Below are positions 1 through 42,320 of a stretch of 42,320 bases of DNA, in pieces. The DNA comes from a virus. A program made the translations under genes and the position numbers. Location of the stretch: positions 1 through 42,320 of the IMG/VR virus record IMGVR_UViG_3300006802_000017; one strand, 5' to 3'. How positions within the stretch are numbered: position 1 is the first letter of the stretch; every line of letters starts with the position of its first letter. The notes below the pieces were generated by a model. That model was given only the letters and a program-made list of their open reading frames with translations, was not told the DNA's origin and ran no database searches.

Positions 1-123
1 GGCAGTAGTGGATGCCATAAAAACGCTGCACACATGGGGAACCAAGGAGGTTGATACGCAAAAGTGCATCCTGATTACTATGCAGTCATGGGAGAGACTT
101 GAAGAAGCGTTTGCCGCACTGGA
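1..123. repeat. terminal direct repeat, left copy
   Basis: These 123 bases are identical to 42198-42320. The repeat lies inside a protein-coding gene that reads through the join, so it is most simply the overlap left when a circular or circularly permuted genome is written as a line. A true packaged terminal repeat cannot be excluded from sequence alone. The non-redundant unit is 42197 bp. Confidence 0.97.
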
Positions 124-139
124 TGAAAAACAGCGTTAG
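1..139 (+). CDS. 3' part of a 72-aa coiled-coil early protein spanning the genome join
   Basis: Reading frame 2 is open from the window edge to TAG at 137-139. It continues the gene that begins at ATG 42118 at the other end, and the joined protein is 72 aa. The N-terminal half is a charged heptad-like helix (ELQAENERL). The C-terminal half has no motif I recognise. It is the last gene of the plus-strand early operon. Its stop overlaps by two bases the stop of the convergent late gene ending at 136, with no terminator between them. Function unknown. Confidence 0.8.
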   Translation, partial: AVVDAIKTLHTWGTKEVDTQKCILITMQSWERLEEAFAALDEKQR

Positions 140-390
140 GGGTGTGCCTGAGTGTCTCGCCCCATGTGTACGTTTAGTTGCTGCTCAATCCTGTCGAGGC
201 GTTCCTCAATCTCCTCAAATTTTGTGTTCGGTTTCTGCACCTCTGCCTGAAGGTAGGCAACGTCAACCGACAGTTTTGCCACAGCAATAGCTGTCTGCTG
301 CGTTGTAGATCCTACCCACAATAACAAGGCCACAACAACCAAAACAATCACAGTTTGTGCGTGGCGTTCCAATCGCTGCCCGTCATCCAT
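136..390 (-). CDS. small membrane-anchored coiled-coil protein, end of lysis cassette
   Basis: An 84-aa protein with a short N-terminal cytoplasmic segment, one strong transmembrane helix at about residues 13-28 (TVIVLVVVALLLWVG), and a long heptad-patterned helix at about residues 45-75 (FEEIEERLDRIEQQL). This layout is seen in phage XhlA-like lysis accessory proteins and inner-membrane spanin subunits, but I see no diagnostic motif. It is the last gene of the late operon and starts 3 nt after the stop of the similarly built 79-aa gene. A lysis or membrane role is inferred from position and topology only. Confidence 0.75.
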   Translation of the reverse strand: MDDGQRLERHAQTVIVLVVVALLLWVGSTTQQTAIAVAKLSVDVAYLQAEVQKPNTKFEEIEERLDRIEQQLNVHMGRDTQAHP

Positions 391-393
391 GAG

Positions 394-633
394 TTAATCC
401 TCAAGCAAAATATCGACGATCCTCTCAATTTTGCTATCCATTCTGTCCCTATCCTCCCGGTGCGTTTGCTTTTGCTCGTCGAGTTTTTCCTCAAGGGAAG
501 CGATACGCACATCCGACGGTATGTTCATGCTCTCAAGGTGTTGCCTGATCCGCAGCTCGGCAAACACACCAACAGCCACGCTGGCGATACCGATTAAGCC
601 AATCAAGCCGCCGTTTTCCTTAATCCAGTTCAC
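394..633 (-). CDS. membrane-anchored coiled-coil protein, possible i-spanin-like lysis factor
   Basis: A 79-aa protein with a glycine-rich hydrophobic helix at about residues 8-26 (GLIGLIGIASVAVGVFAEL) followed by a charged helix predicted to form a coiled coil (SLEEKLDEQKQTHREDRD). N-in/C-out topology with a periplasmic coiled coil is the arrangement of Rz-type inner-membrane spanins. The start overlaps the end of the preceding 204-aa gene by 4 nt, which suggests translational coupling. No cysteine or proline-rich tail supports an exact spanin assignment, so the call rests on topology and on the adjacent holin/endolysin. Confidence 0.75.
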   Translation of the reverse strand: MNWIKENGGLIGLIGIASVAVGVFAELRIRQHLESMNIPSDVRIASLEEKLDEQKQTHREDRDRMDSKIERIVDILLED

Positions 634-1244
634 TTGACCACCTCCCGAAGCTGGGCTTTTTGCTCGGCAGTCAACCCGCCCTTCTCAACCACCTCCCGCC
701 TTACTACTGGCCTTGGGGCAGGTTTGTTGAGCGCAGCTTCCATTGCGGCGATCTTGGCCCGCAGCTCCTCCACCAGAACCATTTGCTCCAAGTGAAGCTC
801 CTGTTCTTCGTCGAGATGGGTGTCAGCCATCGGCTGTGCCGGTGAGGACGCCGTGCTTAACGCTAGGCACTTATCTCCAAGTTTCTGGCGGTATGACTTA
901 ACAGAGCATCGAAGCTCCGCTGCTGCCTTGTGTAACCCCTTTGCATCCAGCGAATCGGCTAGACAAAACCAGTTTGGTTTGCTGTCTTGATATATCAGAA
1001 CCTGCCAGCTCCGGTAGCATTGAGCAATATCAACGTCACCAAGACCAAGGCCGTAAGCTCTGGATGAGTTTGAAATACTGCTATTGACATCGACAGGGCT
1101 ATCAACAGAAACACTCGTTGTAACGCTCGGAACACCATCGACACCACCGTAGTCGTTGCAGTTACGGTTGCCACGGCAGTCATCTTGGGCGTAAGCGACG
1201 CCGCTTAGTAGCAAGAGAATTGGCAGTAACCTCATATCAGCCAC
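630..1244 (-). CDS. secreted protein of the lysis cassette, unknown function
   Basis: The 204-aa reading frame carries a clear Sec signal peptide (MRLLPILLLLSGVAYA, cleavage predicted before QDD). A cysteine-containing mature part follows (CRGNRNC near the new N-terminus, and later pairs around WFCLA and LRCSV). A proline/alanine linker and a charged C-terminal helix (LVEELRAKIAAMEAAL) come last. The start is uncertain: GTG at 1244 lies 4 nt after a GGAG, while ATG at 1235 begins directly with the signal peptide. The gene overlaps the holin gene by 8 nt. Export and paired cysteines suggest a disulfide-bonded periplasmic protein. I do not recognise a family. Confidence 0.8.
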   Translation of the reverse strand: MADMRLLPILLLLSGVAYAQDDCRGNRNCNDYGGVDGVPSVTTSVSVDSPVDVNSSISNSSRAYGLGLGDVDIAQCYRSWQVLIYQDSKPNWFCLADSLDAKGLHKAAAELRCSVKSYRQKLGDKCLALSTASSPAQPMADTHLDEEQELHLEQMVLVEELRAKIAAMEAALNKPAPRPVVRREVVEKGGLTAEQKAQLREVVK

Positions 1245-1680
1245 CGGGCTCCATATCGCCCTTCTTTATGCCGGTTCTGGCCACTCCGAGTCGTTTTTCG
1301 TAGGTACGCAGTCCACCCAAGCCAAGCATTCCGAGGAGAATAGTCGTGAGTTCACCTGTGTCAAGCGTAGGCACTCCCGCCAGATCGACTCCATAGAGGT
1401 AGGCGAGCCAATTTGCAATCGGCTGTATAATGAAATTCCAGCCGAGGGCAGCACTAGAAACCCATCCAATTGAGGGTCGCCACCCAGCCACAAAGATACT
1501 TCCATGCTGGGCCTCCGCTTTGTTGATTTCCAGTTGGCCTTGGACCAGCGAGGTCATTGCAGCCAACATCTGACCTTCAATCTGCTCCTTTGCTCTGGCC
1601 CGCTCATTGGGGTCAGGAATCCTGTCAATCAGTGGCCCAATGATTGGGCCGATCATACTTTTGATGAGATCGCCTATCAC
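1237..1680 (-). CDS. holin, GTA-holin/3TM-like
   Basis: A 147-aa protein with an amphipathic N-terminal part (MIGDLIKSMIGPIIGPLID), a charged helix, and then the signature of the three-transmembrane holins first described from gene transfer agents (PF11351-type): residues AGWRPSIGWVSSAALGWNF, a second hydrophobic stretch IIQPIANWLAYLYG, and a third TTILLGMLGLGGL, ending in a basic tail. Such proteins accumulate in the inner membrane and release the endolysin or trigger lysis. It lies 76 nt downstream of the endolysin gene and has a strong purine-rich ribosome site (AGGAGGGG) just upstream. The family match is from memory of the motif; the role agrees with the context. Confidence 0.85.
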   Translation of the reverse strand: MIGDLIKSMIGPIIGPLIDRIPDPNERARAKEQIEGQMLAAMTSLVQGQLEINKAEAQHGSIFVAGWRPSIGWVSSAALGWNFIIQPIANWLAYLYGVDLAGVPTLDTGELTTILLGMLGLGGLRTYEKRLGVARTGIKKGDMEPGG

Positions 1681-1756
1681 TTTCCCCTCCTAAACGGGGG
1701 CGACAACCCCTCGGTTTTGGTGAGCGCTACCAGCGCCGCAAGGACCGCCGCCCCAC

Positions 1757-2206
1757 TTACGCTAATCGTCTTACACCCAATACATCGTCCAGAGGGTAAC
1801 GGGATACCTTTACAGTGTTCGATTGATTGCCGCCAAGCACCTCAATGTATTCCCTTCCGTGGCCGACGTAAAAGCCAACATGACCCGGAGCTTCAATTAT
1901 TTCTGGTCCGGGCTGAGGGTCCGGGCCTCGCTTCAATACAACAACATCAAACCCCACGCATGACTCGTCAGGCCCTACAGGCTCCCCGACTTGCAGCCAT
2001 GATCTTGCCCGCAATGATTTACTACGGGGCAACCGAAGCAGCCAGCAAATGTAGTTCACAAATGCGGAACACCACGGGACCTCATCGTTTTCCGGCCAAT
2101 CATTGTCAAGCTTCAGCATCGACATAATCATCGGATTATCGACGTTACCCGCCATTTCTTTGGTCCCTATGAACCGTTCTGCCAACTTGTATGCTGTAAT
2201 AATCAT
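1757..2206 (-). CDS. endolysin, TIGR02594/NlpC-P60-like cysteine peptidase
   Basis: A 149-aa protein matching the phage TIGR02594-type peptidoglycan peptidases. The catalytic cysteine is in PWCSAFVNY (C46), the catalytic histidine in APGHVGFYVG (H109), and a polar third residue is likely in GGNQSN (about residues 125-130). The fold is NlpC/P60/CHAP-like and would cleave peptide cross-links of the cell wall. There is no signal peptide, so release would depend on the neighbouring holin. The ATG overlaps the stop of the 44-aa membrane protein gene (ATGA), so the two are probably translated together. It could be structural in other phages; here the lysis context is strong. Confidence 0.9.
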   Translation of the reverse strand: MIITAYKLAERFIGTKEMAGNVDNPMIMSMLKLDNDWPENDEVPWCSAFVNYICWLLRLPRSKSLRARSWLQVGEPVGPDESCVGFDVVVLKRGPDPQPGPEIIEAPGHVGFYVGHGREYIEVLGGNQSNTVKVSRYPLDDVLGVRRLA

Positions 2207-2337
2207 TTGGGCTTCTTCGGTATGCCATCTCCGGGCTTCGGCGCGCTACCGCCCTTTGTTTTCCTGTTAGCGCGTATCGCCAGTGCGACAATTAAAAAAA
2301 CTACTGCACCTATAATTACTAATGCTTCGGGTTGCAT
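2203..2337 (-). CDS. 44-aa single-span membrane protein, holin-like or lysis accessory
   Basis: A short gene reading ATG 2337 to TGA 2203. The protein has one N-terminal hydrophobic helix at about residues 5-21 (ALVIIGAVVFLIVALAI) and a lysine/proline-rich cytoplasmic tail ending GIPKKPK. GGAGGC lies upstream, 4 nt from the ATG. The stop overlaps the endolysin start in an ATGA. Small one-span basic proteins immediately before an endolysin are often pinholin- or antiholin-like. Here the function is inferred only from position, and the main 3TM holin lies downstream. Confidence 0.7.
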   Translation of the reverse strand: MQPEALVIIGAVVFLIVALAIRANRKTKGGSAPKPGDGIPKKPK

Positions 2338-2370
2338 GAAAGCCTCCTATTTCAGGTGTAAAGATTTACA

Positions 2371-2862
2371 CTACGGTCCAACCGCAATGTTGTACTTGTA
2401 GTAGCCCGTCGCAACAATTCCGACATCACTTTCCGTTGTTGATATTTCCACCTTGTAGGTGCCGTTTTGGACGAATGTATCGAAGGCTGGGACCGACTGA
2501 GTGTGATAGCAGTACCTTTGGCTTGCCAACGTGCCCCACGTGCCAACAGCCGGACTGACATTATTAGCCGCAGTTCCGGAATCCAGAGTCAGGCGCATGT
2601 AATAAGTGCCAACGGGCGCCCCGTTGGGGTCATACCATTCATCAGGCGTTGGGTTGAACTCGGTCTGAGTCCCGTTGATATATTCGTCAACGCTGCCGTC
2701 TGTCTGAAAAATCCAGCCAGCAACAGCAGTAGGTAAACCAGACGGGTCCGTGGTACGAAAGTCATTAGACTGGTTTGGCGATCCTGAGCTACCGGACAGG
2801 TTGATATTGTCGGCAGCTGTCGAACCGGCGTTCAAACTAAAGGCTGCTAGAAGAATGCTCAT
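2371..2862 (-). CDS. virion-associated beta-rich protein downstream of the tail fibre
   Basis: A 163-aa protein rich in Ser, Thr, Gly, Asn and Tyr with the alternating pattern of a beta-sandwich (YYMRLTLDSG, YKVEISTTESDVGIVATGYYKYNI). It has no transmembrane span. The first residues (MSILLAAFSLNAGS) are mildly hydrophobic but do not form a convincing signal peptide. It starts within the last 4 nt of the tail-fibre gene, so it may be a fibre-tip, fibre-assembly or receptor-contact protein. I do not recognise a family. Confidence 0.7.
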   Translation of the reverse strand: MSILLAAFSLNAGSTAADNINLSGSSGSPNQSNDFRTTDPSGLPTAVAGWIFQTDGSVDEYINGTQTEFNPTPDEWYDPNGAPVGTYYMRLTLDSGTAANNVSPAVGTWGTLASQRYCYHTQSVPAFDTFVQNGTYKVEISTTESDVGIVATGYYKYNIAVGP

Positions 2863-4151
2863 GCTGTCGTGATGTTCGGTCCATCAATGTAGTAATTGGT
2901 GTCGCTCTGTTTCCACCATGTATAGCTGCCGTCGGTCACTTCCAGATTCGCAGCCGCCGTGTGGTCAACGTAGGCGCTTCCGTCCCAGTACGTGAGCGTA
3001 ACGCCGGTCCCTGCATCCAAGGTCAGGGTTCCACTGGAAACACCGCACCGAATATGGCCGTAGGCATCAACCGGGATATCGCCATCGTTGTTGAAGAATA
3101 TGCTGCGCTCTGTGGCCTCGTCATAAAACAGGGTCTTACCCTGATCGCCTATGGCAAGCGTATGGTTACCACCTGACACAGCAGCTCGGGGCAGGAGGTT
3201 GAAGCCAACGCCACGGAGGTTGTTGTCAGGCCCAAGAACTACTGCACCAGAGCAACTGTCAGCAGCGTTGTAGCTGTTCGTTTCAAAGTTGACGGTATTG
3301 TCAGCGGCATGCTTGATAGTGGCTTTGCCGTCCGGGTCGGAAGTAAACAGGAGACGCCCAGAACCAGCCGAGTTATTGGCGGTAAGGGTAATGGTGCCGC
3401 TATTGATGAGGTTATTCAGGCGCAAGTCTTGGGCAATATGCCCCATCGTGCCCCTAGTTGTTCCGTCCGAGTGCTTCAGGTAAACGCTGCGGACCTCATT
3501 GTCGGCGTTGCCATCGCTGTATAGCGACAGCACTCCTGTTGCGAGCGCCTCTGCTCGTTTCGTTGTCTCGTTGAAATACAGTGCCGCGACCTGCGTATCG
3601 TCGGTGTAAACCGTCTCAGAACTTGGCGACATCAGCACCCAGCGATCTGGCGTAGCATTTGCGTCGTAGATTACTTCGTAAAAGCCGCCGGTAATTATTT
3701 CGCCACCAGCCAAGGCGGAGCCGTCTGCCTTCTGTACCGCTATTGCACCCAATCCATTGACGTTAAGGGTGGTAGCTCCGGTGTTCGCGGCTGAGGCCCT
3801 GAACACAAACCGCTGCCCCTCGGCATAGGCCGAGATAGCGGGGCTGGGTGTAATCACATACGCATCGGCTGAGCCAGTATCAACGTAGAAACTCAGGTGC
3901 TGGTCAATGACATCAGCAGCCGAAGCGTAATCAGTCAGCGCCGCTGCGTTGCCAACGCCTGTATGCCTGTTCCCGCCCATAGGAAGGTTGCCAGTCGCTG
4001 CGTTCTGACCAGCTTTATGGAGACAAGCGTTGATGCCAGCTTCAAAATTGTCGTCCTCGGCATCCATCCTGCTTGCTTCGATATTGATTGCCGAGCCAGC
4101 ATCGTCGGTCCAGTCGTGAACCCGAGTGAATGTTCCTCCGCTCCATCCCAT
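2859..4151 (-). CDS. tail fibre / receptor-binding protein
   Basis: A 430-aa protein. The N-terminal section (FTRVHDWTDDAGSAINIEASRMDAEDDNFEAGIN) is a virion-attachment module I recognise from many phage tail fibres. It is followed by the often-seen fibre motif GANTGATTLNVNGLG-like (here AANTGATTLNVNGLGAI, about residues 117-135) and then serine/threonine- and glycine-rich beta structure. The C-terminal section (TLDAGTGVTLTYWDGSA, about 375 on) resembles beta-rich tip domains. Position after the ejection-protein genes and before lysis genes is usual for the fibre of podovirus-like phages. No peptidase, lyase or chaperone domain is obvious. Confidence 0.82.
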   Translation of the reverse strand: MGWSGGTFTRVHDWTDDAGSAINIEASRMDAEDDNFEAGINACLHKAGQNAATGNLPMGGNRHTGVGNAAALTDYASAADVIDQHLSFYVDTGSADAYVITPSPAISAYAEGQRFVFRASAANTGATTLNVNGLGAIAVQKADGSALAGGEIITGGFYEVIYDANATPDRWVLMSPSSETVYTDDTQVAALYFNETTKRAEALATGVLSLYSDGNADNEVRSVYLKHSDGTTRGTMGHIAQDLRLNNLINSGTITLTANNSAGSGRLLFTSDPDGKATIKHAADNTVNFETNSYNAADSCSGAVVLGPDNNLRGVGFNLLPRAAVSGGNHTLAIGDQGKTLFYDEATERSIFFNNDGDIPVDAYGHIRCGVSSGTLTLDAGTGVTLTYWDGSAYVDHTAAANLEVTDGSYTWWKQSDTNYYIDGPNITTA

Positions 4152-4161
4152 GATTTATCTC

Positions 4162-6345
4162 CTATAGAACCGGATGATCGTACATTCCAGCTACGGCTTG
4201 CTTCAGTTCCGGCCCTGCTGGGAATTTGCCGGTTAGCTCCTTGTGTATTTCTGGGTAGTTCTGTGAAAGGTATCGTGTCATCAACAGGTTGGCTACATGC
4301 AAAACCTGTTGCCCTTCCTTCGTCGCGAAATCGTCAACGTGCGCCGCCATCTTTATTAAGTTGGTGCCACCTTTCGTGGTGAGCAACATGCGCGCGCCGA
4401 ATACCGTCGCCAGATATGGAAGCATGTTCGGTTCTTCTCCGGTGCCGCCTGTGGCTTGACTCAAGGCAAAACCAACACCACCAATAGCGCCAAAACCGCC
4501 AACCATGCCACCAACAGCGCCCATATCAGACGCGCGCTTGTTTGCTCGGTAGGCTAGGTCGGTCAGGGTTGAAAACCCCTCAAGGATTTCCTGCTGTTCC
4601 TTGTTGAATACTACGCCCCAATGTTTTTGCATTTTGGCGAGTTCATCGGCAAATCCGTGTGGGTTGATGAAGTATGCCCCGTCGGTTGCTTTGTCCATTG
4701 CCTCCCGAAGCATCAGGCCGCGAACAATCTGAATGCCCTCCGGGGTAATCATTTCGCTGTCAATCGGGGAATCAACGGTTACAGATATTGCCCGCTTTGA
4801 TCCCGGCCTGTTATTACGAACGTTGTAGGGCCTGCTTTCGACCTTAGCGGTCCTTTTAAGGAAATCCTCAACGACGCTATCTATTGCAAAATCCTCACCT
4901 CTGGTCAGGTCGGACACCACGTTTGATTTATGAAACGGAAGGACCAATCGCTTGAAGGCACCGTTTGCCTCGTCCAGTTGCGTAACCAGATTTTGACCGG
5001 GGATTCTTGTTCGATAAATATGGTTCTCAGCGAAGTCAGCGAAAAACCGCATGTCCTGATAAAGCCCTGCCTCCAACTTATTGAGTGCAGCGCCATATTC
5101 CCGTGTCGTCTCTTTTTTGGCCGCACGTTCCATCTGAACAACGCCCTGCTCTTTGATGCGCCTCAGTAGCCGCGTAGAGTCAGCCCACGTAACCAGCTCA
5201 GGTTTTTGGATATAACCCTCTAGCAGGCTGACCAGCTCCTTGTTCTGGGCCGACTTGGGTAATCTGCGCTCAAGCTCTAACAGCTCTTTTGCCGTCTTAT
5301 ACATATTGCTTAGCCGCATTTTTGGCTGCACGTTCGTCGGCAACTCGTCGAGCCTTCGCCCAACAGCCTCATAGCGCTGAAACACTAAGTCGTAATTCCT
5401 GTGATACTGATTGAACAGCACCTGCCCGAGGCGCTCACGCTGCTGTGTGACATCACCCCTGAAACCAACCCGGCCACCGCTAAAGCGATCAATCAGGTCC
5501 TCCGCTATCCTGTTGAATGTCTCTTTTTGCTTATCACGTTTCCTACCGATACCGAGGAACGGTATGTTATCCAGTGCAGCCTCAATTTTGGCTAGACCCC
5601 TGTAGCCAGTCATTTCTGCGGCTGTAAGCAGTCCAGACGCATCAAACATTTTTTCCATTCTTGTCAGGACAGCGATGCGCTGAATCCGGTCAGCCGATAG
5701 ACGGAAAGCATTGCCGCCAACCCGCATAACGCCTGAAATTGCGTGAGGGGCAATTGCGCCGCTAACAAGACCAAGGGAGATGGCAGTCTCTTTTTCCTCG
5801 TCCGTCATGTAGGTGCTGCTTGCACCGTATAGGCCACCAAGTAGCGACTCTTGCGTGGTGCGCCCAAGCAACTGTAGCTTAGGGTTGGAATGCTTGAAGC
5901 CCTTGCCGCCAAGCGCGGCCTCAGCAACAAATGTCAGCGCGTCACCAGCGAAGGAAGAATATGGAGCCTTCTCCTGTACCGCTGCATTCAAATCATTGAT
6001 TGCAACGCTTCTCTGGCGGGCCTGCTCCTTCATCAGGTCGGTCGGCATGTTGCCGTATGGGGTTGGAACCGTGTTTATGCCAAGCTTCTCTAGCCCCATC
6101 ATCAGAGAATTGCCGAGCCCTAGGACGCGGTTCTCAATGTTCCCCTTTACCTGCTGACCAAATGGACCAAGAAACGGTACATCGGTAAACGCTTCGGCCT
6201 GTTGTTCGGCGCTACGAACCTGACCGGCGCGCTGCTCCAACTCAGCCGCCGCTTCTTTTAGGCCAGCACCACGCTGTATGTTTTTGACAGCTTCCTTTTC
6301 CTCAATCAGCTGCCATAAGCGCTCAAGCTCTTTCCTATCCGCCAT
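4162..6345 (-). CDS. large internal virion / DNA-ejection protein
   Basis: A 727-aa, mostly helical protein with long charged segments (AAAELEQRAGQVRSAEQQAEAF near the N-terminus). It has several glycine/alanine-rich hydrophobic stretches: around residues 175-205 (AISLGLVSGAIAPHAISGVM) and about 605-625 (GAVGGMVGGFGAIGGVGFAL). Large helical proteins with amphipathic or membrane-active segments in this place, third of three after the tail genes, correspond to the ejection proteins of P22-like phages. Those leave the capsid first and make a channel through the envelope. I see no lytic transglycosylase motif. The start overlaps the previous gene by 11 nt. Confidence 0.72.
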   Translation of the reverse strand: MADRKELERLWQLIEEKEAVKNIQRGAGLKEAAAELEQRAGQVRSAEQQAEAFTDVPFLGPFGQQVKGNIENRVLGLGNSLMMGLEKLGINTVPTPYGNMPTDLMKEQARQRSVAINDLNAAVQEKAPYSSFAGDALTFVAEAALGGKGFKHSNPKLQLLGRTTQESLLGGLYGASSTYMTDEEKETAISLGLVSGAIAPHAISGVMRVGGNAFRLSADRIQRIAVLTRMEKMFDASGLLTAAEMTGYRGLAKIEAALDNIPFLGIGRKRDKQKETFNRIAEDLIDRFSGGRVGFRGDVTQQRERLGQVLFNQYHRNYDLVFQRYEAVGRRLDELPTNVQPKMRLSNMYKTAKELLELERRLPKSAQNKELVSLLEGYIQKPELVTWADSTRLLRRIKEQGVVQMERAAKKETTREYGAALNKLEAGLYQDMRFFADFAENHIYRTRIPGQNLVTQLDEANGAFKRLVLPFHKSNVVSDLTRGEDFAIDSVVEDFLKRTAKVESRPYNVRNNRPGSKRAISVTVDSPIDSEMITPEGIQIVRGLMLREAMDKATDGAYFINPHGFADELAKMQKHWGVVFNKEQQEILEGFSTLTDLAYRANKRASDMGAVGGMVGGFGAIGGVGFALSQATGGTGEEPNMLPYLATVFGARMLLTTKGGTNLIKMAAHVDDFATKEGQQVLHVANLLMTRYLSQNYPEIHKELTGKFPAGPELKQAVAGMYDHPVL

Positions 6346-7783
6346 TTCCTAATATCCCGACTGGCAAGCCCTTTTCGCGCTCAAAGGCTCTAACTTCCGC
6401 TGGGCTCATGCCTTCAGCGGCCTTTCTCATTCTTTCGATTTCTGCTGCGTAATTTTCAAGGTACGGAATCCATGCCTTGGGCGGCTCGTTGCTAGGGGTC
6501 TGCCTTACACCACTCCTGATTCGTTGCAGATCATTCATAAACTCAGGTGGTAGCTCCACGTTAATGTCGTTCGCCCTATACATGGAGTAGCGGTTATACA
6601 TCTGGTCGGCAAATGTGATCTTGGCTTCGTTGATAGCTGCCAGCCTTCGATCCTTCGACGGGTTTTGGAGTCCGAGGGACCTGATCTGGTTGAGTACGTC
6701 CATCTCAGACAACCTGCCGCCCGGATCGGCAATTCGCGCCAGTGAGTATGCAATCGAAATTGAGAGCTGCTGGGTTGCCGCATCAAGACGTTGTAGTTGT
6801 TGCCAAGCCGTCATGTTCGCTTCCATCGTTGCTTGCGAGTATTTCTGTCGATCACGGTCTGTGGCGTTTTCAAGGGTGTAGTTTTGGTAAACCCCAAGCT
6901 CTGTGCCGCTAAGCTGGCCGACATCCTCGGCGACCTTGCCTCTGACTAGGACCTGAGTGCGCCCCCATAACACGTTGATGTTGGACCTAAATGCCTCCGC
7001 GATCTGGAAGACCGAGCCAGCGAGGCTTTCCTCTGACTGACCATCAAGCCCTACCAGTTCTTCAAGCCTGTTCAGCTCGCCAAGCGTACTCATGCCAGCG
7101 GCAAACTGCTCTGACAGCTCCATCCTTGATGCCGCTGGAACCTCCTGCGTCTTACTAATTGGCTCGCTCAGCCAGTCGCCACTGACCGGGACAAACTGGT
7201 TGCTCTCATCGGTATAGCCAAGCTGCCCCTGCATGTTCCTCAGGATTTCTGCCTCAAATGGTTCTTGGCCGGGAATGGTAACGACGCGAGGCCCTACAGC
7301 GTCGTAGGGGTCCGTTGGATTACGAGGTGTCAGCTGCTGCGGGGTAATGCCAGCTTGAGCCTTCATTTGCTGCTCAAGGAACCCACCCAAAACGGCCCCG
7401 CGCGTCTGCGGGTCAAGCGCCATCAGCATATCAATCTGCTGTTGCGGAAGGCCGGGTGCTGTCTGTACCTGATTAAACACGCTGGGTACGTCCTGACCAA
7501 GATCGTCTTTCCCGCCCATTCCGGTAATTTCGCTGCTGTAAGCGTATTGCGGGCCAAGCGCCTGCGCAAAAGCCTGCCGCTGCTGTTCGGCGATTTCCTC
7601 CTCCCTTCGTCTCGCCTGATTGTTTATACTGGCTGCGGCCCATGCTTGAGCCAGCTTTGCCCAGCCCTGAGCTGGGTGCGCGATGGGCTCAAAACCAACC
7701 GACATTTTCTGCAACGCATCGGCAAGCGCCCTGCTACGCTCGACCTGTCGTAACTCTGTCTGACCTGTCGTGAGAGTTGCCAT
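6335..7783 (-). CDS. internal virion / DNA-ejection protein
   Basis: A 482-aa, glutamine- and alanine-rich helical protein (NNQARRREEEIAEQQRQAFA near residue 55). It has a middle part of predicted helices and a C-terminal stretch ending AEGMSPAEVRAFEREKGLP. There are no transmembrane spans or catalytic motifs. It is the middle gene of three consecutive helical virion proteins, two bases after the preceding gene's stop, as in the ejection-protein triads of short-tailed phages. A role inside the capsid and in DNA delivery is inferred from composition and order. Confidence 0.7.
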   Translation of the reverse strand: MATLTTGQTELRQVERSRALADALQKMSVGFEPIAHPAQGWAKLAQAWAAASINNQARRREEEIAEQQRQAFAQALGPQYAYSSEITGMGGKDDLGQDVPSVFNQVQTAPGLPQQQIDMLMALDPQTRGAVLGGFLEQQMKAQAGITPQQLTPRNPTDPYDAVGPRVVTIPGQEPFEAEILRNMQGQLGYTDESNQFVPVSGDWLSEPISKTQEVPAASRMELSEQFAAGMSTLGELNRLEELVGLDGQSEESLAGSVFQIAEAFRSNINVLWGRTQVLVRGKVAEDVGQLSGTELGVYQNYTLENATDRDRQKYSQATMEANMTAWQQLQRLDAATQQLSISIAYSLARIADPGGRLSEMDVLNQIRSLGLQNPSKDRRLAAINEAKITFADQMYNRYSMYRANDINVELPPEFMNDLQRIRSGVRQTPSNEPPKAWIPYLENYAAEIERMRKAAEGMSPAEVRAFEREKGLPVGILGNGG

Positions 7784-7785
7784 GC

Positions 7786-8778
7786 TTAGCCTCCCTTAAA
7801 GCCCTTCCAGAGCCCGCTGCCTTTTCCTGCCGCAGCGCCCGCTCCGGTTAGCGCCGCAGCGCCAAGGCCAAACAATCCGCCTAATCCAGCCTGTTGCTGT
7901 TGCATTGCAGCCTGATGGGCGTACTGCTGCTGCTGGGCATTCAGCGCCTGAGCGCCCATGAAATCAACCTGTCCCGGTCCAAAGAAGTTCTGCATCTGCG
8001 GGGCCTGTACCTGCTGCAACCCAAGCAACGAGGCCAGCTCGTTGAACTGATTGCCACGAACCCCAAGGGCCTCTTGCAGCGCTTGGACTCTTGCAGCATT
8101 TTGATTCTGCATAGCAGCCTGACGAACGGAGTTGTTGAAGTTCGATCCGGTGAGCTGCTCACCAAACAGCATTCCACGCTGAGCCATTGTATCGCCTAGC
8201 AATCTGGATGCTTCTTGACCGCCCGCCATTACAGCTTGGTCGGCAAGGTTGGCAAAGGTGTTGCCGCGCTCGACGTTAAATTGACCATACTGGTCTAAAA
8301 ACGCATCGCTGGTTGTAGGCAATCCTTGGTTTGCAAGCCTGTCACGGAGCGCATCTTCCTGCCTTGCGAACTGCGGCTCTAGCAGCCGACGACCTCGCTG
8401 GAAGTACGCATCCTCAATACGGCTACGAAAATCACCCATATCTCCGGGCAGCTGTGGCAATCCGGTGGCGGCGAACTCGCTGAGCCCGGCATCACTTTGG
8501 ATCGGCCCGAATGAGCTGAGGTCAATTGGCTGCTGGTTCAGGTCACCAATTCGTCCAAGAGCCGCGTCTAGCATTGCCTGATCGGTCTGGAAGCGCGTAT
8601 CCGTAAGCGCCTGCATCTCAGGCGTTAAATTGAGATTCGCAATGCTTCTGTTCGGGCCAGAGTAGGTCAGCGAACCCCAAGGGGTGAACTGATCTATCCT
8701 ATTAAACTCAGCGTCTGCCCTAGCGACCTCCCACGGATCGACAGGTTCAGGCGGCGCGGGACTGCTTTTCTTGCCCAT
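7786..8778 (-). CDS. internal virion / DNA-ejection protein, Q-rich
   Basis: A 330-aa protein with a proline-rich N-terminus (MGKKSSPAPPEPVDPWEVARADAEFNR). A helical middle contains RRLLEPQFARQEDALRDRLANQG, a segment I associate with a widespread family of podovirus minor virion proteins. The C-terminus is glutamine-rich and then glycine/alanine-rich hydrophobic (GLFGLGAAALTGAGAAAGKG, about residues 300-320), possibly membrane-inserting. It overlaps the preceding GNAT-like gene by 32 nt. It is the first of the three ejection-type proteins. Confidence 0.75.
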   Translation of the reverse strand: MGKKSSPAPPEPVDPWEVARADAEFNRIDQFTPWGSLTYSGPNRSIANLNLTPEMQALTDTRFQTDQAMLDAALGRIGDLNQQPIDLSSFGPIQSDAGLSEFAATGLPQLPGDMGDFRSRIEDAYFQRGRRLLEPQFARQEDALRDRLANQGLPTTSDAFLDQYGQFNVERGNTFANLADQAVMAGGQEASRLLGDTMAQRGMLFGEQLTGSNFNNSVRQAAMQNQNAARVQALQEALGVRGNQFNELASLLGLQQVQAPQMQNFFGPGQVDFMGAQALNAQQQQYAHQAAMQQQQAGLGGLFGLGAAALTGAGAAAGKGSGLWKGFKGG

Positions 8779-9211
8779 AATAATTTCTCTCTAAACGGTT
8801 TTCTCCGGGCAGAAGGCCGTACAAAAACATATCGTGGCCGTCTACGTCTGCCCTGCGTATTTTCCCTTCCTGTTTGAATCCAATTTGCTGGACCAGTTTA
8901 CGCGCTCTCTTGTTGTCCTTCCTGACAATCGCTGTTAGCCGGTGACACCCTAGCTGATTAAATGGGTACCGCAGCACCATGTTAATCAAGTCGCGCTGCA
9001 TCCATTTTGTTCCGGGCTCTGCCGCGAAGGAAATTTCGATATCCGTCGTTCGGTAGTTATGGAACATTGCGCAAGCAATGATACCAACGCCCCGCTCAAA
9101 CCACGCTATTGTAGTGAAGTTCTTGGGGACAAAATGAGGAATCCTCTGGGACATCCAGAGGCCGAGCTTGGCGTTCTCCTGCGGTGTTTGCGGGGTTTCC
9201 AGCGTAATCAC
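8747..9211 (-). CDS. GNAT-like N-acetyltransferase embedded in the tail gene cluster
   Basis: A 154-aa protein with the end of a GNAT fold clearly visible: RLTAIVRKDNKRARKLVQQ followed by GFKQEGKIRRADVDGHDMFLYGLL. This is the usual N-x-x-A-x-x-L...G-F-x-x-E-G-x-x-R ending of GNAT enzymes. The canonical acetyl-CoA loop R/Q-x-x-G-x-G/A is not obvious (here KWMQRDLINMVLRY), so activity may be altered or lost. GNAT-like proteins at this position occur in other podoviruses and may be structural or modify virion proteins. It overlaps both neighbours, 4 nt upstream and 32 nt downstream. Confidence 0.8.
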   Translation of the reverse strand: MITLETPQTPQENAKLGLWMSQRIPHFVPKNFTTIAWFERGVGIIACAMFHNYRTTDIEISFAAEPGTKWMQRDLINMVLRYPFNQLGCHRLTAIVRKDNKRARKLVQQIGFKQEGKIRRADVDGHDMFLYGLLPGENRLERNYYGQEKQSRAA

Positions 9212-10773
9212 AGGTTTCCCTCCACCCTGACAAGCGCGTCAGTTTTGTACCATTTCGGCTTGTCGCCCTGCCTTGAGTACCGCATTTTCAGGCAGACCGG
9301 AGTGCCACGGCCATTTGCCATGCGCCACTTTGTTAGCACCGTCTCACCAAATACCGAGCCCCAAGACGACCCCCAAGGCGACCCCCAAGGTGTGCCAGTT
9401 GATACTGACGATGACGGAGAAGAAACATCCGGCTCAATAAAGCCATAGCCTACGCGGATGTCGTATTCGATATCGTCAACGGCGGAAAAGCTGGGAAGTA
9501 TCGCTGTAACCATTTTATTGGTCTGAGCGCCGTAATCCGACCACGCCGTCACGGCTGCGGCATTGATGTCGGAACCGTTGTCATTTTGAACAGTATTGTA
9601 CCTATATACAGTGCCATCGGTTGAGCCGAAATAGGCATCGCCGTTATACATTCCCCATGTGCGCGCAGGGATGTCAGTGAACCTTGCTGCCGCCATGTTC
9701 TCCGTATTAAGGACGTACTGCTCAAATAGGTCGGGGCTCGTAGCAACCGGTATGTTCAGGAACATCAGGTGTTCATTCGGGATGTAAAACAGCTCCCATC
9801 CCTCGTTATTGATTCTGCTGTAAGCCGCATCGGCTATAGCTTGCGACAATTTGGTTGTTGGTGGGGTAGGCTGCTGGAAGGCTGAAGGCAAGGTGACTGC
9901 ATCACCCTCGGTTACCACCATTACCTCGCGACCATATTTCATTACAGCCCTGTCCCCAACGGGCCTGCCTATCTCATAAATACCAACCAACGCCCATGAT
10001 AGGGCGCTGCCGGGGTCTGACCCTTGGTAAACTATTACCTCGCCAGAGGACATTATGAATACAGCGTAATCATCGGGGCCGGAGCCACCATCAACCGTCC
10101 AAGAGGTCATCCGCAGAAGCTTGCCGCCTTTTCTTGCAACATCAGCAAGAGGGAACTCCGTTACCGCCCCGCCCATTGCGTTAGTGGCCGAGTACCAGAA
10201 ATTTTGGCTGCTGCTTTCCCAGAAATAACTCCGCGCCTTGTGGACATGCACTCCAACGAGATTAGTGGCTGTAAGGCCGGAGCCTGTAACAGTCAGGGCC
10301 GAAAGGGTGCTGCCGTCGTATTTTTGTGGGGTGTTAGCGCCATTGACAAAGCCCATGATGCCGCCGAGCATTGCCGTATCCCATCGGCCATTAGCAAAAC
10401 CTGAGCCTAGCGATGTCGCTGCGCCCTGAGCCGTAGAGTTGTAAATGTTAGATGACGAAGCGGTGATTAGCGCCCGTGTTGAGCCATCCCAATATTCTGC
10501 GCAGAGGTCAACATCGCCGGAGCCAACGCCAGTTGAATGAGGTTCGTAGCCACCACGAAGCTCAACGTAGCCATGCTTAGGGACCATGTTGATGAGAGAG
10601 ACGGCATCATTAATCGGCATGACCGTAGGGTCATCTCTGGTGTTCCACCCCCCTGTTGGGGCCGGAATTACAATACGCCGGTTAAACTGACCTCGCTCAA
10701 CCGAAGCCTGTTTCGGGTATATTTGAAAGGGCCGGGAAATTGCCATCAGCGTGTAGTCTCTCTGTTGCGCCAT
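9208..10773 (-). CDS. tail hub/nozzle protein, P22 gp10-like
   Basis: A 521-aa beta-rich protein. The segment PAPTGGWNTRDDPTVMPINDAVSLINMVP and the following GYVELRGGYEPHS are typical of large podovirus tail-hub or packaged-DNA-stabilisation proteins. Later parts alternate as expected for propeller-like blades (WDGSTRALITASSSNIYN; YFGSTDGTVYRYNT). Near the C-terminus there is a short tandem Trp-Gly-Ser repeat (PWGSPWGSSWGS). The start is ambiguous: ATG 10773, or ATG 10746 (MAISRPF), which has a GAGAG about 10 nt upstream. The gene overlaps the adaptor gene by 50-77 nt. Confidence 0.75.
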   Translation of the reverse strand: MAQQRDYTLMAISRPFQIYPKQASVERGQFNRRIVIPAPTGGWNTRDDPTVMPINDAVSLINMVPKHGYVELRGGYEPHSTGVGSGDVDLCAEYWDGSTRALITASSSNIYNSTAQGAATSLGSGFANGRWDTAMLGGIMGFVNGANTPQKYDGSTLSALTVTGSGLTATNLVGVHVHKARSYFWESSSQNFWYSATNAMGGAVTEFPLADVARKGGKLLRMTSWTVDGGSGPDDYAVFIMSSGEVIVYQGSDPGSALSWALVGIYEIGRPVGDRAVMKYGREVMVVTEGDAVTLPSAFQQPTPPTTKLSQAIADAAYSRINNEGWELFYIPNEHLMFLNIPVATSPDLFEQYVLNTENMAAARFTDIPARTWGMYNGDAYFGSTDGTVYRYNTVQNDNGSDINAAAVTAWSDYGAQTNKMVTAILPSFSAVDDIEYDIRVGYGFIEPDVSSPSSSVSTGTPWGSPWGSSWGSVFGETVLTKWRMANGRGTPVCLKMRYSRQGDKPKWYKTDALVRVEGNL

Positions 10774-11395
10774 CCTGAGCTAGGCAAATCTCTAGCTCCC
10801 GATCAAACTCCGTTTTCTCCTCCAAGTATGGTTGGCCCAGCGTTTTCAGTAGCCTCCAAATTACACCCATCGTGAACATATCCTCATCGAAGATAACCTC
10901 ATCGTTATCGGATGCAAACGCCGATGCCTCAGCCCCGGCGCTGGTGAGCCAGTTCTTGGAGTAATACTGATAATAAATTGTCTCTACGGCTGTAGGCGTT
11001 GGGTGTATCGTGATCCGCTTACCGATGTGCGGGCCCTCATCGTCGCCGAGCAGCCTGAAGCGATCCTCATAAGCGCCAGTGTTACCAGATTTCTCGTAGG
11101 ACCACTGTCTTGGTGAAATCTTGTAAACGGGCTGGTCGGTTGTTTGGTTGAAGATCGTACCCGGAACCAGCGAGCGGTAATCATCTGGGAGGTCGTATTG
11201 TGGTTCGCCAGCTGAGGTGCTGAACGTATATTCCTTTATCAGCAGCTCCCAAGGTTTCTTGGCGAGAATAGCGCCTGTGCGGTGCGCCAACCTTAGAATC
11301 CTGACCGCCGTAGGGTCGTTGTTTCCGATTATTGTGGCTGGGGCATCAAACCCGACTTCTTCCGCTGCATCCTGACATATGTCCAGTAAGCTCAT
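10697..11395 (-). CDS. head-to-tail adaptor / tail accessory, P22 gp4-like
   Basis: A 232-aa protein. The N-terminal helix (MSLLDICQDAAEEVG) and the middle pattern EYTFSTSAGEPQYDLPDDYRSL plus FTMGVIWRLLKTLGQPY are characteristic of podovirus proteins that plug the portal and start the tail (gp4 or tubular-A-like). It follows the capsid genes and precedes the large tail hub gene, as expected for a head-completion protein. Translation begins within the ATGA overlap with the 175-aa gene. The family call rests on recognised motifs and order, not on alignment. Confidence 0.78.
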   Translation of the reverse strand: MSLLDICQDAAEEVGFDAPATIIGNNDPTAVRILRLAHRTGAILAKKPWELLIKEYTFSTSAGEPQYDLPDDYRSLVPGTIFNQTTDQPVYKISPRQWSYEKSGNTGAYEDRFRLLGDDEGPHIGKRITIHPTPTAVETIYYQYYSKNWLTSAGAEASAFASDNDEVIFDEDMFTMGVIWRLLKTLGQPYLEEKTEFDRELEICLAQDGATERLHADGNFPALSNIPETGFG

Positions 11396-11919
11396 CCACT
11401 TGATACCTTGAGTCGTTTGGGCTTCCTACGCTCAGGCTCGCTATTGGCCTGCGCGTCCGACATGCCCTCAATCTTGCGCTCAAGTTCTTTGATTGTATCC
11501 TGCAAGCGCTCAATCTGCGCCGCCCCGTCAACGAATTTCTTGGCCCGCTCTTTCATGCTAACCCCACCGGGGCCGAGCCTGTGTAGGCCAGAGTCGGGTA
11601 GTTCAGCAAGCTGCTCGACGGTTTTAACCTGACATGCCTGCAATACCTTCAGCTCACTTCTGCTTATCTGGGCCCACTGGCTTACCGGGTACCCAGACTC
11701 AGCTGGCTCTTTGCCGGTAAGGTACGCTTCCCATGATTTCGGATATTTCGATTTGTCGGCCTCTTGGAGCGGCCTCGGCACACAATCAATGGAATTTGGG
11801 AATTGAATTTTGACCATCACAACGTCGTCATAAACAGGGTAGCCACGCTGTTTGGTCGCTCGCTTGTTCTCAATCGAGTCATCTTCAAACGTAACAAATA
11901 CGCCTTTCTCGTATGCCAT
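11392..11919 (-). CDS. head-associated protein with C-terminal coiled coil and basic tail
   Basis: A 175-aa protein. I chose ATG 11919 (MAYEKGVFVTFEDD) because GGAGAG sits 6 nt upstream; the frame is open further upstream but without a comparable site. The N-terminal half is beta-rich. A helical region with a helix-hairpin-helix-like look (LAELPDSGLHRLGPGG) is followed by a coiled coil (IERLQDTIKELERKIEG) and a basic tail (RRKPKRLKVSSG). Similar proteins sit after the capsid gene in other podoviruses. No function is known to me; DNA or capsid contact is a guess from the tail. Confidence 0.72.
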   Translation of the reverse strand: MAYEKGVFVTFEDDSIENKRATKQRGYPVYDDVVMVKIQFPNSIDCVPRPLQEADKSKYPKSWEAYLTGKEPAESGYPVSQWAQISRSELKVLQACQVKTVEQLAELPDSGLHRLGPGGVSMKERAKKFVDGAAQIERLQDTIKELERKIEGMSDAQANSEPERRKPKRLKVSSG

Positions 11920-11990
11920 ATTGCGCTCTCCGTGAGGATTGGGGAAGGCCGGATTCAGTAGAAACCCGACCAACCCCGCACCTTTAGCTG

Positions 11991-12287
11991 TTACGTTCCG
12001 CCTGCGGTGTCGTCGCCGTAGACCCAGCCATACTCAGCGGCTGCGAATGCGGCGGTACACTTAAAGGCACCGGACCCATCACTGGCTGCTGCGGCCTGAT
12101 TGACAGAAACGTCTGATTGTGAGGCAGCGATTCCAGAGCCACTGTCCTTCACATAGATACCGACGAGCTGGCCGTCAGCCGGGCCACACAACCAAACCTT
12201 TTGCCCAAGAGCAAACATAGGAGTGGTTGAGCGGTGGTCAAGGTCAAACCCGCACATTGGTACTGCTGCGTATACCGTGTTAGCCAT
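11991..12287 (-). CDS. small capsid-associated protein, candidate decoration protein
   Basis: A 98-aa protein rich in Ala, Gly, Ser and Asp with beta-strand patterning (QLVGIYVKDSGSG; GAFKCTAAFAAAEYGWVYG). It is encoded 13 nt after the major capsid gene with a GGGGTGA ribosome site. Small beta-rich proteins directly after the capsid gene often coat or stabilise the head. I do not recognise a specific family, so decoration is an inference from position, size and composition. Confidence 0.68.
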   Translation of the reverse strand: MANTVYAAVPMCGFDLDHRSTTPMFALGQKVWLCGPADGQLVGIYVKDSGSGIAASQSDVSVNQAAAASDGSGAFKCTAAFAAAEYGWVYGDDTAGGT

Positions 12288-12300
12288 AAATCACCCCCTG

Positions 12301-13251
12301 TTAGGTGTAAACAACGCCTTGGAGGGACCGGTTTGAGCAGGTTAGGTTACCAGCCCAGACAATCGGTACGACCATTGCGTCTTGGTTGAGGGATGCCTTC
12401 TTTTCAAGAGGAACTACATTGCGAGCGCTGTGCGGGCGCAGGTAGATGTAATCCGTATTGAGGAAGTACATATGATCGTCTGGGATACCGGAATCTCCAT
12501 CGTAGAAAACGTCAGCGGTGACGTATTTCAGCGAGCGGAAACCGGCGACACCTTCGTCCGATCCAGTAATGCGCTGGATGTCGCTAAGTCCGTCCCAGAA
12601 GTAGCTAAAGAAATTAGCGTCTGCTGCGATGAAGTCAGTGGTATCAGGGCCCCGCTGAGTTTCAAGCCACATGGCCTGCATTTCAGGTTGCAGGGTTGCC
12701 CAGTTCGTAATGGCAATATCAGTCGATGTCTGATTTTTCCAGAACGTGTAGGTTGCAGAGTCAATACCACCTACAGTACCAGCGCCGGAGTCAGCCACAA
12801 TAGCCTGAAGGCCAGTGATCTGCTTGCCGCTTGAGCCTGAGCCATCGGAGTAAACGCCCGTTGACAGGTTGTTACGCATCGTCTTGATAGCATTGTCGAT
12901 GCGCTTTTCCAGCAGGTTAATTACAGCTTCCTGACCCGCATTTTGGATTTCAACCTCAAGACCGGATGCTGAGACGTTAACTGCCGCCTGTTTCCAGTCA
13001 AAAACCGCCGACGTAAAAACATCGGAAGGGCTGATATCCAGCGTTTCATAGCCGCTGTAGTACATGAACGTGGAATTTTCAGCATATTCCAGTTCCTCGA
13101 CGATCTGACGACCACCAGACGCGGGTCGAACGTTGCCTTTCTGATTCAAGCGGGCAAGCAAAGCGTTGCCGTTTGATACATTGTCAGCGAGTTCCTTATT
13201 GCGCCTATATAGGGTGGTGGTCACAATCTCTGTAAGGTTTGGTGAGGCCAT
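12301..13251 (-). CDS. major capsid protein
   Basis: A 316-aa protein recognised as a phage major capsid subunit of the HK97-fold group used by many podoviruses. The N-terminal part MASPNLTEIVTTTLYRR precedes a long helix-turn segment (NALLARLNQKGNVRPASGG). A middle part typical of such subunits follows (NAGQEAVINLLEKRIDNAIKTM), with a C-terminus rich in loops. It is encoded directly after a scaffold-type gene and has a strong GGAGAG site 6-7 nt before the ATG. An internal Asp/Gly/Ser-rich loop (YSDGSGSSGKQITGLQ) is usual for these proteins. Confidence 0.88.
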   Translation of the reverse strand: MASPNLTEIVTTTLYRRNKELADNVSNGNALLARLNQKGNVRPASGGRQIVEELEYAENSTFMYYSGYETLDISPSDVFTSAVFDWKQAAVNVSASGLEVEIQNAGQEAVINLLEKRIDNAIKTMRNNLSTGVYSDGSGSSGKQITGLQAIVADSGAGTVGGIDSATYTFWKNQTSTDIAITNWATLQPEMQAMWLETQRGPDTTDFIAADANFFSYFWDGLSDIQRITGSDEGVAGFRSLKYVTADVFYDGDSGIPDDHMYFLNTDYIYLRPHSARNVVPLEKKASLNQDAMVVPIVWAGNLTCSNRSLQGVVYT

Positions 13252-14319
13252 TTATAGCTCTCCATTGATAGATTGTTTCCATGCGTCACGCAAATCATCC
13301 CGCAACGTGTTTGCTTTTTGTGGAGGTGGAGGTACGGAGCCCTTGCCATTGACTGCCTTGGCCGTTTTCTTAGCCTTTGCCGCAGCTTCTTCTCTGCGCT
13401 TCGCTTCCGCACGTTCCGCTTCCTTGCGTTGCTGCGCAGCAAAATCATCCCTGTATTCTGGCAAAGACCAAACGGCCTTGTCATAAGCTGTCTGCAAGTC
13501 CGGTGCTACGCCAGCATTCAATAGCGCCCGCATGTCATCCTTTACCTTGTCAAAGTAGGGATGCAATGGTTTGCCATCGTCGCCAGTCGCCTCACGGAAC
13601 TGCTTAACCTGCTCCAACGCCTCCTGCGTCCGAAGCTGTTGATATTGCGATTGAGTTTGCGTATTCCGCTGCTTGAGGTCCTTCAGCTCGTCACGAAGCT
13701 TCCTAACCTCTGGGTCAACATATACTAATTCGTTGCCCGATGAAGCAGCGGGTTCCCTGTTGCCGAATGCAGCCATCAAGGCTTCTTGAACGTCAGGTCC
13801 ATATTGCCGGATGAGCGTTTGCAGGCCGTCCACCGGGTCGGTATCCAAAAGCTTCTGCGCTGATACCCACGTTCTTACAGCTGTGGCTTCATCAACGCCG
13901 CGCATCTTGAGGATATCGCGGTATGGGCCGAACGCCTCCTGAATAGGTTTCAGTTCTTCGGCTTTTTGCTGTATGCCCTGCTCATACTGCTTTTCGCGTT
14001 TCAGTAAGTATTGCTGGGCAGCGCTGGGAAGCGTCGTAAACGTTTCCCGGTCCTCCGCTGACCAATGCTCTGGGGCCTGAATGACCTCATCGTCTGAACC
14101 TTGGGGATCACCCTCGGAAGGTTCAGCATCATGGGCTTCTAGGTCGGCATCGGTGGCGGGTTGTGCGTCGATGTCGGTCGGCTCGGGTTCCGTAGAAACC
14201 GGCTCTGCTGACTCGCTCGCACGTGATTCGTATTCATCGAATGACTGCTTGAGCGCTTCGTGCAAGCTACTTGGACCTTGGTCCTTAGTGGGGCTTTCCG
14301 TCGAAGTATTTTCGCTCAT
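13252..14319 (-). CDS. capsid scaffolding protein
   Basis: A 355-aa, strongly acidic and then helical protein. The N-terminal 100 residues are Glu/Asp/Ser-rich and probably disordered. The middle contains APEHWSAEDRETFTTLPSA, a motif common in podovirus scaffolds, then long heptad helices (LRDELKDLKQRNTQTQSQYQ). The C-terminus is basic and alanine-rich (EAKRREEAAAKAKKTAKAV), as expected for capsid binding. Its stop abuts the major capsid gene. It has the composition, order and length of scaffolding proteins that shape the procapsid and are removed on maturation. Confidence 0.85.
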   Translation of the reverse strand: MSENTSTESPTKDQGPSSLHEALKQSFDEYESRASESAEPVSTEPEPTDIDAQPATDADLEAHDAEPSEGDPQGSDDEVIQAPEHWSAEDRETFTTLPSAAQQYLLKREKQYEQGIQQKAEELKPIQEAFGPYRDILKMRGVDEATAVRTWVSAQKLLDTDPVDGLQTLIRQYGPDVQEALMAAFGNREPAASSGNELVYVDPEVRKLRDELKDLKQRNTQTQSQYQQLRTQEALEQVKQFREATGDDGKPLHPYFDKVKDDMRALLNAGVAPDLQTAYDKAVWSLPEYRDDFAAQQRKEAERAEAKRREEAAAKAKKTAKAVNGKGSVPPPPQKANTLRDDLRDAWKQSINGEL

Positions 14320-14521
14320 TTCCTACCTCAATTAGGTTGTGCTTCCTCAAATATTCACGGTGCTGGGAACGCGAGGTTATCCATTTACCATGTTCTGGGC
14401 CCACAACCTGATAGGGCTTGATATCACCAATGATGTAGGGTCCGTCGCGCTCAGTCGGTACACCTCTCTTTGCTTCGGTCATCCTACCAGTTTTTTTGTC
14501 ATAAACGTAAGTCTTTTTCAT
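14285..14521 (-). CDS. small phage protein upstream of scaffold, unknown
   Basis: A 78-aa basic protein (MKKTYVYDKKTGRMTEAKRG) with a middle segment PYIIGDIKPYQVVGPEHGKW and then ITSRSQHREYLRKHNLIEVGNE. I recognise this type from other phage head clusters, where it precedes the scaffold gene; the C-terminal part resembles the small DNA- or virion-binding proteins annotated as hypothetical. It overlaps the scaffold gene by 35 nt and the giant repeat gene by 4 nt. Function unknown. Confidence 0.78.
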   Translation of the reverse strand: MKKTYVYDKKTGRMTEAKRGVPTERDGPYIIGDIKPYQVVGPEHGKWITSRSQHREYLRKHNLIEVGNERKYFDGKPH

Positions 14522-17500
14522 AGCTGGTCCAACAATAGGAGTATCATCAATATGGCTTCAATGTCGGCGTTTTCGTTAACAAAGAACTGCCTACGCTGAC
14601 GTACTAGCTCGTTTATGCGGCTTTCTATCTGCTTTTCAGCCACTCTGGCCGAAACTTTCTCTGTAGCGCGCAAGGTTCTGATTATCTCGTTCCTTGCAAT
14701 CGCCTTCTTGAATGCTAGGTTGGAAACCTCCTTTCCGGGTAGCTTGGTGTCATCATCTAGCTGCCGCTCAATCTGCTCGACTTCTTCGATGACCTCCTCG
14801 ACAAGCTCCTCAATTTCCTCCTCGACCTCCTCGCTCTTGAATGGCTGAGTTCTGAGCCTGACACCGGCAAGGATCGGCTTCGTCGCCGATTTACCTCTTG
14901 GGTCCCAAGAACCTCCACCGCCGCCTGCTGGCGCTAGCGCTTCCTCGCCAACCAGACCGGTAGACGTTACGGCTGGGGCTATCGCATTGCCACTGACAAG
15001 AACCAGCCCAGCAACCGCAACCGTGCCAGTTGAGGTCGGGGATGTTACCTGTGGAGAGCCGTAGGCAAATCGTTTGCCTAGGCTGACAGCGCCTGTGGCC
15101 GTTGGGCTGGTTATAGTCGGCGAGCCGTAGGCGATAACAACGTTTTCAGCAATAGTGGCGGCGTTGCCGGTTGCCGTGGCAATCGGTGAATCCGGGCTAC
15201 CGCTCGCAATTCTGACGTTTAGAGCTACCGATCCCGTCGAGGTCGGTGACGACACATCCGGGGTTCCAGATGCACCAGAAAGCCTGCCTACAGCGCCGGA
15301 TGCTGTTGCGGGCGAAACGTTGGGGTCACCGCTGGCGGTTATGGCTGTCTTGGTTGCTGCGCCGGTAGCGGTCGGAGACGATACTGACGGGGTGCCAAAT
15401 GCGGCCTTTTCGCCGGTCGTGACCGAGCCAAGGGCTGTAGCAACCGACACATCGGCAGCGCCAGAAGCCGTGGCGAGCCTGCCAACATAACCTAACGCTG
15501 TCGGGTCGGTGACGTTCGGGCTTCCGCTGGCAGTTAGGGCCGTCTTTGCTACTGCTCCGGTAGACGTTGGGCCAGTAATGTCAGGTGTGCCGAGCGCCTG
15601 TTTTGCCGCAGATGAGGTTGCCGTACCAAGCGCTGTTGCAGCAGAAACGTTGGCTGTACCAGATGCCTCGGTTAATCGACCGACGTAGCCGAGTGCCGTT
15701 GCCTCAGAAACGCTTGGGTTGCCGCTAGCTGTTAGCGCCAGCTTGGCGACCGCGCCAGTCGATGTCGGGCTGGTAACGTCTGGCGTACCTGTTACAGCAG
15801 ATAACCTGCCTACAAGGCCGCTAGCCGTGGCTTCAGTGATGTCAGGCGACCCAGAGGCAATTTTCGCCCCGAGGGTGACCGACCCCGTAGCAGTAGCCGT
15901 TGGTGTCTCAGGCGAGCCAGAAGCGCCTGCCAGACGACCAACGTACCCGCTTGCTGTGGCTTCACTGACATCAGTGTTGCCGCTAGCGGTAATTGCTGCC
16001 TTGGTTACTGAGCCGGTCGATGTCGCCGCTGTAACAGAAGGACTGCCATAGCAAAGAAGTTTGCCGGTTACTTGGGCGCTACCAGATGACGTTGCGCCCG
16101 TTACATTCGGCGCACCCGAAACGTCCGAGAGACGACCGATTGCCCCCTGTGAGGTAGGGCCAGATACATCTGGCAAGCCGCTAGCGACAAGAGCGCCCTT
16201 GGCGGCAGTACCAGCAGCTGTTGGGCCTGATACGTCAGGCGAGCCGGATGCTACCAACTCACCCTTACTGACTGAGCCGGATGCGGTCGCCTGCGGAGCG
16301 TCTGGGTTGCCAGAGCAAACCAACCCCTTAATTGATGCTGCGCCCGACGCTGTAGGGCTGGTGACATCGGGATTACCGGATGCCAGCAGAGGGGTAAGCG
16401 CAGCCGTGCCGCTTGAGGTCGGACCCGTGACATCGGGCGTTCCTGAAGCGACTATATTTAACTTGAGTGGCGCAGTACCCGTTGCTGTTGCTTGTGGCGC
16501 GATTGGCGAGCCAGAAGCGACGAGCGCGGCTTTGGTTACTGTGCCTGATGCGGTTGGCGACTCGACATTGGGGTTGCCGCTGGCCTCGTTGGCGGCAAGA
16601 GTCGCTGAACCGGAGGCCGTTGGCACACTGACATCTGGGGTTCCACTTGCTGTCAGTGCGCCTAGGGATACAGCGCCGGTAGCCAGTACCGCAGCTATCG
16701 TTGCGACACCGGATGCCTTCTTGAAGATTCTGGCAACACCGCTTGATGTTGGGCCGGTTACATCAGCCGCACCTGACGCGGTTCGCTTGTTCTTCGCAAT
16801 CGCGCCGGTAGCTGTCGGGCCTGTGACGCTTGGCGTTCCTGCTGCGGCGATTGTTTTGGCTACAGCGCCAGTAGCTGTCGGGCCAGTGACATCAGGCGTC
16901 CCCGATGCAGTTGGATTACCTGTAGCGATTCCTGCTGTGCCGCTCGCTGTTGGGCCAGCAACCTGCGTTGGTGGGCCTTCCGAAGCGAAGCCCATTGATA
17001 TGCATCGGTTGTTGCTGTTTTGTATGTAACCGGGACTAGCTTCACCTACCGTGTTTACGCCAATTGTTCCCTCATGTGCAATCCGAGTTGTAGCCGCAAT
17101 CCAGCTACCTTCAACGCCAGTTGGAAAGCTCGTTGAGTTATAGGGTTGAACGGCGTAAAAAAGCGGGATGTTTGGGGGGATGCTGGCTGTCGGTGCGGGC
17201 CATACACCCCAGTAAACCGGAATGTTTGCGTTATGTACCCAGTCGGATGGGGCTGGACTTGCGGCGGCAACATTTCCATCGCCGCAATAGACAGTGCAAT
17301 CCCTATATCCAGTTTCCCCACTATCATCCCAGTTTTGGGCAATGCGAAACTCTTTGTTTAAAACGTCGTTATATACGACTTCATTTCCATTTTTGCGCAG
17401 ATGCTTGACATCAAAACCATCAGCATTATCGACAACAAATAACTGAACGCTGCACTCAGTAGACGCGGAAAAGCTAAAGCTAATGTTTTGGGGGGGATCG

Positions 17501-19878
17501 TTGTCGGCCAACCTGCTTGACAGGACGCGCTCATTTCTGGCGCTTCCCCTGTCTACATCGCCGCTGTCGTAAACATCCCAAATATTGTCATTCGGGGTAC
17601 AGGTTATGCCGTAGTTGTACCAACGTACAACAGCGACCGCTATCGCCCCAGCGTTGAAAGAGCCACTACCTGTGCCTTCTCTATAACTACAGGTTATCGT
17701 CGATGAGTTATCATCGTAACGAGACGTTGCGGTCATCCACGTGATAGCTCGCGGCGTTCCTGCAATCTTAATGTTTGTTTTTAGTACAACGCCGTAGGCC
17801 AAAGGTGAGTCAACGCTGGCCGAACCGCTACCGAGCTTTGTCCTTCCAACGCCTCCGCTAGCGGTCGGCCCGGTTACAAACGTTCTGGTTAAATCACCAC
17901 TGTGTGAATGCCTTTGCCAACCAGCAACGGTGGTCGCGGTCCTGTTTGTATGGATTCCGAGCCGGTGATTATCGGTGTCCCACCGAGGGGTGTTGTTATC
18001 ATTCGGGAAATATAAGTCTTGCGTTGCCCTTAATACCCCGCTGATATAAACCTTTATTGAGTTATCTGCATGGTCAACAACCGAAGTAATGTCGTACCAA
18101 CCAGTGTCTGGAATGCCGGTATCGACATCCTGTTTCGTACTGGTGCCGCCGCCATATTTTGCGTACTGAAAAAGAATATGCCAGTGGCCATCAGTACCGG
18201 GGTACAATTCAAACCATTGCGCCCAGCGCTGGCCGTCGATATCAATATCGAAATAGATGTGACCGGCCCTTGGGTACGGGTCACTTACGGATGCGTTTTC
18301 AAGCCTGCTTGATTGCGTTAATTTAGAACCATATTTTATGGTTCGCCTGATGTACCCAATCCCACTGGTAGATTTGAATACTATTCCGTCATCGCCAGAG
18401 CTGGAGTTGTAAGTAAACTGGGAGTCTCCAGAAATTCCCCAATCTGGGTCGTCGTTTAAAATGTAAAAACCGGGCTGACCACGCCACTGTACGCGGTATG
18501 ACTTCCAGTTTACTTTTATAATTTTTCTTGCGGTGCCGCTTGATGTTGGTTCGAGGGTGGCTGCCCCGGTGCATTTGGTCGGAGCGAAAGCTGTACCGCT
18601 GGCTGTCGCCTGTGATACTGACGGCGATCCGCTAGCAGCTGTTTTCCTTCCAACGCTTCCGCTTGCGGTTGGGCCTGTTACGCTGGGGGTGCCACTAGCC
18701 GGTTTGCGCAACCAGTGAACGTAAACATCTAAATCGTAGCCAGCGTCGTAAGCAATAATGTAGGCGTGATTGTCGTAGGTGACCTTCGGCCACTCTACAG
18801 TGACACCATCAAGTATCTCTACAGCGCTGCCAGTTTCTACTTTCCGAATGTATAAATCATTCGTGGTGTCATCGGAGTAGATGAGCGAATAAACCTCATC
18901 TACAGGATCGAAGGCAAGGAACCAATGGTAATCGCCAGTTTGAACATCACCCTCGACATCTACGGAAATACCGCCGATGACCGATTCGGTGAAATTCGAT
19001 ATGTCGTTGGAACCGCTTTCGTCCCAATACCAATATCTAGCGTTTGTTTTCCAAACGGACGACGAGCCGTTACTCAACCGTCGTATGTCAATGGCGCTCG
19101 AAATCGTTTCGCAAAGAAGGTTTGTAAACCCCTTCATTCCGTAATTTTCGTTGGCACCCGACCACTGACCTTCCAGCGTCGTACTGGTACTTGTCCCCGA
19201 AAGCGTTGTTGCTTGCTCGGAAGCCCAGAGTACCGGTGGATCGTCGCCAGTTGAGGGTTGCTCCGACCATACGATATGAACGTCAGTGCTTTGCGATCCA
19301 CTACAGATAGACGGCATTCCGTAGTGAACATCACCACCACCATCTAGGGCTGTAGCAGAACCCCAGTTAGCGCCCGAGTCGGTCGAGCGAATATAATCGA
19401 CGCGGTTCTTCTCGTCGCCCATGTTGCCATCGGTGCCGCCCGAGTAAACCATGACAACATTGGCACCGCCGCCCTGCGTGGCAATGTCAACCCACTTGTA
19501 GTCCGGTGGATCGGCTGTGTAAGCCGAATCAAGGTCGAGGTTGGTGACTGCCGTATCCCAGTGATCGTTTGTGCAGTCGAACCGAACAAAATTAAGGTAG
19601 TCGACAGTATTTATAGTTGTTAGCGCAGCGACGTATATGTATTCTTCAGTCGCCGTGGCGTTGGTGCCAACGCAGCTCGAAAGAACGTGCGTCCAACTTT
19701 CCAACATCGCCGGCCCATTTGCAGAATCTTGCGCCGTCCACGTTCCGGTCGGCGTTGATGCCTTAACAACCTCAAGCCCCGTTATACCGCTGAAGATCAC
19801 CATGTAATACGATCCACCGACTTTGTGGATCGGGTTATTACCGGGAACTAAGCGCGCATTTGCGTATAAGGTGGACAT
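14518..19878 (-). CDS. giant repeat protein (1786 aa) with Asp-box propeller and lectin-like domains
   Basis: The largest gene of the phage. Residues 1-395 look like a beta-propeller and contain a canonical Asp-box (STDSGANW, 165-172), as in sialidases and BNR-repeat proteins. Two or more 22-aa units follow, then a concanavalin/LamG-like domain (about 446-666). A further beta-rich domain (about 690-975) precedes about 30 tandem 22-aa units (about 980-1650). The C-terminus is a very acidic helix (EEVEEEIEELVEEVIEEV) plus coiled coils. Ser, Thr and Ala dominate. There is no signal peptide. The domains point to a virion surface fibre or adhesin that binds glycans, but its place between the methyltransferase and scaffold genes is unusual. 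Cleavage and virion location are unknown. Confidence 0.85.
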   Translation of the reverse strand: MSTLYANARLVPGNNPIHKVGGSYYMVIFSGITGLEVVKASTPTGTWTAQDSANGPAMLESWTHVLSSCVGTNATATEEYIYVAALTTINTVDYLNFVRFDCTNDHWDTAVTNLDLDSAYTADPPDYKWVDIATQGGGANVVMVYSGGTDGNMGDEKNRVDYIRSTDSGANWGSATALDGGGDVHYGMPSICSGSQSTDVHIVWSEQPSTGDDPPVLWASEQATTLSGTSTSTTLEGQWSGANENYGMKGFTNLLCETISSAIDIRRLSNGSSSVWKTNARYWYWDESGSNDISNFTESVIGGISVDVEGDVQTGDYHWFLAFDPVDEVYSLIYSDDTTNDLYIRKVETGSAVEILDGVTVEWPKVTYDNHAYIIAYDAGYDLDVYVHWLRKPASGTPSVTGPTASGSVGRKTAASGSPSVSQATASGTAFAPTKCTGAATLEPTSSGTARKIIKVNWKSYRVQWRGQPGFYILNDDPDWGISGDSQFTYNSSSGDDGIVFKSTSGIGYIRRTIKYGSKLTQSSRLENASVSDPYPRAGHIYFDIDIDGQRWAQWFELYPGTDGHWHILFQYAKYGGGTSTKQDVDTGIPDTGWYDITSVVDHADNSIKVYISGVLRATQDLYFPNDNNTPRWDTDNHRLGIHTNRTATTVAGWQRHSHSGDLTRTFVTGPTASGGVGRTKLGSGSASVDSPLAYGVVLKTNIKIAGTPRAITWMTATSRYDDNSSTITCSYREGTGSGSFNAGAIAVAVVRWYNYGITCTPNDNIWDVYDSGDVDRGSARNERVLSSRLADNDPPQNISFSFSASTECSVQLFVVDNADGFDVKHLRKNGNEVVYNDVLNKEFRIAQNWDDSGETGYRDCTVYCGDGNVAAASPAPSDWVHNANIPVYWGVWPAPTASIPPNIPLFYAVQPYNSTSFPTGVEGSWIAATTRIAHEGTIGVNTVGEASPGYIQNSNNRCISMGFASEGPPTQVAGPTASGTAGIATGNPTASGTPDVTGPTATGAVAKTIAAAGTPSVTGPTATGAIAKNKRTASGAADVTGPTSSGVARIFKKASGVATIAAVLATGAVSLGALTASGTPDVSVPTASGSATLAANEASGNPNVESPTASGTVTKAALVASGSPIAPQATATGTAPLKLNIVASGTPDVTGPTSSGTAALTPLLASGNPDVTSPTASGAASIKGLVCSGNPDAPQATASGSVSKGELVASGSPDVSGPTAAGTAAKGALVASGLPDVSGPTSQGAIGRLSDVSGAPNVTGATSSGSAQVTGKLLCYGSPSVTAATSTGSVTKAAITASGNTDVSEATASGYVGRLAGASGSPETPTATATGSVTLGAKIASGSPDITEATASGLVGRLSAVTGTPDVTSPTSTGAVAKLALTASGNPSVSEATALGYVGRLTEASGTANVSAATALGTATSSAAKQALGTPDITGPTSTGAVAKTALTASGSPNVTDPTALGYVGRLATASGAADVSVATALGSVTTGEKAAFGTPSVSSPTATGAATKTAITASGDPNVSPATASGAVGRLSGASGTPDVSSPTSTGSVALNVRIASGSPDSPIATATGNAATIAENVVIAYGSPTITSPTATGAVSLGKRFAYGSPQVTSPTSTGTVAVAGLVLVSGNAIAPAVTSTGLVGEEALAPAGGGGGSWDPRGKSATKPILAGVRLRTQPFKSEEVEEEIEELVEEVIEEVEQIERQLDDDTKLPGKEVSNLAFKKAIARNEIIRTLRATEKVSARVAEKQIESRINELVRQRRQFFVNENADIEAILMILLLLDQL
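14960..16930 (-). repeat. about 30 tandem repeats encoding 22-aa ASG-x-P-x-V-T-x-PTATG units
   Basis: In-frame minus-strand tandem array inside the giant gene, period about 66 nt. The unit consensus is [TA]-ASG-[TSN]-P-[DS]-V-[TS]-x-[PA]-T-[AS]-[TS]-G followed by a variable 7-8 residue linker such as AVAKTAL or YVGRL. In the C-terminal half, AVAK-type and VGRL-type linkers alternate, giving a 44-aa (about 132-nt) higher-order repeat. Boundaries are approximate. Units differ at many third positions, so this is an old, diverged array and not a recent duplication. Confidence 0.9.
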
Positions 19879-20579
19879 CAGGGCACCAGATGTGTCCTAC
19901 CGTCTGGGGTGATAACTTCAGCCCCGGTCAGTGTTTGCAGGTCCTGAAGGGAACGACTAGCGGTGCCCTTCGTAATCCAGATAACGCGCTGGTCGCCAGC
20001 GAACAAATTGGCGGCACTGTTTGATGCGGTGATTTCTTGATCGGTAATTGTATCGTCAATAATGTCCTCAAAAATCACCACGCTCGGCCAGCCACCCAGC
20101 GCGGCACGGATGGCACCTCGCGACTGGTTGGTGTGCATATCTTCCTTGAGGATGACGACGTTGGAGCGCGGTTGAAAATCACAGGTAGCCGCAAGCACGA
20201 CAGCGCCATGACCGCTGTCTGGGTCGTGACCCGCATCAATGATGGCTTGGCGGATTTCGGCTTCTTCGGTTTCTGCCTTGGCAGCGTCCACGTAATCGCT
20301 GATATCAAGGCCAATAGTCGTGCAACCAGTTTCTTGGGTGAAAGCATCGACTCCCCAACCAAACCCAGCACCGACAATACATACCAGCTCAGTGGGCGCG
20401 ATGTTTAGAACGGGCGCTAGCAGTTGCCAACGCTTTTGCAGGATCGGCAGCATTGGCCATTTGTGGTAATGCAGGTAGATCGGGCTGGTGCCCGGAGGCT
20501 GACTGTCAGTAAAGTAGCGGCTTACACGGAACCGATAAAGCGTGTCGTACTGTTCCTTTGTGTAACCGCCGTCTGCCAT
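19878..20579 (-). CDS. SAM-dependent methyltransferase-like protein
   Basis: A 233-aa protein with Rossmann-type methyltransferase motifs. Motif I reads VCIVGAGFGWGVDAF (about residues 66-80), with the glycine-rich loop for S-adenosylmethionine. The following acidic strand ends TTIGLDISDYV, and a later strand PSVVIFEDIIDD may be motif II/III. The N-terminal part (YRFRVSRYFTDSQ) and the C-terminus (WITKGTASRSLQDLQTL) give no substrate clue. It abuts the YkgJ-like gene and overlaps the start of the giant repeat gene by one base. A protein or small-molecule substrate is more likely than DNA because no target-recognition motif (DPPY, PC) is present. Specificity is unknown. Confidence 0.75.
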   Translation of the reverse strand: MADGGYTKEQYDTLYRFRVSRYFTDSQPPGTSPIYLHYHKWPMLPILQKRWQLLAPVLNIAPTELVCIVGAGFGWGVDAFTQETGCTTIGLDISDYVDAAKAETEEAEIRQAIIDAGHDPDSGHGAVVLAATCDFQPRSNVVILKEDMHTNQSRGAIRAALGGWPSVVIFEDIIDDTITDQEITASNSAANLFAGDQRVIWITKGTASRSLQDLQTLTGAEVITPDGRTHLVP

Positions 20580-20936
20580 TTACTGCACCTCGCGCTCGAA
20601 ACCCTCCCGCTCAACAATGACTGTTTTCGCGTTCTTGCGTACCCAGCCAACCATATCCTGATCTGGCTCCATGCCAGCCAGCACACTGATTATTGTCTGT
20701 ATTGAACCATCTGTTTGGGTCTGCCAGACAATGGCCCCTGACTTATCGGGCCGTTGGTCGTCATCCAAAAACCCCTGCAACCAAGCACAACTGAAGGCGC
20801 GGCATGGCATCGGACGGTTCGTGTAAATACTGCAACCGTCCTTTGCAACATGCTGACACGGCAAATAGGCTGGCTTTTCCAGTACCTTGATTTCCAGCGC
20901 TACGCAACATGCCGTGCATTCCCCGCACTCCCTCAT
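20580..20936 (-). CDS. YkgJ-type cysteine-cluster protein
   Basis: A 118-aa protein beginning MRECGECTACC, the C-x2-C-x2-CC signature of the YkgJ/CxxCxxCC family (PF03692-type). Further cysteines follow in LPCQHV, DGCSIY and RPMPCRAFSC, matching the family pattern of metal-binding (Zn or Fe-S) cysteines. Family members are small soluble proteins, some proposed to act in protein modification, but the biochemical role is generally unknown. Here it lies between the sulfotransferase gene (4-nt overlap) and the methyltransferase gene (abutting), so the three products probably act together. Confidence 0.85.
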   Translation of the reverse strand: MRECGECTACCVALEIKVLEKPAYLPCQHVAKDGCSIYTNRPMPCRAFSCAWLQGFLDDDQRPDKSGAIVWQTQTDGSIQTIISVLAGMEPDQDMVGWVRKNAKTVIVEREGFEREVQ

Positions 20937-21763
20937 AAATAGCCGTACTGCTTCATCATGTCAGCATGATCGGCTTCGATTTGCTTGATATGCTTCGGTG
21001 CAAGTTCCTGTTTCCAGCGTGTGCCGCCCTCAGTGAAAAAGCGGTCACTGTGCTTGGATGCTTCTTGAAACCCTTTTTTGTCCTCCTGTTTCTGAAGCTG
21101 TCGTTTGTTGGTCGCCTTCAGCGCTCGCTTGGCTCTTGCCTCATCGTACTCCCAACCAAGAAACTCAATTATTTCCCTCAGCTTCTTGTCGGTATCCTCA
21201 ACCATATCCTCGTAACGCAAAATCAGTGTCGGGTAATTGTATTTCTTGCTCCACGACGCAACATGCCGTGACCACGAACTGACAAGCGTTGTTACATGGG
21301 AGTCGGCAGCGCCGTTCCCGCCAAGTCTGGTCCCATCTGACCCGATTGCCAATATCGTGTCGTCCATTGATTTTCCGAAAAACCGGCTCCACGACACAGC
21401 AACTGAACGCGGGTCACGCACAACATAAATTGCGCACTTGGTAAGCTGCGGAGGAATCAGCGGGGAAAACAGGTCACCTGTGACGTTCACAGAATGCGAC
21501 TTGACGAACCTCGGTGGCCGAAAATTAGCCATCCCGAACATCAGGGCCGCAGGTCGCAGCAGGCAAAGCTCCGCTTCTGTCAGATTGTTAACGTCTAGCG
21601 CAGAAACGCTCTGGTACAACGCTCTACCGGCATCGCCAAAGGCCAGCCTGATATTGTTGATATCAACATGCCCGTTGTTCGTGTATGCCTCAAGCAGACA
21701 TCGAACCCACGTATTGCCAGACTTTGGATATGAGGCGAGCCATATTAGGCCCCCATCTTCCAT
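20933..21763 (-). CDS. sulfotransferase (PAPS-dependent)
   Basis: A 276-aa protein with the diagnostic cytosolic-type sulfotransferase motifs. The 5'-phosphosulfate loop is YPKSGNTWVR (residues 12-21), a catalytic-type histidine is in FVKSHS (H90), and the 3'-phosphate loop is YVVRDPRSVAVSWSRFF (about 113-129, with R116 and S124). The C-terminus has the late family region RYEDMVEDTDKKLREIIEFLG. It would transfer sulfate from PAPS to a hydroxyl of a carbohydrate, peptide or small molecule; the acceptor is unknown. It is sited among head genes in a tight cassette with YkgJ-like and methyltransferase genes, just before the giant repeat protein. No signal peptide or membrane anchor. Confidence 0.9.
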   Translation of the reverse strand: MEDGGLIWLASYPKSGNTWVRCLLEAYTNNGHVDINNIRLAFGDAGRALYQSVSALDVNNLTEAELCLLRPAALMFGMANFRPPRFVKSHSVNVTGDLFSPLIPPQLTKCAIYVVRDPRSVAVSWSRFFGKSMDDTILAIGSDGTRLGGNGAADSHVTTLVSSWSRHVASWSKKYNYPTLILRYEDMVEDTDKKLREIIEFLGWEYDEARAKRALKATNKRQLQKQEDKKGFQEASKHSDRFFTEGGTRWKQELAPKHIKQIEADHADMMKQYGYL

Positions 21764-22161
21764 TACGTTACCAAGCTACCAACCGGCATGGTGATCGTCA
21801 GTGACGTAATCTGAACCGTATCCGTCGTTTCCAGCGTGTTGTCCGGCATTACGATATCAGCCGGTGTTACCGTATCAACACCGAACGAGCAAATCAGCGT
21901 ACCGCCCGTTTTTGCGGTGTAAAAGCCGATGGCTCCAACGGTATTCGCGCTCGGGGTTCCGGTGCTTTCAGGTGGTGTCGTCACGTTCAGCGACATGCTT
22001 CCACCAGACGCAGCATTGAACGGGTCCGGCGTAGCCAGTGCGCAAACCGTGTACGTTGCTGTCTGTGCTGTGTTCTGAAACCTTGCGTATGCGGTTCCAC
22101 CGAGATCATCGTCAATCTGGTTTAACATTTTGTCACGTGTACCGCTGCTATCAATCTTCAT
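21763..22161 (-). CDS. small beta-rich virion-type protein
   Basis: A 132-aa protein rich in Thr, Ala and Gly (CALATPDPFNAASGGSMSLNV; VGAIGFYTAKTGGTLICSFG; VQITSLTITMPVGSLV). The alternating pattern suggests a single beta-sandwich, as in many short phage head or tail proteins. A GGAGG lies upstream of the ATG, and the gene overlaps the 51-aa gene by 11 nt. It abuts the sulfotransferase start at its 3' end. No recognised family. Similar proteins are found beside the portal gene in other phages; function unknown. Confidence 0.72.
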   Translation of the reverse strand: MKIDSSGTRDKMLNQIDDDLGGTAYARFQNTAQTATYTVCALATPDPFNAASGGSMSLNVTTPPESTGTPSANTVGAIGFYTAKTGGTLICSFGVDTVTPADIVMPDNTLETTDTVQITSLTITMPVGSLVT

Positions 22162-22306
22162 CTTTAGCCTCCTCCGGCTTTTCAGGGGTTTCGGGCCTCT
22201 TGAGGCCGGTAATCTTTAACGTCTGCCTGACATTGCCATCTTTGTCCTTGATGGAGATGGTTCCGCTTGCCTCAAACTTTGGCATATCAACAATTACTTC
22301 ACTCAA
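22151..22306 (-). CDS. 51-aa acidic/lysine-rich protein with TTG start
   Basis: A short gene from TTG 22306 to TGA 22151. An AGGAG lies 6 nt before the TTG, the best ribosome site in this stretch. The internal ATG at codon 8 has none, so TTG is preferred. The start overlaps the portal stop. The protein has a short beta part (FEASGTISIKDKDGNVRQTLKI) and a charged proline-rich tail (KRPETPEKPEEAKDED). It resembles small phage proteins found after portal genes; function unknown. Confidence 0.65.
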   Translation of the reverse strand: MSEVIVDMPKFEASGTISIKDKDGNVRQTLKITGLKRPETPEKPEEAKDED

Positions 22307-24515
22307 TTTCCGCTCCTGTTATACGGTCATCGTCGCTACGCTCAAAACGGACGGTTTTTTTCTCGTCAAGTGGGGTAATTTCTGCTCCCTGCACCTTCCC
22401 ATCCTCTCCCTTGACGAGTGTGATTTTCCGGGCCTTCGGCTCGGATTCGATCTTGATTTCAGGCACGGCGGCGGCTTGAGAAGAACTCTCGGTTGCGCTT
22501 TTGGCTTGTTCGGATAGGCGTTTTGCTTGCATATCTACAGCTTGCAGCGTGACCTTGGCCTCCGCTTCTTCCTGCATCAACCTGATTTTAGCCTCTTTCT
22601 CTGCTATGTCTAGGAGCAATTTCTTGTTCTCAAGCTCTGCTTTTGCCTGCTCCCTAGCAAGCATCGCCTGAGTTTCGATGTTTTTACGCTGTATTTCCGC
22701 TTCCGATTCTGCTTGTTTTATCTGTAAATTAACCTGTTGCTCCTGCTGCTTGAGCTGAGCAGCTGCTTGCATTTCCGCAAGTTTTGCCTGCTGCTCCTTA
22801 TCCTGCTGTTCGGGCAACTGGTCGAACGTCTGTAAAAACTCCTCAAGTTCATCCTCTGCGTCCCTAGCGATGCTGAATTTCCTTGAAATCCACAACATCA
22901 TCTTGCCAAGCGGGCCCATCGCTGCTGGCTGGGCCTGCACGATTGGAAATACTTGATTCAGGTATTGCGACAATGCAGCCACAAATTCGGATACACCCTG
23001 CTTCTCAAGGGCCTCGTCAGGAGCAATCGTTGAGTCTGTTTCGATATCAACGATAAAAGAACGAAGCGCGTCATCCTTGATTAGCTCGCGAGCGGCCATT
23101 GCTGACTCGGTTGGCTCCATGCTCGCCATCTTGAAAATGGTTTCAGCTTCAAAATGCTCCGCAATGATCTCCGCCTGCAACCTGAACAGGTCCCTGAAGA
23201 AGCGCTGCGTTTCCTGCTGCTTTGGCAGCAACCTGCGTGAGGCGAATGATGCCTTTATCTGCTGGGCACCCTTGGTTTCCCTTGGGTCCGTTGACCCCCG
23301 CTGGATGTCTGATATGCCGGTAAGCTCAAAAATCGACTGAACCAGCTCTTGCCGGTAAACCATCAGGCGCTGCCACGCGTCAGCGACATCCCTCAACGGT
23401 ATCCATTCGATCATGCCAGCGAGTCCGCCACGCTCGGTGATAGCACCCCAATCCTCGACAGGAACAAGCGTGTTTTCCTTGGATGACAGCATATCGTCGA
23501 TCAGCTTCTTCTGTGATCCGGGGTACAGGCCGGAAAGCTTCATTGCCTCGACCAATCGCTGAATCCGCTGCGTAATGGTGTTCAGCTCCTCCGCCTGATA
23601 CTGGTAAAGCGTGTATTCCGGTATTGGAATCAATGTATCGGTTGTTTCGACGATAAGCGCTGGCTCTGGGCACGGGAAGAATCCGCGTAATTGAAGCGGG
23701 TCATCTTCATTCATCAACAGTTTGTCGTATCCCTCTATGACCGCATACACCTTGCGGTCCTCCCGGTCCCAGATTTCCCAGACTTGCGCCTTGGCGACGG
23801 TTCGCTCCTCGCCCTTTGCTGCCTCCCCGTCTTTTTCCTGCAAGTGCGCAATGTGCGTTAACGGGACGTTCGCATGCTCGTCACCGAATTGCTCAATAAT
23901 TTCCTCACGGGTTAGGAAGTTGTTACCGAACGCAACCCACCAAACATCCTCCCAGTAGTTTGCAACAGACTGGCGATAGTGGGTCCACGGTACGTGATAA
24001 ACCCGTACCTCCTCGTCAACTAGCTCGTCATATTTTTCCTCAAAGACGAATTTGCCTTCCTCGTCCATCTGAAAGTCGATTTCACCGGGCTCCTCATCGC
24101 TGGTAACGGTTCTTACCTTGGATGTCAGAATTGGGTGGTATTTAACTCTCGCTACCATGCGTCCGGGCAGCAAGAAATCGAGAATACACCGCGTCCCCAC
24201 ACGGTCGAAGTCGTAGGCACCGCCGGGATCAAGGGCATAGCTAACGCTTCGCTCCAACATCGTGGCCGCATCACGCATCACAGGGCCTTCTTGCCTGTGC
24301 CTGCGTTTTACAACGGGTTTCGGGGTCGCTGAATACAGCGCCGGGCGCTGGGTCTGTGTGTTGGACCACAGAATATTGAAATGCGTATCTTCGTGACCGC
24401 GCTCGTCGCGGTAGGTTTCAACTACCTTACGAGCCCTATCTCGCCACTTGGACTCATGGTTTGATGAGCGCTCAAGTTCGGTTAACCAAAATCTGGCGTT
24501 TTTCTTAATGGCCAT
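22299..24515 (-). CDS. portal protein, P22-type
   Basis: A 738-aa protein, close to the length of P22-like portals. The N-terminal region (RDERGHEDTHFNILWSNTQTQRPALYSATPKPVVKRRHRQ) is typical, and the wing/stem region follows (GISDIQRGSTDPRETKGAQQIKASFAS, about 400-430). The C-terminus is a long glutamine-rich coiled coil (KEQQAKLAEMQAAAQLKQQEQQ, about 585-690) like the P22 barrel. The dodecameric portal is the DNA entry and exit channel, where terminase and the tail bind. It abuts the terminase gene (one base between stop and start). Confidence 0.92.
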   Translation of the reverse strand: MAIKKNARFWLTELERSSNHESKWRDRARKVVETYRDERGHEDTHFNILWSNTQTQRPALYSATPKPVVKRRHRQEGPVMRDAATMLERSVSYALDPGGAYDFDRVGTRCILDFLLPGRMVARVKYHPILTSKVRTVTSDEEPGEIDFQMDEEGKFVFEEKYDELVDEEVRVYHVPWTHYRQSVANYWEDVWWVAFGNNFLTREEIIEQFGDEHANVPLTHIAHLQEKDGEAAKGEERTVAKAQVWEIWDREDRKVYAVIEGYDKLLMNEDDPLQLRGFFPCPEPALIVETTDTLIPIPEYTLYQYQAEELNTITQRIQRLVEAMKLSGLYPGSQKKLIDDMLSSKENTLVPVEDWGAITERGGLAGMIEWIPLRDVADAWQRLMVYRQELVQSIFELTGISDIQRGSTDPRETKGAQQIKASFASRRLLPKQQETQRFFRDLFRLQAEIIAEHFEAETIFKMASMEPTESAMAARELIKDDALRSFIVDIETDSTIAPDEALEKQGVSEFVAALSQYLNQVFPIVQAQPAAMGPLGKMMLWISRKFSIARDAEDELEEFLQTFDQLPEQQDKEQQAKLAEMQAAAQLKQQEQQVNLQIKQAESEAEIQRKNIETQAMLAREQAKAELENKKLLLDIAEKEAKIRLMQEEAEAKVTLQAVDMQAKRLSEQAKSATESSSQAAAVPEIKIESEPKARKITLVKGEDGKVQGAEITPLDEKKTVRFERSDDDRITGAEIE

Positions 24516-25946
24516 TTATATCCACCTCGGCTCGGTAAATTCGTGGTCCTTCAGGTCGCAGTAGCGAAGTGGCTCAACCTGCCAATATGGCTTTTGCTGT
24601 ACCGGTCGATCCTTCTTATAGGGCCTCGCCATACACATATAGCGAGTTTCGTCCCCAATATGATCCTCACCCTCTTTGAGTACGTCGTTTGGATTGTTCG
24701 GGTCTGCTGTCAATGTCGGGATAGTACGAAGAAAATCGGTGCAAGAATCGAACGATAGAAGCATGCCATCTTTTATTCGTGAATACATTTCCTGCCAACC
24801 GGCCTCACGCTGGTTGTCGCCTCTGAAGAAAATGAGCCCACCGTTAGCCATTTTTTCTGCCGCAGAAGGGCCCATGTCAGAGCGCCACATACTTGGGTCG
24901 CCCGGTCCCGGTAGCACCTTCCCTCGCTGCTGGATAACTGACTCACCGACTGCTTTAGCGTCCATCCGTAGTCCCTTGTTACCCCTTTCATTTCCGTACC
25001 ACTCCCAAATACGAATCATGCACCCTTCTGGGTATTTCTGCACACCAGCCGGTGTTTCAACTTCAGTCCCATCGGATATCGCCCACTCACCAATTGAAAA
25101 AGGCGTGGCAAACCCCCAGTCAGCACTCCTGAAGCGCGGCCACCAAGGGGGAACGGTAAAAGGCTTTATGATGTTGGCAGAGGACCAACAATCGAAAAAA
25201 GCACCGGGTACCACGTTCCAGTCGCCGTCACGTAACTGTTGAGCTTGCCACGCAGGTAGCTGGCCGAATTGACCGGCATAATCATCGTCAAGGTATTGGT
25301 TGTCATCCATGCGAGCCGGTATAAATATTGATGTCCAGCCCTTGTGGTTCGGATTGTTTGGGTTGCGCATCTCAGCATCATGGAAAACCTGCTCTGGTGG
25401 TGCCGAGTCAATGAACAATTCCTTGAGATAGTGGTGTGCGGGTCCGCCCGGATTGGAAGTCATCACGCAACGAGGTAGGCGAGACATGGCAGATTTGTCC
25501 GTGGGCTTCCAAGAACCAAGTCGGACCCGCGTTTTCATGTATTTGATATGCTCTGGGTTGAGCTGAGCGGCCTCGTCAATCCCCAGCCAATGACACTCCC
25601 AACCCTGAAAGTCGTGCAAGTCACGGTCATATTCACAGTGACGAAACTGCAAAACTGATCCGTTCCACCAGTCGAAACGCTTTTTGGTTTCATTGTAGTG
25701 CCCCAGCTCTTTTGGCAGCTCACGCTTTAGGGGGAGGATGTGATTTGCCTCAAGCTGGGGCAGCGATTTACGCACCAAGTAGGCTTGGATGCCGGGGTTC
25801 TTCATACAAAAGTCGTAGGCATCCCACCTCAGAGAATGAGATTTTCCGCCACCAGCGGCTCCGCCATAGAGGATTTGTGTTGCCATCGTTGCATGCAACA
25901 GCTTCTGGCGCTCTTGGGGTTCGTATTGGAGGTGGATTACTGCCAT
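24516..25946 (-). CDS. terminase large subunit
   Basis: A 476-aa packaging motor. Walker A is GGAAGGGKS (about residues 28-36), preceded by the adenine-binding region ATQILY. Walker B is LGIDEAAQL. The C-terminal nuclease has the metal-binding aspartates in RSADWGFATPFS, followed by IRIWEWYGNERG and the late acidic segment GDETRYMCMARP. The type resembles headful or cos terminases of short-tailed phages. It cuts concatemers and pumps DNA into the procapsid together with the portal and the small subunit, which lies at the head of the operon. It starts directly after the ART-like gene. Confidence 0.95.
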   Translation of the reverse strand: MAVIHLQYEPQERQKLLHATMATQILYGGAAGGGKSHSLRWDAYDFCMKNPGIQAYLVRKSLPQLEANHILPLKRELPKELGHYNETKKRFDWWNGSVLQFRHCEYDRDLHDFQGWECHWLGIDEAAQLNPEHIKYMKTRVRLGSWKPTDKSAMSRLPRCVMTSNPGGPAHHYLKELFIDSAPPEQVFHDAEMRNPNNPNHKGWTSIFIPARMDDNQYLDDDYAGQFGQLPAWQAQQLRDGDWNVVPGAFFDCWSSANIIKPFTVPPWWPRFRSADWGFATPFSIGEWAISDGTEVETPAGVQKYPEGCMIRIWEWYGNERGNKGLRMDAKAVGESVIQQRGKVLPGPGDPSMWRSDMGPSAAEKMANGGLIFFRGDNQREAGWQEMYSRIKDGMLLSFDSCTDFLRTIPTLTADPNNPNDVLKEGEDHIGDETRYMCMARPYKKDRPVQQKPYWQVEPLRYCDLKDHEFTEPRWI

Positions 25947-27548
25947 CTACTTCCCACTGGTGGTTGGTTTGGTCCTGCGGTCGCTTGCCACCGCTGCGCG
26001 GCCAGCGGCCAGCTCATCGTGCCTCAGTACGGTTTCGGCAAACGTCGGCTCAGGCAGTTCGTCGTCAACGCGACCAGCAAACGCCGTATTCAACTTGTCT
26101 GGGTCATAGGCCATCACATGGATGCTTTCTTCTGGCACGATATCTGGCTGTGTGGCTGGAACAACGTCAGCCATGTTTCTAAACCGGGTACCTGCCGTGA
26201 AGTCCACTACACCGTCGTACCCCAAGTTTTGCAGCGTTCTGGCCAAAAACTCCATCGCAGCGGGTTCGCCAAATTCGTCAGTGGCATATATGGATGCTTG
26301 ATTAACAGCAAAAGCTTGCTTGATGTCGAATAACCCAATCTCGCCGTAATCTATTGCGTGGTCATATAGGTCGGCAATCAGCGCGTCAGCGTCAACATCA
26401 AAAAACTCCTTCTCGGCCTCACGGATGGCATCAAACAGGTCAATGGCCGTGCCCGATTCCATCACCTCATCACCATCAGGGCCTTTGTAATCAACGCTAA
26501 GAGTGAATGTTGTCTCGTTTGGGCTACCGGCGATGGCCGGTTTCTCAAGGAACGAGTACAGCGGGTAGATTGCCCCCTGATGAACGGCATCCATCTCTTT
26601 AAGCGCCATTTTGCGGGCGTAATCGGCCACATCGTCGTCGGTCAGGTCATCCGCTTCCTTGCCAAGACTGTCTGCCACATCATCCAGCGTCATCGGATCG
26701 TCCCAGATGCTGTCAATAATGCGCTCTGCGCGTAATTGAGTGCGCAACTCCATATCGGGACCTAAACCGGCGTAATTGGCGCTCACCTCTGCCGGATTGC
26801 TGGACATATACACAGCGCGCCCCCAATCATTCGACACAGCGGCACGTTCAAGGTCATATTTCTCTATATTTCCCATGCTGCCATGATAAAGGACAACGGG
26901 CTTGCCACCCGGCTTGAAGATGCTTGCCGCCTTCTTCAGCAATGAACGAAATTCAGGTGTGCTGGCCCCAAACATGGTGATAGCTTTTACGCCACCAACC
27001 AGCTCATTAGGTAGTGGGCTGAACATTTCGCCAGCAAACCCAGCCATTGAATCTGGGTCGCCGCCCATAGCAACCGCCAAGTCTCTGGTGGTCGGGTACA
27101 TATCAAGCGGTTTTAACAGGCCCATTCCCGGCACCCTGCCGCCTGACATCTCATCAACCATAGTGGCCATCTCTCCAACATCACCAACAATGCCGGGGAT
27201 GCCAGCTAACGTAGATTTGGCAAAATCAGAGGGCTTGCCGCGCGGGGTTTCTCCAATGGCCTTTGCCCACCAGTTACCAATGTTCTCAGTGGCTGAGCCA
27301 ATAAGCCTTGGTAGCCATAAGGGGTCTGTCAGTAGAGGGCGAGGATCGCCATGTCCGGGGAACTGGCGACGCATCTCCTCGGTGATCTGGCGGGACTCCA
27401 TTTGTTTGTCGATAATCTGCTCTGGCGTAAGCACCTGAGCGATATCTTCTGGCAGCAGCTGGCGCTGCGGTGATGGAACCCACTGAATCGGGTCCTGATC
27501 CATATGGGGCGGCAGGTTGGGGTCCCGTTGTCGGTAATTGCCAGCCAT
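25947..27548 (-). CDS. virion-type protein with C-terminal ADP-ribosyltransferase-like (ART-PolyVal-type) domain
   Basis: A 533-aa protein. The N-terminal 210 residues are helical and contain glycine-rich hydrophobic stretches (STLAGIPGIVGDVGEMATMV). The C-terminal part has the ordered motifs of ART-PolyVal-like ADP-ribosyltransferases: VVLYHGS (H222), AVYMSSNPAEVSANYA (Y248, 246-260), LGYDGVVDF (442-450) and EESIHVMAYDPDKLNTAF (473-490), where E473/E474 may be the third catalytic residue. Such domains transfer ADP-ribose from NAD+ to proteins. An acidic insertion (DDPMTLDDVADSLGKEADDL) lies in the middle. A packaged, injected effector acting on a host protein is plausible. Family assignment is by motif memory; activity is unproven. 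Confidence 0.72.
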   Translation of the reverse strand: MAGNYRQRDPNLPPHMDQDPIQWVPSPQRQLLPEDIAQVLTPEQIIDKQMESRQITEEMRRQFPGHGDPRPLLTDPLWLPRLIGSATENIGNWWAKAIGETPRGKPSDFAKSTLAGIPGIVGDVGEMATMVDEMSGGRVPGMGLLKPLDMYPTTRDLAVAMGGDPDSMAGFAGEMFSPLPNELVGGVKAITMFGASTPEFRSLLKKAASIFKPGGKPVVLYHGSMGNIEKYDLERAAVSNDWGRAVYMSSNPAEVSANYAGLGPDMELRTQLRAERIIDSIWDDPMTLDDVADSLGKEADDLTDDDVADYARKMALKEMDAVHQGAIYPLYSFLEKPAIAGSPNETTFTLSVDYKGPDGDEVMESGTAIDLFDAIREAEKEFFDVDADALIADLYDHAIDYGEIGLFDIKQAFAVNQASIYATDEFGEPAAMEFLARTLQNLGYDGVVDFTAGTRFRNMADVVPATQPDIVPEESIHVMAYDPDKLNTAFAGRVDDELPEPTFAETVLRHDELAAGRAAVASDRRTKPTTSGK

Positions 27549-27557
27549 TATCGGATT

Positions 27558-29186
27558 CTAGTCCAAAAATCTGCGCAATGCAGGTGAAAGCCCGGTCATT
27601 GGCCGTAACACTTTAACGAGGTGCCTGCGCCGCAAACCACCATCTATTGAGTCTATGCTTCCATTTGCCGTCGGGCCAGTGACCGAAGTGGTGCCCTGCG
27701 CCCAGACTGCCCCAACCGTCACGCCGCCAGATGCGGTCGGCACCGTAATTTGCGGGGAACCGTAGGCGTTTACAAACTCATCGGCAGTCGGTACCGAAAC
27801 CTCCGAACTGGACTCAACCCCATGACCTGACAGGTTATCAACCAATACCTCAGCGGCAGGAATTGAAACCCACGACTGGGATTCGACATCGTTGCCATCA
27901 AGCTGGTCAGGCTCATACGGTAACGGCTCATTGACCTCCGAGGATGACTCAACGCCGTGCCCTTTGAGGATATCCACCAGTACGTCGGCAGCAGGGATAG
28001 AAACCCATGACTCAGACTCGACATCGTTACCGGTCAGCTCGTCAGTGGCATTGTCAGTGGACGGGGTGCTGACTTCGGAATCCGACTCGACACCGTGCCC
28101 CTTCAGGACATCTACCAGTGCATCAGCGGTCGGTATCGAAACCCACGATTCGGCCTCGACATCGTTACCAGTCAGATCATCGGTGGCGTTATCGGTGGAT
28201 GGGGTGCCAACCTCCGAATTTGATTCAACGCTATAACCCTTCAGGTTGTCCTGCGAGCCAATATCAGCCGACGGAATGCTAAGGTGGCTTGCCGCCTCAA
28301 CATTATTGGCGACCAGTACATTGATGGGCCTTGCATTGCCGGTTGCCGTTGGGCTCGCGACGCTTGGTGTACCGAAAGCAACAAGGCTGGGTTTCTGGCA
28401 AGCGCCAGTGGCCGTCGGCCCGCTGACATTGGTGGTGCCAGCCGCCGTGAGGATGTTTCTTGTCTGACCAGACGAGGTTGGCCCGGTAACGCTTGGGGTG
28501 CCAGATAACAGCGAAATCTGCGTTCCGCTTGGCGTTGATACCTGAGAGTCGGATTCAACGCTGATGCCGCCGAGTGTGCTTTGATTGCCAATATCTGCCG
28601 TCGGAATACTCAGGTGGGACGCAGCCTCAATGTTGTCGCCACTGAGGTTATGAAACAGCTCAATATCGCCACTTGCGGTCGGGCTTGTTACGTTCGCTGT
28701 TCCAGAGGCCGTCAGGGGAGGCGCGGCCTCGGTGTACGTTATATCGACATCAACCGCGTCAACGTAGATCGTATTGAACGGCGGCTCGCCCAAGTACTGC
28801 GACGTAATACGGACCTGAGCGCCGTTGAGCTGCGCCTCGGTCCAGTCAGAGTCCCAAGTGGCGGTCGAGCAGGTAAAGTTCTGGAACCCCGTGGCGAGGG
28901 TCTTGGTTTGGGTGGTTCCCTGCTTGGTGCCGCCGATATACAGGTCAACCTGTATTCTCGGGGTTTTGCTGGTGGAGCTTGCCCTAGCCCGGACAACGAT
29001 ATTGACATCGGTAACCGTGTCTGCGTCGGAGACAGCGGTTGAGGTCAGGCTGATGGTTAGGGCATCGGCCTGAAACGTCGTTGACATGGTGTTGCCATCA
29101 GCAGAGGCAACACCTTCAGCTATGTCGGTGTAGGAGCCGGTTGGCCACCCACTGGCACCATTCGGTAGCAGTTTATCGGTGGCCAT
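27558..29186 (-). CDS. repeat-rich virion-type protein sharing repeats with the giant protein
   Basis: A 542-aa protein. Residues 1-150 look like a galactose-binding/jelly-roll beta-sandwich (VDLYIGGTKQGTTQTKTL; TIYVDAVDVDITYTEA). Then come ASG-x-P-x-VTGPT-x-G units like those in the 1786-aa protein. Five 45-46-aa repeats follow, each made of two 23-aa halves (NDVESESWVSIP... and GVESDSEVSTP...), and two further ASG-type units. The C-terminus is basic (LRRRHLVKVLRP). There is no signal peptide or catalytic motif. The common repeats tie it functionally to the giant protein; a surface fibre or adhesion role is inferred. Confidence 0.8.
   Translation of the reverse strand: MATDKLLPNGASGWPTGSYTDIAEGVASADGNTMSTTFQADALTISLTSTAVSDADTVTDVNIVVRARASSTSKTPRIQVDLYIGGTKQGTTQTKTLATGFQNFTCSTATWDSDWTEAQLNGAQVRITSQYLGEPPFNTIYVDAVDVDITYTEAAPPLTASGTANVTSPTASGDIELFHNLSGDNIEAASHLSIPTADIGNQSTLGGISVESDSQVSTPSGTQISLLSGTPSVTGPTSSGQTRNILTAAGTTNVSGPTATGACQKPSLVAFGTPSVASPTATGNARPINVLVANNVEAASHLSIPSADIGSQDNLKGYSVESNSEVGTPSTDNATDDLTGNDVEAESWVSIPTADALVDVLKGHGVESDSEVSTPSTDNATDELTGNDVESESWVSIPAADVLVDILKGHGVESSSEVNEPLPYEPDQLDGNDVESQSWVSIPAAEVLVDNLSGHGVESSSEVSVPTADEFVNAYGSPQITVPTASGGVTVGAVWAQGTTSVTGPTANGSIDSIDGGLRRRHLVKVLRPMTGLSPALRRFLD
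27770..28655 (-). repeat. in-gene repeats encoding five 45-46-aa VES-type units plus ASG-type units
   Basis: The minus strand encodes five copies of a 45-46-aa repeat. Each is a tandem of two 23-aa half units with the common pattern V-E-x-x-S-x-V-S-x-P-[ST]. Three copies adjoin (27780-28200) and two are separated by three ASG-x-P-x-VTGPT units (about 28300-28500). The half unit shows the same V-[ST]-x-P-[ST] core and length as the 22-aa unit of the giant gene, so both may come from one ancestral repeat. Boundaries are approximate. Confidence 0.85.
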
Positions 29187-29195
29187 TTTTGCCCC

Positions 29196-29576
29196 TTAGA
29201 CGGCGACTACATCCCGTATGGTGATACTCAAGGAGTTCAGCGTAAAGGAGTTTCCAGCGGTAACAACGACAGAGCCATTTAACGACCCAGAGGCCAACAC
29301 CTTGTCTGCACCGTTCGTTATGGCCCAGTACGTGGCTGTACCGCCCGTAGTAATACTGCCGTCGGTTACAGGCTCAGTGGTCACTCGCCTGCCGTCTGGA
29401 ACGCCACCACTGGGCGCGTTCACGGCAATAGGGTCCTTCTTACCAAGCCGGTTGGCGTTTACCGTGGAGTAGGTTCCTTGGGGGTCGCTGCCCGAAACAA
29501 TGTCCAACTGGGCGTTGGCAAAGGTATCGGCATAATCAAGACCGGAGTCAAATACATCGTCGTGAATAAAAGCCAT
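29196..29576 (-). CDS. small virion-type protein, paralogue of the 268-aa neighbour
   Basis: A 126-aa protein whose whole length matches the N-terminal half of the next gene upstream. Shared motifs are F-x-D-[DE]-x-FDSGL at the start, DGR-V-T in the middle, IT-x-x-GTAT-[HY]-WA-[IL]-T and AGN-x-F-x-L near the end, and I-x-x-RD at the C-terminus. It is beta-rich, without signal peptide or membrane helix. Similar proteins are frequent among structural genes of marine and freshwater phages. Virion location is inferred from operon position. Confidence 0.78.
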   Translation of the reverse strand: MAFIHDDVFDSGLDYADTFANAQLDIVSGSDPQGTYSTVNANRLGKKDPIAVNAPSGGVPDGRRVTTEPVTDGSITTGGTATYWAITNGADKVLASGSLNGSVVVTAGNSFTLNSLSITIRDVVAV

Positions 29577-29583
29577 ACATCAC

Positions 29584-30390
29584 CTATGTTCCGTAGGAGG
29601 CAATCAAAAGGTACTGCCCAGAGTCCAGCGCAGAACCGGTTGAGCCTCGCCTGATCTCAATGCTAATGGTTGATGACTGAATGGGATTGCCAACATTTGC
29701 GGTATTGGTGACCACAAAATCCGATAACGACAAGGCCCGCCACGTACCCGCAGGGGTGCTTCCTGTCACAGAGCTTGGCGTTTCACCGGACACCTGAAGC
29801 CAACGTACCTCATAATCGCCGGGAGCCTCAGAAACGGGTCGGCACCAGTCATCAGCCCATTCCGACGAAAACCTCGTTCTCAGCGGGTTGATGCTGCCTT
29901 CATCCTCGGAGTAATACGTGTACCCGTCCTGATCGACAATGATCCTCGCGTTAGCGGTAGTGGCGCTCTCCTTGGTTATCACCGAGGGGCCAGCATAAAG
30001 CGTAATGGTCGCGGTAACGCCCGCATCACGGTAATTGATGATAATGGGGTCAAGGCTGAACTTGTTGCCAGCGGTATACCCCTTGGACGAGGCCAACGCA
30101 CCAGAAGCTACCACGTTACTTCCGTCTGTCAGGGCCCAATGAGTGGCAGTCCCGGTATTGGTAATGGTGCCGTCATTGATCTGCGGGACGGTTACAATAC
30201 GGCCATCCTGAGCGCCATCGGCTGGCCCAGTAAGTACCAACCCCGTTTTGTTGCCAATGCTGTAACCGGTACTCGGGTTGGTCGCCAAGGTGTAATCGCT
30301 GCCGGGGTCGTCATCGCACAAATCAATACGGGTGCCGTCTTGGACCCAGTTAAGGCCAGAATCAAAACCTTCGTCATTCAAAAACGTCAT
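29584..30390 (-). CDS. virion-type protein with duplicated domain
   Basis: A 268-aa protein. Its first 130 residues match the 126-aa gene downstream (FDSGL; GRIVT; GTATHWALTDG; AGNKFSL; INYRD). A different beta-rich C-terminal domain follows, containing GDYEVRWLQVSGETPSSV and PIQSSTISIEIRRGSTG. The duplication and the separate extra domain suggest that the smaller gene arose by copying, or that the larger one arose by fusion. Location in the virion is inferred. It starts 2 nt after the 107-aa gene. Confidence 0.78.
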   Translation of the reverse strand: MTFLNDEGFDSGLNWVQDGTRIDLCDDDPGSDYTLATNPSTGYSIGNKTGLVLTGPADGAQDGRIVTVPQINDGTITNTGTATHWALTDGSNVVASGALASSKGYTAGNKFSLDPIIINYRDAGVTATITLYAGPSVITKESATTANARIIVDQDGYTYYSEDEGSINPLRTRFSSEWADDWCRPVSEAPGDYEVRWLQVSGETPSSVTGSTPAGTWRALSLSDFVVTNTANVGNPIQSSTISIEIRRGSTGSALDSGQYLLIASYGT

Positions 30391-30392
30391 AG

Positions 30393-30716
30393 TCAGTCAT
30401 CCTGCTCTAAGCCAGTACACGTAAACGAAACATTGGCACTTCCAGCGTACACTCGTACCACATCGGCGCTGCCCAGCATCAAGGTGGCGGTAGCCAAGGA
30501 ATTGTTGGCACTAAGAACAGTGTCATAGGCCACGTACTGGGTATTGTCCGTCGAAGCACCGTTCACTCCAACCGATACCCGAACCGTCGTCTCCGTGGAC
30601 CGATTGGTGCAAATTACCTTGACAGTGGCATTTTTGCTGGCCGGGACCGTATACAGGTCGGCCTCAGTGGTCGCGTTAGGTGCGGCTTGCCCCAAAACAC
30701 CCTTGATGGTCGCCAT
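30393..30716 (-). CDS. small structural-type protein, common phage family
   Basis: A 107-aa protein of a type I recognise from many phages: MATIKGVLGQAAPNATTEADLYTVP at the start, then NRSTETTVRVSVGVNGA, YVAYDTVLSANNSL and the ending DVVRVYAGSANVSFTCTG. This reads as an all-beta fold of one sandwich. It is usually placed among virion genes and annotated hypothetical. The ATG directly follows the stop of the 47-aa gene with no gap, which suggests coupled translation. Exact function unknown. Confidence 0.85.
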   Translation of the reverse strand: MATIKGVLGQAAPNATTEADLYTVPASKNATVKVICTNRSTETTVRVSVGVNGASTDNTQYVAYDTVLSANNSLATATLMLGSADVVRVYAGSANVSFTCTGLEQDD

Positions 30717-30860
30717 CTACCACTCCGAGAAGTATATCAACGCCTCATGGTCAGCCGGGGACCAGTGCGTACGCTGCGCAGACGCATCAAAACCCGCAAT
30801 CCAGTTGTTGATGTACCGGGCTATCTGCCATAACGGCCAGCGCTCATTGACAATCGCCAT
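30717..30860 (-). CDS. 47-aa tryptophan-rich small protein
   Basis: A short gene, ATG 30860 to TAG 30717, with an excellent ribosome site (GAGGAGG, 5 nt before ATG). The protein has four tryptophans and begins MAIVNERWPLWQIARYINNW, continuing as an amphipathic helix, and ends ALIYFSEW. It is the second gene of the late operon and is followed without a gap by the 107-aa gene. I do not recognise a family. Its strong translation signal and coupling argue that it is real. Confidence 0.72.
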   Translation of the reverse strand: MAIVNERWPLWQIARYINNWIAGFDASAQRTHWSPADHEALIYFSEW

Positions 30861-31251
30861 CAGCGCCTCCTCTTACCCTTCTTGCAGCCCATTTCTTGGC
30901 TCCCAAAGTACTCGGCAACCCATTCTACGACTTTTTATTGCGCGGGGGTAACCCGATTTTGGTGTTTGTAGCGTGGGGGATTATGCCAAGGCGACTATTT
31001 GGAATATGGGACCCAGCGGGTTTTGCCTGAGCCCGAGCCCGAACACGAACCAGCCCGAGCCAGCTGGTACGCGCCTGCTCTCAAGTACTTGGGCGTTACC
31101 CGGTAACAGGTACGGGATGCCCGGCTGACCTGTTGCTGGTATACCCAACCACACTTCGCACTTCGCACCGCACTCCAACCTGATGCTGGGGTATAGGGTG
31201 CTATGGGATGTATTGATACAGGGGCTGTCAGGCTGTCTGGCAAGGGTGTTA
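30861..31251. other. 391-bp non-coding gap with short tandem repeats, possible packaging site
   Basis: No convincing gene is present between the 47-aa gene and the small terminase gene. Two repeat clusters stand out: a period-6 run of GAGCCC/GAAC words at about 31030-31064, and a 7-nt repeat (CACTTCG x2, then CACCG) at about 31152-31173. Repeats close to the small terminase gene are where pac or cos recognition sites are often found, but this is inference. A weak frame with a TTG start at 31277 (98 codons) has no good ribosome site. Confidence 0.4.
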
Positions 31252-31845
31252 TCAGGGTGTTTCCGCTTGCCCCTCAATCAACGCCCCGTGTTCCCGGTCA
31301 ATGTTCAGAACTACGGTAATGCCGCCGACCTGATGCTGACTGAAATCCTCAGCTTCGGGGCTGGCCTGTAACAGCCTGTCAGCTGCCTTCCAATCACGTG
31401 CCGCAGCGCTGTCAATGTGCGCTATCCATTCGGCTAGCTTGCCCGCTCTCGCCTGCCTCAATTGTTCCGCAAACTGAGGGTCACTTGCCTGCCATTGCTT
31501 GAGGGTTTTGGGGTTGATGCCCGCCGCTGTAGCAGCCAGCTTTATGGATGCACCACGGCCCACAAGGTCGAGAATAAATGCCACCCGCTCAGCGCTACAT
31601 TTAGTCGGCCCCGTAAGCATTTGCGCGCGCTTCACAATAGGCAATTCGGCGGCAACCGATAACACCCCGCTAGCATCCGCTTGCCACCCTTCCCGCTTGG
31701 CGCGCTTGGCTATTCCCTGCTTTGTCGGTCGCCCGCCGAGGTCGCGACTGATCGCATAAGGCGATTGCCCCGCCTCAAATTTCATTTGTACCAGCTGCCA
31801 ATCAATCGGACCCCTCATGCCCGGTATTTTACCACGTTGGAGCAA
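31252..31845 (-). CDS. terminase small subunit
   Basis: A 197-aa protein. The N-terminal part (IDWQLVQMKFEAGQSPYAISRDLGGRPTKQGIAKRAKREGW) is a helix-turn-helix used by small terminases for DNA recognition. A second helical segment follows, GINPKTLKQWQASDPQFAEQLRQARAGKLAEW. The next motif AAARDWKAADRLLQAS is typical of phage small terminases. The likely start is either MLQRGK at the given position or MRGPIDW ten codons later; no clear ribosome site decides between them. It is the first gene of the late operon, five genes away from the large subunit. Confidence 0.85.
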   Translation of the reverse strand: MLQRGKIPGMRGPIDWQLVQMKFEAGQSPYAISRDLGGRPTKQGIAKRAKREGWQADASGVLSVAAELPIVKRAQMLTGPTKCSAERVAFILDLVGRGASIKLAATAAGINPKTLKQWQASDPQFAEQLRQARAGKLAEWIAHIDSAAARDWKAADRLLQASPEAEDFSQHQVGGITVVLNIDREHGALIEGQAETP

Positions 31846-32075
31846 TCGACGCTAAAAGCTTGACAGGGGCTAAATTTAGCAGTCCGGTAAAAACCCGAAA
31901 TCGGCATTAGACTGATTCTAAGCACCCCGTGAGAGCGCCTCAGAGCGCTTCTAAGGCACGATCTTTTTTTGAATACCAAGGTTAAGGGTCGAAGTTGCGC
32001 ATTGTGACGGGCCCTGTGCGCCGTCTCAGGGCATGGTCCAAGGTGGTCAATATAAGGCCAAAATCAGCCAATTGC

Positions 32076-32089
32076 TGTGAAATTTCACA
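32076..32089. promoter_or_regulatory. 14-bp perfect palindrome TGTGAAATTTCACA
   Basis: A perfect palindrome about 40 bp upstream of the -35 of the plus-strand promoter. The arms GTGA/TCAC and the AATT centre are shared with 32312-32325, but the spacing differs by two bases. It could be an operator for a dimeric regulator; CRP itself would want six bases between arms. Confidence 0.5.
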
Positions 32090-32109
32090 AGGTATTTAGC
32101 CCCTGCTAT

Positions 32110-32142
32110 CACGTACTAACAAAGTAGTTGCACGTACTAGCA
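32110..32142. repeat. two direct repeats CACGTACTARCA, 21 bp apart
   Basis: CACGTACTAACA at 32110-32121 and CACGTACTAGCA at 32131-32142 are spaced exactly two helical turns apart. The second copy overlaps the -35 and spacer of the promoter at 32128-32156 and the first is immediately upstream. This is the arrangement expected of binding sites on one DNA face for an activator or repressor. Confidence 0.6.
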
Positions 32143-32156
32143 CAAGCTGATATATT
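32128..32156 (+). promoter_or_regulatory. sigma-70-like promoter for the MoxR/VWA module
   Basis: TTGCAC (32128-32133), a 17-base spacer, and TATATT (32151-32156). Both boxes are close to consensus and the spacing is optimal. Transcription would begin near 32163 and give a leader of about 300 nt before the zinc-ribbon gene. No other start-like element lies closer to the genes. Confidence 0.7.
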
Positions 32157-32310
32157 CGCGTAGTGGGCATGGGCTCACGGCGCAAGCCGGTACCGCGACT
32201 AGGCGCGGGTCGAAATTCCTAAGGGTCCGGTCGCCGACCTATACAGGCGTACCAGCTGACTCCGCTACAGCGATGTTCCGCTTGCCCCGTACCGGCGCGC
32301 ACCCTCGGCT

Positions 32311-32326
32311 TGTGACAATTGTCACC
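32311..32326. promoter_or_regulatory. CRP-like palindromic site TGTGACAATTGTCAC
   Basis: GTGACAATTGTCAC (32312-32325) is a perfect 14-bp palindrome. With the preceding T it fits TGTGA-N6-TCAC, the core of CRP/Vfr-type sites. It lies in the transcribed leader, 11 bp before the left inverted repeat. Binding there could act as a roadblock, or it may be an unrelated operator. Confidence 0.4.
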
Positions 32327-32336
32327 CGTATTGACG

Positions 32337-32362
32337 CAAAATAATCCATTGGAAACTCCCCG
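32337..32362. repeat. left 26-bp inverted repeat bounding the MoxR/VWA module
   Basis: This 26-bp segment (core CAAAATAATCCATTGGAAAC) matches 36265-36290 in inverted orientation at 25 of 26 positions. The single mismatch is the T at 32357. It contains the small palindrome TCCATTGGA. It separates the upstream control region from the structured leader of the zinc-ribbon gene. Similarity ends abruptly on both sides. Confidence 0.9.
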
Positions 32363-32364
32363 TG

Positions 32365-32460
32365 GTGCTAGCCGTAAGGCTAGCCGGTAATCGTCCGCTG
32401 TAGCGCTTCTGAGGCGCTATGGCGGGCCGTTACTGATAGGGCCTTATGCCCCCACGGGAG
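32365..32460 (+). promoter_or_regulatory. structured leader with CCACGGGAG ribosome site, zinc-ribbon gene
   Basis: Three hairpins can be drawn: GCTAGCC-GTAA-GGCTAGC (32367-32384), TAGCGC-7-GCGCTA (32401-32419) and GGGC-5-GCCC (32439-32451). They are followed immediately by CCACGGGAG (32452-32460), 7 nt before the ATG. The order hairpin, then CCACGGGAG, then start recurs before the next three genes. The element may control translation or RNA processing. Confidence 0.65.
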
Positions 32461-32467
32461 TATCGCT

Positions 32468-32662
32468 ATGCCAACACCAAAATATGATTATGACGCAAGG
32501 CTGAAACAAACAGCCGATTGCCCGCATTGTGGGCAGCATTTCGATCAATTTGCCCGCCTTAATTGGCTGGGGTATTTCAACGCAAAAGACCGTTATAGCT
32601 GTAGTGAGTGCGGCGGGCGTTTCACTATTTGTGAGACAACCGGCGTGATTCGCAAAGCCTAA
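32468..32662 (+). CDS. zinc-ribbon protein
   Basis: A 64-aa protein with two CxxC knuckles, CPHC (C18, C21) and CSEC (C45, C48), separated by 23 residues, the layout of a zinc ribbon. The sequence around them (CGQHFDQFARLNWLGYFNAKDRY; CGGRFTICETTG) is hydrophilic and lacks any other motif. It is the first gene of the module and could be a DNA-, RNA- or protein-binding adaptor for the AAA+ ATPase. CCACGGGAG lies 7 nt before the ATG. Confidence 0.75.
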   Translation: MPTPKYDYDARLKQTADCPHCGQHFDQFARLNWLGYFNAKDRYSCSECGGRFTICETTGVIRKA

Positions 32663-32728
32663 TCATTCCACGGCATAGGGTCCTATCAGTAGCGGCTAAT
32701 CGCTACAACTACCACGGGAGATATACCA
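32663..32728 (+). promoter_or_regulatory. short structured spacer with CCACGGGAG, before the MoxR-like gene
   Basis: A weak ATAG/CTAT stem (32675-32686) is followed by a clear GTAGCG-6-CGCTAC hairpin (32689-32706) and CCACGGGAG (32712-32720), 8 nt from ATG. The last hairpin corresponds in position and sequence to GTAGC...GCTAC of the next two spacers. This is the shortest of the set and lacks the strong first hairpin. Confidence 0.65.
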
Positions 32729-33808
32729 ATGTTACTCAACATACCTACAGTCAATACATCCGAAGCAATCGACCTAATCGTTGCCGCTTCAAAGGTCCGC
32801 AATATGGGGCATGATTCTAGCTTTACCGGCATGCCCGTATTGCTGCTCGGCGAAGCAGGTTGCGGGAAAACATACGCCCCAACCGCAGCAGCCAAAATAA
32901 CCGAGGCTCAGTTTGCCGAGGTCCCGGCTATGTCGCTGTCGCCGTCGGATGCAACAGGGTCCAAGGCGTTGCCGGTACACGGGCAGCACGATCCTGACTA
33001 CGTGGTCCAATTGTTCCCTGATTACGTCAAAAACCTTGACCGCAATAAACCAGCGATCATCGTATATGACGAAGGCACTAAACCGCCGCTTGCAACGCGC
33101 AATGCGTTGCTGCAAATATTTCACTCGCGGCGGGCCGGGCGCTTTGAATTAGGGCGCGATTGGATGCTGGTAATGACCGGCAATGTTGCAAGCGCCAAGG
33201 CGGGCGATACGGACAACCCTTCCCCGTTTAGGTCACGGGTTGCTACATTTATGGTCCGCAATTCCTGCCAGCAATGGTTGGATAACTTCGCGATACCGAA
33301 CAACTTGCACTACAGCGTGACCAGCTTCATTAAGCACCACGCTGGCAACCCGCAATTTGATAAGTATCACGCTGGTCCGCTTAGCACTTGGGACCCAACC
33401 GAAAACCCCGCAGCTTATGGTTGTGAACGTAGTTGGACGAATTTGGCGAATGTCGCTGATTCGGGCGTTGACCCCAAGCTATTGGCATCAGCAATGATTG
33501 GCAACGAATTGGGCAACCTTTATTGCCAACACCTCGACACGCTGGCTGAAATTACGGACTTCGACCTAATCAAGCGGGAACCGGCAACGGCACCCGTCCC
33601 TGATGACATTATGATTTGCCACTACATTGGCAATATGGTGGCATATTGGGCTGATCGGGCCAGCATGGATGCGATTGCAACATACCTCAGGCGCATGCCC
33701 GCCGAGTGTGCTGTGGTAGCGATGACCGAAATCGCTACACGGCACCCGGACTGCAAAGAAACCCGCGCCTATATTGATTTTAGGCTTGAATACAAGCTTA
33801 GCCTGTAA
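32729..33808 (+). CDS. MoxR/CobS-like AAA+ ATPase
   Basis: A 359-aa protein. Walker A is GEAGCGKT (residues 41-48). Walker B is IIVYDEGTK, followed by the MoxR-like stretch PPLATRNALLQIFHSRR. Sensor 1 is in VMTGN, and a possible arginine finger is in FRSRVATF. MoxR-type ATPases remodel partner proteins and are usually paired with a VWA-domain protein (RavA-ViaA, CbbQ-CbbO, NorQ-NorD, CobS-CobT); such a partner is encoded two genes downstream. The C-terminal 150 residues are helical with several histidine/cysteine positions and no recognised motif. The substrate in this phage is unknown. Confidence 0.85.
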   Translation: MLLNIPTVNTSEAIDLIVAASKVRNMGHDSSFTGMPVLLLGEAGCGKTYAPTAAAKITEAQFAEVPAMSLSPSDATGSKALPVHGQHDPDYVVQLFPDYVKNLDRNKPAIIVYDEGTKPPLATRNALLQIFHSRRAGRFELGRDWMLVMTGNVASAKAGDTDNPSPFRSRVATFMVRNSCQQWLDNFAIPNNLHYSVTSFIKHHAGNPQFDKYHAGPLSTWDPTENPAAYGCERSWTNLANVADSGVDPKLLASAMIGNELGNLYCQHLDTLAEITDFDLIKREPATAPVPDDIMICHYIGNMVAYWADRASMDAIATYLRRMPAECAVVAMTEIATRHPDCKETRAYIDFRLEYKLSL

Positions 33809-33905
33809 AGAGTAACGCCCCTGCAAAGGGGTGTTACCTGATGCCGCTGGTTATCCGGCGGCATTGGGTAGCGCCTTGCTACAAAAAACCACGGGAGATT
33901 AACCA
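33809..33905 (+). promoter_or_regulatory. three-hairpin spacer with CCACGGGAG, before the DUF3150-like gene
   Basis: Three consecutive hairpins: GTAACGCCCCT-GCAA-AGGGGTGTTAC (33812-33837, 11 bp with one G-U), ATGCCGCTGG-TTAT-CCGGCGGCAT (33841-33864, 10 bp) and GTAGC-5-GCTAC (33868-33882). Then come an A run and CCACGGGAG (33889-33897), 8 nt from ATG. The fold and much of the sequence are repeated at 34809-34903. No strong T run follows the first two hairpins, so they are not ordinary terminators. Confidence 0.8.
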
Positions 33906-34808
33906 ATGAACGCATTTATAAATTATGACGCACCCAGCGTCGCCGAAACGCACGTATTAGTTAAGCTAGAAGCAAGCTTTCCCCCGGCATCAAAGCAATC
34001 AGAAAAGGCAAAGGCAGCAATTGTCGCCGATATGGTTGCACAAGGTGCCGACCGGGAAACCGCCGAGGCTATGGCGAAAGGCTCAGGTGACCTTTTCCCC
34101 GACGGGGAATTGAAAGATATCAAGAGCCCCTATTACAGCTTCAATACGTTTTTGGAGCGGGTTTCTATTCGCTGGCTCGGCGGCAAAGGTGCGCCGCGCC
34201 TTGTTTCGGTTCATATGCTCGACAAAATCGAACAGCGCTTTACCGAGGCGCAGCTTGTAATGTTGCCGCTGATTGAGGCATTCAAGCGCGATTACGTGAA
34301 AACCTTGGACGCATTGGAAAACCGGACCGGCCATTATTTTGCCCGCTCCGATTACCCGACAGCCGAGGAAATCGACAGGAAATTCCGCTTCGATTTGACT
34401 TTCACGCCAATCGGCGACCCGCGACAGTTTGATATGGGCGCGGTATCGGAAACGCATAAGCGCCGAATGGTTGAAGCGCTAAATGAACAGGCGCAAGCAG
34501 TTACCAAAGAGTACGCCGAAAGCATTAGATCAGCGCTGCAACAGCTTAGCGCCCAATTAATTGGGGGCAAGGGTGCCGACGGCAAATATATTCGGTTTTC
34601 CGAATCCAATGTTAGCAACCTGTTGGAGTTGGTCGAGGCTAATCTGAACGCCTCAGGCGATCAGCAACTTGCTGAGGCATTGACCGACGTTAAGCGCGCC
34701 GCCGAATTGGCCGCTAATGCCGCTCGGTATAAGGACGATAAAGCGGTTAGAACCAGCGCCGCGAATGCCGCTAGCAGTGCGGCTAACAAATTGGCTGGCC
34801 TTTTCTAG
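33906..34808 (+). CDS. DUF3150-like protein of the MoxR/VWA module
   Basis: A 300-aa, mainly helical protein. The middle part has the pattern I associate with DUF3150 proteins: a long helix (LDKIEQRFTEAQLVMLPLIEAFKRDYVKTLDA), then YPTAEEIDRKFRFDLTFTPIGDPRQFDM, then another long helix (THKRRMVEALNEQAQAVTKEYAESI). The C-terminus is alanine-rich (AAELAANAARYKDDKAVRTSAANAASSAANKL). DUF3150 genes are often placed between CobS-like ATPases and CobT/VWA-like genes in phages; the molecular role is not known. It probably bridges the ATPase and the VWA protein. Confidence 0.7.
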   Translation: MNAFINYDAPSVAETHVLVKLEASFPPASKQSEKAKAAIVADMVAQGADRETAEAMAKGSGDLFPDGELKDIKSPYYSFNTFLERVSIRWLGGKGAPRLVSVHMLDKIEQRFTEAQLVMLPLIEAFKRDYVKTLDALENRTGHYFARSDYPTAEEIDRKFRFDLTFTPIGDPRQFDMGAVSETHKRRMVEALNEQAQAVTKEYAESIRSALQQLSAQLIGGKGADGKYIRFSESNVSNLLELVEANLNASGDQQLAEALTDVKRAAELAANAARYKDDKAVRTSAANAASSAANKLAGLF

Positions 34809-34903
34809 GCTTGTCAGTAACACCCTATCAGGGTGTTACCTAATGCGGCTCGATTTTGGGCCGTATTAGGTAGCAATCCTGCTACACCCACGGGAGAAAA
34901 CCA
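34809..34903 (+). promoter_or_regulatory. three-hairpin spacer with CCACGGGAG, before the VWA/peptidase gene
   Basis: Same architecture as 33809-33905: GTAACACCCT-ATC-AGGGTGTTAC (34817-34839, 10 bp), a CTAATGCGGC/GGCCGTATTAG stem (34840-34869, 10 bp, one G-U) and GTAGC-6-GCTAC (34870-34885). Then CCACGGGAG (34888-34896), 7 nt from ATG. Stretches such as AGGGTGTTACCT are shared with the previous spacer. Stems keep their pairing although several bases differ, which suggests that structure is maintained. Confidence 0.8.
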
Positions 34904-36256
34904 ATGGATGTTAATAAACTTATCATTGACCTTTTAGTTGTGCTGATTCAATCGCCGTATACCTTTGTTAAGGCTATGGGATTTCGGCTCGCTGCGATGA
35001 AGCGCGAAATTACCGAAACCCGCACTAAAACAATGGCCGTTGACGGGGTGACGTTATTTATAAACCCGCATTGGACCTCGGCGCAATCGAAGGTAAAGCT
35101 GTTATTCGTGCTGTTGCATGAGGCATGCCATGTATGGATGTTGCACCCTAAGCGCTTGCGGGACATATACCCCAGCCAGCGTGATATCGTGCATCAAGCC
35201 GCTGATTACGTGGTCAATCTAACGTTAGAACAGGCACGTTGCCCGTATCCTATGCCGGATGACGCGCTAATCAATCGCGACTACGTTGATGCTAATTGGA
35301 AATGCTTGAACGTTGAACGGGTTGTGCAATTGCTGTTGCAGCAACCGCCGGAACAGCCGGAACAGCCGGAACAACCGCAACCGCCCGAGGGTGCCGATAC
35401 GGACCCCGGCGACAGCGGGCAAGGCGGGCAACCTGATGACGAAACCGACAGCGAAACCGAAACCGGGAAAGATACCGGCGACGGTGACGAAAGCGGTGAC
35501 GAAAGCGGTGACGGCGACGGCGACGAACAGGGTACCAGCCAAACTAATGGCGGCAACGGTTCAACGCCTGAAAGCTGCGGAGAACTACTCCCCGCACCTG
35601 ATGATCTTGACGAACAGGAACACGTTAAGCGCAATGAACAGGCGTTACAGCTGGCTAGCAGCGGCGCGGGGTCAATGCCCGCGAATATGCTTGAGGAATT
35701 GCATCATCAGGCGCAAGGTAGCGCGACCGATTGGCTGACAGCGTTCAAAGATAGATTCGCAACCGCAGTTGACGCTAGCGATTGGAGTGAGGAGCGGTTT
35801 AACCAGCAATATGCCGCTATCGGCATGATTGAACCGACGTTATACACGGAATCAGTCGGAACCATTGCTATCGTGGTTGATGAATCTAGCTCAATGGATA
35901 ATGACCAGCTGAACCGCGCGACCGAACAGGTGGCCGCGATTGTTAGCGAATGGACTCCGCAGCGTGTCCTAATTATTCGCCATACGGCCATAATTGAGGA
36001 CATTCAAGAGCTATTCTACGGGCAACAGCCGGAACCACGTGAAAAGCGGGCCCACGGAGGCACCTATTTTCGACCGGTAATCGAAAAGCTTGAGGACGAA
36101 ATCATTGATGTAGCATGTTGGGTGACCGACTGCATGCCAATGGATTCGGTACCTGATGCAAGCTTTCCGATAATTTGGCTCGGTACCGGATACGGCGCTG
36201 AACGCTGTTATAACACGTACAACCTGCAAGGCGATTTCGTTAGCATTGACGAATAG
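34904..36256 (+). CDS. metallopeptidase/VWA-like protein (PF13203/DUF2201-type) with acidic linker
   Basis: A 450-aa protein in three parts. The N-terminal peptidase-like domain has the zinc motif LLHEACHVWMLHPKR (about residues 71-85; HExxH plus following H). The linker (about 148-230) starts with PEQ repeats and becomes an Asp/Glu/Gly/Ser-rich run. The C-terminal VWA-like domain keeps a MIDAS D-E-S-S-S (VVDESSSMD, about 323-331), the threonine in AHGGTYFRPVIE and WVTDCMP. An acidic linker between N-terminal and VWA domains also occurs in CobT. It is probably the substrate adaptor of the MoxR-like ATPase. Whether the peptidase is active is unknown. The stop lies 9 bp before the right inverted repeat. 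Confidence 0.85.
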   Translation: MDVNKLIIDLLVVLIQSPYTFVKAMGFRLAAMKREITETRTKTMAVDGVTLFINPHWTSAQSKVKLLFVLLHEACHVWMLHPKRLRDIYPSQRDIVHQAADYVVNLTLEQARCPYPMPDDALINRDYVDANWKCLNVERVVQLLLQQPPEQPEQPEQPQPPEGADTDPGDSGQGGQPDDETDSETETGKDTGDGDESGDESGDGDGDEQGTSQTNGGNGSTPESCGELLPAPDDLDEQEHVKRNEQALQLASSGAGSMPANMLEELHHQAQGSATDWLTAFKDRFATAVDASDWSEERFNQQYAAIGMIEPTLYTESVGTIAIVVDESSSMDNDQLNRATEQVAAIVSEWTPQRVLIIRHTAIIEDIQELFYGQQPEPREKRAHGGTYFRPVIEKLEDEIIDVACWVTDCMPMDSVPDASFPIIWLGTGYGAERCYNTYNLQGDFVSIDE

Positions 36257-36264
36257 CCAAGCTG

Positions 36265-36290
36265 CGGGGGGTTTCCAATGGATTATTTTG
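36265..36290. repeat. right 26-bp inverted repeat bounding the MoxR/VWA module
   Basis: Inverted copy of 32337-32362 with one mismatch in 26. It begins 9 bp after the VWA gene stop and overlaps the last codon and stop of the convergent resolvase-like gene (TAA at 36283-36285). No hairpin terminator is present between the convergent genes. No target-site duplication is evident outside either repeat. Confidence 0.9.
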
Positions 36291-36681
36291 GCAGGTCGCT
36301 GATTGACCGCTCAATGGATGCAACGGTGTCGCCAATATTTTGCGTATAGCGCATGAACGCCGCCAGCTGGACCGGGGTCATTTCGACCACGCAGCGCCAC
36401 GGCTCATTATTTTGGCGGTAAGCGACCACGGGGTACTCTCCCGAGCCATTAGCGCTGAGCCGAGCCTGTTTCAGCCAATCGTTGAGCCGCAACACCTCTT
36501 GGCGCTTGACCTCAATTTGGCACTGAGCCGCCGAGCCATCCGAGCCACCTTCTCGCGACTGAGCCAACTCCCTGCTGAGCCTGAGCCTTTCAGGCAAAAA
36601 TTTGTTCAGAATGGAAAAAAACTCGCGCTCTCCGCGAGCCCCTTTCTCTCGCCTTCCTTTATGTGATTTCGGTTTAGCCAC
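36283..36681 (-). CDS. Holliday-junction-resolvase-like PD-(D/E)XK nuclease
   Basis: A 132-aa protein with a basic start (MAKPKSHKGRREKGARGEREFFSI) containing the early glutamate of the family. Then comes REGGSDG and the metal-binding core QIEVKRQEVLRLNDW (E-x-K). This is the pattern of small phage and archaeal-type Hjc-like resolvases and related endonucleases. It would cut branched DNA before packaging. Translation begins at GTG 36681 with an AGGAG 8 nt upstream, and the gene overlaps the nuclease gene before it by 76 nt. The last codons lie in the right inverted repeat of the module. Confidence 0.78.
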   Translation of the reverse strand: MAKPKSHKGRREKGARGEREFFSILNKFLPERLRLSRELAQSREGGSDGSAAQCQIEVKRQEVLRLNDWLKQARLSANGSGEYPVVAYRQNNEPWRCVVEMTPVQLAAFMRYTQNIGDTVASIERSISDLPK

Positions 36682-36995
36682 CCGTTTATCTCCTCAAGCA
36701 GCTCGCGTTCCGAGCCAAACTCCCTTACAAACAACTTCTTCTCTCTAGCCATAGAAGGACCAAACACCGCCTTCATTTTACTCATCGTGATGTTCAGGTT
36801 TTCCCGCTCCCCGCGATGGTGCCAGATACATAGCGGTATGGTGTGATCGTGGCCGAGCCGATATCCCTCAACGATATGGTGGATTTCGACCGTACCCACA
36901 CTGAGCCCACGTTTTCTACAGGCCATGCAGCCATAAACCTTGAGCATATAGAACCGCTCGCGGTCAGTCTGACTTATAGGCTTGCATTTCGGCAC
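36606..36995 (-). CDS. Ref-family-like HNH nuclease
   Basis: A 129-aa protein with a CxxC (GCMACRKRG), then VEIHHIVEGYRLGHDHTIPLCIWHHRGE. This is the His-rich HNH core of phage P1 Ref-type recombination-enhancement nucleases (IHHI...R-x-G-H-x-H-TIPLC-x-x-HH). The two cysteines plus histidines probably bind zinc. Ref cuts within RecA-made D-loops; the present protein may act likewise with the host RecA. It starts at GTG 36995 with a GAGG 8 nt upstream, and overlaps the preceding gene by 32 nt and the resolvase-like gene by 76 nt. Confidence 0.85.
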   Translation of the reverse strand: MPKCKPISQTDRERFYMLKVYGCMACRKRGLSVGTVEIHHIVEGYRLGHDHTIPLCIWHHRGERENLNITMSKMKAVFGPSMAREKKLFVREFGSERELLEEINGWLNRNHIKEGERKGLAESASFFPF

Positions 36996-37305
36996 GTTTT
37001 GTTGCCTCCATCGACTGCCACAAACTACTTCCCTGCATCGCGATACGAAGGTGCCATCCTTCTTTCTCCGCTATTTCCGTGGCTTCGCGCAATCCCTCCA
37101 GAATTTCCAGATACTCAGGATGACAGCGAGCCTCGCGCTCCTGAGCATTCACTGTGTCAAAACCCTTGGCTGCATAATCCCGCATCAGCATCGCCAGCTT
37201 TGATTTGCGGTAGTGGTCAAGGTACACCATGTCGGCTTTCGCTTTGGCGTAGCGGTCGGCCTGCTGGCGTAGCTCGTTGAGCCTTACTTCCAATTCTTTG
37301 AACAC
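36964..37305 (-). CDS. helical early protein of unknown function
   Basis: A 113-aa protein, almost wholly helical with coiled-coil character at the N-terminus (LEVRLNELRQQADRYAKAKADM) and Ala/Glu-rich helices later (EGLREATEIAEKEGWHLRIAMQG). I know similar small proteins from phage recombination gene groups, without function. It begins at GTG 37305, two nt after the stop of the HTH gene. No strong ribosome site is visible (GGCG about 8 nt upstream), so coupling to the HTH gene is probable. Confidence 0.75.
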   Translation of the reverse strand: MFKELEVRLNELRQQADRYAKAKADMVYLDHYRKSKLAMLMRDYAAKGFDTVNAQEREARCHPEYLEILEGLREATEIAEKEGWHLRIAMQGSSLWQSMEATKRAEMQAYKSD

Positions 37306-37307
37306 AA

Positions 37308-37514
37308 TCAGTCGCCGTAAAGCCGACGCAATTCTTCGCGCCGCTCCACCAGCTTGGCGCGCAGGTAAATTTGCCGCGCCCTGTTGCCGCTAATGCCCCA
37401 CCGTTTGCCGATAGCAACGTAGGTTTCGCCAGCTTCCCTTGCCGCGACAATTAAAGGATTGCGGTATTTGCGCTTGCGCTGCCAATCCGATTGTTGCTGT
37501 GCTTTCGTTCCCAT
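37308..37514 (-). CDS. small HTH-domain DNA-binding protein
   Basis: A 68-aa protein. ATG 37514 is chosen because it begins the conserved-looking part and has GGCGG 4 nt upstream. A longer reading from 37586 would run through the hairpin at 37532-37557. Residues about 20-50 form a helix-turn-helix (IVAAREAGETYVAIGKRWGISGNRARQIYLRA), close to those of sigma-like and resolvase-like regulators. The C-terminus is basic (LVERREELRRLYG). A transcriptional regulator of early phage genes is likely. It starts about 10 nt after a terminator-like hairpin, which may attenuate its own expression. Confidence 0.75.
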   Translation of the reverse strand: MGTKAQQQSDWQRKRKYRNPLIVAAREAGETYVAIGKRWGISGNRARQIYLRAKLVERREELRRLYGD

Positions 37515-37524
37515 TTTTACCGCC

Positions 37525-37557
37525 AAAAAAAGGCCCCCAACAGTTACGAAGGGGGCC
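37525..37557 (-). terminator. rho-independent terminator or attenuator, minus strand
   Basis: GGCCCCC-12-GGGGGCC stem (37532-37538 with 37551-37557) followed on the minus strand by a run of seven T (37525-37531). It lies between the 78-aa gene and the HTH gene, so it would reduce reading into the recombination genes unless antiterminated. On the plus strand the same hairpin precedes a fifth CCACGGGAG at 37570. Confidence 0.75.
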
Positions 37558-37569
37558 AAGCTCTCAGTG

Positions 37570-37742
37570 CCACGGGAGAGTGCCACATGAAACGATTATT
37601 TACGGACACGATACCAGTTCCAGAGCATTCTCGCGACCCTGCTCCAAATCATCCTCTAGCAGCATGGTGCTACAGTCAAATTGCAGGTTCACCAAATCTC
37701 CACGATCCAGCCAGATATGGATTTTACCGTCTCGGGCCTTGA
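37570..37742 (+). other. fifth CCACGGGAG element with a doubtful 51-codon frame
   Basis: CCACGGGAG at 37570-37578 lies 8 nt before ATG 37587, exactly as in the MoxR module, after a strong hairpin. The frame runs 51 codons (MKRLFTDTIPVPEH...) to 37742 but lies antisense to a better supported minus-strand gene. It has a composition typical of a shadow frame. It may be a copied leader element without a gene, or a real overlapping gene; I favour the former. Confidence 0.3.
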
Positions 37743-37836
37743 TGTCAGCCAAATTATCGACAGCAACGGTTAACTTGAACCTGCGGTTTTCTTCCATCGG
37801 GAACCGCTCGACTGTTGCTCTCTTAATTTTCTTCAC
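37600..37836 (-). CDS. small early protein, unknown
   Basis: A 78-aa protein starting at GTG 37836, chosen because GGAG lies 6 nt upstream and the GTG overlaps the previous stop as GTGA. A basic N-terminus (MKKIKRATVERF) is followed by a beta-strand pattern (RFKLTVAVDNL; KIHIWLDRGDLVNLQF) and an acidic helix (LLEDDLEQGRENALELV). The first part (VDNLADIKARDGKIHIW) suggests a small beta-fold. No family recognised. It is followed by a strong terminator-like hairpin. Confidence 0.7.
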   Translation of the reverse strand: MKKIKRATVERFPMEENRRFKLTVAVDNLADIKARDGKIHIWLDRGDLVNLQFDCSTMLLEDDLEQGRENALELVSCP

Positions 37837-37994
37837 ATCACGCTCCGAACGACGAACAAGAATAAGGTCAGGCTCGTACATGCTAGGATAATAACAGAAA
37901 ACGCTAGCCAGCGAATAGTTTTTTCATAACGCTCAACTAATTGCTGGTAAGCAAGCATTCTGTTTTCCAATATAACGATTTCTTCAATGCTCAT
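37833..37994 (-). CDS. 53-aa membrane protein, first gene of early minus operon
   Basis: A short gene from ATG 37994 with an ACGGAG 6 nt upstream. The N-terminal half is an acidic/amphipathic helix (MSIEEIVILENRMLAYQQLVERYEKTI). The C-terminal half is one transmembrane span (WLAFSVIILACTSLTLFLFVV) with a two-residue tail. Such a small tail-anchored protein made early could block superinfection or alter the host membrane, but nothing specific is seen. A GC-rich hairpin (38011-38038) lies just upstream. Confidence 0.7.
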   Translation of the reverse strand: MSIEEIVILENRMLAYQQLVERYEKTIRWLAFSVIILACTSLTLFLFVVRSVM

Positions 37995-38010
37995 AAATCA
38001 CTCCGTAAAA

Positions 38011-38038
38011 GCCGGGCACTGGGCCCTCCCGCCCCGGC
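38011..38038 (-). terminator. hairpin before the 53-aa gene, weak terminator or leader structure
   Basis: GCCGGG/CCCGGC stem with a 16-nt loop, followed on the minus strand by TTTTA. It is in the leader of the minus transcript that starts near 38237, and just before the ribosome site of the first gene. It may be an attenuator. The T run is short and termination is uncertain. Confidence 0.4.
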
Positions 38039-38219
38039 CAATAAACTGGTCTTAATGGGTTGGGTGTCCCGCCGTTTCGCCCGACCTTTATCCTCGTCGT
38101 CAGGTGCTTGCTTGAGTTACGGTCAAGTGTAGGAATAACACCGACCGGTATTGCTTGGGAGACATTATTGGATTATTCTGGACAGGAAATCCGGTTCAGT
38201 CTCCAAACCTCACCGGTAG

Positions 38220-38246
38220 CGCCCCCGTCAGGGGGCGTTTTCTTTT
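38220..38246 (+). terminator. rho-independent terminator, plus strand
   Basis: CGCCCCC-GTCA-GGGGGCG (38220-38237) followed by TTTTCTTTT. It points right, although no plus-strand gene precedes it closely, so it may stop antisense reading from the MoxR/VWA module. Read on the minus strand, the same stem forms the very 5' end of the transcript from the promoter at 38244-38272 and could protect it. Confidence 0.75.
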
Positions 38247-38272
38247 ATACCGAAGTTGATCCAGCTTGGCAA
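38244..38272 (-). promoter_or_regulatory. sigma-70-like promoter of the minus early operon
   Basis: On the minus strand TTGCCA (38272-38267), a 17-base spacer, TATAAA (38249-38244). Both boxes are near consensus. Transcription would begin near 38237 and run through the 53-aa, 78-aa, HTH, 113-aa, Ref-like and resolvase-like genes. The -35 box lies inside a perfect 18-bp palindrome. Confidence 0.75.
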
Positions 38273-38285
38273 ACGCTCGTTTGCC
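38268..38285. promoter_or_regulatory. 18-bp palindrome GGCAAACG-CT-CGTTTGCC, probable operator
   Basis: Perfect inverted repeat with 8-bp arms and 2-bp centre. It overlaps five of the six bases of the -35 element of the minus promoter. A dimer bound here would block RNA polymerase. The small HTH protein encoded downstream (37308-37514) is one candidate for autoregulation; this is inference. Confidence 0.6.
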
Positions 38286-38288
38286 ACG

Positions 38289-38354
38289 CCCCCCCCTCAG
38301 GAAAGCGGAACCTACGGAACCTGCGGAACCGAGGGGGGGGGAATTATTTTTTTT
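38289..38354 (+). terminator. second plus-strand terminator-like hairpin with GGAACC repeats in its loop
   Basis: CCCCCCCCTC (38289-38298) pairs with GAGGGGGGGG (38331-38340) over a 32-nt loop, followed by AATTATTTTTTTT. The loop contains three tandem GGAACC words (9-nt period). With the hairpin at 38220-38246 it makes two consecutive terminators facing right, so plus-strand transcription is strongly stopped before the divergent early region. Confidence 0.6.
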
Positions 38355-38359
38355 CACCC

Positions 38360-38458
38360 CTATCCGGCTGCAATCCAAAGCATCAGAAACAGCCCTATAG
38401 CGCAAATAATGGCTGCAATACCATCAGCTACCATCTCGTCCTTTTCCCAATCCTTCAT
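38360..38458 (-). CDS. 32-aa membrane microprotein
   Basis: A tiny gene, ATG 38458 to TAG 38360. GGGAGG lies 6 nt before ATG, and the start is one base after the stop of the 76-aa zinc-finger gene. The protein is a short acidic N-terminus (MKDWEKDEMVADG) and one transmembrane helix (IAAIICAIGLFLMLWIAAG). No homologue is known to me. Translational coupling and the strong ribosome site support it. Confidence 0.6.
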   Translation of the reverse strand: MKDWEKDEMVADGIAAIICAIGLFLMLWIAAG

Positions 38459-38459
38459 T

Positions 38460-38690
38460 TCATGCCTCCCAATGTCTTGCTCTAACCCGATTACTGGCCC
38501 AATAGCCCTTGTCATTCAGCCGTAAACGCGGCCTTCTCTGTTTATCCAGCACACGGGCAGGGTCCATACACTTGCGCGCTGTAGGCTCGCCCGCAAGGTG
38601 CATAGAGAAAGTGTAATCGCTGGTGAAATACTGGCCACACCTCGGACACTTGCAGTATTTGCTGCCAAACGGCAGTTTTGGGTCGCTCAT
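38460..38690 (-). CDS. small zinc-finger early protein
   Basis: A 76-aa protein with CPRC (C15, C18), H31 and C41, spaced as in a small C2HC zinc finger of phage early proteins (CPRCGQYFTSDYTFSMHL, later KCMDP). The C-terminus is basic (KQRRPRLRLND). It probably binds nucleic acid or a host protein. It starts one base after the stop of the 62-aa gene and uses a GAGG-type site. Function unknown. Confidence 0.75.
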   Translation of the reverse strand: MSDPKLPFGSKYCKCPRCGQYFTSDYTFSMHLAGEPTARKCMDPARVLDKQRRPRLRLNDKGYWASNRVRARHWEA

Positions 38691-38691
38691 C

Positions 38692-38880
38692 TCATTGCCC
38701 CCTCAGGACCGACATCGCTGCCTCGGCCCCACGTTTGGTTCTGAAGTACCGGGACTCTCGGGTGTATGGCTGGCCCTGCTTGTCCTTAAAGCCAAAATAC
38801 CAGCCAGACGGACTTTTTAGCACGACCAGCTTGGTGCCGGGATGTTCCGCCCCGGACATTACGGTTTCACGTATCAGCAT
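38692..38880 (-). CDS. small basic early protein
   Basis: A 62-aa basic protein (SPSGWYFGFKDKQGQPYTRESRYFRTKRGAEAAMSVL) with a beta-hairpin-like middle and C-terminal helix. It is first in the leftward early group and has GGGAG 8 nt before ATG, part of an ACGGGAG word like that of the MoxR module. Its promoter overlaps the rightward early promoter. No family recognised; DNA mimic or binding roles are possible. Confidence 0.7.
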   Translation of the reverse strand: MLIRETVMSGAEHPGTKLVVLKSPSGWYFGFKDKQGQPYTRESRYFRTKRGAEAAMSVLRGQ

Positions 38881-38897
38881 CTAGTTTCTCCCGTATG

Positions 38898-38926
38898 TTG
38901 ACATGATGTATGACTGAGTATACTAT
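38898..38926 (+). promoter_or_regulatory. sigma-70 promoter, rightward early operon
   Basis: TTGACA (38898-38903, perfect -35), 17-base spacer, TACTAT (38921-38926). Transcription should begin near 38933 and run through all genes from 38961 across the genome join to 139. Its -10 overlaps the -10 of the leftward promoter. Confidence 0.85.
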
Positions 38927-38944
38927 CACTATTCCAAATGTCAA
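38917..38944 (-). promoter_or_regulatory. sigma-70 promoter, leftward early genes
   Basis: On the minus strand TTGACA (38944-38939, perfect -35), 16-base spacer, TATACT (38922-38917). It drives the 62-aa, 76-aa and 32-aa genes. The two promoters face each other and share bases 38917-38926, so RNA polymerase can occupy only one at a time. Confidence 0.82.
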
Positions 38945-38960
38945 TTAAGGGAGACATTCG

Positions 38961-39194
38961 ATGAAGGTCAAATCTGGAATACCAATACCCACTGGTAATG
39001 CCAAGCAAAAGTATCCATTCGATCAAATGAACGTAAGGGACTCAGTGGAGTTTGACAGCACAGAGTTATTTCAAAAGGCTCGCCGCGCTGCCCAAGCTTA
39101 TGGCCGGAACCATAACATGGTGTTTGTTGCCCGTAAGGGTGTGCAGGATGGCGAGTTTGTCGGCGAAGGCGGCACAATCTGGAGAAAAAGATGA
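38961..39194 (+). CDS. first gene of rightward early operon, unknown
   Basis: A 77-aa protein: a proline-rich start (IPIPTGNAKQKYPFDQM), a turn region (VRDSVEFDSTELFQKARRAAQAYGRNHNMVF) and a glycine-rich end (GEFVGEGGTIWRKR). I recognise this as a widespread small phage early protein of unknown function; the helix AQAYGRNH with flanking strands suggests a DNA-binding or DNA-mimic fold. GGGAG lies 8 nt before ATG. The stop overlaps the next ATG (ATGA). Confidence 0.78.
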   Translation: MKVKSGIPIPTGNAKQKYPFDQMNVRDSVEFDSTELFQKARRAAQAYGRNHNMVFVARKGVQDGEFVGEGGTIWRKR

Positions 39195-39691
39195 TGCAAG
39201 GAATAATTGAGCGCGCTCAGCGATCCAAGTCGGGCAAGAGTCTGCGTGTACTGGTAAACGGTCAGTGGTACTCGACCAATAATTGGGCCCTAGAACAATG
39301 TATTGGGCGCACCATCCAGTTTGAGGTGGGCACCTCTGAGTACATGGGTAGCACCGTTTTTTGGGCCAATGACGCTGAGTTGGTTACCGACGTTGCTGCC
39401 CCAGAGCCGCAACATCCGCAACATCCGCAACAGGGAGGGGGGCAACAAGTTAAAAGTTCTAGCCCACCCCCCAAACAGATGACTGCAAGCGTCGAAAACA
39501 TGGCATTTATGCCGTTCGTTTCAAACACCGTCGCACATGCCATTCAGGCTGGCGCAATCAAGAACCCCGAGGATATCTACGCTTGGGCTTACAAGGCGTT
39601 TAATACCGCAAAAAATCTCGTCGAAGGTAAGCAAGAGGTGGCTGTAACAGCTGTCGCTAGCGATGACTTTGACGATGATATTCCTTTCTGA
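39191..39691 (+). CDS. single-stranded DNA-binding protein-like, DDDIPF tail
   Basis: A 166-aa protein. The N-terminal half is beta-rich (SLRVLVNGQWYSTNN; GRTIQFEVGTSEYMGSTVFWANDAEL), consistent with an OB-fold. A glutamine/proline/glycine linker with PQH repeats follows, then a helical part, and the C-terminus ends SDDFDDDIPF. The end is almost identical to that of bacterial SSB, where it docks many replication and repair enzymes. It probably coats phage single strands and recruits host SSB partners. A GGAG lies 6 nt before ATG. Confidence 0.78.
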   Translation: MMQGIIERAQRSKSGKSLRVLVNGQWYSTNNWALEQCIGRTIQFEVGTSEYMGSTVFWANDAELVTDVAAPEPQHPQHPQQGGGQQVKSSSPPPKQMTASVENMAFMPFVSNTVAHAIQAGAIKNPEDIYAWAYKAFNTAKNLVEGKQEVAVTAVASDDFDDDIPF

Positions 39692-39692
39692 T

Positions 39693-39704
39693 AGTATTAA
39701 TACT
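39693..39704. promoter_or_regulatory. 12-bp palindrome AGTATTAATACT
   Basis: Perfect palindrome in the 46-bp gap between the SSB-like and winged-helix genes, the only sizeable gap in the rightward operon. It may be an operator for the following DNA-binding protein. No promoter with good spacing is visible. Confidence 0.4.
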
Positions 39705-39737
39705 GTTGGTAACCTTTCAACAATTTGGAGACAAACC

Positions 39738-40244
39738 GTGACAACACCACTCGCGCCTCGTCCGGGGCTTGGCAAAACCGGAATCACCCGCGTCATTTAT
39801 AACGTCATGCATGACCTCAAACACCCTGTTACAAGGGAAAAGCTTTGGGAGGAGATGCCAGCTTCTGTTCGCATCCCTCACGGCCTCAAGAAGTTCAAGA
39901 AGGCGCTTATTAACATGGCTTATCAGGGGTACGTCGTCCGTTGGGTATCACAATATGGAGATAAGAAGGGAAAACCCCTGTTTCGCATTGCTACCGCCGA
40001 GGAATTTTACGCTAAGCGGCTTAAAGTGAACGCTGCGCAGCAAAAAAGCAGGGCAAAAGCCAAAAAAGCGAAAAAGAAGGTGGTCAAGCCGGGCAATGGG
40101 TCACAGCGACCCCTTGCCTCACCGGAAAGCGGTAGCTGGAAAGAGCCCGTTCTTCAGCGTATCGACAAGCGGCTGGTTGTCCTGAAAACGCAGGTTTCCG
40201 AATTGGAGGCGCTGCGAGAGCTGTTCAGGGATACGCAGCTGTGA
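39738..40244 (+). CDS. winged-helix-like DNA-binding protein with lysine-rich linker
   Basis: A 168-aa protein. GTG 39738 is chosen because GGAG lies 7-8 nt upstream; the frame is open further left, into the SSB-like gene, without a ribosome site. Residues about 14-95 have a winged-helix pattern (ITRVIYNVMHDLKHPVTREKLWEEMP; FKKALINMAYQGYVVRW; KKGKPLFRIATAEE). A very basic linker (KSRAKAKKAKKKVVKPG) and a C-terminal coiled coil (LVVLKTQVSELEALRELF) follow. An origin- or operator-binding role is possible. It overlaps the next gene by 4 nt. Confidence 0.75.
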   Translation: MTTPLAPRPGLGKTGITRVIYNVMHDLKHPVTREKLWEEMPASVRIPHGLKKFKKALINMAYQGYVVRWVSQYGDKKGKPLFRIATAEEFYAKRLKVNAAQQKSRAKAKKAKKKVVKPGNGSQRPLASPESGSWKEPVLQRIDKRLVVLKTQVSELEALRELFRDTQL

Positions 40245-40540
40245 CCTTCTACAATACCAATAAGGAGGCCGGAGCAACGCTCCGGTCCTCCCGCAGGAAG
40301 GCTGCGAAACAGGAAAACCTTGTGCGTGACTGGTTTCAGGCCAATCAAATAGCCGCTACCCCGTCAGATGTTTGGCGCAGGGTATTTGACTGCAAGGTCC
40401 CATTAACATCGGTACGCCGCTGCATGTCTGACCTGACCAAACAAGAGGTGTTACGGAAAACCGACCTCACAGCTAAGGGAGTTTACGGAAAACCTGAGCA
40501 TTTTTGGGTGTACGCAGAGCAACAGGACTTATTCGCATGA
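40241..40540 (+). CDS. small winged-helix-like protein ending in a beta-clamp-binding motif
   Basis: A 99-aa protein. The middle section (NLVRDWFQANQIAATPSDVWRRVFDCKVPLTSVRRCMSDLTKQEVLRKTD) reads as a helix-turn-helix/winged helix, with the wing around AKGVYGKPEHFWVY. The C-terminus is EQQDLFA. Q-Q-D-L-F fits the bacterial sliding-clamp-binding pentapeptide QLxLF (consensus QL[SD]LF). A DNA-binding protein docking on the host clamp DnaN would be able to load or halt the replisome. Overlaps both neighbours (4 nt each). Confidence 0.75.
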   Translation: MTFYNTNKEAGATLRSSRRKAAKQENLVRDWFQANQIAATPSDVWRRVFDCKVPLTSVRRCMSDLTKQEVLRKTDLTAKGVYGKPEHFWVYAEQQDLFA

Positions 40541-40890
40541 AAGAAGATACCAAAAGAGACATGGACATAGCGCTACAAGCGCTGGACACCGCGATCCATA
40601 CGCTGGTCCTTACAACGGTCAAGAATTTCCAGTCTATGGAGCAGGAAAACCTGCTGGATGCAATTGAGGGTATGGCGAGCATTACTGCTGTACTTGAGGC
40701 CAACCACGCAAACCAGATTTGCGCCATAGTGGGGGCCCTGTTGGAGCATGAAAACGTCCCTCACTACATGATTGCCGACCAAATAACGGCATTCAAAGAG
40801 AGTTTTCAGGACACGTTGGATACGGCCTTGAGGGAAATGATCGGAAGGCACAACCTACCTGACATCATGGACAAGAGGGCTGTTCAATGA
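40537..40890 (+). CDS. helical early protein, unknown
   Basis: A 117-aa, all-helical acidic protein (MKEDTKRDMDIALQALDTAIHTLVLTTV; NLLDAIEGMASITAVLEANHA; ITAFKESFQDTLDTALREM). ATG 40537 overlaps the previous stop as ATGA, so it is chosen rather than an upstream start. No membrane span or catalytic pattern. It could be an adaptor of the neighbouring nuclease or clamp-binding proteins; this is a guess from operon position. Confidence 0.7.
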   Translation: MKEDTKRDMDIALQALDTAIHTLVLTTVKNFQSMEQENLLDAIEGMASITAVLEANHANQICAIVGALLEHENVPHYMIADQITAFKESFQDTLDTALREMIGRHNLPDIMDKRAVQ

Positions 40891-41645
40891 GGCATCAACT
40901 GTATGGCGGCGACATTGAGCTTGAGTTTGACGAAAAGAAGCACGTTTACACCGTTGATGGGGCCATTATCCCGTCTGTAACCGGTATTACCAAGATAATT
41001 GACAAAAGCGGCCCGCTCATGTGGTGGGCCGTGGGTCAATGCTTGGAGTACTGCGAAAGCAGGCTGGGTGGATACAAGGCCAAGTCCCGCGCCGACAAAA
41101 TCTGGCGCGACGAAATAGAAAAAAAACAGTTTCTTCACGACGCTCACCGGGCTCACTTGCGTACCAGCAAGAAAGCGGCTGACATCGGCACGTTGGTACA
41201 TGAATGGATTGACGATTTCCTGACCGGCAAACGGCTCAAGGATGATCTACCCAAAAACGTGGCGGCAAGGTCCTCGGTTGAGAGCTTCCTTGACTGGTTT
41301 GACGAGCATGTCGAGGAGGTTTATGACACAGAGTTCAAGGTTTATAGCCGCGAACACGGCTACGCTGGCACCGCAGATTTTGATGGCGTGATTGATGGCG
41401 AGCGGGCCTTGGTGGACTGGAAAACCAGCAAATCCATTTATCCCGAGTATGAAATTCAGGGTAACGCCTATATTTTGGCCCGAGAGGAAGAATTGAGCGT
41501 AACGTATGACGCGCTGTATATCATTGCGCTGCCCAAGGATGGTGGGAAGGTCAAGGTTAAGCGATATGAGCCAAGTCAGAGAGCGCAGGACGGGTTTTTG
41601 GGTGCCCTAGCACTCTGGCGTTCACTAAAGGAGAAAGCGAAATGA
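40887..41645 (+). CDS. RecB/Cas4-type PD-(D/E)XK exonuclease
   Basis: A 252-aa protein. An N-terminal beta part (DEKKHVYTVDGAIIPSVTGI) is typical of phage PD-(D/E)XK nucleases. Then come GTLVHEWIDDFL (H and E of the first motif) and the core GYAGTADFDGVIDGERALVDWKTSKSIYPEYEIQGNAYIL, containing the D...DWK catalytic signature and the QxxxY motif (QGNAY). This is the PF12705/RecB-like family seen in many phages. It probably trims DNA ends during recombination-dependent replication together with the SSB-like protein. The start overlaps the previous stop. Confidence 0.88.
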   Translation: MRHQLYGGDIELEFDEKKHVYTVDGAIIPSVTGITKIIDKSGPLMWWAVGQCLEYCESRLGGYKAKSRADKIWRDEIEKKQFLHDAHRAHLRTSKKAADIGTLVHEWIDDFLTGKRLKDDLPKNVAARSSVESFLDWFDEHVEEVYDTEFKVYSREHGYAGTADFDGVIDGERALVDWKTSKSIYPEYEIQGNAYILAREEELSVTYDALYIIALPKDGGKVKVKRYEPSQRAQDGFLGALALWRSLKEKAK

Positions 41646-41815
41646 TGGCTCGACGGCATCTGGATTATACCAGCCTTACAGCCAGCTTATTGGCTCTATT
41701 GTTCTTTCTGACTGTTCCCACCGTGTTGGTCGCCATTGCGCACGATAAGTTGAGGTCAGAGCCAATCCAGATGTGCGTGTCGCCCACTGGACATAAGAAG
41801 GTGCCGTGTGAGTGA
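41642..41815 (+). CDS. 57-aa membrane protein
   Basis: A short gene starting in the nuclease stop region: ATG at 41642 directly followed by a second ATG at 41645. One strong transmembrane helix (SLTASLLALLFFLTVPTVLVAIA, about residues 11-33), then a short polar tail with two cysteines (QMCVSPTGHKKVPCE). An exported tail with two cysteines suggests an envelope-localised early protein, possibly for superinfection exclusion. No family recognised. Confidence 0.65.
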   Translation: MMARRHLDYTSLTASLLALLFFLTVPTVLVAIAHDKLRSEPIQMCVSPTGHKKVPCE

Positions 41816-42128
41816 CCTGATTGAGAGATTGCGGGCAAGTCGGCATGGCACAATGGCAAAAAAGCCATTAACTCAAGAAGCCGCAGACCGCATCGAAGAA
41901 CTGGAAGCCGAAATAGATCAGCATTTAGCCTGGGCCTTACGTGAACTAAAGGTCTATGCAAAAACTAATAGCGAACTACGGGCCGAGGTCGAGAGGCTGC
42001 GGGAAACACTTGCTGCATCTATCGACATTCGTCGTCAGTACGACAAAAGGCGACAAGATGTTGAGGCCGAGAACGAGAGGCTGCGGATAGCCCTCGCAGC
42101 CGTACAGGAGGACAGTGATGGCAGTTAA
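41808..42128 (+). CDS. Ead/Ea22-like coiled-coil early protein
   Basis: A 106-aa protein beginning at GTG 41808 (AAGG 4 nt upstream), overlapping the previous stop. The start MSDLIERLRASR and the helix LTQEAADRIEELEAEIDQHL are typical of small phage proteins related to Ea22/Ead-like accessory genes. The C-terminal half is a second coiled coil (AEVERLRETLAASIDIRRQY; AENERLRIALAAVQ). Role unknown; probably host interaction. Confidence 0.75.
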   Translation: MSDLIERLRASRHGTMAKKPLTQEAADRIEELEAEIDQHLAWALRELKVYAKTNSELRAEVERLRETLAASIDIRRQYDKRRQDVEAENERLRIALAAVQEDSDGS

Positions 42129-42320
42129 TCTTGAGCGAGAATTACGACAAGCAAAGCGGCGCATTGCAGAACTGCAAGCCGAGAACGAGAGGCTGCTGGC
42201 AGTAGTGGATGCCATAAAAACGCTGCACACATGGGGAACCAAGGAGGTTGATACGCAAAAGTGCATCCTGATTACTATGCAGTCATGGGAGAGACTTGAA
42301 GAAGCGTTTGCCGCACTGGA
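42118..42320 (+). CDS. 5' part of the 72-aa gene that crosses the genome join
   Basis: ATG 42118 overlaps the end of the previous gene. The frame is open to the window edge and continues at position 124 on the other side of the repeat to the stop at 139. The start MAVNLERELRQAKRRIAELQAENERLL forms a coiled coil much like the end of the preceding protein (AENERLRIALA), which suggests that the two genes share an ancestor. Confidence 0.8.
   Translation, partial: MAVNLERELRQAKRRIAELQAENERLLAVVDAIKTLHTWGTKEVDTQKCILITMQSWERLEEAFAAL
42198..42320. repeat. terminal direct repeat, right copy
   Basis: Exact copy of 1-123, lying inside the 72-aa gene. See the left copy for interpretation. Confidence 0.97.

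Follow-up and report, generated by a model that had tools for sequence, protein, structure and literature searches.

The window analysed here, a stretch of 42,320 nucleotides of viral DNA, carries on its plus strand a run of four genes that includes a MoxR-like ATPase and a VWA protein. The genes are accompanied by a series of predicted RNA structures (Table 1). Gene 1 matched phrog_6504 and also PF17283, the latter below the Pfam cut-off. An earlier note had labelled the four products as a zinc ribbon protein, a MoxR-like ATPase, a DUF3150-like protein and a peptidase/VWA protein. These labels were broadly borne out for genes 1 (weakly), 2 and 4, but not for gene 3, for which no Pfam match to DUF3150 was found even at E up to 10. 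The MoxR/VWA module occurs in many phages, and we found no established function for it. The nearest relative carrying the full module, L006, was used for comparison; its module proteins are 65-67% identical to those of the window.

Table 1. Positions of the genes and RNA features in the window.
Feature	Position	Strand	Remarks
P1 5' arm	32337..32366	+	26-bp core 32337-32362; 30 bp with wobbles
Leader hairpin GCUAGCC-GUAA-GGCUAGC	32367..32384	+	GNRA loop; two double changes in L006
Long leader hairpin	32385..32435	+	H1-like part of MoxR element
P2 5' arm	32425..32450	+	Helix around gene 1
Gene-1 ribosome-binding site CCACGGGAG	32452..32460	+	Complementary to P1 5' arm
Gene 1	32468..32662	+	Weak zinc ribbon protein, 64 aa
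P2 3' arm	32672..32697	+	
H3 hairpin GUAGC-GGCUAAUC-GCUAC	32689..32706	+	Upstream of MoxR ribosome-binding site
Gene 2	32729..33808	+	MoxR-like AAA+ ATPase, 359 aa; phrog_1297
Gap element MoxR-gene 3	33812..33882	+	Abutting H1 11 bp (GCAA loop), H2 13 bp, H3 5 bp
Gene 3	33906..34808	+	300 aa, without reliable family
Gap element gene 3-VWA	34817..34885	+	Abutting H1 10 bp, H2 13 bp, H3 5-6 bp
Gene 4	34904..36256	+	DUF2201 metallopeptidase/VWA protein, 450 aa; DUF2201_N and DUF2201 VWA domain
P1 3' arm	36261..36290	+	26-bp core 36265-36290
Convergent PDDEXK/RusA-like gene	36283..36681	-	Stop codon inside P1 3' arm, likewise in L006

The helix at the ends of the gene run

The module had been described as bounded by a 26-base inverted repeat, and this repeat is real, 25 of the 26 core positions being complementary. 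The right copy starts 9 bp past the stop codon of the VWA gene, as reported. The repeats do enclose the four genes, but the right arm holds the stop codon of the convergent gene and is no clean segment border. Searching the repeat word with up to three mismatches gave no copies in the window beyond the two arms, and none in 100 dinucleotide shuffles. The pairing of the two words, designated P1, ranked first among all helices scanned in the window, and the helices ranked 2 to 4 also lay inside the module. The P1 arms are located outside the first and the last gene of the same-strand run. A second 26-bp helix, P2, is nested within P1 and has gene 1 in its loop. P1 is the outermost of several RNA structures, of which P2 and the gap elements were missing from the earlier description. 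No intrinsic terminator, that is a G+C-rich hairpin with a U run, was found at either P1 arm, and a promoter scan gave nothing exceeding shuffles. Rfam gave no gathering match in the window, and in 30500-42320 nothing notable when E values up to 5 were allowed. An AT-rich part adjoins the P1 arms, and a 14-bp palindrome is present at 32312-32325, upstream of the left arm.

In L006 both repeat copies occupy the corresponding places and differ in sequence. The positions of P1 and P2 are the same despite an unrelated ORF in place of gene 1. Comparison of the window with L006 showed nine pairs of P1 and P2 altered on both sides and nine on one side (four and four, respectively, in P1 alone), a comparison of two lineages only, with L005 and L006 being nearly identical. 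Pairing was broken only in P1 columns 1, 3 and 28, and the non-Watson-Crick pairs inside the two helices were 14 G-U and no A-C on the plus strand. As the changes in the arms were either compensated or of the G-U type on the plus strand, and never A-C, we read P1 as an RNA helix whose arms flank the cargo and stay complementary through compensating changes in the two lineages. Judging from the sequences, the two 26-base words most likely pair into a single long RNA helix between the start and the end of the mRNA, and such pairing over 3.9 kb of translated mRNA is plausible. The 3' part of the P1 5' arm, CUCCCCGUGG (32356-32365), has an alternative pairing with the ribosome-binding site of gene 1, which is kept in L006 with one double change.

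A 17-base core of the repeat was found in four viral contigs, but only in L003, which is the same phage, was it linked to the module; the other three had the core alone in unrelated sequence. The repeat is therefore not a common terminator-like word, one of the options raised before. Relatives that have the genes without the repeats do exist among distant phages (L040, L041, L044 and Schitoviridae), with P1 itself not found in L040 and L041, but L006 keeps the repeats.

Structured elements in the gene gaps

The gap elements start 3-8 nt past the stop codon of the preceding gene, and their three hairpins can re-pair into a junction form. In the hairpin form 143 of 143 cells were paired, with 11 double-changed pairs (0 of 500 shuffles), and folding z-scores ranged from -5.5 to -8.1. 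The second, junction pairing held in 98.6% of cells. A search of shuffled windows found 0 in 40; for this test the strands were set by hand, the distant elements being misaligned by MAFFT. For the two gap elements of the window itself the hairpin form was favoured over the second by 4-5 kcal. In the far more distant phages L040 and L041 the same elements were present upstream of module genes in wholly different sequence, and between lineages there is almost no sequence conservation. Since the elements are defined by structure and have little conserved sequence, sequence searches will have missed them. The structure of P1, P2 and the gap elements is well supported; their function we infer.

Several searches were made for further relatives. 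Among viral contigs CCATTRGTAACTCCCCG occurred in L005 and L006 and in two unrelated contigs. The pattern GTAGC..GCTAC..CACGGGAG was found in 26 contigs, about the chance expectation, and these held no convincing element outside the known relatives. A TerS search gave no further relatives, nor did the scans of genome contigs (two).

Rfam gave no match to the gap elements, and the conserved RNA folds that accompany the module genes seem, as a set, to be undescribed so far. Tentatively, the gap elements may represent a repeated RNA element of a new class, characterised by fixed helix lengths and four strands re-pairing between two forms and not by sequence, that controls the AAA+/VWA cistrons together with an mRNA-closing helix and a gene-slot hairpin loop; we regard this as possible but less than probable. 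Type II hammerhead ribozymes are known to lie between phage genes (PMC3088659, RF02276). The gap elements do not belong to this type; this reading and an integron attC-like one were both rejected, as no conserved core sequence was seen. A type II hammerhead (RF02276 match) was found just past the module in L040 and L041 and was absent from the window. Its place at the module end in these phages gives an independent sign of transcript processing.

Proposed function and alternative explanations

Taken as a whole, the observations are probably best explained by P1 closing the four-gene mRNA, with P2 and the gap elements nested inside, in a combination of end protection or processing with translational control. 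The comparison of lineages supports P1 as a pairing between the leader and the 3' end of the operon mRNA. The completed message may thereby be closed into a loop, as rRNA is by its leader-trailer helix, and this loop could provide defined, protected ends or a site for double-strand cutting, for example by RNase III. P1 would also take up the leader segment that otherwise masks the ribosome-binding site of gene 1, so that free translation of gene 1 would require the complete mRNA. Neighbouring cistrons would be kept apart by the gap elements; because these start so shortly after a stop codon, they could change form once a ribosome completes the upstream gene.

The earlier note had offered a mobile cassette, an invertible segment or paired processing signals as explanations. 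The last of these pointed in the right direction, but the repeats make one RNA helix and not two separate signals. A compact set of genes between two almost identical inverted copies, with gene content that varies between phages at gene 1, would suit DNA sites at the ends of a cassette or of an invertible segment. Against a cassette, the flanks are syntenic in L006, where the arms have the same places and orientation. In both phages the stop codon of the neighbouring gene falls within the right arm, the differences are compensated in the manner of RNA, and reading the repeat flanks revealed no target duplication. Inversion is contradicted by the same orientation in the window, L003 (left junction only) and L006. 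In line with the statement that the module encodes no recombinase, a search for integrase and resolvase domains found none in the whole record. Together with the G-U bias of the plus strand, this leaves DNA sites with hardly any credibility. The AT-rich stretch beside the arms and the upstream palindrome could instead point to protein-binding DNA sites, operators or promoters, with a shared regulator keeping the two copies identical. We consider this very unlikely, as both copies in L006 have changed together relative to the window, the wobble-type differences are on one strand only, and neither further copies in the window nor promoters better than shuffles were found. N4-type hairpin promoters, which are hairpins in template-strand DNA, were also considered and rejected in view of the plus-strand preference of the wobble pairs.

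Two other alternatives place the function in RNA. P1 could be purely repressive, as in icaR, with the 3'-5' pairing lowering translation and forming a duplex for RNase III to cleave, so that the operon limits itself. P1 does have a C-run similar to that of icaR, and the helix is long enough for RNase III, but the C-run sits in the 5' leader, where the 3' arm pairs with it. That arm takes up the anti-RBS segment of the leader and not the ribosome-binding site, which the pairing would free and not block. Pure repression is rather unlikely. Alternatively, the gap elements might work at the level of transcription and help RNA polymerase to continue through the operon. The model for this would be the put antitermination RNAs of phage HK022, which likewise consist of stem-loops that abut in a phage RNA; P1 would then be a side product or end mark. 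Several copies per operon, the near-absence of sequence conservation between lineages and the absence of an Rfam match speak against this, and we find it quite improbable.

Relation to known systems

The proposed RNA structures have partial counterparts in several known RNAs. In hok mRNA a fold-back between the 5' and 3' ends pairs them and controls translation, but hok is a short toxin mRNA with an antisense RNA, and the module in the window has no toxin features. In trp-type attenuators strands a, b, c and d pair either as a:b and c:d or as b:c (with a:d). Similarly, a ribosome beside strand a could choose between the pairings of a gap element; unlike attenuators, the gap elements have no terminator U-run after c:d, are intergenic and are repeated.

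In the leader-trailer helices of rRNA, complementary sequences at both RNA ends close the precursor, and RNase III cuts the stems (PMC10250234). P1 would likewise close a long RNA through complementary ends, but here the closed RNA would be a four-gene phage mRNA, which may or may not be cut. In icaR mRNA of Staphylococcus aureus a C-rich motif lets the 3' end pair with the 5' leader of the same molecule, close to the ribosome-binding site (PMC3868564). That pairing is short and concerns a single gene, whereas P1 encloses four genes and measures 26-30 bp. Long helices closing an RNA from 5' to 3' end are well known in precursors of rRNA, and among mRNAs in a few regulatory ones; if the model is true, a helix around a four-gene operon, with a nested helix for a swappable gene and two-form junctions, would be a new build of polycistronic message. 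As an RNA architecture is kept around the MoxR/VWA module in very distant phages, it offers a handle on the mode and timing of its expression.

The gene content of the operon resembles that of N4-like phages (gp24/gp25), as a MoxR-like ATPase and a DUF2201 metallopeptidase/VWA protein are found in one operon; the same two families are annotated as N4 gp24/gp25-like in JWAlpha. In the N4-like phages, however, the genes are closely packed without RNA elements, and the operon of the window adds gene 1 and gene 3.

Complementary arms around the module

The earlier note had described a 26-bp inverted repeat bounding the four-gene module, and this observation was confirmed. The two copies are complementary at 25 of 26 positions, and at up to three mismatches the repeat word was found at just these two sites in the window and at none in shuffled sequences. 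All helices without gaps in the 42-kb window were then scored, with G-U pairs permitted. The arms formed the top-scoring helix of the window (P1, 30 bp including wobbles), and the helices ranked 2 to 4 all lay inside the module: a cross-pairing of the gene-gap elements, the 26-bp helix enclosing gene 1 (P2) and a gap hairpin.

Coordinates of the features in the window and in the compared phage contigs
Feature	Sequence	Positions	Strand
Inverted repeat, 26 bp	window	32337-32362/36265-36290	
P1	window	32337-32366/36261-36290	
P2	window	32425-32450/32672-32697	
Non-coding region before left arm	window	31850-32336	
14-bp palindrome	window	32312-32325	
Resolvase-like and Ref-like nuclease genes	window	36283-36995	-
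Gene for 533-aa protein	window	25947-27548	-
Divergent tract	L006	8010-8136	
Divergent tract	L005	11098-11224	
Type II hammerhead ribozyme	L040	9261-9318	+
Type II hammerhead ribozyme	L041	11384-11442	+
Gene gaps (examples)	L037	878-967, 1316-1406, 1689-1776	

Three near relatives were compared with the window. L003, at 99.98% identity, represents the same phage as the window, and L005 and L006 have diverged from it, with amino-acid identities of 65% for MoxR and 80% for TerS, and 86% for TerL (in L005, whose contig stops within the VWA gene). Both arms are present in L006 (left CTATATAGTCCATTGGTAACTCCCCG, right ACCTATAGCCCATTAGTAACTCCCCG) and differ from the window arms yet match one another. 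The right arm starts about 8 bp past the VWA stop and covers the stop codon of the neighbouring gene, as in the window. Gene 1 of L006 is a 72-aa ORF unrelated to that of the window. A mobile cassette and an invertible segment had both been put forward for the repeat; neither was supported, since L006 is syntenic with the window on both sides of the module and has its arms at the matching places.

Pair by pair between the window and L006, 17 pairs of P1 were unchanged, 4 double-changed, 4 single-changed and 3 broken (columns 1, 3 and 28 of 28), and in P2 the corresponding numbers were 16, 5, 5 and 0. Read on the + strand, the non-Watson-Crick pairs inside P1 and P2 were 14 G-U and no A-C. Because wobble pairs favour the + strand, and a constraint at the DNA level would have no strand preference, the constraint appears to lie on RNA and not on DNA. 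The reading of the inverted repeat as an RNA helix is thus well supported by the alignments, which for P1 and P2 cover two lineages, and the comparison shows conservation of the predicted + strand helices that close the operon and gene 1.

The leader 3' of the left arm is predicted to fold strongly (z scores -6.7 and -5.0), and its hairpin with a GUAA cap has two double changes. In the leader consensus the segment CUCCCCGUG(G/A) of the P1 5' arm also pairs with the ribosome-binding site of gene 1 (RBS1), (C/U)CACGGGAG, with one double change, so the segment can pair either with RBS1 or with the distant 3' arm. This predicted alternative pairing was likewise conserved in the comparison. If P1, P2 and the gap-element folds form in cells, P1 may protect the ends or mark them for processing, and its formation would free RBS1. 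Precedents for P1 are the leader-trailer helix of rRNA (PMC10250234) and the icaR 5'-3' UTR pairing, which is cut by RNase III (PMC3868564).

Elements in the gene gaps

The MoxR-gene 3 and gene 3-VWA gaps each hold an element starting 3-8 nt past the stop codon. Its three hairpins, H1 (10-11 bp, loop mostly GNRA), H2 (13 bp, loop 4-5 nt) and H3 (GUAGC...GCUAC), abut directly in both gaps, and the ribosome-binding site CCACGGGAG comes next. In an alignment of five distinct copies 143 of 143 cells were paired and 11 pairs were double-changed; this result was not approached by any of 500 shuffles or by any slid register. L005 and L006 are near-identical (~99.9%) save for one tract across the last part of gene 3 and the gap element, in which the pairing is preserved and a GCAA loop is exchanged for GUAA. 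This divergent tract looks recombinant.

Strand b (the end of H1) is complementary to c (the start of H3), and a to d; therefore the element could exist as three hairpins or as a junction with an outer stem. In the second form 98.6% of cells were paired; its energy differed from that of the first form by no more than 1.1 kcal in 9 of 13 elements, but was 4-5 kcal higher in both window copies. Comparison shows the predicted two-form elements to be conserved, and their state may be set by terminating ribosomes. From the strand order GTTAC-P2-gene 1-P2'-GTAGC we infer that P2 corresponds to the MoxR element's H2 and that its loop contains gene 1.

Occurrence in other phages

The same gene order, gene 1-MoxR-gene 3-VWA, was found in the distant contigs L040 and L041 (which also appear as L042 and L043), with VWA 27-29% identical to the window lineage over the alignment and MoxR about 23%. 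In these contigs the gaps are some 100 nt long and contain the same trio of hairpins in entirely different sequence, with the four strands still mutually complementary. Across 11 elements there were 268 Watson-Crick, 46 G-U and 3 A-C pairs, and b:c was paired at 55 of 55 and a:d at 53 of 55. P1 was not found in L040/L041. Directly downstream of VWA both contigs carry a type II hammerhead ribozyme (RF02276), and phage gene gaps are known to hold hammerhead ribozymes (PMC3088659). Rfam gave no match for the gap elements or the leader.

A strict triple detector gave 2 matches in the window versus 0 in 40 shuffled windows, triples in the module gaps of L003, L005, L006, L040 and L041, and one weak, chance-like match in the locus L034. 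A relaxed detector added one element, in cyanophage Pag-Yong1, 3 nt past a stop codon and upstream of the MoxR gene. It found none in seven IMG/VR contigs (L044-L050, VWA 43-50% identical), including L044, where 11 nt separate genes 3 and 4, and none in the module regions of SBP1, CRP-7, phiFa, JWAlpha, PT15-A5, G17 and Pa_WF01. In the cultured Planktothrix phage Pag-Yong1 (L037), numerous gene gaps about 90 nt long have a hairpin in common (TGACCCTCGCG...GGCGATGGCCAGC) together with GGTTCAGNCTGAACC palindromes, and these form a further set of repeated gap structures.

Genomic setting

The window is one entire IMG/VR virus record. Its minus strand carries the structural genes as far as the small terminase, followed by about 490 bp of non-coding sequence and then the module, whose four + strand genes lie between the left and right arms. 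Gene 1 codes for a weak zinc ribbon, gene 2 for a MoxR-like ATPase and gene 4 for a DUF2201 metallopeptidase/VWA protein; domain searches gave no reliable family for gene 3, which aligned weakly with its L040/L041 counterpart. The non-coding sequence is conserved in part among relatives and includes highly conserved words (GACTCCGCYAMAGCGATGTTCCGCTTGCC); it may be structured and could contain the packaging site, a promoter or further leader RNA. A perfect operator-like 14-bp palindrome (GTGACAATTGTCAC), not seen in L006, lies directly upstream of the left arm. The convergent minus-strand gene whose stop codon sits within the right arm encodes a weak PDDEXK/RusA-like nuclease (resolvase) and adjoins a gene for a Ref-like RecA-dependent HNH nuclease. 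Encoded between the terminase and other head-region genes, a 533-aa protein gave a weak match to ART-PolyVal, the ADP-ribosyltransferase in polyvalent proteins.

Follow-up and report, generated by a model that had tools for sequence, protein, structure and literature searches.

A three-hairpin RNA element repeated before the core genes of a phage MoxR-VWA operon, possibly a ribosome-operated translation switch

The DNA analysed here, the 42,320-nucleotide viral record IMGVR_UViG_3300006802_000017 (hereafter the window), carries on its plus strand a module of four genes, and the recurrence of similar hairpins in the spacers between them raises the question of what these spacers do for the genes that follow. 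The module consists of gene 1, a 64-aa zinc-ribbon-like ORF with a weak match below the Pfam cut-off that occupies a variable cargo slot (32468-32662), a MoxR-type AAA+ ATPase gene (32729-33808; phrog_1297, E 2.3e-37), gene 3, whose 300-aa product belongs to no known family and had no match in PHROG and Pfam searches (33906-34808), and a gene for a DUF2201 metallopeptidase-like/VWA-like protein (34904-36256; PF13203, PF09967, phrog_1314). A candidate small leader ORF of 23 codons (32273-32344, plus strand) lies upstream of the first element; an ORF in the related contig L004 shares its end point, with indels of 27, 18, and 18 nt, each a multiple of three.

An earlier note on this DNA had pointed out that all four genes are preceded by the word CCACGGGAG, and exact copies are indeed present on the plus strand at 32452-32460 (gene 1), 32712-32720 (ATPase), 33889-33897 (gene 3), and 34888-34896 (VWA), ending 7, 8, 8, and 7 nt upstream of the ATGs at 32468, 32729, 33906, and 34904, respectively; AACCA abuts the ATG of genes 3 and 4, also as described. 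The proposal that the conserved element ends in this word has to be abandoned. The word varies among relatives (ATCACGGGAG in L004 and L005, GAGGTGACT or GAGGTAAC in L094 and L095), a fifth exact CCACGGGAG occurs beyond the module at 37570, and unrelated phages have the same CACGGGAG...ACCAATG style without hairpins. The DNA pattern CACGGGAGANNNACCAATG matched 13 stretches, three of them in contigs already known as relatives and the remaining ones judged by eye to be ribosome-binding sites without hairpins. On these comparisons, the nine-base word is merely a local ribosome-binding site outside the conserved element. Its complement plus one extra base, CTCCCCGTGG (32356-32365, plus strand), could bind either the gene 1 word or the ATPase word, the partner differing between local and long folds; the L004 counterpart is CTCCCCGTGA, where the L004 words are TCACGGGAG.

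The structured part lies upstream of CCACGGGAG. Spacers 3 and 4, before gene 3 and the VWA gene, fold into the same three hairpins, as the earlier note had seen, and these abut with zero gap. In element 2 (33812-33882), hairpins A, B, and C span 33812-33837, 33838-33867, and 33868-33882, and in element 3 (34817-34885) they span 34817-34839, 34840-34869, and 34870-34885, all delimited on the plus strand by folds, relatives, and model searches. The A stem has 11 bp in spacer 3 and 10 bp in spacer 4, C has 5 bp in both, and B, previously given as 10 bp, has 13 bp. Folding z-scores are -6.3 and -6.6, with none of 200 shuffles folding equally well. A test for intrinsic terminators (a GC-rich hairpin with a downstream U run) found no plus-strand site at the elements of the window, in agreement with the remark that these hairpins, devoid of T runs, are not plain terminators.

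Spacers 1 and 2 had been regarded as looser versions of the same structure. This needs revision. Spacer 1 folds well by itself (z -6.2) and spacer 2 does not (z -0.4 in the window and -0.05 in L004), and both turn out to be halves of one element, joined over gene 1 by a 26-bp helix (32425-32450 with 32672-32697, plus strand) that encloses the gene in its loop. Among perfect 18-bp inverted repeats with loops of 150-350 in the whole window, this is the only one on the plus strand, and the minus strand has none. Compared with L004, 13 of 18 pairs of the helix are the same, three changed on one side, two on both, and none is broken. According to the folds, the 5' part of element 1 (32387-32450, plus strand) is formed by hairpin A', with outer segments at 32387-32391 and 32429-32433, and the 5' arm of helix B' (32433-32450); the 3' part (32672-32706, plus strand) contains the 3' arm of B' (32672-32689) and hairpin C' (32689-32706). 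An extra hairpin with a GTAA loop precedes them (32367-32384, plus strand), and in L004 its letters differ and the loop is retained. We infer that, in the window lineage, the first element carries gene 1 as cargo within its B loop. The slot holds a different ORF in the window, L004, L094, and L095, and the RNA elements are nevertheless retained. With a gene 1 product that differs among all four phage types, the idea that the zinc ribbon binds the elements is not supported.

Protein searches of viral contigs with the ATPase and gene 3 yielded nothing beyond the three contigs that underlie L003, L004, and L005; gene 3 had no match in phages, plasmids, or genome contigs, and the ATPase none in genome contigs. 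A first VWA scan found no relatives, and L094 and L095 were recovered by a last viral scan using a VWA alignment; gene 3 of L094 had no match in phages. DNA patterns for hairpins C and B hit 32 and 38 stretches, with only the three known contigs real in each and the other 29 and 35 dismissed by eye; these patterns, like CACGGGAGANNNACCAATG, fit the letters of the window lineage only, and their counts are no measure of rarity. Covariance models, the search suggested in the earlier note, did find distant elements, and reciprocally. With filters off, a model built from L094 and L095 (R1) placed both window elements at the top (E 0.005 and 0.0057; next 1.1), and with default filters it returned nothing in the window lineage; the model from the window lineage (R2) had precisely the eight distant copies as its best hits (E 5.8e-5 to 0.01; next 0.19). 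Run on whole contigs, R1 detected four copies in the L094 record, four in that of L095, and none in that of L005. Weaker reverse-strand echoes occurred at the same places in L094 and L095. Rfam gave a gathering-level match at none of the 12 copies scanned, a set without the last element of L004; the scan of the window returned one unrelated sub-threshold match, and the third L095 element overlaps a beta_tmRNA match that scores 20.4 bits, where the gathering score is 84. Among the papers listed in literature searches, none was seen to describe such elements. They appear to form an RNA family outside Rfam that recurs ahead of each core gene in a phage operon and is shared by phages whose proteins have only 24-37% identity in their aligned parts.

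A MAFFT alignment left the two lineages out of register, and for this reason pairs were counted on hand-set segments of 13 contiguous copies from five contigs. All 13 copies have the three abutting hairpins. Standard pairs make up 368 of 375, with 50 G-U against 4 A-C, an imbalance indicating that what selection keeps is the plus-strand RNA. It also speaks against a DNA-level element, such as a cruciform or a recombination site: the inverted repeats and the occupation of the gene 1 slot by different genes across phages would suit one, but the pairing is kept on the RNA and not on both DNA strands, which makes this reading barely credible. Double-sided changes, counted apart for each lineage, affect 11 of 29 pairs in the set of 5 sequences and 10 of 28 in the set of 8, and this covariation was matched by 0 and 2 of 500 shuffles, respectively; the statistical test proposed in advance thus gave a signal above nearly all shuffles, and the family of structured RNAs that the earlier note suggested is genuine. 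L004 and L005, which have few differences otherwise, are distinguished in their last element, by our count by eye, at five stem pairs: both partners changed in two and one partner in three, with none broken. The relatives, therefore, bear out the earlier observation that the stems remain paired despite base changes, and the fold, judged by this retention of pairing while letters change, is under selection.

The loops, by contrast with the stems, vary freely, and hardly any unpaired letters are conserved among the 13 copies. A self-cleaving ribozyme was rejected on account of this and of the lack of Rfam matches. The same freedom of the loops weighs on the proposal that the elements are an array of binding sites for a protein or RNA regulator controlling all operon genes together, as does the absence of the zinc ribbon from its slot in relatives. 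Such an array would account for closing sequences that are common to the copies of one genome and differ by lineage (GTAGC/GCTAC versus GATGC/GCATC), and for the likeness of the window copies to each other (0.75), comparable to that with their L004 counterparts (0.58 and 0.71). All in all, we consider it improbable.

A further property concerns the ends of hairpins A and C, which are interchangeable. With the 5' and 3' ends of A as segments 1 and 2 and the 5' and 3' arms of C as segments 3 and 4, the RNA can form either three stacked hairpins, by pairing 1:2 and 3:4, or a three-way junction, by pairing 2:3 and mostly 1:4, in which B is five pairs longer and C is open. The two folds are similar in energy, with a difference of at most 1.1 kcal/mol in 11 of 13 copies and of 3.0 and 4.0 kcal/mol in the two window copies. 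Across the 13 copies, pairing amounts to 63/65 for 1:2, 65/65 for 3:4, 65/65 for 2:3, and 61/65 for 1:4; perfect within copies, 2:3 pairing was complete in none of 80 crosses made between the two lineages. When the 2:3 rule was included, a sequence-free descriptor found exactly two sites in the window, four in L094, and four in L095, and none in 40 shuffled windows; in 78 unrelated loci (703,145 bases) the descriptor had 12 hits, three of which also satisfied the rule. Two of these three are the same element of the phage Pag-Yong1, which belongs to other repeats and was rejected as a family member. Without the 2:3 rule, the descriptor also matches L004 and L005 at 805-872. Sequence comparison shows that the fold exists, that it belongs to the plus-strand RNA, that it recurs ahead of each gene, and that its ends can be exchanged.

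What the exchange is for can be answered only tentatively. Segment 1 lies 3-8 nt past the upstream stop codon in all 11 copies that have an upstream gene, and in models a ribosome at this place flips the fold: masking 10 nt past the stop brought the probability of 2:3 to 0.48-1.00 in these 11 copies, and masking 13 nt to 0.99-1.00. We read the elements as cis-acting intercistronic RNAs, most likely ribosome-operated translation switches, a proposal to which we give somewhat less than an even chance. Each core gene's mRNA would carry such an element upstream; the ribosome finishing the preceding gene would cover segment 1, segment 2 would then pair with 3, the stretch beside the next ribosome-binding site would open, and translation of successive subunits of one complex might be tied or tuned in this way. 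Several facts count against it. Both window copies favour the plain three hairpins, by 3-4 kcal/mol. Pairing of 2:3 and 1:4 would be automatic if A and C shared ends for another cause, for example one protein binding both, and 1:4 has 4 of 65 pairs broken. C lies 18 to 39 nt from the start codon across copies, and at its distance of 26-39 nt in L094 and L095 it could open without any effect on the ribosome-binding site there; the first elements of both contigs have no convincing upstream gene as a trigger. Finally, openness of the Shine-Dalgarno site was nearly unchanged in the five models examined.

The anchoring of all 11 copies just past the stop codon, together with the variable distance from C to the start, would also fit an insulator, in which strong structure blocks ribosome read-on or re-initiation and shields the spacer from Rho, each gene then starting independently. 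A screen recounted in the sections consulted of a review (PMC12548453), in which structure just past the stop codon goes with less coupling, favours this insulating role and counts against the switch. Yet an insulator needs no particular architecture, leaving the zero gaps and exchangeable ends unexplained, and the first element of L094 and L095 lacks a clear preceding gene; we regard it as unlikely.

Somewhat stronger, though still a minority possibility, is a cassette for RNA processing or stability that marks or protects the ends of single-gene messages cut from a long mRNA, or that serves as an RNase substrate, for example for RNase III at the 26-bp helix around gene 1. Stacked hairpins and GNRA loops (6 of 13 A hairpins) would suit this function. 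However, A and B alone have 10-13 bp, a short substrate for RNase III, and no element follows the last gene, where end protection would want one. In favour of processing, L094 and L095 each have a type II hammerhead ribozyme, scoring above the Rfam gathering level, after the VWA gene and ahead of a next start with the same GAGGTGACT word, so RNA-cutting devices are carried between genes in these phages; phage hammerhead arrays flanking single genes have also been reported, in the portion of that work consulted (PMC3088659).

Returning to the ribosome-operated switch, its most complete form would be a new repeated device, sited behind each stop codon, in which the terminating ribosome converts the three hairpins into a three-way junction by strand exchange, licensing each subunit gene by completed translation of the preceding one, with genes loadable as cargo in the loop of the central hairpin. 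This fuller version is rather unlikely. If the switch reading were true, the element would be an attenuator-like device placed between genes and triggered by a ribosome at the stop codon; it would bear on how the subunits of a MoxR-VWA complex are kept in balance by phages, and synthetic operons could use it as a compact connector of genes.

Among known systems, trp-type attenuators have mutually exclusive 1:2/3:4 and 2:3 helices. The elements share this logic in silico and would share the ribosome as actuator. They differ in that 3:4 is no terminator (it has no U run), the start word lies outside C and is not sequestered, no regulatory codons are known, 2 and 3 are separated by a stable hairpin B, and every core gene has its own copy upstream. 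The review cited above, in the sections consulted, names attenuation as an analogue of coupling by RNA unfolding (PMC12548453), in which, as in rpmI-rplT and phage f1 VII-IX, the upstream ribosome alters the fold before the next gene, as it may do here, although in our case the start word is largely outside helices and the element is repeated. Prophage hammerhead arrays flanking single genes are likewise structured RNAs between phage operon genes, going by the part of their description consulted (PMC3088659), but no scanned element matches a hammerhead or has a conserved unpaired core, and in the Rfam scan of L094, L095, and L005 the hammerhead II of L094 and L095 sits downstream of the operon. 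The start-associated sequences (SAS) and extended SAS (ESAS) of Cluster K mycobacteriophages, in the sections of their description consulted (PMC3203893), also recur ahead of many genes within a single phage, are linked to a conserved ribosome-binding word with inverted repeats just upstream, and shift in sequence between phage subclusters. They have one 17-bp imperfect inverted repeat with a variable spacer, in contrast with the three gapless hairpins of all 13 copies; their hosts differ, exchangeable segments are not among the features described in those sections (PMC3203893), and the 13-bp SAS word GGGATAGGAGCCC is absent before the starts studied here, where CCACGGGAG, ATCACGGGAG, GAGGTGACT, or GAGGTAAC is found. 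The Planktothrix phage Pag-Yong1 (OL906435) has hairpins in spacers of ~90 nt before several genes and a MoxR ATPase in the same gene run, but its repeats have other sequences and architecture, one spacer satisfying the bare descriptor. Integron attC sites are folded single DNA strands with R and L boxes, whereas the excess of G-U pairs in the elements described here speaks for RNA.

The nine-base word that the earlier note placed before each gene of the module lies where it was described, 7-8 nt upstream of all four start codons of this plus-strand module, which comprises gene 1 (64 aa, zinc-ribbon-like), a MoxR-type ATPase gene, gene 3 (no family) and a gene encoding a DUF2201/VWA protein. 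Since its letters differ in relatives (ATCACGGGAG in the related loci L004 and L005, GAGGTGACT or GAGGTAAC in the distant-relative contigs L094 and L095) and this style of word also occurs elsewhere without hairpins, it is simply the ribosome-binding site of the window lineage; the real feature is the hairpins. A fifth exact copy (CCACGGGAG, at 37570; region 37570-37589, plus strand) stands 8 nt before an ATG, preceded by a GGCCCCC..GGGGGCC hairpin and antisense to a predicted minus-strand ORF.

The hairpins form an element of three stems, A, B and C, present in full at 33812-33882 and 34817-34885; it is real, and better supported than could be known from the sequence alone. Five spacers, drawn from the window, L004 and L005, contain standard pairs only (144 of 144; 21 G-U, no A-C), have zero bases between the hairpins and give folding z-scores from -6.0 to -8.1. 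Between L004 and L005 there are 2 differences across bases 1-7000 but 21 within 7008-7174, where gene 3 ends and the last element lies, which points to a patch of local recombination or a hot spot. A viral scan with a VWA alignment yielded L094 and L095. Identity between the window and L094 is 24% for the ATPase (271 columns) and 37% for the VWA protein (115 columns), while gene 3 has no detectable similarity, its counterpart being assigned by position only; the gene 1 slot of both contigs again holds other ORFs. The L094 ATPase probably starts at GTG 3447, not at 3438 as in our protein queries, which would then carry three extra residues. Both contigs have the element ahead of four genes each (eight copies) and lack it downstream of the VWA gene.

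The 13 copies together contain 375 pairs, of which 368 are standard; 50 are G-U and 4 A-C. Both sides changed in 11 of 29 pairs in the window lineage and in 10 of 28 in L094/L095, matched by 0 and 2 of 500 shuffles, respectively, counts that are not probabilities since the compared sequences are related; a slid register pairs 28-46% of cells, against 95-100% in the true one. A sequence-free descriptor, combined with the rule that the 3' end of A (segment 2) pairs with the 5' arm of C (segment 3), finds exactly the two full elements in the window, four in L094 and four in L095, with no match in 40 shuffled windows; in 703,145 bases of unrelated loci the descriptor matched 12 times, 3 of them satisfying the rule. 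With filters off, a covariance model of the L094/L095 copies alone (R1) puts the two window elements at the top (E 0.005 and 0.0057; next match 1.1), and one of the window-lineage copies alone (R2) does so for the eight distant copies (E 5.8e-5 to 0.01; next match 0.19), although part of these scores would accrue to any three abutting hairpins. R1 did not find the window elements with default filters; on the whole L094 and L095 contigs (30,891 and 13,755 bases) it recovers 4 + 4 copies, with reverse-strand echoes at the same places. Rfam gave no gathering-level match at the 12 of 13 elements scanned (all but the last of L004). The element is almost certainly a cis-acting RNA.

With the 5' end of A as segment 1 and the 3' arm of C as segment 4, the 13 copies pair in 63/65 cells for 1:2 and 65/65 for 3:4 (the three-hairpin fold), and in 65/65 for 2:3 and 61/65 for 1:4 (a three-way junction). 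The end letters vary by lineage (GTAGC, GATGC, GGTGC; by eye, GCAGT in L004 element 1) and are matched within each copy, and segment 2 of one lineage fully pairs with segment 3 of the other in 0 of 80 crosses. Both folds have similar covariation scores and lie at most 1.1 kcal/mol apart in 11 of 13 copies; both window copies favour the three-hairpin fold, by 3.0 and 4.0 kcal/mol. Strand exchange between the ends of A and C is thus plausible, not proven, because end repeats retained for another reason would give identical matches.

Segment 1 starts 3-8 nt past the upstream stop codon in all 11 copies having an upstream gene, and C lies 18-39 nt upstream of the start codon. The footprint of a terminating ribosome should cover the first 10 nt after the stop; masking these raises the probability of 2:3 pairing to 0.48-1.00 in the same 11 copies, and masking 13 nt to 0.99-1.00. 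In our best reading, modelled in this way, a terminating ribosome would cover segment 1, favouring 2:3 pairing and strand exchange, which would tune translation of the next gene. Against such a switch, the start word is mostly outside helices and its openness nearly unchanged (five models), C is far from the start codon in L094/L095, and the first elements of these contigs have no convincing upstream ORF. A link to RNA processing ranks second: both contigs carry a type II hammerhead ribozyme directly after the VWA gene, ahead of the next start codon (L094 7416-7473, 40.5 bits; L095 7384-7442, 37.6 bits; Rfam gathering cut-off 37), and hammerhead arrays around single genes are known from phages, as outlined in PMC3088659, which fits this alternative. 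Insulation between genes, third, fits a screen, as summarized in a review, where structure immediately 3' of the stop codon lowered coupling (PMC12548453). The ribosome-operated switch is placed first, tentatively.

Spacer 2 folded alone is not better than shuffled sequence; spacer 1, gene 1 and spacer 2 folded jointly reach z -9.3 (window) and -6.2 (L004), shuffles being far less stable, because 32425-32450 pairs with 32672-32697. This helix is the sole perfect 18-bp inverted repeat with a loop of 150-350 bases on the window plus strand, the minus strand having none. Of 18 pairs of this helix compared with L004, 13 are the same, 3 changed on one side, 2 on both and 0 are broken, and the protein inside the loop differs. 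As the outer ends of this first element (GTAA..GTTAC, CTGAT..ATCAG, GTAGC..GCTAC) resemble those of full elements, gene 1 is probably cargo in the loop of its B, a homology drawn from two sequences. A small ORF precedes the element (window 32273-32344, 23 codons; L004 4439-4594 or 4460-4594, 51 or 44 codons), ending at the same place in both, with indels in multiples of three; it may encode a leader peptide or be a small gene. A conserved leader of about 500 bases (31850-32365) is shared with L004 and includes the blocks TTGCGCATTGTGA and AGCGATGTTCCGCTTGCC, among others; a search there for a sigma-70-like promoter found none.

The window, a 42,320-base IMG/VR virus record, encodes a capsid and a portal protein similar to those of Myxococcus phage Mx8, Bradyrhizobium phage ppBjS10J-1 and Stenotrophomonas phage BUCT555. 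The nearest published pattern that we found is the SAS/ESAS of Cluster K mycobacteriophages, whose defining word and single inverted repeat, as presented in PMC3203893, do not match the elements described here. A MoxR ATPase with a VWA or metallopeptidase-type gene also occurs in Schitoviridae phage SBP1, where these genes overlap or abut, in Roseobacter phage CRP-7, where most genes around the module are tightly packed, judged by annotation rather than sequence, and in Planktothrix phage Pag-Yong1, which has a different hairpin set. The minus-strand genes of the latter (L096/L097, 26493-39495) have their own repeated intergenic hairpins, such as GGTTCAGCCTGAACC, and spacers also of CCCTCGC..GGCGATGGCCAG type, up to ~90-100 nt long. 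Gene packing and hairpins in these three phages indicate that the element is a property of some module carriers, not of the module itself.
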